DNA of 33,548 nucleotides from Rhodospirillales bacterium (lineage in GTDB: Bacteria > Pseudomonadota > Alphaproteobacteria > Reyranellales > Reyranellaceae), in the NCBI GenBank assembly GCA_947469635.1, contig CANIRG010000014.1, positions 1 through 33,548 on the forward strand. The letters run 5' to 3'. Every line of letters begins with the position of its first letter. The stretch's first letter is position 1. Of this stretch, positions 1 to 33,548 are shown in pieces. The notes below the pieces were generated by a model that worked only from the letters and a program-made list of their open reading frames with translations, was not told the origin of the DNA and searched no databases. Both the position numbers and the translations under genes were made by a program.

Positions 1-1
1 G

Positions 2-268
2 CTACGCCCTCCCTTCGACCGGCCCCCGCCAGCGCTTTCTCATCCTGATTGACGCTGGGTTCTCACCTTGATTGTCGCCGCGCAGCGGTCGCCAAACCGC
101 CCCAGACAGTAACCAATCTCCGACATCGATAGCCCCCTTGGCTTCCAACACCATTAGGGAGTCAGCCTTCAGGGCGTCGCGCAAGCGCGATGTGTGAATA
201 CGATAGGCGCTTCGCGCAGGGAGGAAAGGGCACTGCTGCAGAGAGGATGCTCGAAACGATGTGTCCAC
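2..268 (-). other. weak open frame, probably non-coding or a gene remnant
   Basis: An 88-codon frame fills the 275 bases before the DMT exporter gene. I recognise no domain. It lacks the strong third-position GC bias of the neighbouring genes and has no clear ribosome binding site. A stretch around residues 28-60 (LRDALKADSLMVLEAKG...) looks somewhat protein-like, so a degraded gene end is possible. Otherwise I see nothing in bases 1-275. Confidence 0.2.
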
Positions 269-275
269 GCGGAGC

Positions 276-1172
276 TCACCGCCGCCCGCGCGTGATCGTG
301 CCCAAGGCGATGCCGCCCAGGATGAGCGTCATGGCGACGAGCAGGAGCAGGGAAATGCTCTCTCCCAAGGCCAGTGCGGCACTGAGCGTGCCGACGACAG
401 GCGTCGCCAGCAGGCCGAGCGAGGTCGTGGCGGCGGGCAGGCTGCGGTTGACCATCGCCATCGCCCAATAGGCCAGCGCGTTGCCGCACACGACGCCGTA
501 GAGCAGCAGCAGGATGAGCGGCAGGGTCCACTCGATCCGGGGCACGCCCTCGAAGAACAGGGCCACCAGCACCAGCAGGACCGTGGCGAGCAGCGTCTCC
601 CAGAACACGAGCTCGAACGGTGTCGATATCCACTTGTGGGCGCGGACATGGACGATGCTGACGGCCCAGCAGGCGGCCGCCAGCAGAAGCAGGCCGTTGC
701 CCAGCAGGGCGCGGTGGTCGTTCCAGTCGAACGAGGCCGGATTGAACATCAGCATCAGGCCGGCGAAAGCCAGCGCCCCGCCGGCCAGATGGCGCCTGGT
801 GATGGGCTCGCCGAGGATCAGGCGCGCAGCGGGGATGACCCAGAGCGGCGTGGTGTAGCCCAGCACGATGGCGCGGCCGGCGGGAACGAACTGGATGCCC
901 AGCGCCACCAGCGCCGAGAAGGCGACCATGTGGGGCAGGGCGATCCCGAACACGACGGGGAGGTCGCCCCGGCGCGGAACGATCAGCTTTCCCTGGGCCA
1001 GGAGGAGGCCCAGCAACACGACGCCCGAGATCAGGCTGCGAAGCGCCACGGTCCACAGCGGTGTGATGCTCTGGACCAGCACCTTGGTGACCGGCCAGGT
1101 GAAACCCCAGGCCAGGACGACTGTCGCGAACAACAGCAGCGCCACGGGCCTCGTCAGTCGATCGCTCTTCAT
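276..1172 (-). CDS. EamA/DMT-superfamily small-molecule transporter
   Basis: A 298-residue integral membrane protein of the drug/metabolite transporter superfamily, probably an inner-membrane exporter. It is almost wholly hydrophobic, with about ten membrane segments in two tandem EamA repeats, the first at about residues 10-145 and the second at about 155-293. Features typical of the family are the early WGFTWP segment, the GYTTPLWV motif closing the first half, and the conserved LGLLATPVVG in the second. The start ATG is preceded only by a weak AAGG. The substrate cannot be read from sequence; family members export amino acids, nucleobases and metabolites. It is transcribed alone, downstream of the acyl-CoA dehydrogenase gene. 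A palindromic site about 45 bases upstream of the start suggests specific regulation. Confidence 0.85.
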   Translation of the reverse strand: MKSDRLTRPVALLLFATVVLAWGFTWPVTKVLVQSITPLWTVALRSLISGVVLLGLLLAQGKLIVPRRGDLPVVFGIALPHMVAFSALVALGIQFVPAGRAIVLGYTTPLWVIPAARLILGEPITRRHLAGGALAFAGLMLMFNPASFDWNDHRALLGNGLLLLAAACWAVSIVHVRAHKWISTPFELVFWETLLATVLLVLVALFFEGVPRIEWTLPLILLLLYGVVCGNALAYWAMAMVNRSLPAATTSLGLLATPVVGTLSAALALGESISLLLLVAMTLILGGIALGTITRGRR

Positions 1173-1213
1173 GCCGGGCCTTGAGTCGTCGCCACTTGGA
1201 TCTTGCTTTAACG

Positions 1214-1237
1214 TTGCGAATATCGCAATATGCGATA
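1214..1237. promoter_or_regulatory. overlapping palindromes, probable operator of the DMT exporter gene
   Basis: Two overlapping inverted repeats share half-sites. TTGCGA-ATA-TCGCAA spans 1214-1228 and TATCGCA-ATA-TGCGATA spans 1221-1237. The 11-mer ATATTGCGATA, read on the minus strand at 1221-1231, occurs twice more near 12.3 kb. The site lies 42-65 bases upstream of the minus-strand start at 1172, and a minus-strand TTGCGA inside it could serve as a -35 element. Alternating half-sites suggest a dimer-of-dimers repressor such as an IclR- or GntR-type protein; that assignment is inference. Confidence 0.5.
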
Positions 1238-1298
1238 CGGGGCCGAAGATACTGGTTACGAAAAGTGACGCTTAAATTCATGTTATTTTATTCAGAAC

Positions 1299-3089
<1,791 letters not shown>

Positions 3090-3129
3090 GTGATTTCCTC
3101 CGGGCGGCAATATGCCGGGCTCGGTCGCC

Positions 3130-3153
3130 TTCGGCCACTCACTCGGCTATCCT
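3130..3153 (+). promoter_or_regulatory. sigma-73-like promoter for the enoyl-CoA hydratase homologue
   Basis: TTCGGC (3130-3135), a 10-base spacer and GCTATCCT (3146-3153) resemble the Caulobacter housekeeping consensus TTGACGS-N10-14-GCTANAWC. Transcription would begin a few bases before, or at, the ATG at 3163. No Shine-Dalgarno sequence precedes that ATG, which fits a leaderless or near-leaderless mRNA. Confidence 0.4.
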
Positions 3154-3162
3154 CGCCCCATC

Positions 3163-3951
3163 ATGACCGACACAGTTCTGCTCGCCATCGATGGCGCGCG
3201 CGCAACCATCACCCTCAACGATCCCGCCAAGCACAACCGGCTGGATCCTTCCGGCCTGCGGCTGCTGCGCGAGGCGGTGGAGAAGGTCGACGCCGATCCC
3301 GACGTGCGCGTGCTGGTGCTGACCGGCGCGGGCGACAAGTCGTTCTGCTCCGGCTTCGATCTGGGCTCGATCAAGACGGACAAGAAGGAGGGGGACAGGG
3401 ATTCGCGTCCCTCGGACGGCGAGGACAGTTTCGAGACGGTGATGGACCGCATCGAGGCGCTGCGCATGCCGTCGCTCTGCGCGTTGAACGGCGGCGTCTA
3501 TGGCGGTGCCACCGACATGGCGCTGGCCTGCGACTTCCGGATGGGAGTGAAGGGCATGCGCTTCTTCATGCCGGCCGCGCGCTTCGGCCTGCACTACTAT
3601 CCGAGCGGCCTGCGTCGCTACACCCAGAAGGTGAGCCCGAGCTTCGCCAAGCGTGCCTTCCTGCTGTCGGAGGATTTCACCGACGAGGACCTGCTGCGCG
3701 CGGGCTATCTCGACTGGCTGGTGGAGCGGGGCGAGTTCAAGGCCCGCGTCGAGGCGACCGCGGCCAAGCTGGCCGGCCTCGCGCCGCTGTCGATGGCCAA
3801 CATGAAGCGCGCCATCGAGCAGTTCACCCAGGCCGAGCCGGATATCCCCAGGATCCGCGAAGGCATCCGCGAGTGCCAGACGTCCGAGGACCTGCGCGAG
3901 GGGCTGGCCGCTCTGCGCGAACGCCGCACGCCGGCCTTCAAGGGCCGCTGA
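3163..3951 (+). CDS. enoyl-CoA hydratase/isomerase family protein with altered active site
   Basis: A 262-residue crotonase-fold protein. The oxyanion-hole segments are present: KSFCSGFDLG (about residues 59-68) and ALNGGVYGGATD (107-118). Crotonases use two glutamates for hydration (E144 and E164 in rat mitochondrial hydratase). By hand alignment the first is Asp118 here and the second is Ala138 in MPAARFGL. The protein may therefore be an isomerase, hydrolase, decarboxylase or other crotonase-superfamily enzyme instead of a standard hydratase. The start at 3163 gives the usual family N-terminus (MTDTVLLAIDG) and sits 9 bases after a -10-like element. It is divergent from the acyl-CoA dehydrogenase gene with 73 bases between starts, so both may act on the same acyl-CoA. 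Confidence 0.85.
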   Translation: MTDTVLLAIDGARATITLNDPAKHNRLDPSGLRLLREAVEKVDADPDVRVLVLTGAGDKSFCSGFDLGSIKTDKKEGDRDSRPSDGEDSFETVMDRIEALRMPSLCALNGGVYGGATDMALACDFRMGVKGMRFFMPAARFGLHYYPSGLRRYTQKVSPSFAKRAFLLSEDFTDEDLLRAGYLDWLVERGEFKARVEATAAKLAGLAPLSMANMKRAIEQFTQAEPDIPRIREGIRECQTSEDLREGLAALRERRTPAFKGR

Positions 3952-4043
3952 TCGGTTGCACAAGGTCTGCGCTGGAGGATCGTCGGCAATTCTCTATCCG
4001 AGGGGCGCGAAATCGAATTTTGGCCGCTAGACTAGGGGCGCTC

Positions 4044-4937
4044 ATGGCCACCACCCAGCGCCGCCTCGCCGCGATCGTGCATGCCGACCTTGCTGGCTTT
4101 GCCAGGATGATGGAGGGCGCGGAGACGCGCACCTTCCGGCATCTCAAGTCGGCGCAGGTCCAGGTGTGGCGGCCGTCGATCGACACCGGTGGGGGGCGGA
4201 TCGTCGGCACGGCGGGCGATGCCATGCTGGCGGAGTTCGGCTCGGCGGTGGCCGCCGTCGAGGCGGCGATCGACATCCAGGAGCGCATGGCGCGGTTCAA
4301 CGAGGTGTTGACGCAAGACCAGCGCATGCTGTTCCGCATCGGCGTCCATCTCGGCGAGGTCATCGTCGACGAGGAGGACCAGAACATCTTCGGCGACGGC
4401 GTCAACCTGGCCGCCCGCATCCAGGCGGTGGCCGAGCCCGGCGGCATCTCGGTGTCGCGCGCCGTGCGCGACGTCACCGAGCTCAATGTCGAATATGTCT
4501 TCGTCGATGCCGGCGAGCATTTGCTCAAGAACGTGCGCCGGCCGATCCACATCTTCCATGTCCGGGCCGCCGCGGGCGTCTCGGCGACCACGGTCTCGCA
4601 GGCCGCCCCGCAGGCCGTGCTGCGGTTCGAGGGGACCGATTCGACCGGCCAGAAGTTCGGCTTCGACGTCGCCCTCGCCAGGCTGATCAACCTGCAGCAG
4701 GGCATGATGATCGGCCGTGCCGCCGACCAGTGCGAGCTGGTCCTGCCCCATGCCACCGTCTCGCGGCGCCATGCCCGGCTGAGCCTTTCCGGCGAGGCCC
4801 TGCTGATCGAGGATCTGGCCTCGACCAACGGCACCACGGTGAACGGCGCGACCCTGCATTCGGGGGCGCCGGCGGCGCTCCAGGCCGGCTACAGGCTCCG
4901 CATCGGCGACGTCGAGCTTACCGTCCGGCAGGCCTAG
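4044..4937 (+). CDS. class III adenylate/guanylate cyclase with C-terminal FHA domain
   Basis: A 297-residue cytoplasmic protein. Residues 5-175 form a class III nucleotide cyclase domain with both metal-binding aspartates, Asp15 in IVHADLAGFARMM and Asp59 in GTAGDAML, and the transition-state pair Asn121/Arg125 in GDGVNLAAR. It should therefore be active, probably making cAMP. Residues 215-295 form a forkhead-associated domain with the phosphothreonine-binding signature IGR...SRRH...STNGTTVNG. The start follows a GCTAGACT -10-like element by 10 bases without a Shine-Dalgarno site. The next gene is a transmembrane Ser/Thr kinase, so phosphorylation-dependent docking or control of cyclase activity is a natural inference. 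Adenylate versus guanylate specificity is not settled by sequence. Confidence 0.9.
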   Translation: MATTQRRLAAIVHADLAGFARMMEGAETRTFRHLKSAQVQVWRPSIDTGGGRIVGTAGDAMLAEFGSAVAAVEAAIDIQERMARFNEVLTQDQRMLFRIGVHLGEVIVDEEDQNIFGDGVNLAARIQAVAEPGGISVSRAVRDVTELNVEYVFVDAGEHLLKNVRRPIHIFHVRAAAGVSATTVSQAAPQAVLRFEGTDSTGQKFGFDVALARLINLQQGMMIGRAADQCELVLPHATVSRRHARLSLSGEALLIEDLASTNGTTVNGATLHSGAPAALQAGYRLRIGDVELTVRQA

Positions 4938-4951
4938 CCGGGGAGGGGCCG

Positions 4952-5023
4952 ATGGTGACGGGCGATATCCCATTGCCCGCCGTCGACACGCATGGCACGC
5001 TTGTCGCCTCGCCAATGCCATGA
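4952..5023 (+). CDS. 23-codon upstream reading frame coupled to the kinase gene
   Basis: A short frame (MVTGDIPLPAVDTHG...) starts with ATG after a strong GGGGAGGGG (4940-4948). It ends in a TGA that overlaps the kinase ATG as ATGA at 5020-5023. The kinase start has no Shine-Dalgarno sequence of its own, so ribosomes finishing this frame could restart on the kinase. The peptide resembles nothing I know. The arrangement suggests translational coupling; the peptide itself may have no function. Confidence 0.4.
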   Translation: MVTGDIPLPAVDTHGTLVASPMP

Positions 5024-7098
5024 TCGACATTACGAACCAGGGTTCAACCCAAGCCCCCGAGGTCGATTTCGTTGCGCTCCATCCGGGGCAGACAATCGGC
5101 CGCTACGAAATCGTGTCGGTTCTGGGCCAGGGCGGCTTCGGCATCACCTACCGCGCCAACGACATCCAGCTCCACCGCGAGGTGGCGATCAAGGAATACC
5201 TGCCGTCGGCGCTGGCCGTTCGCCAGGACGGCTCCACGGTTCTTCCGCGCTCGACCAAGATGGCGGAAGACTTCGGCTGGGGCCGCGAGCGGTTCGTGGC
5301 CGAGGGCCGCACGCTTGCCACCCTGCAGCGGGCGCCCGGCATCGTGCGGGTGTTCGATTTCCTCGAGGCCAACGGCACGGCGTATATCGTCATGGAGCTG
5401 GTGCCGGGCGAGACGCTCGACGAGCGGATGAGGAAGGGCGGCACGCTCACCCCCGACGAGGTGGACCGCATCCTGTGGCCGCTGCTCGACGGGATGGAGC
5501 GGGTGCATGCCGCGGGCTTCCTGCATCGTGACATCAAGCCGGCCAACATCCTGCTCGATGCCGATGGCAATCCGACGCTGATCGACTTCGGCGCCTCGCG
5601 TGCCGCCATGGTCGGCCGCGCGGCGGTGATGACGGCGATCTTCACGCCGGGCTATGCCGCGGCCGAGCAGTTCACGGCCGCCAAGCAGGGACCCTGGACC
5701 GACATCTACGGCATCTCGGCGACGCTCTATCACGGCATTGTCGGAACGCCGCCGCCCAGCGCCTTCGACCGCATGCTCGACGACGGCTACGAGCCCCTGG
5801 GCCGGCTCCAGCCGCCGGGGTTCGCCCCCGGCCTGCTGGTCGGCATCGATGCAGGGCTCGCGGTACGGGCGACCGACCGGCCGCAGTCGATCGCCGGTTG
5901 GCGACAGATCCTCGGCCATGCGAGCTCCCTCGGCGCCCAGGCGACGGTGGCGCTGGCCAAGCCCAACACCCTCACGCCGCCCTATACGCCTCGTCCGTCC
6001 ATTGCGGCGGCTCCGGTGGCCGCGCCGAGGCCGACGCTGCAACCGACGCCGACCGTGCAGCCGACTCCAATGCCCACGCAGCAGCCGGCGCCTGTTGCCA
6101 AGCGTCCGCTGGCCCCGTGGATCGCGGCGGCGGCCGGCATCGCTTTGGTGCTCGCCGGCGGCGGCTACTATCTCGCCAAGACCTCGGGCCCCGACCCCGC
6201 GGCGATCGAAGCCGCGCGCAAGCAGCAGGAAGTGGCCGAGGCCGAAGCGGCCAAGCGCCGTGCGGCCGAGGAAGAGCTCTCCAAGCTGCGCGCTGCCGAA
6301 GCGGCACGGCTGAAGGCTGCCGAGGACAGAGCCAAGGCGGAGCAGGAAGCCAGGCTGAAGGCCGAAGCCGAGGAGGCCGAGCGTCGCGGCGCCGAAGCGG
6401 CGGAGACGGCGCTTCGTTTCTCCCTTCCCGATCGCCAGCGCGTGCAGGTGGCCCTCACGGCGCTGGGCTTCAACACCGCCGGCACGGACGGCCTCTTCAC
6501 GCCGCGCACGCGCGAGATGATCGCGGCCTGGCAGAAGGCACACGGCGCCCTGCAGACCGGCTTCCTGAGCGGCCTGCAGAACCAGACCCTGCTCAAGGAA
6601 GCAGCCCCCGCCGTCGCCCGGTTCGACGACGAGCTGAAGAAGGCTGCCGCAGGGCCGGTCCCGACGCCACCACCGGTGAGGCCCGCTCCGGACAGCACCC
6701 CTGTGCCTGCGCCGGGGACGACGGCCGAAGTGATCGATGGTCTGTGGCAGGGCTCCTACGACTGCCAGGCCGGGCGCGACACGAACACGGCGCCGCCCTT
6801 CACCCTCCAGGTCCGGGTCGTGCTGATCCATGGTTCGGGTGCGTGGGTGCCGCCTGTCATACGCGGGACGGCCGCGCTCGGCGTGCAGGTCACCGGGGAG
6901 AGCGTGCGTTTCACCCGCACCGTCTCCAATCCCGACCAGACCAAGTCGGACACCTATCTCAGCGGCAGGCTGCAGGGCAGCACCATCACCGCGAGCGGCC
7001 GGGAATCGCCGTTCGGCCGCAATTGCACGGTAGTGATGGTGCGCACCGAGCTACCCACCGGCGCGCGGGGGCCTGGTGGGGGGAGCAATCGCCGCTAG
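5020..7098 (+). CDS. transmembrane Ser/Thr protein kinase with peptidoglycan-binding domain
   Basis: A 692-residue Hanks-type kinase. The kinase domain covers about residues 28-300 with all key elements: glycine loop LGQGGFG (35-41), Lys58 in VAIK, HRDIKPAN (169-176) and DFG (189-191). A Pro-rich linker follows, then one membrane helix (about 365-387, PWIAAAAGIALVLAGGGYY) and an Ala/Glu/Lys-rich coiled coil (about 393-465). A peptidoglycan-binding-1-like module (about 466-525, VQVALTALGFNTAGTDG) and a beta-rich C-terminal domain of unknown function complete the protein. The layout implies a cytoplasmic kinase and an outer sensor that may read cell-wall state. It lies 82 bases after the FHA-cyclase gene, a likely substrate or partner. 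Its stop TAG sits inside a GCTAGCCT element that may promote the next gene. Confidence 0.9.
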   Translation: MIDITNQGSTQAPEVDFVALHPGQTIGRYEIVSVLGQGGFGITYRANDIQLHREVAIKEYLPSALAVRQDGSTVLPRSTKMAEDFGWGRERFVAEGRTLATLQRAPGIVRVFDFLEANGTAYIVMELVPGETLDERMRKGGTLTPDEVDRILWPLLDGMERVHAAGFLHRDIKPANILLDADGNPTLIDFGASRAAMVGRAAVMTAIFTPGYAAAEQFTAAKQGPWTDIYGISATLYHGIVGTPPPSAFDRMLDDGYEPLGRLQPPGFAPGLLVGIDAGLAVRATDRPQSIAGWRQILGHASSLGAQATVALAKPNTLTPPYTPRPSIAAAPVAAPRPTLQPTPTVQPTPMPTQQPAPVAKRPLAPWIAAAAGIALVLAGGGYYLAKTSGPDPAAIEAARKQQEVAEAEAAKRRAAEEELSKLRAAEAARLKAAEDRAKAEQEARLKAEAEEAERRGAEAAETALRFSLPDRQRVQVALTALGFNTAGTDGLFTPRTREMIAAWQKAHGALQTGFLSGLQNQTLLKEAAPAVARFDDELKKAAAGPVPTPPPVRPAPDSTPVPAPGTTAEVIDGLWQGSYDCQAGRDTNTAPPFTLQVRVVLIHGSGAWVPPVIRGTAALGVQVTGESVRFTRTVSNPDQTKSDTYLSGRLQGSTITASGRESPFGRNCTVVMVRTELPTGARGPGGGSNRR

Positions 7099-7122
7099 CC
7101 TCGATCTCGCAAGGAGCCGGAC

Positions 7123-7989
7123 ATGACGGGCAACACAAAGGCAGCCCAGCTGCGTGAGCGGCTGGCGAAGGGCGAGTTCATCCTCGCCCCGGGCATCTAC
7201 GACGGAATCTCGGCGCGGGTCGCCGACCGCATGGGCTTTCCCGCCCTCTACATGACCGGCTACGGCGCCACCGCCTCGGCGCTCGGCCTGCCCGATGCCG
7301 GGCTCGCCACCTATTCCGACATGGTGGGCCGCGCCGAGATGATCTGCTCGGTGATCGACACGCCGCTGATCGCCGATGCCGACACCGGCTACGGCGGTCT
7401 GCTGAACGTGCAGCGCACGGTGCGCGGCTACGAGGCGGCGGGCGTCGCGGCCATCCAGATCGAAGACCAGGAGATGCCCAAGAAATGCGGCCACACGCCC
7501 GGCCGTCGCGTCGTGCCGGCCGAGGACATGGTGCTGAAGATCCAGGTCGCGGCCGAAGCGCGGCGCCATGCCGAGACGCTGATCGTGGCGCGCACCGACG
7601 CCCGCACCGCGCTCGGCCTCGACGAGGCGCTGCGTCGTGCGAGCCTCTATGGTGCTGCCGGCGCCGACATCATCTTCGTGGAATCGCCCGAGAGCGAGGA
7701 CGAGCTCGAGCGCATCGGCCGCGAGGTCGACAAGCCCTTGCTCGCCAACATGGTCGAGTTCGGCAAGACGCCGCGCGTCGAGGTCGATCGCCTGAGGAAG
7801 TGGGGCTTCGACATGGCGATCTATCCCGGCCTCGGCTTCAGCGTCGCGGCCGAAGCGATGCGCCAGGCCTGGGTCCATCTGCAGGAGAAGGGCACCAGCA
7901 ACGACGTGCCGGTGGCGCAGTACCGTGGCATGCATGAGCTGATGGGCTTCTCCGACGTATGGGACTTCGAGAAGAAGTGGGCGCGGTGA
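7123..7989 (+). CDS. isocitrate lyase/PEP mutase family enzyme (2-methylisocitrate lyase-like)
   Basis: A 288-residue TIM-barrel enzyme of the isocitrate lyase/PEP mutase superfamily. Visible motifs are IADADTGYGG (metal- and substrate-binding, residues 83-92) and KKCGH (120-124), the lyase-type catalytic loop. The KKCGH cysteine favours a C-C lyase or decarboxylase (2-methylisocitrate lyase, 2,3-dimethylmalate lyase or oxaloacetate decarboxylase) over phosphonate mutase. The length matches bacterial PrpB-like proteins, but genus-wide annotation of this family is unreliable and no prpC or prpD is adjacent. The start has AAGGAG 6 bases upstream. The gene overlaps the following membrane protein gene by GTGA, so the two are probably co-translated. 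Confidence 0.85.
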   Translation: MTGNTKAAQLRERLAKGEFILAPGIYDGISARVADRMGFPALYMTGYGATASALGLPDAGLATYSDMVGRAEMICSVIDTPLIADADTGYGGLLNVQRTVRGYEAAGVAAIQIEDQEMPKKCGHTPGRRVVPAEDMVLKIQVAAEARRHAETLIVARTDARTALGLDEALRRASLYGAAGADIIFVESPESEDELERIGREVDKPLLANMVEFGKTPRVEVDRLRKWGFDMAIYPGLGFSVAAEAMRQAWVHLQEKGTSNDVPVAQYRGMHELMGFSDVWDFEKKWAR

Positions 7990-8273
7990 CGGCCAGGCAG
8001 TTCTTCGAGCTGCTGGCCCGCCTGCCGGCCCGCGTCTGGCTCCAGGCGGCGCTCGCCATCGTGGGCTTCGTCGTGCTGGCGGTGCTGGGCTTTGCCGTGA
8101 TCGCGGGCGTGGCGGTCGTCGTGCTGGTCGCGATCCTGCTGTTCAAGGCCAAGGCCTGGCTGGCCGGTCTGTTCGCCGGCCGGCCGCCTGCGCCGCCGCC
8201 GCCCCGCCGCGTCGGCAAGGTGACCGACGTCACCTACGAGATCGTCGAGCGCAAGGACGACGGCCGGCATTAG
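7986..8273 (+). CDS. small membrane protein of unknown function
   Basis: A 95-residue protein that starts with GTG overlapping the stop of the lyase gene (GTGA, 7986-7989). Residues 15-55 are strongly hydrophobic and can form one long or two short membrane helices (LQAALAIVGFVVLAVLG and AGVAVVVLVAILLF). A Pro-rich segment (RPPAPPPPRR) and a charged tail follow, the tail probably cytoplasmic. An ATG 9 codons upstream in the same frame would lie inside the lyase gene and is less likely. I know no family for it. Coupling to the lyase suggests a shared expression unit, not necessarily a shared function. Confidence 0.6.
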   Translation: MTARQFFELLARLPARVWLQAALAIVGFVVLAVLGFAVIAGVAVVVLVAILLFKAKAWLAGLFAGRPPAPPPPRRVGKVTDVTYEIVERKDDGRH

Positions 8274-8280
8274 GCCCGCG

Positions 8281-9039
8281 TCAGCACGACCACTGGAAGC
8301 CGTCGATCACGAAGTGCTGGCCGGTGATGAAGCAGGGTTCGGAGGTGGCGAGGAAGGCCACGAGCTGGGCCACGTCGGCAGGCTTGCCCAGCCGATCCAG
8401 CACGATGCCCTTCTTCATCTCGTCGCCGCGCGACTTGGTGAGGCTGTTGCCGAGCTCGGTCTCGATCACGCCGGGACAGACGGCGTTGATCATGATCTTG
8501 GGGCCCAGCTCCTTGGCGAGCGATCGCGTGAGCCCCAGGATGCCGGCCTTGGCGGCGGCATAGGAATGCTTGCTCACGGCCGAGGTGACGCCGCCCGACA
8601 AGGCGTTCAGCGACGACATGCTGACGATGCGCCCACCCTGCTCCTGTCCGAGCATGATCGGCGCCGCGGCGTGGATGTAGTTGAAGCAGCTCTTGAGGTT
8701 GACCGCGATGGTGCGGTCGAACTCTTCTTCCTTGATCTCGAGGATGCCCTTGGCGTTCGAGGCGCCGGCATCGTTCAGCAGGAAGTCGAGCCGGCCCCAT
8801 TGCTTGGCGACGTCGGCCACGACCTCGTGCGCCCGGGCGAAGGAGGCGACGTCGGCCTGGTAGGTCAGCGCCTTGCGGCCCAGCGCCTCGATCTCACCCT
8901 GGGTGCGCGCCATCTCGGGCTCGAGCAGGTCGACCAGGGCGATGTCGTAGCCGCGGGCCGCCAGCTCGAGCGCGCAGCCCCGGCCGATGCCGCGGGCGCC
9001 ACCGGTGACGATGGCGGTCTTGAGGGGCGCCGTCTTCAC
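8281..9039 (-). CDS. short-chain dehydrogenase/reductase
   Basis: A 252-residue classical SDR and the last gene of a four-gene minus-strand operon. It has the Rossmann motif TGGARGIGRG near the N-terminus, catalytic Ser in SMSSLNALSGG and the YAAAK Tyr/Lys pair. The structural NNAG motif reads NDAG here, an uncommon variant. The aspartate in LVDLL after beta-strand 2 suggests NAD(H) over NADP(H). The start is a GTG that overlaps the TGA of the upstream deacetylase gene (GTGA, 9036-9039), so translation is probably coupled. The substrate is unknown; the operon context suggests oxidation of a hydroxyl intermediate. Confidence 0.85.
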   Translation of the reverse strand: MKTAPLKTAIVTGGARGIGRGCALELAARGYDIALVDLLEPEMARTQGEIEALGRKALTYQADVASFARAHEVVADVAKQWGRLDFLLNDAGASNAKGILEIKEEEFDRTIAVNLKSCFNYIHAAAPIMLGQEQGGRIVSMSSLNALSGGVTSAVSKHSYAAAKAGILGLTRSLAKELGPKIMINAVCPGVIETELGNSLTKSRGDEMKKGIVLDRLGKPADVAQLVAFLATSEPCFITGQHFVIDGFQWSC

Positions 9040-9941
9040 GCCGCGTGCTCCTTGGCGTACTGCGCGACCTCGGCATGGGTGGCGAACCAGACGCTGCCCT
9101 TGGCTCTGGCGTGGCGGATCAGCTCGTCGACGATCCAGATGCGCGAGCGATAGCCGATGATGTGTGGATGCATGGTGAGCTGGAAGAGGCCGCCGTCGTC
9201 CCAGGCAGCGTCGAGCTCGCGGCGGAAGATGTCGAGCACGTCGGTCGGCGGCGTGTAGGGGCGCAGCGAGGAGAAGCGGTGCATCGAGAAGTACACCGCG
9301 TCGTCGCGCACCCATTCCACCGGCAGCTCGACGATGCCGGTGGGCTCGCCGTGCAGCAGCAGCTCGTAGCAATCCTCGTCGGCCATCAGCGACGAATCGT
9401 AGAACAGCCCCAGCTCCTTCTCGAGCGCCAGCGTGTTGGGGCTGAAATCCCACGACGGCGTGCGCATGCCGACCGAGCGCTTGCCGGTGATCGTCTCCAG
9501 CGTGTCGGCCGACTTCATCATGAGGTCGCGCTCGGCCTGGTAGGGCAGCACCGAGTTGAGCTCGTGGATCCAACCATGGATGCCGATCTCATGGCCCTCG
9601 GCCACCAGCGCGCGCTGCTCGTCGGGATAGAGCAGCGCCGTCACCGCCGGCACGTAGAAGGTCGCCTTGACGTCGTGCTTGTCCAAAAGCCTGCGGATGC
9701 GCGGTATGCCGACGCGATTGCCCGACTGGCCCCAGGCCATGCGGCCGATCGACTTGCCGCCGTCGCGCAGCTCATTGGTCTCGTGATCGGAGTCGAAGGA
9801 GAGCGCCACCGCGCAGCGCGCGCCATCCTTCCACGCCTTCGGCCGATAGCTCCGGCCGGCGCGGACCTGGTTGACCAGCTTCTTCCATTGCTCGTCGGCC
9901 CACTGCCAGGGCTCGAGTTGCGGCGCATGTGTGTCGGGCAT
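9036..9941 (-). CDS. polysaccharide deacetylase-family hydrolase (PuuE/PgdA/cyclic-imidase-like)
   Basis: A 301-residue NodB-fold hydrolase without signal peptide, so cytoplasmic. Motif 1 is SFDSDHE (residues 48-54) and motif 2 is IGIHGWIHE (119-127), in the form seen in Helicobacter PgdA-type, PuuE-allantoinase-type and cyclic imide hydrolase proteins, not in secreted NodB enzymes. A cytoplasmic location and an operon with a transporter and two dehydrogenases argue for hydrolysis of a small cyclic amide or imide, or a small N-acyl compound, rather than cell-wall deacetylation. That is inference. The start has AAGGAG 6 bases upstream. The gene ends in the GTGA overlap with the next SDR. Confidence 0.8.
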   Translation of the reverse strand: MPDTHAPQLEPWQWADEQWKKLVNQVRAGRSYRPKAWKDGARCAVALSFDSDHETNELRDGGKSIGRMAWGQSGNRVGIPRIRRLLDKHDVKATFYVPAVTALLYPDEQRALVAEGHEIGIHGWIHELNSVLPYQAERDLMMKSADTLETITGKRSVGMRTPSWDFSPNTLALEKELGLFYDSSLMADEDCYELLLHGEPTGIVELPVEWVRDDAVYFSMHRFSSLRPYTPPTDVLDIFRRELDAAWDDGGLFQLTMHPHIIGYRSRIWIVDELIRHARAKGSVWFATHAEVAQYAKEHAA

Positions 9942-9951
9942 GGCGATCTCC

Positions 9952-10692
9952 TTATGCGAGGGGTGAGCCTGTCACCGGCAGCGTCTGGCCGGTGATCCAG
10001 GAGGCCCGGTCCGAGGCCAGGAACAATACCGCATCGGCGATGTCCTCCGGCGTGCCCATGCGGCGCATGGCGATGCGGTCGGCGAAGGTGCGGCGGAACT
10101 CCTCGCTGTAGGAGTTCCACTGCCATTCGTAGTCGGGGCTGGTGGCCATGAAGCCCGGCGCCACCGAATTGACGGTGATGCCGAAGGGGCCCAGCTCCTG
10201 GGCGAGCTGCTTCACCAATCCGACCTGGCCGTGCTTGGCCGAGGCATAGGCCTGGATGCCGGTCAGGCTGGTGGCGAGCCCGGCGCGGCTGGAGATGGTG
10301 ACGATGCGGCCGCTGCCGGCGTTCTTCATCACAGGCGCCACGCCGCGCACGAAGAGGAAGCAGCCCTTGAGGTTCACGTCGACGATGCCGGCGAACTCCT
10401 CGGGCGTCACTTCCTCCAATGGCTTGGGGCGCTGCCCCAGCACCCCGCCGGCCACATAGGCCAGCACGTCGACCCGGCCGCCGGCCTGGGCGACGACCGA
10501 GTCGATGCTCGCCGGATCGGTGACGTCGACGGCGAGCGCCGTCACGCCCTCGACAGCTTCGATCTCGCCGACCAGGCGGTCGCAGGCCAGCACGCGGGCG
10601 CCCTCGGCGGCGAAGGCGCGGGTGATCGCGCGGCCGATGCCGCGGGCGGCGCCGGCCACGATCACGGTCTTGCCTTCGAAGCTGATCAGCAT
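9952..10692 (-). CDS. short-chain dehydrogenase/reductase
   Basis: A 246-residue SDR. It shows AGAARGIGRAI for cofactor binding, DVNLKGCF, catalytic ISSRAG serine and YASAKHG Tyr/Lys, and a family-typical end (SWITGQTLPVTG). ACDRL after beta-2 suggests NAD(H). The usual NNAG is YVAGG, a divergence also seen in some catabolic SDRs. It lies 4 bases after the MFS gene stop and 10 bases before the deacetylase start, so it is the second gene of the operon. It is not closely similar to the SDR at the operon end; the two probably catalyse different steps. Confidence 0.85.
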   Translation of the reverse strand: MLISFEGKTVIVAGAARGIGRAITRAFAAEGARVLACDRLVGEIEAVEGVTALAVDVTDPASIDSVVAQAGGRVDVLAYVAGGVLGQRPKPLEEVTPEEFAGIVDVNLKGCFLFVRGVAPVMKNAGSGRIVTISSRAGLATSLTGIQAYASAKHGQVGLVKQLAQELGPFGITVNSVAPGFMATSPDYEWQWNSYSEEFRRTFADRIAMRRMGTPEDIADAVLFLASDRASWITGQTLPVTGSPLA

Positions 10693-10696
10693 TGGA

Positions 10697-11968
10697 TCAG
10701 GCCAGCTCGTCGAAGGCGGTCTCCTTCAGCGTCCAGATGACCGCCGTCGAGACCACGGCGGCGGCGATCAGGTAGAAGCTGTGCACCGTCGGCGACTGGA
10801 AGCGGTCGATCAGCCACACCGAGATATAGGGCGCGAAGCCGCCGAAGATGGCGACGGCCAGCGCATAGCCCGAGGTCATCCAGGTCGAGCGGCTGCGCGT
10901 CGGGAAGATCTCGGCAATGGCCGCGGGCCCGGCGCCCGAGAACATCGAGATCAGCAGCGCGAACAGGATCTGGATGGCGATCAACGCCGCCACCGGCACG
11001 TTGCCCGAGTTCAGGTAGGAGAACAGCGGATAAGGCACGACGATGAAGGCGGCGCAGCAAGCGAGCAGGAGCGGCTTGCGACCGTAGCGGTCCGACAGAT
11101 GGCCCATCACTGGGATGGCGCACATCAGCACCAGCAGCCCGATCGTGTTCGCCCACAGCGCCGTGGCGGGCGCGAGCTTCATGTACTTCTGCGTCCAGCT
11201 CGGCATGTAGTTCAGCAGGACGTAGAAGCACACGGTCCAGACGATGGTGAAGCCGAAGGCGCGCGCGGCAAGCGCGAAGCCGCTCGGGCCGGCGGGTGGA
11301 GGCGCTGCCTTCTGCGCCGCCACGCGGGCGTAGTGCGGCGTCTCCTCGATGGTGCGGCGCATGTAGATGCCGACGGGCCCCAGCAGGCCGCCGACCAGGA
11401 AGGGCACGCGCCAGCCCCAGTCGTTCATCTGCTCCACCGTCAGCACGGTGTTGAGAAGGGCGGCGAAGCCCGAGCCCAGCAGGAGGCCCGCGACGACGCT
11501 CATCTGCTGGAAGCTGCCGAACAGGCCGCGCCGCCCGCTGGGTGCCCATTCGACGATGAAGGAGGTCGAGCCGCCCCATTCGCCGCCGGCCGAGAAGCCC
11601 TGCATCAGGCGCGCGATCAGCAGCAGCAGAGGGGCCAAGAAGCCGATGGTGGCATGGGTCGGCAGGATGCCGATCATCACCGTGCCGGCGGCCATCAGGA
11701 AGATGGTGAGCAGGAGTGCGGCCTTGCGGCCGTGCGTGTCGCCCATGCGGCCGATGACGATGCCGCCGACCGGCCGCGCCACGAAGCCCAGGCCGAAGGT
11801 GAGGAAGGTCGCGAGCAGCGCCGTGACCTCGTCCTGGCTGGGAAAGAACTTCCTGGCGATGATGGCCGCGACATAGGCGTAGACGGCGAAGTCGTACCAT
11901 TCGAGCACGTTGCCGATGACCGCGGCGGTCACAGCCTTGCGGCTTTGCGCCGAAGCTGGAGCGTCCAT
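10697..11968 (-). CDS. MFS transporter, metabolite:H+ symporter (MHS/ShiA-ProP) type
   Basis: A 423-residue twelve-helix major facilitator. Family-specific signs are the N-terminal VIGNVLEWYDFAVYAY, the loop 2-3 motif GRMGDTHGRKAAL, and RLMQGFSAGGEWGGS, which is diagnostic of the metabolite:H+ symporter group (ShiA, ProP, KgtP, CitA). Members import carboxylates, betaines or shikimate-like acids. The start is supported by GGGAGA upstream. As first gene of the operon with two SDRs and an amidohydrolase-like enzyme, it probably imports the compound those enzymes degrade. A nearby TATAGC element (about 12015) could promote it, and a better promoter lies about 300 bases upstream. Confidence 0.88.
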   Translation of the reverse strand: MDAPASAQSRKAVTAAVIGNVLEWYDFAVYAYVAAIIARKFFPSQDEVTALLATFLTFGLGFVARPVGGIVIGRMGDTHGRKAALLLTIFLMAAGTVMIGILPTHATIGFLAPLLLLIARLMQGFSAGGEWGGSTSFIVEWAPSGRRGLFGSFQQMSVVAGLLLGSGFAALLNTVLTVEQMNDWGWRVPFLVGGLLGPVGIYMRRTIEETPHYARVAAQKAAPPPAGPSGFALAARAFGFTIVWTVCFYVLLNYMPSWTQKYMKLAPATALWANTIGLLVLMCAIPVMGHLSDRYGRKPLLLACCAAFIVVPYPLFSYLNSGNVPVAALIAIQILFALLISMFSGAGPAAIAEIFPTRSRSTWMTSGYALAVAIFGGFAPYISVWLIDRFQSPTVHSFYLIAAAVVSTAVIWTLKETAFDELA

Positions 11969-12039
11969 GAGCGAGATCTCCCGAAACGGCCGCCCCCGCG
12001 GCCATCGGAGAGCGATGCTATAGGCTAATCGCCTTCGCT

Positions 12040-12185
12040 GTCATCCTGAGCGGCAAGAGAGGGACCTTTGCGCTCCTGTCTCTCCGTCATCCCGAGCGAA
12101 GCCGCCCGTAGGGCGGCGTAGTCGAGGGACCTCCTCACCTCGGCAGAACCCTATGAAAAGGTCCCTCCACTTCGGTCGGGATGAC
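12040..12185. repeat. palindromic intergenic repeat, three copies
   Basis: Three copies of a short element of the type GTCATCC(C/T)GAGCG...GAGGGACCT. Two are direct (12040-12067 and 12086-12132) and one is inverted (12159-12185, ending in GGGATGAC). The inverted pair can fold into a cruciform or RNA hairpin. Elements of this style are dispersed between genes in many alphaproteobacteria. Here the cluster sits between a distal promoter and the MFS gene, so it would be in the mRNA leader. Confidence 0.7.
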
Positions 12186-12270
12186 GAGCTTTCGCCGTCA
12201 AGGTCTTCCGCACTACCGGAAATACCGGAAAGTCGCCGCAGCGATATGGCTCGTCGCCGCGCGCATCCGA

Positions 12271-12323
12271 CGATATTGCGATAAAGGATAGAATAAGTCA
12301 ATATATATTGCGATAGACGCAAT
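12271..12323 (-). promoter_or_regulatory. regulated distal promoter for the MFS operon
   Basis: On the minus strand TTGACT (12296-12301) is followed after 17 bases by CAATAT (12273-12278), a good -35 with a weak -10. The 11-mer ATATTGCGATA appears at 12273-12283, covering the -10, and at 12305-12315, just upstream of the -35. The second copy continues into TTGCG-ATAGA-CGCAA (12308-12322). The two copies are 32 bases apart, three helical turns. The leader to the MFS start at 11968 would be about 300 bases. With the repeat cluster, this accounts for most of the 370-base gap 11969-12338. Confidence 0.5.
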
Positions 12324-12338
12324 GTCACAGACATCCGC

Positions 12339-13763
12339 TCAGACCCGCACGACCTTGCCGGGGTTCATGATGTTCTGCGGGTCGAGGGCGCGCTTGAGGG
12401 TGCGCATGGTGTCGAGCTCGATCCGGGTGCGGTAATGGGCGAGCTCGTCGACCTTGAGCCGGCCGATGCCGTGCTCGGCCGAGATCGAGCCGCCGTAGCC
12501 CACGACCAGATCGTAGACCGCGCCGCTGATCGCCTCGTGGTGCGCCATGAACCTGGCCTTGTCCCAGCCCGCCGGCGCCATGCAGTTGAAGTGCAGATTG
12601 CCGTCGCCGACGTGGCCGAAGGGCACGGGCCGGCAACCGGGCAGGGCCCTGTTCATGGCGGCCAGCCCTTCCGTCATGAAGGCGGGGATCTTGCTCACCG
12701 ACACCGAGATGTCGTGCTTGATCGAGGGACCCTCGCGCTTCTGCGACTCGGTATGGTTTTCCCGCAGCGCCCAGAAGGCGCGCGCCTGGGTCTCGTTCTG
12801 GGCGATGGCGGCGTCGAGCACGAGGTCCTTCTCCATCGCCTCGCCGAGATAGGCTTCCATCTTTTCCCGCAAGCCATCCTGGCCTTCGCGGCGCGCTCGG
12901 GTCGAGGACCATTCGAGCAGCACGTACCAGTCATGACGCTCGGCCAGCGGATCGACCGCGCCGGTGATGTGCTTCAGCACGAAATCGACACCCTGGCGGC
13001 TCATCAGCTCGCAGGAGGTGACATTGTCCTCGCTGGCGGAATTGGCGCCGCTCAGCAGCTCGACGGCGGCTTCCGGCGACGGCACGGCGATCCACGAGGT
13101 CGCCACGTCCTTGGGCTTGGGCCAGAGCTTCAGCACCGCCTTGGTGATGATGCCGAGCGTGCCCTCGGCGCCGAGATAGAGGTCGCGCAGGTCGTAGCCT
13201 GTGTTGTCCTTCTTGAGCGCGCGCAGGCCGTTCCAGATCTCGCCCTGGGGTGTCACCACCTCCAGCCCCATCACGAGCTGGCGTGCGTTGCCGTAGTGCA
13301 GCACCTGCACGCCGCCGGCATTGGTCGAGAGATTGCCGCCGATGGTGCAGCTTCCCTCGGCGGCGAGCGACAGCGGGAACAGCCGGTCGTGCTGCGCCGC
13401 CGTCTCCTGGATGGTCTTCAGGATCACGCCGGCCTCGACTGTCATCGAATAGCCGATGACGTCGATATCGAGGACGCGGTTCATGCGATTGAGCGACAGC
13501 ACGATCTCGCGTCCGGCCTCGTGCGGCGTGCCGCCGCCCACCATGCCGGTGTTGCCGCCTTGCGGCACGATCGCGACCTTCTCGGCGGCGCAGAGCTTCA
13601 CCACGGCGGCGACCTCTTCCGTCGCCGCCGGCCGCACCACGGCCAGCGCCGTGCCGAGATAGTTGTCGCGCCAGTCGGTGAGGTAGGGATGCTTGCCCTG
13701 GTCGTCGACGATCAATCCCTTGTCGCCGACGATGGTGCGCAGTTTCTCGACGAACGAACTCAT
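12339..13763 (-). CDS. FAD-linked D-2-hydroxyacid dehydrogenase (D-2-hydroxyglutarate/D-lactate dehydrogenase family)
   Basis: A 474-residue flavoprotein of the GlcD/D2HGDH group. The N-terminal FAD-binding (PCMH/VAO) domain shows PQGGNTGMVGG, EGSCTIGGNLSTNAGG and DNTGYDLRDLYLGAEGTLGI. The C-terminal substrate domain shows the metal-binding FGHVGDGNLHFN and the end signature SISAEHGIG...NIMNPGKV. It oxidises a D-2-hydroxyacid, D-2-hydroxyglutarate or D-lactate being the best guesses, to the 2-oxoacid and passes electrons to ETF or quinone. The ATG is preceded by AGGA. It is a close paralogue of the next upstream gene, separated by a 205-base repeat-rich gap. Confidence 0.9.
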   Translation of the reverse strand: MSSFVEKLRTIVGDKGLIVDDQGKHPYLTDWRDNYLGTALAVVRPAATEEVAAVVKLCAAEKVAIVPQGGNTGMVGGGTPHEAGREIVLSLNRMNRVLDIDVIGYSMTVEAGVILKTIQETAAQHDRLFPLSLAAEGSCTIGGNLSTNAGGVQVLHYGNARQLVMGLEVVTPQGEIWNGLRALKKDNTGYDLRDLYLGAEGTLGIITKAVLKLWPKPKDVATSWIAVPSPEAAVELLSGANSASEDNVTSCELMSRQGVDFVLKHITGAVDPLAERHDWYVLLEWSSTRARREGQDGLREKMEAYLGEAMEKDLVLDAAIAQNETQARAFWALRENHTESQKREGPSIKHDISVSVSKIPAFMTEGLAAMNRALPGCRPVPFGHVGDGNLHFNCMAPAGWDKARFMAHHEAISGAVYDLVVGYGGSISAEHGIGRLKVDELAHYRTRIELDTMRTLKRALDPQNIMNPGKVVRV

Positions 13764-13800
13764 TGGCGATCCTGATCCGGCGTAATATCCGTCTCGCTCG

Positions 13801-13960
13801 GAACTTCTCCCCTTCGCCGAGTCCGCGAAGGGGAGGTGTCGGCGTCATAGGCCGACGGAGGGGCCATGAGCGCCAAATGGCGCCCCTGACCCCTCCGCCC
13901 TCGCAAGACGAGGGCACCTCCCCCGATGACGAGGGAGGAAAGCGGCAGGGAGAGAATACT
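13801..13960. repeat. mosaic of short palindromic repeats between the two FAD oxidase genes
   Basis: A run of hairpin-forming units: CCCCTTCGC/GCGAAGGGG (13809-13833), GTCGGC/GCCGAC (13838-13856), GCGCC/GGCGC around 13870-13883, and CCCTCG/CGAGGG (13898-13914). A GAGGGAGG tail follows. The block resembles dispersed intergenic palindromic elements and differs from the repeats at 12.1 and 23.5 kb. It fills nearly all of the gap 13764-13968. Its hairpins could attenuate transcription from the first oxidase gene into the second. Confidence 0.6.
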
Positions 13961-13968
13961 ATTCGCGC

Positions 13969-15441
13969 TCATGACAGGCGCAGCACCTTGCCCGGGTTCA
14001 TGATGTTCTTGGGATCGAGCGCCCGCTTGATGGTGCGCATCGTGTCGAGCTCGATCCGCGAGCGGTAATGCGCGAGCTCGTCCAGCTTGTCGATGCCGAT
14101 GCCGTGCTCGGCCGAGATCGAGCCCGCCATCGACGTCACCAGGTCGTTCACGGCCCGCGTGATGGCGGGCGAGTATTGGCTCAGTGTCTTTCGATCCATG
14201 CCCTTCGGTCCCATGAAGGAGAAGTGCACGTTGCCGTCGCCGATATGGCCGAGCGGGTAGGGGCGGATGCTGGGCAGGATGTCGAGGCTGGCCTTCAACC
14301 CCTTCTCGATGAATTCCGGCACCTTCGAAACCGATACCGAGATGTCGTAGCTGAGGCCCGGACCCTCGGCGCGCGAGGCGGGGGCGACGGATTCGCGGAT
14401 GATCCACATGTTGCGCGCCTGCGCCTCGCTCTGTGCGATCACGGCGTCGAGCACGCGGCCGGCCTCCATCTGGTCGGCGAGGAACTGCTCCATCTTCTCC
14501 GACATGCCCTCGGCGCCCTCGGCCTTGGGTCGCGACGAGGTCCATTCGAGCAGCAGGAACCACGGCGTGTCGGCCTTGAGCGGGTCCTGCGTGCCGGGGA
14601 TGTGGCGCAGCACCATGTCGGTGCAGGTGCGGCTCATCAGCTCGCAGGAGCCGACATTGTCCTCGGAGGCGGCATGCGCCTCGGACAGGATCTCGATGGC
14701 GGCCTGCGGATCGCGGATGGCGATCCACGCCGTCGCCACGTCCTTCGGCGCCGGCCAGAGCTTCAACACCGCCTTGGTGATGATGCCGAGCGTGCCTTCG
14801 GCGCCCATGAACAGGTGCTTGAGGTCGTAGCCGGTATTGTCCTTCTTGAGCGAGCGCAGGCCGTTCCAGATGTCGCCGTTGGGCAGCACCACCTCGAGGC
14901 CCATCACCAGGTTGCGCGCGTTGCCGTAGCGCAGCACCTGCACGCCGCCGGCATTGGTGGAGAGGTTGCCGCCGATCATGCAGGAGCCCTGCGCGCCCAG
15001 GAACAGCGGGAAGAAGCGGTCGTGGCTCGCCGCCGTCTCCTGCAGCGTCTGCAGCACGCAGCCCGATTCGACGGTCATCGAATAGCCGACGGGATCGACC
15101 TCGATCACCTTGTTCATGCGGCCCACGGACAGGACGATGCCGGAATGCGTCGGCCACGGCGTGGCGCCGCCCATCAGGCCGGTGTTGCCCGCCTGCGGGA
15201 CGATGGCGATGCCGTTGTCGTGGCAGAGCTTGACGACCTTGGAGACTTCCTCGGTGGTGCCTGGCCGCACAACGACGGTCGCGGTGCCGACGTGGGTTCC
15301 GCGCCAATCGGTGACGAAAGGCTGCTTGCCCTGGTCGTCGGTGATCAGCCCCTTGTCGCCGACGATGGCGCGCAGGCCATCCATCACGGCTGGCGTGACG
15401 GGCGTGGTCGGGATGTTCGGGACAATCGTGATGTCGGGCAT
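13969..15441 (-). CDS. FAD-linked D-2-hydroxyacid dehydrogenase, paralogue of the adjacent gene
   Basis: A 490-residue enzyme with the same domain order and motifs as its neighbour: PQAGNTGLMGGATP, GSCMIGGNLSTNAGG, NTGYDLKHLFMGAEGTLGI, LGHIGDGNVHFSFMG and SISAEHGIG. By eye well over half of aligned residues are identical, so a tandem duplication is likely. The substrate domains differ more than the FAD domains, for example MAPAGWDKA versus MGPKGMDRK, which hints at divergence in substrate. The start has GAGGAAAC directly upstream. It lies 21 bases after sua5, and a GCTAGTCT element overlapping the sua5 stop may give it its own promoter. Confidence 0.9.
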   Translation of the reverse strand: MPDITIVPNIPTTPVTPAVMDGLRAIVGDKGLITDDQGKQPFVTDWRGTHVGTATVVVRPGTTEEVSKVVKLCHDNGIAIVPQAGNTGLMGGATPWPTHSGIVLSVGRMNKVIEVDPVGYSMTVESGCVLQTLQETAASHDRFFPLFLGAQGSCMIGGNLSTNAGGVQVLRYGNARNLVMGLEVVLPNGDIWNGLRSLKKDNTGYDLKHLFMGAEGTLGIITKAVLKLWPAPKDVATAWIAIRDPQAAIEILSEAHAASEDNVGSCELMSRTCTDMVLRHIPGTQDPLKADTPWFLLLEWTSSRPKAEGAEGMSEKMEQFLADQMEAGRVLDAVIAQSEAQARNMWIIRESVAPASRAEGPGLSYDISVSVSKVPEFIEKGLKASLDILPSIRPYPLGHIGDGNVHFSFMGPKGMDRKTLSQYSPAITRAVNDLVTSMAGSISAEHGIGIDKLDELAHYRSRIELDTMRTIKRALDPKNIMNPGKVLRLS

Positions 15442-15462
15442 GTTTCCTCGCTTTTGCGAAGA

Positions 15463-16404
15463 CTAGCGCTGCGGGCCTTTGTCGTCACTCGCTGCCGCGC
15501 GCCGCAGCCGGTCGTTGATCGCAAGCCCCAATCCCGTTTGGGGGATGGGCATGACGGCGATCCGGGTGATTCCGGGGCTGTCCAAGGCCCGCAGATGGGC
15601 AAACAGATTAGCGGCTGCCTCGGCCAGGTCGCCCGTCGGGCTGAGGTTGAGTGTGGCCGTGGGCGCGTTTGGCCCGAAGCCCAGCAGTGCTTCCCCGGCC
15701 TCGGCGGCGATTGCTTCCAGCCGCACTGGCCGTGACGGCGCATAATGGCTGGCGAGCTGGCCGGGGGATTTGTGCGCGGCGTCGCCGCTTGGAATGGCGT
15801 TCGACAGCGCGACAGGGCCAATGACGGCCTCGATCTCCTCGCGCGTCGCGCCGCCCGGCCGCAGCAGCGTCGGTGTCGCGGTGGTGAGATCGAGCACCGT
15901 CGATTCGAGGCCGACCGCGCAGGGGCCGCCGTCGAGGATCAGCTTCACGCGATCGCCAAGCGACTGAGCGACATGCTCGGCGAGGGTCGGGCTGACGGCG
16001 CCACTGCGGTTGGCGGAGGGGGCGGCGATGGGGCGACCCGAGGCATGGATCAAGGCTTGCGCCATCGGATGCGCGGGAGCGCGGATTGCCACCGTATCGA
16101 GGCCGGCTGTGGCCAGCAGCGCAATCGGCGAGTTCATGCCGCGCGGCAGGACGAGCGTCAGCGGGCCGGGCCAGAAGCTGGCGGCGAGCTTCTCCGCCGT
16201 GTCGTTCCATCGCACGAAGCGCCGCGCTTCGGCGGCATCGAGCACATGGGAGATCAGCGGATTGAAATGCGGTCGGCCCTTGGCCTCGAAGATCTTTGCA
16301 ACGGCGCGCTCGTTGGTCGCGTCGGCGCCGAGGCCGTAGACGGTCTCCGTGGGGAAGGCGACGAGCTCGCCGTCGCGGATCAGCCGCGCAGCCTCGGAAA
16401 TCAT
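15463..16404 (-). CDS. L-threonylcarbamoyladenylate synthase, Sua5 type
   Basis: A 313-residue protein that makes threonylcarbamoyl-AMP from threonine, bicarbonate and ATP for the t6A37 modification of ANN-decoding tRNAs. The YrdC domain (about residues 5-190) has the substrate-binding KIFEAKGRPHFNPL and WPGPLTLVL motifs. The C-terminal Sua5 domain follows a linker (SPGQLASHYAPSRPV), so this is the two-domain form, not the short TsaC. The start MISEAARLIRDGELVAFPTET matches family N-termini. A second in-frame ATG 12 codons upstream lies in the loop of a 25-bp inverted repeat. It sits downstream of cysQ and upstream of two FAD oxidases. Confidence 0.92.
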   Translation of the reverse strand: MISEAARLIRDGELVAFPTETVYGLGADATNERAVAKIFEAKGRPHFNPLISHVLDAAEARRFVRWNDTAEKLAASFWPGPLTLVLPRGMNSPIALLATAGLDTVAIRAPAHPMAQALIHASGRPIAAPSANRSGAVSPTLAEHVAQSLGDRVKLILDGGPCAVGLESTVLDLTTATPTLLRPGGATREEIEAVIGPVALSNAIPSGDAAHKSPGQLASHYAPSRPVRLEAIAAEAGEALLGFGPNAPTATLNLSPTGDLAEAAANLFAHLRALDSPGITRIAVMPIPQTGLGLAINDRLRRAAASDDKGPQR

Positions 16405-16405
16405 C

Positions 16406-16465
16406 GGACCGCGGGCCTCCAGACCCGCTCGGAAGAGCATGAGCGGGCCTGGAGGCCCGTGGTCC
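16406..16465. repeat. 25-bp inverted repeat abutting the sua5 start codon
   Basis: Arms 16406-16430 and 16441-16465 match at 23 of 25 positions; one mismatch is a G-U wobble in RNA. The loop is 10 bases (16431-16440). The element lies between the cysQ stop (16475) and the sua5 ATG (16404), with a single base between hairpin and ATG. No separate ribosome binding site fits in the gap. It looks like a dispersed palindromic element that inserted at the gene start and may now control sua5 translation or end cysQ transcripts. Confidence 0.75.
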
Positions 16466-16474
16466 ACTGAAAGA

Positions 16475-17269
16475 TCAACGCGCCGCCTTGGTGCGGGCGA
16501 TGAAGTGCGGGTTGCCGAAGCCGCGCTTGCCATAGGCGAGGGGCTTGCCGTCGGTGGTGACCACCTCGCCGCCCGCGGCTTCGAGCACGCCCTGACCCGC
16601 TGCCGTGTCCCATTCGTTGGTCGGGCCGAAGCGCGGATAGATGTCGCCCTTGCCCTCGGCGATCAGGCAGAACTTCAGCGACGAGCCCGCCTGCTTGCGC
16701 TCGGCGACGGTGAGGCCGTTGTTGCGGAACCAGATGTCGAGGTCGGAGTAGATCGCCGTCGAGCGGCTGGCGAAGGCCGTCAGGCCGGCGGCGGGCGCCT
16801 CGCGCGTCGCGATCGCGGTGAAGGCGCCGCCGTGCTCGCTCTTGTCGGCGCCCAGCCCCGCCGCGCCGCGCCACAGAGTATCGGTCACCGGCGCCAGCAC
16901 GATGCCCAGCACCGATCGCGTCCGGTCGATCAAGGCGATGTTCACGGTGAACTCGCCGTTTTTCTTGATGAATTCCTTGGTGCCGTCGAGCGGGTCGACC
17001 AGCCAGAAAGGTCCGTCGTCGAGGGGCGACACGCGACCAGCCGCCATTTCCTCCTCGGCGATCACGGGCCGGCCGGGCGTGAGGGCGCGCAGGCCGGCGA
17101 CAATGATCGCTTCGGCCGCGTTGTCGGCGTCGGTGACGGGGCTCTTGTCGGCCTTGTTCCGCACCCCGTGGTCGCCGGCATAGATGCGCATGATCTCGCG
17201 CGCGGCATCGCGGGCGAAGCCGGTGCAGGCGTCGCGGAGCATCTTCAGATCGGGGAGAGTCGTGGACAT
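16475..17269 (-). CDS. cysQ: 3'(2'),5'-bisphosphate nucleotidase CysQ
   Basis: A 264-residue metal-dependent phosphatase of the inositol monophosphatase superfamily. It hydrolyses 3'-phosphoadenosine 5'-phosphate to AMP and so recycles the by-product of sulfate assimilation and sulfotransfer. Visible motifs are SPVTDADNAAE, AEEE (71-74), the metal-binding WLVDPLDGTKEFIKKNGEF (89-107) and EWDTAAGQ. The DGTKEFI version is diagnostic for CysQ within the superfamily. The start at 17269 was preferred because a TATAAG -10 element lies just upstream and no Shine-Dalgarno site is present, consistent with a leaderless or very short leader. A frame 8 codons longer would include that promoter. No other sulfur-assimilation genes are adjacent. 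Confidence 0.9.
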   Translation of the reverse strand: MSTTLPDLKMLRDACTGFARDAAREIMRIYAGDHGVRNKADKSPVTDADNAAEAIIVAGLRALTPGRPVIAEEEMAAGRVSPLDDGPFWLVDPLDGTKEFIKKNGEFTVNIALIDRTRSVLGIVLAPVTDTLWRGAAGLGADKSEHGGAFTAIATREAPAAGLTAFASRSTAIYSDLDIWFRNNGLTVAERKQAGSSLKFCLIAEGKGDIYPRFGPTNEWDTAAGQGVLEAAGGEVVTTDGKPLAYGKRGFGNPHFIARTKAAR

Positions 17270-17281
17270 GAGGGCGGCGAC

Positions 17282-17290
17282 CTTATAGCC
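17282..17290. promoter_or_regulatory. overlapping bidirectional -10 element for cysQ and the nucleosidase gene
   Basis: CTTATAGCC reads as TATAGC on the plus strand (17284-17289) and as GGCTATAAG on the minus strand. The plus ATG is at 17300 and the minus ATG at 17269. Both predicted start sites fall within a few bases of the start codons, and neither gene has a Shine-Dalgarno sequence. The whole intergenic region is 30 bases. Confidence 0.45.
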
Positions 17291-17299
17291 CATTCAGCC

Positions 17300-18061
17300 A
17301 TGGCAAACAGGCTTTTGGGCGTCATATCGGCCCTGCCCGAGGAGTTCACCCATCTCTCCGATCGCTCGGGCCCGTCGCACGAGATCGGCGGATTGGCCTT
17401 CTGGCGCGGCGAGATCGCCGGCCGCGAGGCGGTGTTCGTCGAATGCGGCCCGGGCAAGGTCAACGCGGCGGTTGCCACGTCGCTCCTGCTCGACCGCTTC
17501 GAGTGCCGCGCCCTGATGCTCTGCGGGGTGGCCGGTGGCCTCGATCCGGCGCTGGGCGTCGGCGACGTGGTGGTGGGCGTCAGCAACACCCAGCACGACT
17601 TCGGCCTGCAGAAAGAAGGTGGCTTCGTCACCATCCAGCCCGGCAGCCGGCCATCCCTCGGCGGGGATTGGACGCCGGGCTATGCCGAGTCGGAGCCTTT
17701 GGTGGCGCGCCTGCGCAAGGCGCTCGACGGGCTGGTGCTGGAGGCGCTGCCCGAACAGGTTGGCGCTGGCCGGCGGACGCCCACGATCCATTTCGGCGCC
17801 ATCCTGACCGGCGACTGTTTCGTCAATTCCGACAGCGTCCGGCGACGCCTGCATGCCCAATTCAACGCGCAGGCCGTCGAGATGGAGGGCGGGGCGGTGG
17901 CGCAGGTCGCGCGGCGCTGGGGCGGCGATATCCCCGTCGTGAACGTGCGCTGCCTCAGCGATCTCGCGAGCGCCGAGAGTCATCTCGATTTCCGCGCCTT
18001 CCTGGCCGTGGCGTCGCGCTACGCCTCGCAGGTCGCGCACCGCCTTGCGCCGGCAATCTGA
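17300..18061 (+). CDS. 5'-methylthioadenosine/S-adenosylhomocysteine nucleosidase-like phosphorylase
   Basis: A 253-residue member of the PNP/UDP phosphorylase superfamily. It should cleave adenine from methylthioadenosine and S-adenosylhomocysteine. The N-terminal GVISALPEE matches the catalytic-Glu region of Mtn (GIIGAMEEE), AVEMEGGAVAQVA matches the ribose- and sulfur-site motif AVEMEATA, and RCLSDLA carries the adenine-binding Asp. It is slightly longer than E. coli Mtn (232 residues), with an insertion around residues 95-160. The start ATG lies 10 bases after a TATAGC element. The gene converges on ugpQ with 8 bases between stops. A separate MTA phosphorylase gene lies at 26.1-27.0 kb, so one of the two may have a different nucleoside substrate. 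Confidence 0.82.
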   Translation: MANRLLGVISALPEEFTHLSDRSGPSHEIGGLAFWRGEIAGREAVFVECGPGKVNAAVATSLLLDRFECRALMLCGVAGGLDPALGVGDVVVGVSNTQHDFGLQKEGGFVTIQPGSRPSLGGDWTPGYAESEPLVARLRKALDGLVLEALPEQVGAGRRTPTIHFGAILTGDCFVNSDSVRRRLHAQFNAQAVEMEGGAVAQVARRWGGDIPVVNVRCLSDLASAESHLDFRAFLAVASRYASQVAHRLAPAI

Positions 18062-18069
18062 GCCGGCGG

Positions 18070-18804
18070 CTACTTGCGGTACTGCACGGCGATGTCGGGC
18101 CGGTCGGTCGTGAGCTGGCGAATCGGCTGGGCCATCCAGTAGGCGATATCGTCGGGTTCGTTGGGGACCCAGACGCCCAGCCGATCGCGGCCGAGGCGCT
18201 CGAAGCAGGTCTCGAAGTTCTCGGCCAGCAGGCCCTTCTCGATCGCCACCAGGCAGCCGCCGATGGCATCGAAGCGGTCGAGCGCCGGACCGAGGCCACC
18301 CAGCCGCTCGGCCGACGCCTTGTTGAGCGACGCGAGCACGCGCTGGTGGGGCATGAGACGCCGCACCGTGTCGAGCACCTCGGGCGTGAAGCAGGTCAGG
18401 ATCACCTGCTCCTGCAACCGGCGCCGCACGATCACCTCGATGACCTTGTGCTCGAGGCCGGCCTGCGGCCGGTTCTCTGCGTCGGTCTTGATCTCGATAT
18501 GCAGCTCGACCGCGGAGCCTTCGAAGACATCGAGCACTGAGTCGAGCGAGGGGATGCCTTCGCCATTGCCGCCCTTGAGCTTCGTCCTGCCGAGCTGGCC
18601 AATCGTGAGGTCCTTGACGAGGCCTGTGCCCTCCGTGGTGCGATCGAGGGTCGGGTCGTGGATCACGACAAGCCCGCCGTCGCGCGTGGGGTGGATATCG
18701 AATTCCACCGCTTCGATGCCCAGCGCCCGCGTGCGGACGAAGCCGTCGAGGCTGTTCTCCGGCCAGAGATTGCGCGCGCCGCGATGTCCGACGATCCACA
18801 CCAT
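18070..18804 (-). CDS. ugpQ: glycerophosphodiester phosphodiesterase (UgpQ-like)
   Basis: A 244-residue GDPD-fold enzyme that cleaves glycerophosphodiesters, such as glycerophosphocholine or glycerophosphoethanolamine, to glycerol phosphate and an alcohol. Catalytic and metal residues are in GHRGAR (His7/Arg8 region), PENSLDGF, EFDIHPTRDG and VIHDPTLDRTTEG; ELHIEIKTD supplies another metal ligand. There is no signal peptide, so it acts on imported substrate in the cytoplasm, like E. coli UgpQ. It is the last gene of the dehydrogenase-ugpBAE-ugpQ operon, 19 bases after ugpE. Which glycerol-phosphate stereoisomer it releases depends on the diester; the operon's dehydrogenase suggests glycerol-1-phosphate. 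Confidence 0.92.
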   Translation of the reverse strand: MVWIVGHRGARNLWPENSLDGFVRTRALGIEAVEFDIHPTRDGGLVVIHDPTLDRTTEGTGLVKDLTIGQLGRTKLKGGNGEGIPSLDSVLDVFEGSAVELHIEIKTDAENRPQAGLEHKVIEVIVRRRLQEQVILTCFTPEVLDTVRRLMPHQRVLASLNKASAERLGGLGPALDRFDAIGGCLVAIEKGLLAENFETCFERLGRDRLGVWVPNEPDDIAYWMAQPIRQLTTDRPDIAVQYRK

Positions 18805-18823
18805 GGGTCTTCCGCCTCTCCGT

Positions 18824-19726
18824 CTACTTCCCGCTGTCGACCAGGCCCTTCACCAGCCAGCGCTGCAGCGCCATCACCACGATGACGGGCGGCAGCATGA
18901 CCAGCAGGGCGGCGTTCATGGCGATGTTCCAGGCCGGCTCCGAATCCGACTGCGGGATCAGGTTCTTGAGGCCGATCACGGCCGTGGCCATCGACTTGTC
19001 GGTCGTGAACAGCAGGGGCCAGAGATACTGGTTCCAGCCGTACAGGAAGAGAATGATGCCGAGCGCCACCATGTTCGCCCGGGAGAGCGGCAGCAGCACG
19101 CTCCAGAAGAAGCGCATGGGCGAGGCGCCGTCGATCCGCGCTGCTTCGCAGAGCTCGTCCGGCACGGTGAGGAAGAACTGCCGGAACAGGAAGGTCGCGG
19201 TCGCCGAGGCGATGAGCGGCAGGATCAGGCCGCCGTAGCTGTTCATCATGTTCCAGTCGAGCGTGATCTCGACGCCGAACCAGCGTCCGACGTCGAGCGC
19301 GTCGAGCAGCCATTGCAGCGGCAGGGCGACGTTGGCCACCGCCTCGTAGGTCGGCAGGATGCGCACCTCGACGGGCAGCATCAGCGAGGCGAAGATCAGC
19401 CAGAAGGCGGTCATGCGCCAGGGGAAGCGGAAATAGGCGATGGCGAAGGCCGAGAGCAGCGACACCGCGATCTTGCCCACGGTGATTCCCACCGCGACGA
19501 TGAGCGAATTCAGGAACAGGCGCCCGAGGTTGCCCTTCTGCCAGGCCGTCACCGTGTTGTCGAAGAAGTGCCGCCCGGGCAGCCAGGGCGGCGGGATGGT
19601 GAGCACGTCGGACACGGTGTGTGAGCCCACGACGAAGGCGAAATAGATCGGCAGGCAGACCAGCAGCCCGCCCAGGATCAGCAGGGCGTGGCAGGCGATG
19701 TCGAGGGTGCGGGCGCGTTCGACCAT
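18824..19726 (-). CDS. ugpE: glycerol-3-phosphate/glycerophosphodiester ABC transporter permease UgpE
   Basis: A 300-residue inner-membrane permease with six predicted helices. The cytoplasmic EAA loop is EAARIDGASPMRFFWSVLLP, the coupling helix that contacts the ATPase. The periplasmic loop after helix 1 (FVVGSHTVSDVLTIPPPWLPG) and the C-terminal region fit the UgpE/MalG class. The start ATG is separated from the ugpA stop by one base, indicating tight co-translation. It pairs with UgpA to form the channel; the expected ATPase UgpC is not encoded here. Confidence 0.92.
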   Translation of the reverse strand: MVERARTLDIACHALLILGGLLVCLPIYFAFVVGSHTVSDVLTIPPPWLPGRHFFDNTVTAWQKGNLGRLFLNSLIVAVGITVGKIAVSLLSAFAIAYFRFPWRMTAFWLIFASLMLPVEVRILPTYEAVANVALPLQWLLDALDVGRWFGVEITLDWNMMNSYGGLILPLIASATATFLFRQFFLTVPDELCEAARIDGASPMRFFWSVLLPLSRANMVALGIILFLYGWNQYLWPLLFTTDKSMATAVIGLKNLIPQSDSEPAWNIAMNAALLVMLPPVIVVMALQRWLVKGLVDSGK

Positions 19727-19727
19727 G

Positions 19728-20621
19728 TCAGACGTCGTAGTTGATGCGGCGGTCGGCGTAGCGGAACTGCAGCAAGGTGAGGCCGATGGCGAAGATCATC
19801 AGCAGCACCGACTGGGCCGCGGACGAGCCCAGATCGATGTGCACGAAGCCGTCGAGATAGACCTTGTAGACCAGGATCATGGTGGCGCCACCAGGCCCGC
19901 CATGCGTGACGGCGTCGATGATGGCGAAGGTCTCGAAGAACCCATAGACGAAGTTCATCGTCACGAGGAAGAAGACGGTGGGCCCGATCATCGGCAGCGC
20001 GATGCGGCGGAAGCGCAGCCACGGTCCGGCGCCGTCGACCGCGGCGGCTTCAAGGAGCGAGGGCGGCACGGCGAGCAGGGCGGCCACCAGGAAGATGTAG
20101 TCGTAGCAGATGTGCTTCCACGACGCGGCCAGCGTCACCAGCAGGAAGGCATCGAAGCCGCTGCGGTTGGGATCCCAGGCGATGCCGACCGCCTTCAGCA
20201 CATGGGCGACAGGCCCCACCGAGGGATTGAACAGGAACGCCCAGAGGATGCCGGCGATCACCGGGGCGATGGCATAAGGCAGCAGCACGATGCTGCGGTA
20301 GAGGCCGCGCAGGCGGATGACGCGGTCGGTGGCGAAGGCCAGGGCGCCCGCGACCACGATGGTGAGGATGTTCTGGACCAGCGTGAACCACAGCGTGATC
20401 CAGGCGGCCGAACGGTACTCGGGGCTGAGGAACAGCCTGTGGAAATTGTCGAACCAGACGAACTGCACGCTGGTGCCGAACGCGTCGGTGATGACGAAGG
20501 CCTGCGACAGGGCGCGGACGGCCGGAATGAAGAAGAACAGCAGAAGCACCAGAAGCTGAGGCAGCAGCAGGAGCATCGGCAGGCGCGTCTCGCGGTAGTG
20601 GGCGCGTTTCAGCCCCACCAT
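19728..20621 (-). CDS. ugpA: glycerol-3-phosphate/glycerophosphodiester ABC transporter permease UgpA
   Basis: A 297-residue inner-membrane permease. The N-terminus (YRETRLPMLLLLPQLLVLLLF, split by the first helix) aligns with E. coli UgpA, which supports the start at 20621. A frame extended to 20714 would begin inside ugpB and add an Ala/Arg-rich segment without membrane character. The EAA loop is EAAAVDGAGPWLRFRRIALP. It heterodimerises with UgpE. No Shine-Dalgarno site is visible; the 76-base gap after ugpB holds a GC hairpin, which may lower permease expression relative to the binding protein. Confidence 0.9.
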   Translation of the reverse strand: MVGLKRAHYRETRLPMLLLLPQLLVLLLFFFIPAVRALSQAFVITDAFGTSVQFVWFDNFHRLFLSPEYRSAAWITLWFTLVQNILTIVVAGALAFATDRVIRLRGLYRSIVLLPYAIAPVIAGILWAFLFNPSVGPVAHVLKAVGIAWDPNRSGFDAFLLVTLAASWKHICYDYIFLVAALLAVPPSLLEAAAVDGAGPWLRFRRIALPMIGPTVFFLVTMNFVYGFFETFAIIDAVTHGGPGGATMILVYKVYLDGFVHIDLGSSAAQSVLLMIFAIGLTLLQFRYADRRINYDV

Positions 20622-20650
20622 GCTGCCGCGAGGCGCCGGCCGTGCCCGGC

Positions 20651-20671
20651 GGGCGGCCGGCAAGGCCGCCC
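20651..20671 (-). promoter_or_regulatory. stem-loop between ugpB and ugpA
   Basis: GGGCGGCC (20651-20658), a 5-base loop and GGCCGCCC (20664-20671) form a perfect 8-bp stem. It lies 27 bases after the ugpB stop and before the ugpA start. There is no T-tract. Hairpins after the binding-protein gene in ABC operons commonly protect the upstream mRNA from 3' exonucleases and so raise binding-protein output; that role is inferred here. Confidence 0.5.
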
Positions 20672-20697
20672 CCGGGATTGCTGCTGCCGCGACGCCG

Positions 20698-22023
20698 CTA
20701 GTACTTGCCGGCATTCAGCTTCTCGAACTGCCGCAGGATGTCGTTGCCACGGCGGACCGAGTCGTCGAGCGCCTGCTGCGGCGTCTTCTTCTTAGCGAAG
20801 ACCGATTCCAGTTCCTCGCGCAGCGCGAAGGTCGTCTGCGTGAAGTTGCCGAAGTGGAAGCCGCGGGTGTTCTCGGTCTGGGTGCCGCGGTTGAGCTGGA
20901 GGATGGCGATCTCCCGGGTCGGATTGTCCTTGTAGTAGCCCTCCGCCTTGGCGACCTGGTAGGCCTTGTTGGTGATCGGCACATAGCCGGTCACCTTGTG
21001 CCACCAGACCTGCAGGTCGGGGCTGGCCACGAAGGAGAGGAACTCGGCCACGCCGTCGTATTCCTCCGACTTGTGACCCTTGAGGGTCCAGATCGTGGCG
21101 CCGCCGATCGTGCTGTTGTGGGCGGCGATGCCCTGCTCGTGCGGCATGAAGGTGGCGCTCCACTTGATCTTGGCCTCGCGTTCGACGCTGCCGTGGGCGG
21201 CCGTCGAGGCGAAGAAGGTCGAGCACTTGCCGGAGGTGAAGAGCTGCTCGGGATTGAGGCCCTGGCCTGCGATCTGCATCACGCCGTCGTCGACCCACTT
21301 CTTGAGGCGCGTCACCTGCCCGACGACCTTGGTCTTGTTGTAGACGAACTCGGTGTCGAGCCCGTCGTAGCCGTTGGCCTTGGTGCCGAAGGGCTGATCG
21401 TTGATGATGCTGTAGTTCTCGATCAGGCTCCAGAAGTAGTCGTTGGCCAGAGCCGAGCCGCACTCCGAGATGCCCTTGGTGCGGATCGTGTAGAGCTGCT
21501 GCTCGAACTCCTGCCAGGTGTCGGCCGGGCCGCTGAAGCCCGCCTTCTCGAAATGCTCCTTGTTGAACCACAGGATCGGCGTCGAGGAATTGAAGGGCAT
21601 GCTCATCAGCTTGCCCTTGTACTGGTAGTAGCTGGCGACCGGCTTCACGAGATCGGCCCAGTCGATGGCCTTCTTCTTTTCCGTCAGGAGATCCTGCACC
21701 GGCACGATGGCGCCCGACAGCAGCATGGTCATGAAGCCGCGCTCGTAGATCTGCACCAGCTGCGGATGCTTCTTGGCGCGGTAGGCGGCGATGACGCCGT
21801 TGATCACCTCGTCGTAGTTGCCCTTGTTGGTCTCGACCACGGTGTACTTGGACTGCGAAGCGTTGAAGCGCTTGACGATCTCCGCCACCCGTTCGCCCAG
21901 CACGCCGCCCATGGCGTGCCAGAACTGGACCTCGACGCGCTGCTGCGCCGATGCCTGCCCAGCCAGGCCGACGGCGGCGAGCGCCAGCGCCCCCGCCACC
22001 AGATATCTCTTGAACACACCCAT
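20698..22023 (-). CDS. ugpB: glycerophosphodiester/sn-glycerol-phosphate-binding protein UgpB
   Basis: A 441-residue periplasmic solute-binding protein with a Sec signal peptide (residues 1-26, cleavage likely after GQASA). It is clearly orthologous to E. coli UgpB: VQFWHAMGGVLGERV, KGNYDE, MPFNSSTPILWFNK, STIGGATIW, TGYVPITNKAY, RGFHFGNFTQ, and ELESVFAKKKTPQQALD all have direct counterparts. E. coli UgpB binds glycerophosphocholine and sn-glycerol-3-phosphate. GGGAGGAAACA precedes the ATG. It lies 27 bases after the dehydrogenase gene. Whether the pocket accepts glycerol-1-phosphate diesters is unknown. Confidence 0.94.
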   Translation of the reverse strand: MGVFKRYLVAGALALAAVGLAGQASAQQRVEVQFWHAMGGVLGERVAEIVKRFNASQSKYTVVETNKGNYDEVINGVIAAYRAKKHPQLVQIYERGFMTMLLSGAIVPVQDLLTEKKKAIDWADLVKPVASYYQYKGKLMSMPFNSSTPILWFNKEHFEKAGFSGPADTWQEFEQQLYTIRTKGISECGSALANDYFWSLIENYSIINDQPFGTKANGYDGLDTEFVYNKTKVVGQVTRLKKWVDDGVMQIAGQGLNPEQLFTSGKCSTFFASTAAHGSVEREAKIKWSATFMPHEQGIAAHNSTIGGATIWTLKGHKSEEYDGVAEFLSFVASPDLQVWWHKVTGYVPITNKAYQVAKAEGYYKDNPTREIAILQLNRGTQTENTRGFHFGNFTQTTFALREELESVFAKKKTPQQALDDSVRRGNDILRQFEKLNAGKY

Positions 22024-22050
22024 TGTTTCCTCCCTTCGTTGATTACGTCG

Positions 22051-23418
22051 TCAGGCCACGGCGCGCGTTGGCGCCCAGAAGCCTTTGCCGGCGAACAGCG
22101 CGCCGACGGCCTGGTCGAGCCAGCCGAGGTCGTGCAGTACGTCGAGCAAGGTGAAGCGCCGGCGGATCATGCGGGCGCGTGAATGGTCGGCGGCATGGCG
22201 CGCTGGCGAGACGCCGATGGCATCCGCCGATGCCGGCGCACCGGCGGCTTCGAGCTGGCGGCGCACCGCCGTTGCCGAGGGCAGCCGCTTGCGCAGCGTC
22301 GTCGAGAGGTTGGGCCAGGCGGCCGCGAGAGCCGTCAGCCGGCGCTCGACCTGCGCCGGCGATACGGCCTTGGCCAGGGTCTCGGCTTCGGCATTCTCGG
22401 CCATGAAGGATAGAGGAAACGCCGCCGCCACCTCGTCGCGCAACGTCTGCGGCGACGGCGTGCGTGCCGCCAGTGTCGACGGCGCCATGCGGGAAAGGTC
22501 CTGCCGCAACAACCAGTCGTAGGCCGCCAGCATGGACAGGCAGCCGATGCCGACGCAGGCGCCGTGCGATACAGGCGCACCGTCGACCGCGAGCCCTTCC
22601 ATCTCCCAGAGATGGGCGAACTGGTGGTCGCTGCCGCTGGCCGGCCGCGAGTTGCCGTGCGCCTGCATGGCGAGGCCCGAGACGATCAGGCCCTTCATCA
22701 AGCCTTCCAGCGCATCGCGCCGGCCGCTGCGCACGCCCGACGGATCCGCGAGCCAAGCGGCGAGATTGTCCTGCACCATGGCGAAGGGGCCGGGGTTCAC
22801 CCGCTCCTCGCCCAGCGCATCGGCCAGCATCCAGTCGGCGCCCGCCACGATCTTGCCCACGAGATCGCCGTAGCCCCAGCCCGCCATGGCGGCAGGGGCA
22901 GAGGCGATCACGTCGAGATCGGCCACGATGGCCACAGGTGCGGCGCAGGCCAGCGTGCGCTTGAAGCCGTCGTCGCGGAGCGCGGCGCCCGAGGCGGCAT
23001 AGCCGTCCATCGAGGCCGCCGTCGGGACGCAGACGTACGGCGTGGCCGCCAGCTCGGCGGCGTATTTTGCCAGGTCGTTGAGGACACCGGAGCCGACGAC
23101 GATGGGCAACGCCTGCTGGCTGCGCAACGTGCGCGCCAGTTCGCGGGCCGTCTCCGCCAAGGGCTTCACGCGCGGCTCGCCGCTCAGTAGCACCGGCTCG
23201 GCCTGAGGCAAGCCAGCCACTGAGAGGAGCTCGGCGGTTCGAGCGCCGGCAACGGCCCAGGTATTGGCATCGGCGACCAGCAGATAACGCGTGGCCGGAG
23301 CGACCTGCCGCAGCACGGTCGGCACGGCGGCGAGCGCGCCTGCCCCGATCCGCACATCGCGGGTGGTCGTGGCGGCGCCGACGGCATCGGCGAGCTGGCG
23401 ATCCTGGGACATCTTCAT
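22051..23418 (-). CDS. sn-glycerol-1-phosphate dehydrogenase family protein (AraM/EgsA-like)
   Basis: A 455-residue NAD(P)-dependent polyol-phosphate dehydrogenase of the iron/zinc alcohol dehydrogenase superfamily, AraM/EgsA branch. The family interconverts sn-glycerol-1-phosphate and dihydroxyacetone phosphate. The cofactor GSGVLNDLAKY motif, the metal-site Asp in PTAASMDGYA, and histidines in SDHQFAHLWEMEG and APVSHGACVG are all present. A C-terminal extension makes it longer than Bacillus EgsA (about 394 residues). Start candidates are ATGs at 23418 and 23412; I use the first. It is the first gene of the ugp operon, under a palindromic operator. Placed with UgpB and a phosphodiesterase, it probably oxidises imported glycerol phosphate. 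Another polyol phosphate is the main alternative, given the FGGY kinase opposite. Confidence 0.85.
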   Translation of the reverse strand: MKMSQDRQLADAVGAATTTRDVRIGAGALAAVPTVLRQVAPATRYLLVADANTWAVAGARTAELLSVAGLPQAEPVLLSGEPRVKPLAETARELARTLRSQQALPIVVGSGVLNDLAKYAAELAATPYVCVPTAASMDGYAASGAALRDDGFKRTLACAAPVAIVADLDVIASAPAAMAGWGYGDLVGKIVAGADWMLADALGEERVNPGPFAMVQDNLAAWLADPSGVRSGRRDALEGLMKGLIVSGLAMQAHGNSRPASGSDHQFAHLWEMEGLAVDGAPVSHGACVGIGCLSMLAAYDWLLRQDLSRMAPSTLAARTPSPQTLRDEVAAAFPLSFMAENAEAETLAKAVSPAQVERRLTALAAAWPNLSTTLRKRLPSATAVRRQLEAAGAPASADAIGVSPARHAADHSRARMIRRRFTLLDVLHDLGWLDQAVGALFAGKGFWAPTRAVA

Positions 23419-23440
23419 GTCCCGAATACCAAGCTTTGAG

Positions 23441-23468
23441 ACATGTGTATAGTATACGATACATATGT
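23441..23468. promoter_or_regulatory. 28-bp palindromic operator between the ugp operon and the SorC regulator
   Basis: A dyad centred between 23454 and 23455 has 12 of 14 base pairs matched. Its core GTATAC is flanked by TGTAT and ATACA, with outer ACAT and ATGT arms. It contains a minus-strand TATACT (-10-like) reading toward the dehydrogenase gene, whose start lies 22 bases away. The neighbouring SorC-type regulator is the obvious candidate to bind it. Confidence 0.6.
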
Positions 23469-23507
23469 TCAGAAGCCAGAGCACATTCCCAAATGATGAA
23501 GACACCC

Positions 23508-23620
23508 CACCTAACCCTGAGGAGGCGCGAAGCGCCGTCTCGAAGGGTGGGCACGAGCACCGTGCTTGGGCCGATCCTTCGAGACGCATCGCTACGCGAT
23601 GCTCCTCAGGATGAGGTGAT
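23508..23620. repeat. inverted pair of palindromic (REP/BIME-like) repeats
   Basis: Copy A (about 23508-23551) contains CCCTGAGGAG, hairpin GGCGC-GAA-GCGCC (23524-23536) and GTCTCGAAGGGTG. Copy B (about 23571-23620) is the reverse: ATCCTTCGAGACG, hairpin GCATCGC-TAC-GCGATGC (23586-23602) and CTCCTCAGGATGAGG. A small GCACG/CGTGC hairpin lies between them. Elements of this kind are common between genes in Bradyrhizobium-like genomes. It lies between the operator and the SorC start. Confidence 0.75.
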
Positions 23621-23681
23621 GCTGTTGAATCGGAATACGATCTAGAAGGTAGAGCCAGCGAACAGAGGCGAGCGCAAAAGG

Positions 23682-24635
23682 ATGGCGGACGAGGACGAGC
23701 AGCTGCGTGTACGTGTGGCCTGGCTCTATTTCATGGAGGGGCTGACCCAGGCCGACATCGCCGCTCGCTTGGGCATCACGCGGCTGCGCGCCAACCGGCT
23801 CCTCGGCGAGGCGCGCGAAAGCGGGCTGGTGACCATCCGGGTCAATTCTCCTCTGGCCGGCTGCGTCGAGCTCGAACGTGAGCTGGTGCGAGGGGCGGGC
23901 CTCAAGGATGCCGTGGTGGTGCCGACACCCGACGATCCCGAGCAGGTCACCGCCGCGATCGGGCGCGCCACTGCCGAATATCTCGCCCGGCATCTCGGTG
24001 AGAACCGCGTGCGCGGTATTGGCGTCGGCTGGGGGGCGACGTTGCGCGAGACCATCCGCCACCTGCGCAGCGCCAACCTGAGCGAGCTCAGCGTCAACTC
24101 GATGATGGGCGGCCTGACCCACGGGCTGGAGCTCAACACCTTCGAGATCGCCGGCGAATTCGCCCGCCGCATCAACGGCCAATGCAACTACCTGGCGGCG
24201 CCGATCTATGCCGGCAGCCCGCGGTCGCGCGACACCATCCTGGAGCAGGACGTCTTCCGCGAGACGTTCCAGCGGCTGGCGACCAACGACGTCGCCCTGA
24301 TGAGCGTCGGAGACCTCAGCCGGCGCTCGCTGCTGATCCGTTACGGCCTGCCGCGCGACGTGACGGTGGAGTCGCTTCGGGCGTGCGGCGCTGTGGGCGA
24401 CATCATGGGGACATTCCTCGATGCCAGTGGCAAGCCGGTGAAGCATGCGGTGAACAGGCGCGTGATCGCGCTGCCGGTGGATCGCCTGCGCGACATCGCC
24501 ACCGTGATCGTGGCGTCGGGCGGGCTGAACAAGACGGCGATCCTCGCCGCCGCGTTGCGGGCGAGGCTCTGCTCCGTCGTCGTCGTCGACGAGGCGACGG
24601 CGCGCGCCGTGCTCGGCGTCCTGCGCGGCGGGTGA
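23682..24635 (+). CDS. SorC-family transcriptional regulator (EryD-like)
   Basis: A 317-residue regulator. Residues 10-52 hold a helix-turn-helix (GLTQADIAARLGITRLRANRLLGEA, split across two helices), and residues 60-315 form the SorC sugar-phosphate-binding domain with GVGWGATLRETIRHL, NSMMGGL and TFLDASGKPV. The family includes EryD, SorC and CggR, which sense phosphorylated sugars or polyols. It is divergent from the dehydrogenase-ugp operon and 3 bases upstream of an FGGY kinase. It probably represses one or both units through the palindrome at 23441-23468, with a polyol or glycerol phosphate as inducer. An AGAGGCGAG about 10 bases upstream may serve as ribosome binding site. Confidence 0.88.
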   Translation: MADEDEQLRVRVAWLYFMEGLTQADIAARLGITRLRANRLLGEARESGLVTIRVNSPLAGCVELERELVRGAGLKDAVVVPTPDDPEQVTAAIGRATAEYLARHLGENRVRGIGVGWGATLRETIRHLRSANLSELSVNSMMGGLTHGLELNTFEIAGEFARRINGQCNYLAAPIYAGSPRSRDTILEQDVFRETFQRLATNDVALMSVGDLSRRSLLIRYGLPRDVTVESLRACGAVGDIMGTFLDASGKPVKHAVNRRVIALPVDRLRDIATVIVASGGLNKTAILAAALRARLCSVVVVDEATARAVLGVLRGG

Positions 24636-24638
24636 GGG

Positions 24639-26090
24639 GTGCCGGCGACGTATCTCGGCATCGATGTCGGCACGTCGTCGGTCAAATCCGTTTTGGTGGA
24701 TGACGCAGACCGTGTCGTCGGCGATGCCGATGCGCTCGTGCCGATCTCGCGGCCGCGTCCCCTGTGGTCGGAGCAGGATCCGCTGGACTGGTGGCACGCC
24801 GTCGTTGCCACGCTCGATGCTCTGGCCGTTCGCGAACCCGCGGCGATGGCCGCTGTACGCGGCATCGGCCTGTCCGGGCAGATGCTCGGCGTGACGCTTC
24901 TGGATGCCGCCGACGCTCCGATCCGGCCGGCGCTGCTGTGGAACGACGGGCGTGCCTCGGCGGAGTGCGCCGATCTGCACGAAAGGTTCGCCGACTGGAT
25001 CGATGTCGTTGGCTGCCGGGCGATGCCGGGCTTTTCCGCCCCGAAGCTGCTGTGGCTTGCTCGGCACGAGCCCGCGGCGCTCGCGCGAACGCGCCGGGTG
25101 CTGCTCACCAAGGACTATGTTCGTCTGCGTCTCACCGGCGAGGCCGCGAGCGATCGCGCCGATGCCTCGGCGACGCTGTTGATGGATACCGCCCGTGGCG
25201 ACTGGCACGACGCGATCGTGGCGGCCTGCGGCATCACGCGGGCGCAGCTGCCGCGCCTGGTCGAAAGCGCGGAGGTGGCGGGCGGCCTGCGGGCCGAGCT
25301 TGCGTCGCGCTGGCATTTGCCGATCGGCACGCCTGTCGTCGGCGGCGGTGGCGACAATATGTGTGCGGGCATCGGAGTCGGTGCGGTGAAGGCAGGCGCG
25401 GCCTATATCAGCCTCGGTACGTCGGGGGTCTATTTCGTCGCCAACGACGTCTTCGTGCCGGCACGGGGACAGGGCATGCACACCCACCGCCACGCCGTGC
25501 CGGGGCTTTTTGCCCAGCATGCTGTCGTGTTGAGCACTGGTGCGGCATTGGCCTGGATGGCCGAGCTGGTGCGGGCGTCCGATGTCGCAAGCCTGGTGGC
25601 CGAGGTCGAGGCAGCTTGCCTGTCGCCCGATGAGACGCCCGTCGTCACGCCCTATCTGGCGGGCGAACGCACGCCGCACGACGATCCGACCCTGACGGCG
25701 TCTTTTTCAGGCCTGACCCATTCGACGGGCACCTTGCATCTCGTGCAAGCAGTCATGGAAGGCGTTGCCCTGGCACTGCGCGACGGTCACGACGCGCTGA
25801 CCGGCAGCGGAGCGCGGATCGAGGAGATCGTGCTGACCGGAGGCGGCGCCCGCAGCCCGCTGTGGGCGCGGCTCGTGGCGGCTGCCCTCGGAAAGCCGCT
25901 GCTTCTGCCGGAGGGCGCTCGTGTCGGTCCGGCGCTGGGCGCGGCACGGCTCGCGCGCAAGGGTATCGGCGGGCCGCTGATCGCGGCCTCTGGTGATGGC
26001 GACGCCCGGAGAATAGACGTCGACCCGCGCTTGAAGGATCAGCTGGAACGCAAGCGCGCGGTCTACGCCGGTCGTTCGCTCAAGCCTTGA
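24639..26090 (+). CDS. FGGY-family carbohydrate kinase (xylulokinase-like)
   Basis: A 483-residue ATP-dependent sugar or polyol kinase. Family features are GIDVGTSSVKSVLVD (phosphate 1 loop), GLSGQMLG, PALLWNDGRASAE, the catalytic Asp in GGGGDNMCAGIG, LGTSGVY, and the C-terminal GGGARSPLW adenosine motif. By overall pattern it is closest to xylulokinase, but FGGY specificity cannot be read reliably and erythritol, glycerol, arabinitol or ketose kinases are possible. The start is GTG at 24639, 3 bases after the regulator stop, with GGTGAGG nearby. It forms a two-gene unit with the SorC regulator, and its 3' end overlaps the convergent MTA phosphorylase gene by 11 bases. Confidence 0.88.
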   Translation: MPATYLGIDVGTSSVKSVLVDDADRVVGDADALVPISRPRPLWSEQDPLDWWHAVVATLDALAVREPAAMAAVRGIGLSGQMLGVTLLDAADAPIRPALLWNDGRASAECADLHERFADWIDVVGCRAMPGFSAPKLLWLARHEPAALARTRRVLLTKDYVRLRLTGEAASDRADASATLLMDTARGDWHDAIVAACGITRAQLPRLVESAEVAGGLRAELASRWHLPIGTPVVGGGGDNMCAGIGVGAVKAGAAYISLGTSGVYFVANDVFVPARGQGMHTHRHAVPGLFAQHAVVLSTGAALAWMAELVRASDVASLVAEVEAACLSPDETPVVTPYLAGERTPHDDPTLTASFSGLTHSTGTLHLVQAVMEGVALALRDGHDALTGSGARIEEIVLTGGGARSPLWARLVAAALGKPLLLPEGARVGPALGAARLARKGIGGPLIAASGDGDARRIDVDPRLKDQLERKRAVYAGRSLKP

Positions 26091-26952
26091 GCACGCGCCC
26101 GGCGACGGCATCGAGCTTGGCGATCATGCCGGGCGCGCGCGCCGCGGGGCCCGTGATGAGGGCATGTTCCAGCGCGCGGTCGCAGCCGTGTGGGCAGGGG
26201 GTGGGGCGCGAGTCCTTGAGCCGGGGCGCGATCATCGTGACCAGTGCCTTGGCCTTCTCGGCATTGTCGAGCAGGACGCGGACGATGTCGGAGACCTGCA
26301 CATGGCCATGGTCGGGATGCCAGCAGTCGAAGTCCGTCACCATGGCGACGGTGACGTAGCAAATCTCGGCTTCGCGGGCGAGCTTGGCCTCCGGCATGTT
26401 GGTCATGCCGATCACGTCGCAGCCCCAGCTGCGATAGAGCTTCGATTCGGCGAGGCTGGAGAATTGCGGCCCCTCCATCGCCAGATACGTGCCGCCGAAC
26501 TTGACCGGGAAGCCCGCCGTGCGGGCGCAGTCGTGGACGGCCTCGGCCAACCGGTTGCAGGTCGGGTGCGCCATCGAGACGTGGGCGACCAACCCCTCGC
26601 CGAAGAAGCTTTTCTCCCGCGCGAAGGTCCGGTCGATGAACTGATCGACGACGACGAAATGGCCGGGCGGCAGGTCCTCGCGCAGCGAGCCGCAGGCCGA
26701 GAGCGACAGGATGTCGGAGACGCCGACGCGCTTCAGCGCATCGATGTTGGCGCGGTAGTTGATCGAGGTCGGTGAATGGAAGTGGCCGCGGCCGTGCCGG
26801 GGAACGAACACGAGGTCGAGCCCGTCGAGGGTGCCGAACAGGAACTCGTCGGAGGTCTCGCCGAACGGCGACGCCACCCGCCGCCACTCAGCCTTCTCGA
26901 GACCGGCGATATCGTAAACGCCGCTGCCACCCAGAATCCCCAACACCGTCAT
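26080..26952 (-). CDS. mtnP: S-methyl-5'-thioadenosine phosphorylase
   Basis: A 290-residue trimeric-type PNP/MTAP superfamily enzyme that converts methylthioadenosine and phosphate to adenine and methylthioribose-1-phosphate in methionine salvage. Diagnostic motifs are LGGSGVYDIAGL, VPRHGRGHFHSPTSINYRAN (phosphate and ribose site), AMEGPQFSSLAESKLYRSWG, IGMTNMPEAKLAREAEICY, and VTDFDCW, where Asp in place of Asn marks 6-aminopurine use. GGGAGAAGC precedes the ATG. No other mtn genes (mtnA, mtnB, mtnD) are adjacent. Its coexistence with a nucleosidase-type gene at 17.3 kb is notable. Confidence 0.93.
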   Translation of the reverse strand: MTVLGILGGSGVYDIAGLEKAEWRRVASPFGETSDEFLFGTLDGLDLVFVPRHGRGHFHSPTSINYRANIDALKRVGVSDILSLSACGSLREDLPPGHFVVVDQFIDRTFAREKSFFGEGLVAHVSMAHPTCNRLAEAVHDCARTAGFPVKFGGTYLAMEGPQFSSLAESKLYRSWGCDVIGMTNMPEAKLAREAEICYVTVAMVTDFDCWHPDHGHVQVSDIVRVLLDNAEKAKALVTMIAPRLKDSRPTPCPHGCDRALEHALITGPAARAPGMIAKLDAVAGRVLKA

Positions 26953-26984
26953 CTGCTTCTCCCGCTTGGCGTTGGTGTATCATT

Positions 26985-27001
26985 CCCCTTTGGCAAAGGG
27001 G
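26985..27001 (+). promoter_or_regulatory. hairpin overlapping the ribosome binding site of the SDR gene
   Basis: CCCCTTT (26985-26991), loop GGC and AAAGGGG (26995-27001) form a perfect 7-bp stem. The right arm contains the Shine-Dalgarno AAGGGGAG that serves the ATG at 27009. A TATCAT -10-like element (26978-26983) lies immediately upstream. If transcription starts before the left arm, the hairpin could mask the ribosome binding site; if later, it may be a DNA operator. Confidence 0.4.
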
Positions 27002-27008
27002 AGACACC

Positions 27009-27854
27009 ATGGGCAAGCTCGACGGCAAGATCACCATCGTGACAGGCGCGACCAGCGGCATCGGCCGACGCACCGTCGAGATCTTCGTGCGCGAAGGCGC
27101 CAAGGTCGTGGCGACGGGACGGCGCGAGGAGCTTGGTCGTTCACTCGAAGCCTCGCTTGGCACGGAAAATTGCGTGTTCATCCGCACCGACGCCACCAAG
27201 GAAGCCGATGTCGAGAAAATGTTCGACGCCTGCATCTCCAAGTGGGGCCGGCTCGACTGCCTGTTCAACAATGCCGGCGGACCCTCGCCGGTGGGCGGCA
27301 TCGAGACCATTCCCGTCGAGGGATTCGACGCCGCCATGGCGACGCTGGTGCGCTCGGTGATGCTGGGCATGAAGCACGCCGCACCGATCATGATGAAGCA
27401 GGGCAGCGGCAGCATCATCAACAACGGCAGCGTGGCCGCGCGCCGCGCCGGCTACTCGACCTCGATGATCTATGGGGCGGCCAAAGCGGCGGTGAACCAT
27501 CTCACGGTGTGCGCGGCCATGCAGCTCGGCGAGAAGAACGTGCGCTGCAACTCGATCTCGCCGGGCGGCATCGCCACCGGCATCTTCGCCAAGGCGCTGG
27601 GCCTCTCACCCGATAAGGCCGACAGCTACGCCGACGCGATGAAGGCCGGCATGGCCAAGAACCAGCCGATCCCGCGCGCCGGCATCACCGACGACATCGC
27701 CAATGCCGCGGTGTTCCTGGCGTCGGACGATTCGACCTTCATCAACGGCCATGATCTGGTGGTCGACGGCGGTCTGGTGGGGGGGCGGTTGTGGGGCCCT
27801 CACCAGGAGGGCGTGAAGGCCATGCGCGCGGCCTTCGGGGTGGACGAAGCCTAG
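27009..27854 (+). CDS. short-chain dehydrogenase/reductase
   Basis: A 281-residue classical SDR. Motifs are TGATSGIGRR (cofactor), ATGRREEL after beta-2 (Arg suggests NADP(H)), FNNAGG, catalytic Ser in NNGSVAARRAG and YGAAKAAV for Tyr/Lys. About 30 extra C-terminal residues after VVDGGLVGGRLWG distinguish it from FabG. The start at 27009 has GGGGAG 6 bases upstream. It is divergent from mtnP with 56 bases between starts and stands alone on its strand. The substrate is unknown. Confidence 0.87.
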   Translation: MGKLDGKITIVTGATSGIGRRTVEIFVREGAKVVATGRREELGRSLEASLGTENCVFIRTDATKEADVEKMFDACISKWGRLDCLFNNAGGPSPVGGIETIPVEGFDAAMATLVRSVMLGMKHAAPIMMKQGSGSIINNGSVAARRAGYSTSMIYGAAKAAVNHLTVCAAMQLGEKNVRCNSISPGGIATGIFAKALGLSPDKADSYADAMKAGMAKNQPIPRAGITDDIANAAVFLASDDSTFINGHDLVVDGGLVGGRLWGPHQEGVKAMRAAFGVDEA

Positions 27855-27864
27855 AAAAAGAGCC

Positions 27865-27902
27865 GTGTTTTGGCATGGGCCGTCCTTCCCATGCCAAAAC
27901 AC
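27865..27902 (-). terminator. second (distal) intrinsic terminator downstream of the cold-shock gene
   Basis: A perfect 15-bp inverted repeat (27865-27879 and 27888-27902) with an 8-base loop. Read on the minus strand it is followed by GGCTCTTTTTC, so it can act as a Rho-independent terminator for transcripts from cspA. It lies 10 bases after the stop of the plus-strand SDR gene and could also protect that mRNA's 3' end. Confidence 0.65.
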
Positions 27903-27927
27903 GCGGGCGAGACTTCTCTCGCCCGCG
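27902..27927 (-). terminator. proximal terminator downstream of the cold-shock gene
   Basis: An 11-bp GC-rich stem (27902-27912 and 27917-27927) with a 4-base loop. On the minus strand it is followed by TGTTTTGG. It adjoins the distal terminator, giving a tandem arrangement 75 bases after the cspA stop. Upstream of it, 27939-27953 is a perfect GGTGACC-A-GGTCACC palindrome of unknown role. Confidence 0.6.
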
Positions 27928-28001
27928 GAATGATCGGGGGTGACCAGGTCACCACCGAATGTTCGAAGGCAGCCGAATCTTAGGTGGCTGCCGGTTTCGT
28001 C

Positions 28002-28202
28002 TTAGGCCTTGAGGTTCGCGGCAGCATCCTTGCCGCGCTCATTCACCACGTCGTACGTGATCTTCTGGCCTTCGTTCAGGCCGTTGAGGCCCGCGCGCTC
28101 GACAGCGCTGATGTGAACGAACACGTCCTTGCCGCCGTTGTCCGGCTGGATGAACCCGAAACCCTTGGTGGCGTTGAACCACTTGACCGTACCTGAAGCC
28201 AT
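28002..28202 (-). CDS. cold-shock protein, CspA family
   Basis: A 66-residue single cold-shock domain. The RNA-binding motifs RNP1 (KGFGFIQ, residues 14-20) and RNP2 (DVFVHIS, 27-33 region) are intact, as is the start MASGTVKWFN typical of alphaproteobacterial Csp proteins. It binds single-stranded RNA or DNA and melts RNA structure at low temperature. The start at 28202 was chosen over a frame 21 codons longer because it matches the family and has TAGGA upstream. It has its own promoter, a leader of about 70 bases with a pyrimidine tract, and tandem terminators. Confidence 0.95.
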   Translation of the reverse strand: MASGTVKWFNATKGFGFIQPDNGGKDVFVHISAVERAGLNGLNEGQKITYDVVNERGKDAAANLKA

Positions 28203-28279
28203 AGTCCGTATCCTAATTAAGCGAGCCGAGAAAAAAGAGAACGTTGCGCTCGCAGCAGCCGCCATCTGGCGCCAAGGAG

Positions 28280-28302
28280 CAAACCTTGGGCCTCCCTGTC
28301 AA
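28280..28302 (-). promoter_or_regulatory. promoter of the cold-shock gene
   Basis: A perfect minus-strand TTGACA (28297-28302) is followed by GCTCCTT about 16 bases further, close to the alphaproteobacterial GCTA-type -10. The expected start near 28272 gives a leader of about 70 bases containing a CTCTTTTTTCTC tract and part of a CCAAGG/CCTTGG hairpin (28272-28289). Confidence 0.5.
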
Positions 28303-28377
28303 GCCGATGGTGCGATGTTCTTGCAGTTAAGGCCGCCGAATGCGCAAAAAAATTGCATCCGGACATCGCAACCTTTT

Positions 28378-28398
28378 CATCGGGCGTCTCTCCCGATG
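28378..28398 (-). terminator. stem-loop after the HTH-TPR gene
   Basis: CATCGGG (28378-28384), a 7-base loop and CCCGATG (28392-28398) form a perfect stem 13 bases after the stop at 28411. No T-run follows directly; a T7 tract occurs about 30 bases later on the minus strand. Partial termination or 3'-end protection is possible. Confidence 0.35.
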
Positions 28399-28410
28399 GG
28401 CCGGAAGACG

Positions 28411-29907
28411 CTATTCGGGAGCGCCGGCCAGCATCAGCCCGTCGGCCAGTACCCGGAATTTCCCAGGCGCCGTCGTGGGATAGAGCTCCCTCCGCCGACC
28501 GATTCGGTACGACGGAGCCAATATCAGCATATGGTCGACGGCGCTGCGGGCATCGTCCTGTCGCCCGGTCAGGGCGGCGCTGGACGCCAATACCGTCCAC
28601 CCGGGCAGGTAGTTCGGATTGTGGCGCACGGCGCGTTGCCCCCAATGGACGGCCGCTTCCAGGTCGAGATGGATCAGATGGGCGAAAGCCAGGGCATGGA
28701 AGACGGCGTAGTTGCGGGGGTCGCGCGGGCTGAGCCGCAGAGCCCGGTCGAGGTGGTCGATCGCGGTGCGCGTATCCCCGGCCATGGTCCGGACCTGGCC
28801 GCTCTGCATGAGCGCATGGGCGTGGTTCGGGTTGATCTCCAGCGCCTCGTCGATATAGGCGATGCCCTTGGGCAGATCGCGTGCAAACCAGGCGAAGCAA
28901 TGGCCGGCGGTGCCGAGGACGCGGGCGTCGAGGCGGTCGGCGCGCAAGCCGCGCTCGGCGAGGTCGAGCACCTCCGCACTTTCCCTCGCCAGGTCGACGA
29001 TCCAACCCTGCGTGAATCTTTGAACGTAGCTGCGGGCCGCCAACGCGTAGGCCGGGGCAAAGGACGGATCGAGGGAGATCGCGCGCAGGCAACCCTGCAG
29101 CATCGCTTCGGCCGACGCGCGCGTGAACACGTCGGTCAGCGCCAGGCTTCGAAGATAGTGCTCGTAGGCGCCGAAGTGCTCCGGGCGCCTGTGCCGCGTG
29201 CGATCTATCTCCGCCTGCTGAATCGTGGGCTCCAGAACGCCGACGACGGATTCCGTGATCCGGTCCTGCAGGTCGAGCAGATCCTCGATCGGCCCATCGT
29301 ACCTGTCGGCCCAGACATGGTTGCCGGTGGCGGTGTCGACGAGCTGGGCCGCGAAACGCACCCTGTCGCCGACCCGTCGGATGCTGCCGTCGAGGACATA
29401 GCGCACGCCCAGGTCGCGCCCGATCTGCCGATGCGCGACCACGCGGTCCCGGTACGTGGAGCTCGACGCATGGGCGATGACGAAGAGAGACCTGAGGCGT
29501 GACAATGCCGTCGTGATGTCTTCGGCGATGCCGTCGGCAAGATAGCGTTGATCCGGATCGCCGCTCATGTTCCGGAATGGCAACACCGCAATGGACGGCG
29601 TTGCCGGCAGGGCAAGTGCCGGCCGCTCGTCGATCGCGGCTGCTGGCGGGACGTCGCGGCGGCCGAGGCGAGCGGCGAAAACGTCGAGGTCCTCGTCCCA
29701 GTCGAAGCGGCTGAAGCCCGGCAACCGCTGGGCGACGGCGTGTGTGAGCAGCGAGAGATTGTGGTCGGTCGGTGCCTGGATGCCCGATGTCCAGCGGCTG
29801 ACGACCGACTTGTCGATGCCGATCGACCGGGCAAGGCCCACGCGGCTCAGGTTGTGGGCCTTCAGGATCAGCTCGAGCTTGTGTGCGAAATCCGGCACCG
29901 CCGGCAT
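28411..29907 (-). CDS. HTH-TolB-TPR protein, probable transcriptional regulator
   Basis: A 498-residue protein. Residues 6-60 look like a Cro/CI (XRE) helix-turn-helix (LARSIGIDKSVVSRWTSG). Residues 103-210 match the TolB-like domain seen in rhizobial cyclase-TPR proteins (SIAVLPFRNMSGDPDQRYLADGI, split here, and YVLDGSIRRVGDRVRFAAQL). Residues 240-470 contain tetratricopeptide-like repeats (GIAYIDEALEINPNHAHAL, AIDHLDRALRLSPRD). In relatives the N-terminus is usually a cyclase or winged-helix domain, so an XRE head is unusual. The start has GGAGGGAAGG upstream. It is divergent from an acyl-CoA dehydrogenase gene with 155 bases between, and may regulate it. Confidence 0.82.
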   Translation of the reverse strand: MPAVPDFAHKLELILKAHNLSRVGLARSIGIDKSVVSRWTSGIQAPTDHNLSLLTHAVAQRLPGFSRFDWDEDLDVFAARLGRRDVPPAAAIDERPALALPATPSIAVLPFRNMSGDPDQRYLADGIAEDITTALSRLRSLFVIAHASSSTYRDRVVAHRQIGRDLGVRYVLDGSIRRVGDRVRFAAQLVDTATGNHVWADRYDGPIEDLLDLQDRITESVVGVLEPTIQQAEIDRTRHRRPEHFGAYEHYLRSLALTDVFTRASAEAMLQGCLRAISLDPSFAPAYALAARSYVQRFTQGWIVDLARESAEVLDLAERGLRADRLDARVLGTAGHCFAWFARDLPKGIAYIDEALEINPNHAHALMQSGQVRTMAGDTRTAIDHLDRALRLSPRDPRNYAVFHALAFAHLIHLDLEAAVHWGQRAVRHNPNYLPGWTVLASSAALTGRQDDARSAVDHMLILAPSYRIGRRRELYPTTAPGKFRVLADGLMLAGAPE

Positions 29908-30062
29908 GTGGCCTTCCCTCCGAAGCAGGCTGGAGGATTGCCGATATTGCCGGCGAGGGGAACACGGCCCACGCACCGCCTCGCACCCGCTCGGACGGTG
30001 TCGCACCTGCCGGCCCGGTGGCAATGCTGCGACGGTGTCCCAACCACCCAGGGAGGCTGCGG

Positions 30063-31259
30063 ATGCTGCATGGATCTGAACTCTTGGCGGACATTGGCGG
30101 GATTTCCCGTCGATTTGCCGCCGATCGGCGCCAACGCCAGCAGCGGCGGGCGCTCGACCCCAGGGATATCGATGCCCTCAAGGAGGTCGGGCTGCACCTG
30201 AGCGCGATTCCCGAGGATCACGGCGGCTGGTGGCAAGGCGCGCAGCGATCGGTCCGCGTGCAGTGCGACGCGCTTCGCCTGCTCGCCCAGGGGGACGCCT
30301 CCATAGCCCTGGTGGCCAGCATGCATCCCTCGGTCCTGGCGTTCTGGCGCGACCCGGCGTCGCCAGGTACGGGAGCAAAGGCCTGGGAAGCGCAGAAGCG
30401 GGACGTGTTCGGGACCGTGATCGACAATGGGTGGTGGGGAACCATCACGTCGGAACCGGGCAGCGGCGGTGACATCGGGCAAACCCGTGCACGCGCAACG
30501 GCAACCGGATTGCCGGGCAGGTATCTGGTTTCCGGAGAGAAGCACTTCGGCAGCGGGTCGGGAGCCACGACCCATATGCTCACCACCGCTCGACGCGACG
30601 ATGCCGATGCCCCGGAATGGTTCTTCATGGACGTCCGGAGCGCCGAGGCAGACGGCACACCGGGAAGGGCGCTCAAGGCTGCCTGGGACGGGCATGGCCT
30701 GGCCGCCACCAACAGCCATGCCTACACCTTCAAGGACTTTCCCGCGACGCGGATGGCGTGGCCCGGATCCTGGCGCGACGTCATGAACGCGACCAGCGGC
30801 GCTGGCATCATGGCGAACGTCGCGCCGTTCGTGGGGATCGTCGATGCAGCCATGCGGCACATGCGCGAGGAATTCGGCCGGCGTGACCAGCGTCCGGAGG
30901 ATCTTCATGCCTTCGAACGGATCGAGTGGGCGACGGCCCATCGCGAGGCGTGGCTGCTCTACCAGGCTTACGAAGGGGCCGTGACGGCGATCGAGCGCAA
31001 GGGGCGGGCAATGCACGAAGCGTTGCTGGCGAAAATGAGCATAGCGGTGCTGGCCGAATCGATCCTCACGCGCCTGTGCCGGATTGCGGGCGGCGGCGCC
31101 TACGCCCGTCATTCACCGCTCGGCTTCTGGTTCGAGGACGTGCGTGCGCTCGGGTACCTGCGTCCTCCGTGGTCGCTTGCCTACGACGGCCTGCTTGCCT
31201 TTGCCGGTCCTGGCGAGCCTGGAGGGATGCCGATACCCGGCGAGGCCGCCCTTCACTGA
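30063..31259 (+). CDS. acyl-CoA dehydrogenase-family flavoprotein (DszC/HsaA-like possible)
   Basis: A 398-residue acyl-CoA dehydrogenase-fold protein. The middle domain has the flavin motif ITSEPGSGGDIGQTRARA followed by YLVSGEKHFGSGSG. The C-terminal region lacks an obvious catalytic glutamate of the IYEG type and ends GGGAYARHSPLGFWFEDVRALGYLRPP, resembling flavin-dependent monooxygenase relatives (DszC, HsaA) more than beta-oxidation enzymes. Either dehydrogenation or flavin hydroxylation is possible. The start has GGGAGG upstream. The gene is divergent from the HTH-TPR regulator. Its end overlaps the convergent gluconokinase gene by 7 bases. Confidence 0.82.
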   Translation: MLHGSELLADIGGISRRFAADRRQRQQRRALDPRDIDALKEVGLHLSAIPEDHGGWWQGAQRSVRVQCDALRLLAQGDASIALVASMHPSVLAFWRDPASPGTGAKAWEAQKRDVFGTVIDNGWWGTITSEPGSGGDIGQTRARATATGLPGRYLVSGEKHFGSGSGATTHMLTTARRDDADAPEWFFMDVRSAEADGTPGRALKAAWDGHGLAATNSHAYTFKDFPATRMAWPGSWRDVMNATSGAGIMANVAPFVGIVDAAMRHMREEFGRRDQRPEDLHAFERIEWATAHREAWLLYQAYEGAVTAIERKGRAMHEALLAKMSIAVLAESILTRLCRIAGGGAYARHSPLGFWFEDVRALGYLRPPWSLAYDGLLAFAGPGEPGGMPIPGEAALH

Positions 31260-31762
31260 AGCGTGCGCTCTGCGAGGCGACGCACGATCTCGTCCACGAT
31301 CTCCGACGGCGGCGGGCCGACATCGACGACGACGGGATCCTCGTCGGACGCGGGCTCCTGGAGGGTCGCGAACTGGCTGTCGAGCAGGGCCAGCGGCATG
31401 AAGTGCTCGTGCCGGGCGGCCATGCGGTGCTGGATCAGCTCACGCGATCCCTTGAGATAGACCAGCGTCACCTCGGGCCGCGTGCCGACGATGATGTCGC
31501 GATAGGATCGCTTCAGCGCCGAGCAGGTGAGAACACCCGACGCGCCGGCGGCCCGCCAGCCGTCGATCTCCATCGCGATCCTTTGGAGCCATGGCAACCG
31601 ATCCTCGTCGGTGAGGGGCGTGCCGCCGCGCATCTTCCGCACGTTGCCGGCGGGGTGGAAATCGTCACCCTCCAGGTACGCACAGTGCAGCCGGCCTGCC
31701 AGCATCGCCGCAACAGTCGTCTTGCCCGAGCCCGAGACGCCCATCACGACGACGATGGTCAC
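31253..31762 (-). CDS. gntK: gluconokinase, GntK/IdnK type
   Basis: A 169-residue P-loop kinase that phosphorylates D-gluconate to 6-phosphogluconate. The Walker A motif GVSGSGKTT, LEGDDFHPAGNVRKMRGGTPLTDEDR (two family blocks joined), CSALKRSYRD and HFMPLALLDSQF are characteristic. Start choice is uncertain: GTG at 31762 has GAGGG just upstream and gives the usual TIVVVMGVSG beginning, while GTG 31774 and ATG 31744 are also in frame. No gluconate permease or Entner-Doudoroff gene is adjacent. The upstream region contains the direct repeats and hairpin at 31763-31830. Confidence 0.9.
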   Translation of the reverse strand: MTIVVVMGVSGSGKTTVAAMLAGRLHCAYLEGDDFHPAGNVRKMRGGTPLTDEDRLPWLQRIAMEIDGWRAAGASGVLTCSALKRSYRDIIVGTRPEVTLVYLKGSRELIQHRMAARHEHFMPLALLDSQFATLQEPASDEDPVVVDVGPPPSEIVDEIVRRLAERTLQ

Positions 31763-31830
31763 GATCCCTCGCACAGGCTCAAGTCGAGATCCCTCGCACA
31801 GGCTCGGGATGATGGCCGTGGGCCATCATT
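31763..31830. repeat. 18-bp direct repeats and a hairpin between gntK and the LLM oxidoreductase gene
   Basis: GATCCCTCGCACAGGCTC occurs at 31763-31780 and again exactly at 31788-31805, 25 bases apart. A 9-bp perfect stem follows, ATGATGGCC/GGCCATCAT (31809-31829) with a 3-base loop, overlapping the LLM gene stop at 31826. The hairpin may end LLM transcripts. The duplicated segments include one candidate start of gntK and look like a small tandem duplication within a dispersed element. Confidence 0.6.
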
Positions 31831-33061
31831 CCGCGGCTTGCTTGCCCGGCATCTTCGGCACCGAAGCGGAGGCCGCGGCGAAGCGCGGCGAGTCGGTGAC
31901 CTTGAGGGCCTCGGCGGCGTCCTTGTTCTCCATGATCTTGGCCATGATCGCCTGGCCGGCACGGTCGAACACCGCGCGGTTGTCGATCAGGTATTTCTGC
32001 GACTCGCGGAGCTTCGTCACATAGCCGTTGATCTCGGGGATGACGTAGCGGGCGACCATGTCCCAGCTGCGCATGGTGTTCTCGGGGTTCGCCCAGTCGT
32101 GCACGAAGCCCACAACCGTGCCGAAGCCGCCGCTCTTGTCGTAGACCGACTTGATGGTCTTCACGAGATCGTCGGGCGTGCCGATGACCGAGGCCGAGCC
32201 GTCCATGAAAGCCGTCTTGTCGACGGCCTCGTCGGGCGAGGTGAAGGGCACCGAGCCCGGCCGCTGCAGCGTGCCGGTGATGTATTCATTGTGCCAGTGC
32301 ATCAGGCCGTTCTTTGCCTCCTCGCGGGCCTTCTCGCGCGTCTCGGCGATATGCCAGCTGAGAAGCACGCGCCAGTTCTTGCGGTCGACGGTCGTGCCAT
32401 GCTTCTTCGCGGCGGTCTCGGCGAAGCCCCATTGCGTCGGCAGCGACAGCAGTCCCTGATTCGACATCGAGCCCAGCGAGATGATGCCGATGCCGTACTT
32501 GCCGGCCAGCGTCATGCCCGACGGGCTGATCTGCGACGCCACGGCGAAGGGCATGTCCTCCTGCAGCGGCAGCAGCTGAAGCGCTGCATCCTGCAGCGTG
32601 TACCAATCGGTCTTCCGGGTGACGCGCTCGCCCTTGAACAGGCGGCGGATCACGTCGATGGCATCGTCCTGGCGGTCGCGCTGGACCATGGGATCGATGC
32701 CGAGCGTGTGCGCGTCCGACGGCAGGGCGCCCGGCCCGGAGCCGAAGATCGCCCGGCCGCCGGTCATGTGGTCGAGCTGCACCATGCGCTGGGCGACGTT
32801 GTAGGGATGATGGTAGGGCAGCGAGATCACGCCGGTGCCGAGCTTGATGCGCTTGGTGCGCTCGCCCGCGGCGGCCAGGAACATCTCGGGCGAAGCGATC
32901 ATCTCCCAGCCGCTGGAGTGGTGCTCACCGCACCAGAATTCGTCGTAGCCCAGCTCGTCGAGATGCTCGACGAACTTGAGGTCCCGGCGGAACTGCAGGG
33001 TCGGATTTTCGCCGATGGGATGATGCGGGGCAAGGAATGCGCCGAAGCCGAGACGCGCCAT
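31826..33061 (-). CDS. LLM-class flavin-dependent monooxygenase (limonene 1,2-monooxygenase-like)
   Basis: A 411-residue bacterial luciferase-family enzyme that uses reduced FMN or F420 supplied by a partner. The N-terminus FGAFLAPHHPIGENPTLQFR and DEFWCGEHHSSGWE are very like limonene 1,2-monooxygenase (LimB) and its many homologues. HHPYNVAQRMVQLDHMTGGR is the conserved LLM core. The expected length for the LimB group is about 390 residues. The start has CAGGAGG upstream, an excellent site. Real substrates in this group are seldom known; terpene or other hydrophobic ketone or alkene oxidation is inference. It is divergent from a FabG-like SDR across an operator-like repeat. Confidence 0.88.
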   Translation of the reverse strand: MARLGFGAFLAPHHPIGENPTLQFRRDLKFVEHLDELGYDEFWCGEHHSSGWEMIASPEMFLAAAGERTKRIKLGTGVISLPYHHPYNVAQRMVQLDHMTGGRAIFGSGPGALPSDAHTLGIDPMVQRDRQDDAIDVIRRLFKGERVTRKTDWYTLQDAALQLLPLQEDMPFAVASQISPSGMTLAGKYGIGIISLGSMSNQGLLSLPTQWGFAETAAKKHGTTVDRKNWRVLLSWHIAETREKAREEAKNGLMHWHNEYITGTLQRPGSVPFTSPDEAVDKTAFMDGSASVIGTPDDLVKTIKSVYDKSGGFGTVVGFVHDWANPENTMRSWDMVARYVIPEINGYVTKLRESQKYLIDNRAVFDRAGQAIMAKIMENKDAAEALKVTDSPRFAAASASVPKMPGKQAAE

Positions 33062-33077
33062 GGGAGACCTCCTGATT

Positions 33078-33094
33078 TGATAGAAGGGCTATCA
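33078..33094. promoter_or_regulatory. inverted repeat serving as bidirectional -10/operator
   Basis: TGATAG-AAGGG-CTATCA is a perfect 6-bp inverted repeat. GGGCTATCAT (plus) and the minus-strand CTATCA each resemble the GCTA-type -10 element, so the two divergent genes may share an overlapping promoter controlled by one regulator. The plus start at 33130 and the minus start at 33061 leave short leaders, both with good ribosome binding sites. Confidence 0.45.
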
Positions 33095-33129
33095 TGGCGG
33101 CGCGGCGCGGTCGACCGTGGAGAGGCACA

Positions 33130-33548
33130 ATGACATTGCTGAGCGAGAAGGTTGCGTTGGTGACGGGAGGATCGCGCGGCATCGGCCGTGCCGTGGCCAT
33201 TTCGCTGGCCGAAGCAGGGGCCGCTGTTGCCGTGAATTACCTCGAAAGAGCCACCGAGGCGCGGAACGTCGTCGAGGCGATCCGCAACGCCGGTGGTAAG
33301 GCGATGGAAGTCGGCGCCGATGTTTCCAGAGCCGACGCCGTCGCCGGGATGATGTCGGCCGTCGAGCGCGCGCTGGGGCCGGTCGATGTGCTGGTGAACA
33401 ACGCCGGTATCGGCCTGGTCCGCGGCATCGACGATCTCACGGAGGAGGATTTCGACCGCACCATCGCGGTCAACCTGAAGTCGGTCTTCCTCTGCACCCA
33501 AGCGGTCGTGCCCGGCATGCGGGCGAGGAAGTGGGGACGCATCGTCAA
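33130..33548 (+). CDS. short-chain dehydrogenase/reductase, FabG-like (3' end cut by window)
   Basis: The reading frame is open to the window end, giving 139 codons of an SDR. Translation begins MTLLSEKVALVTGGSRGIGRAV and shows the cofactor motif TGGSRGIG, NYLERA after beta-2, NNAGIG and TIAVNLKSVF. The catalytic Ser/Tyr/Lys segment would lie beyond the window. GGAGAGG 6 bases upstream supports the start at 33130. An in-frame ATG at 33094 lies within the promoter-like repeat and is less likely. It may work with the divergent LLM oxidoreductase. Confidence 0.85.
   Translation, partial: MTLLSEKVALVTGGSRGIGRAVAISLAEAGAAVAVNYLERATEARNVVEAIRNAGGKAMEVGADVSRADAVAGMMSAVERALGPVDVLVNNAGIGLVRGIDDLTEEDFDRTIAVNLKSVFLCTQAVVPGMRARKWGRIV

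Follow-up and report, generated by a model that had tools for sequence, protein, structure and literature searches.

In a soil-type bacterium of the Reyranellaceae, a seven-gene locus probably serves to take up a compound of glycerol phosphate, cleave it, and use the mirror-image glycerol phosphate as fuel. Judged from its genes, we give about even odds (a little over 0.5) to the fuller reading, that it is a dedicated catabolic operon for glycerophosphodiesters yielding sn-glycerol-1-phosphate (G1P).

Gene order, conservation and a candidate operator

The window, the whole stretch of DNA analysed, is 33,548 nt long (contig CANIRG010000014.1 of assembly GCA_947469635.1). On its plus strand, genes for a SorC-family regulator (23682..24635; PF04198, 189 bits) and an FGGY kinase (24639..26090) diverge from five genes on the minus strand. 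The first of the five encodes an EgsA/AraM-family dehydrogenase (22051..23418, with an ATG start at 23418 or possibly 23412). It is followed by genes for a UgpB-type binding protein (20698..22023), permeases of the UgpA type (19728..20714) and the UgpE type (18824..19726) and, last, a cytoplasmic-type GDPD phosphodiesterase of 244 aa (18070..18804). As the spacing within this set is only -17 to +27 bp, it looks like one transcription unit. All seven genes lie where the original prediction had placed them, and its names for them hold in part. UgpE scores above its NCBIfam equivalog cut-off (PRK10973, 359 bits against 297), whereas UgpA (PRK10561, 292 against 335) and UgpB (PRK10974, 381 against 411) fall below theirs. 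The phosphodiesterase, called UgpQ-like, does belong to the GDPD family (PF03009, 97 bits against a gathering score of 23.6) but is not a UgpQ equivalog (PRK09454, 71 against 264 bits). It carries the motifs HRG, PEN, EFD, HD and EIK at residues 7, 15, 34, 49 and 104, and its nearest solved chain by sequence is 3ks5 (E 3e-25). The kinase passes the xylulokinase equivalog TIGR01312 (462 bits, cut-off 380) and fails the E. coli-type XylB model PRK15027 (415, cut-off 912); its best solved match is the xylulose kinase 2itm (E 1e-115). A XylB-like kinase beside SorC is hard to account for by G1P alone. No gene for the UgpC ATPase lies within the cluster; the genome has UgpC homologues at two further ugp operons, L106 and L107 (in the latter the gene is cut by the contig end).

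The coupling of EgsA to the importer recurs. UgpB, UgpA and UgpE are neighbours at 20 of the 37 loci of EgsA relatives (Reyranella-type, Microvirga and Stella). Within the Reyranellaceae, EgsA is present in 16 of 75 genomes. Fifteen of the 75 have a UgpB with 73-100% identity; each of these also carries EgsA, and the two genes are adjacent by coordinates. The co-occurrence is more than chance. Across the class, an EgsA-family search matched at 39 places, spread over 33 of 385 genomes, at a threshold that also admits other dehydrogenases, since the control was positive for 8 of the 14 known genomes, E. coli included. The neighbourhoods inspected were 33 places and the window (G285, G116, G073, G363 and G190:C15 were left out); six of the 33 (L097, L101, L103, L104, L105, L108) had no match to the EgsA queries, and only 3 of the 34 were linked to Ugp genes. 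The coupling belongs to one subclade and not to the EgsA family at large. A Geobacteraceae genome shows a separate coupling, of a canonical UgpB (449 bits, cut-off 411), UgpA, UgpE and UgpC with a distant EgsA-family gene. We counted this coupling for the preferred reading, and the Asn that replaces Asp in its EgsA-family protein against it.

Just upstream of EgsA lies a 28-bp near-palindrome (23441..23468), a candidate operator for SorC. With at most one mismatch, it has one site per genome in seven of seven genomes, always between SorC and EgsA and just upstream of EgsA; a reversed control pattern has no site in the seven. Because the search pattern was drawn from these sites, their position is given by construction, and the added information is that the seven genomes hold no second site. 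The palindrome was reported in 12 of 15 Reyranellaceae-type SorC-EgsA gaps (placed by tblastn coordinates); in the other three (L013, L015, L121) a weaker form is visible by eye. It was found in none of seven Microvirga gaps, and it was not reported for L030 or four plasmid loci, in which inspection by eye shows half-sites.

The dehydrogenase and the binding protein

The best solved relative of the window's EgsA is 9h4x, a G1P dehydrogenase (E 1e-42; 35% identity across 292 residues). The protein carries the motifs SMDG, GYGDLVGK, SRPASGSDH and SHGA, and its alignment with 9h4x and 5fb3 includes the RPxSG and GDxxGK motifs and an Asp, His and His which we take to be the metal ligands. By this alignment, EgsA retains the active-site signature of solved G1P dehydrogenases. 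The signature common to 9h4x and 5fb3 is present in all 10 displayed rows of the window's clade. In the other large EgsA clade, RPASG occurs in none of five displayed rows and Asn stands for Asp in four of the five; another solved chain, 4rgq, has RPASG and lacks the Lys of GDxxGK. The tree behind these clades gave long-branch warnings for L102, L042, 5fb3, L095, 9h4x and L079. B. subtilis AraM and archaeal EgsA belong to the same Fe-ADH family and share the PT..SxDG, GxGD..GK, RPxSG-EH and HG motifs of solved G1P dehydrogenases; they make G1P for lipids, whereas the window's EgsA is placed to consume it. On the NCBIfam G1P dehydrogenase model PRK00843 the protein scores 168 bits and does not reach the cut-off of 413, which none of the 385 genomes of the class sample reaches. 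This shortfall was counted against the preferred reading.

The company kept by related dehydrogenases is mixed. Two Micropruina loci in the window's EgsA clade hold EgsA; in the one scanned (L038), proteins passing the equivalog cut-offs for GlpA, GlpB and GlpC are encoded some 5 kb away from it. Two Rubrobacter plasmids carry EgsA relatives (41-43% identity) in loci with an annotated glycerol-3-phosphate dehydrogenase/oxidase, dihydroxyacetone kinase and HAD-IIA hydrolase. Both kinds of neighbourhood were counted in favour of the preferred reading; the clade relatives found in sugar or polyol loci (L032-L036, L020, L022) were counted against it. The window's genome also encodes GlpD (708 bits), which is not known to use G1P; its presence was counted in favour as well.

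The pocket of UgpB is best described against that of Phaeobacter sp. MED193 UgpB, whose numbering is used here; that strain takes up G1P and G3P by UgpB and GpxB. Its UgpB, like the window's, belongs to a Ugp-type CUT1 importer. The MED193 protein has both clamp Trp residues and binds free G1P (Kd 2.36 uM) and glycerol-3-phosphate (G3P; 0.80 uM) (PMC12718374). The window's UgpB keeps Y64, E88, S143, W191, S266, G303 and Y342. The phosphate-coordinating Tyr64, Ser143, Ser266 and Tyr342, identical in MED193, are kept in the window and in all 31 rows of its UgpB clade. Trp188 of the clamp is lost from all 31 and replaced by a [N/G/T/S]-D-[F/Y] motif with one extra residue; Trp191 is kept. Both Trp are kept in all seven rows outside the clade, and Arg393 has become His in 18 of the 31, the window included. 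On a tree built with the clamp columns included, the window's UgpB falls in a separate clade, whose members retain the phosphate ligands and have lost one of the two Trp that clamp G1P and G3P.

As the pocket is altered at its glycerol end, transport of a diester is more likely than transport of free G1P, and the altered clamp suggests a diester as the ligand. Mycobacterium tuberculosis offers a precedent: its UgpB has Leu205 at the place of the E. coli clamp Trp and binds glycerophosphocholine, a diester, and putting the Trp back did not restore G3P binding (PMC4929945). The replacement there is a Leu, whereas in the window it is the Asp motif with its extra residue. Since the changes affect the residues that hold the glycerol moiety, the ligand may also be no glycerol phosphate at all.

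Weighing the substrates

The main rival, rather unlikely in our estimate, is that the operon imports a phosphodiester of a longer polyol, a tetritol or pentitol that other teichoic acids, for instance, could supply. GDPD would free a polyol phosphate, EgsA would oxidise this to the phosphate of a ketose, and free ketose would be taken by the XylB-like kinase. The Asp in place of the clamp Trp could, as the UgpB alignment suggests, bind extra hydroxyls. The window-type kinase stands beside SorC in 13 of 20 related loci (in L030 at an identity of only 32%); it is absent there from six, and one ends with its contig. Three of the six (L024, L027, L039) have a rhizobial-type pentulose kinase (720 bits, cut-off 409) nearby, and L024 and L039 also have an SDR. 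Sister operons of the window's UgpB clade have no EgsA and hold a HAD-IA phosphatase instead. The Rhizobium pRL9-type operon, SorC-UgpC-UgpBAE-GDPD-HAD-SDR-FGGY, resembles the window in its UgpB clade, GDPD and SorC-type regulator, and differs in having its own UgpC and HAD-IA in the place of EgsA. An SDR and a pentulose kinase occur in two of five Rhizobium records, and L117 has a D-arabinitol-dehydrogenase-like (DalD-like) enzyme (327 bits, cut-off 600) after GDPD; relatives 63-65% identical to this enzyme adjoin EgsA in L020 and L022. The polyol phosphate alternative, which the original prediction had itself named, gains weight from this recurrence of one transporter clade beside such enzymes. 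The literature on the pRL9 locus and a polyol role of the family yielded nothing useful. Against the polyol stand the G1P dehydrogenase signature of EgsA, a kinase that is not universal among the loci, and the clade relative of EgsA in a GlpABC locus. In the displayed AraM-like proteins of polyol-type operons (L096, L098, L099), RPASG is missing, and Asn replaces Asp in two of them.

As to the exchange of EgsA for HAD-IA, matches above 100 bits occur in 0 of 29 EgsA rows against seven of seven other rows of the UgpB clade. The 29 rows count six genomes twice (L094, L119, L120, L122, L123 and L124 are L016, L007, L009, L013, L015 and L012) and include L014, which is without Ugp genes; on the UgpB tree the exchange may be a single event. 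With double counting and perhaps one event, it is not independent evidence. The HAD-IA match of L117 has 35% identity and was seen only as a stop-to-stop frame, and L020 and L022, outside the window's UgpB clade, have both EgsA and HAD-IA.

It is very improbable that the locus is simply an ordinary Ugp system for phosphate starvation in which EgsA is a passenger. The E. coli genes, in the order ugpBAECQ and under Pho control, likewise pair the importer with a cytoplasmic GDPD, and at the family level UgpBAE and GDPD resemble theirs. The E. coli set, however, has no EgsA, whereas the window lacks ugpC, has SorC, and its GDPD is not a UgpQ equivalog. Moreover, the genome has two further ugp operons (L106, L107) whose UgpB keep both clamp Trp (although in that of L106 Glu88 and Ser143 are replaced by Ala and Val), EgsA and window-type UgpB go together in 15 of 16 genomes, and SorC is adjacent with one operator-like site per genome. 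Even less probable is that EgsA works in reverse and supplies the G1P of an ether lipid, the Ugp genes being mere neighbours. Bacillus AraM makes the G1P incorporated in heptaprenylglyceryl phosphate (PMC5059525), and PF01884, the synthase family, matches 59 of 75 family genomes, 29 of which, the window's included, reach the 23.9-bit cut-off. All 59 matches, however, span 43-60 of 226 model positions, within 159-221, at about 20-26 bits; we read them as a shared phosphate-binding barrel end and not as a synthase. The apparent co-transcription of EgsA with an importer and a phosphodiesterase also speaks against synthesis.

If the substrate does yield G1P, archaeal lipid remains, which the original prediction had considered a plausible source, are a highly unlikely main one. 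Archaeal lipids require ether cleavage first. EgsA makes their G1P (PMC5059525), and recycling of archaeal G1P at sea has been argued (PMC12718374). The same isomer, however, is found in the head group of bacterial phosphatidylglycerol and as the repeating unit of lipoteichoic acid (PMC7086022), so that archaeal remains are unnecessary, and we dropped them as the main source. On this comparison, bacterial lipid and cell-wall debris is the simpler source. GlpQ is stereospecific for the other enantiomer (PMC7086022).

The proposed pathway and its meaning

The preferred reading, a G1P-yielding diester pathway, would run as follows. Outside the cell, phosphodiesters would be freed from lipid or cell-wall debris; a PhoD-type phosphatase may do so in 9 of 20 related loci, where its gene adjoins the operon or the kinase gene, a neighbourhood that we counted in favour; in the window's genome PhoD is encoded elsewhere. 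UgpB with its altered pocket would bind a polar glycerophosphodiester, and UgpA and UgpE would import it, powered by a UgpC ATPase that we infer to be shared from elsewhere in the genome. Cytoplasmic GDPD would split the diester into glycerol phosphate and an alcohol. With NAD(P) as cofactor, EgsA would oxidise the sn-1 isomer, giving dihydroxyacetone phosphate, and GlpD would receive the sn-3 isomer. The alcohol half would go to the FGGY kinase or, where the genome has them, to further enzymes of polyol metabolism. SorC would bind the palindrome between sorC and egsA and respond to a phosphorylated intermediate.

Parts of this scheme have precedents. Binding of G1P by a UgpB is already known, as is a bacterium that grows on G1P (PNAS 2025, PMC12718374). 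In the portion of that article available, EgsA and AraM do not occur and no catabolic G1P dehydrogenase appears; in the window, EgsA heads the operon and the clamp is altered. In the open-licence PubMed Central literature we found no described enzyme that consumes G1P and no catabolic G1P dehydrogenase wired to uptake; the original prediction, too, knew of no described bacterial pathway of this form. The import-cut-oxidise reading of G1P diesters draws on a conserved, locally regulated unit, the EgsA signature and a G1P-binding Ugp-type protein (PMC12718374), with polyol phosphate as its rival. Somewhat short of even odds, we would extend it to a bacterial pathway for phosphodiesters of the archaeal-type enantiomer, in which the Asp-motif UgpB clade, specialised for a polar glycerophosphodiester, supplies a G1P dehydrogenase with a catabolic role, controlled by a SorC switch of its own. 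Carbon in bacterial phosphatidylglycerol and lipoteichoic acid, as well as in archaeal debris, would in this way be recovered as the enantiomer not released by GlpQ.

A dedicated operon of this kind would fill a gap in how phosphorus and carbon are recycled and, if the reading is true, add a catabolic function to the bacterial AraM/EgsA family. The altered-clamp UgpB clade would be a concrete case of substrate-range change in a well-studied importer.

The operon and its conservation

Family scans of the window bore out all seven genes originally predicted at 18070-26090. On the minus strand, an EgsA/AraM-family dehydrogenase (EgsA), UgpB, UgpA, UgpE and a phosphodiesterase (GDPD) follow one another with intergenic gaps of -17 to +27 bp; a SorC-FGGY pair is divergent from this set. 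Against equivalog models, UgpE scores above its NCBIfam cut-off and UgpA and UgpB below theirs. GDPD falls far short of the UgpQ model (71 of 264 bits), and EgsA reaches 168 of 413 bits against the model for sn-glycerol-1-phosphate (G1P) dehydrogenase. The proteins belong to these families, but most do not qualify as equivalogs of their textbook Ugp counterparts. The scans found no ugpC within the cluster. The genome (assembly 88% complete, 585 contigs) has two further UgpB proteins, 45% and 42% identical, both in operons with UgpA, UgpE and UgpC homologues. Its named relatives suggest that the host is a Reyranella-like alphaproteobacterium. GlpD (708 bits) is also present, as is PhoD (350 bits), the latter on a different contig from the operon. 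PNP_UDP_1-family phosphorylase genes lie on both sides of the operon (17300-18061 and 26080-26952), the second being S-methyl-5'-thioadenosine phosphorylase (507 bits, cut-off 437).

Searching genomes with EgsA as query turned up 37 loci. Twenty of these have UgpB, UgpA and UgpE after EgsA, and then GDPD if the contig extends that far (that of L009 stops inside UgpA); 12 of the 20 are Reyranella or Rhodospirillales-type, seven Microvirga and one Stella. A single locus, L014, has GDPD directly after EgsA and then a different, 2-aminoethylphosphonate-like transporter. In another, L042 (Geobacteraceae, 6499-11161), a distant EgsA-family gene is linked to canonical UgpB-A-E-C genes, of which UgpC is divergent from UgpB-UgpA-UgpE. 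Ugp linkage is absent at the remaining 15. In L014 (1-4921), and also in L011, L013 and L019, the genes after GDPD encode a binding protein of 2-aminoethylphosphonate-like type and a fused permease; in L014 they come after the EgsA-GDPD pair without UgpBAE.

Of 75 genomes in the window's family, 16 have EgsA. A UgpB at least 73% identical is present in 15 of the 75; all 15 belong to those 16, and in each it is adjacent to EgsA by coordinates. The sixteenth genome, which carries L014, keeps a 58%-identical UgpB, but in a separate operon (L117). By contrast, a class-wide sample of 385 genomes gave EgsA-family matches in 33, with Ugp linkage at only three of the 34 places inspected. The operon is real and conserved. 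No description of an EgsA-Ugp operon was found in the searched portions of open-licence PubMed Central texts.

The SorC-EgsA gap contains the palindrome ACATTTGTAT-N8-ATACAAATGT. Of 15 Reyranellaceae-type gaps, 12 gave this palindrome in a script search; none of the Microvirga, Stella or plasmid gaps did, and related sequence there is weaker. In seven genomes searched, the pattern matches at one place per genome, just upstream of EgsA, and the reversed control pattern gave no match. The palindrome points to a putative local switch dedicated to the operon. The window's gap also holds a palindromic REP-like repeat pair (23510-23616), not seen in the other gaps displayed.

The EgsA signature and its neighbors

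In a tree of 67 rows, which carries long-branch warnings, the window's EgsA falls in a 36-row clade (support 100/98), separate from a 24-row clade (96/83). Among the 20 EgsA-family rows displayed in the motif alignment, all 10 of the window's clade keep SxDG, GD..GK, RPASG-[DE]H and HG. The same motifs are present in the solved G1P dehydrogenases 9h4x and, with RPCSG, 5fb3; the further solved relative 4rgq has RPASG and lacks the Lys of GDxxGK. The Asp and two His of this signature presumably bind the metal. The archaeal-like class members L074 and L077 retain the signature. In the five displayed rows of the 24-row clade (L041, L078, L096, L098, L099), Asn replaces Asp in four and RPASG occurs in none; the L042 protein has Asn at the presumed metal Asp, and APASG. 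Members of the 24-row clade are found in operons that also encode CUT1 sugar transporters, SDR and FGGY proteins (L092, L096, L098 and L099). This second proteobacterial AraM-like clade, with several members in polyol-type operons, is probably not a group of G1P dehydrogenases.

In the window's own clade, the Micropruina EgsA (L038) has GlpA, GlpB and GlpC about 5 kb away, each above cut-off. The neighbors in L032-L036 are sugar transporters, HAD hydrolases, SDR or FGGY genes in varying combinations. On balance this evidence favors, but does not prove, action of EgsA in glycerol-phosphate chemistry. Rubrobacter plasmids L128 (11959-13347) and L129 (7165-8511, 11986-13344) carry one or two annotated G1P dehydrogenases, and these loci also hold HAD-IIA, dihydroxyacetone kinase, FGGY kinase, RpiB and glycerol-3-phosphate dehydrogenase-like genes.

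The UgpB pocket

The residues reported for UgpB of Phaeobacter sp. MED193 (PMC12718374) were mapped onto homologues by alignment. The window's UgpB retains Tyr64, Glu88, Ser143, Trp191, Ser266, Gly303 and Tyr342, has His at the place of Arg393, and lacks Trp188, one of the two clamp tryptophans, having there an Asp-containing motif one residue longer. Either Asp or the residue preceding it stands opposite Trp188, depending on which of two alignments is taken. In a 38-row tree, all 31 rows of the window's clade (100/100; two are identical rows from one genome) have lost Trp188 and have the Asp, and 18 of the 31 have His for Arg393. All seven rows outside keep both Trp and the Arg; of these, L106, from another ugp operon of the window's genome, deviates at Glu88 and Ser143, and L118 at Glu88. 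Mutagenesis of MED193 UgpB is reported to have confirmed the Trp residues as key for holding G1P and sn-glycerol-3-phosphate (PMC12718374), and in Mycobacterium tuberculosis UgpB a change at the matching clamp place accompanies glycerophosphocholine binding (PMC4929945). From the loss of Trp188 and these two cases we infer that the window's UgpB would bind a diester or larger molecule.

Substrate and source

UgpB proteins of the window's clade also have other neighbors. Of 27 records from a plasmid search, 12 belong to Rhizobium or Nitratireductor; six of these 12 plus one Leisingera were inspected. All six have a HAD-IA phosphatase and no EgsA beside a SorC-UgpBAE-GDPD module; two of the five Rhizobium records additionally have an SDR and pentulose kinase, and the Nitratireductor module comes with PhoD. 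A D-arabinitol-dehydrogenase-like enzyme follows GDPD in L117, and Microvirga L024 and L039 have the rhizobial-type SDR and kinase just past the EgsA operon. Nine of the 20 EgsA-UgpBAE loci (L007, L008, L010, L012, L015-L018, L030) have PhoD as a neighbor of the operon or of its kinase. One reading would unite these neighborhoods: GDPD would release a glycerol phosphate and a polyol; EgsA would oxidize the glycerol phosphate or HAD-IA would remove its phosphate, while the polyol would be oxidized by the polyol dehydrogenase and phosphorylated by the FGGY kinase. The main rival holds that the phosphorylated product of GDPD is instead a longer polyol phosphate, which would be the EgsA substrate. 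As the substrate of EgsA, G1P ranks as the best single candidate, with a probability of about one in two.

The original prediction, that the operon may import G1P diesters, cut them and oxidize the G1P, is partly supported: it keeps its substrate on these terms, and its proposed source, soil archaeal remains, is not needed. PMC12718374 treats G1P as archaeal and reports that UgpB and GpxB of MED193 bind it, that the strain grows on it and that the double mutant loses this growth; a term search of this paper turned up none of the words EgsA, AraM, phosphatidylglycerol and teichoic. PMC7086022 describes lipoteichoic acid as built of G1P, from phosphatidylglycerol. It adds that the stereospecific GlpQ does not cleave intact lipoteichoic acid and that PhoD attacks wall teichoic acid as an endo-acting teichoicase. 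Archaeal remains are thus unnecessary as a source of G1P, and the operon is a new combination of known parts.
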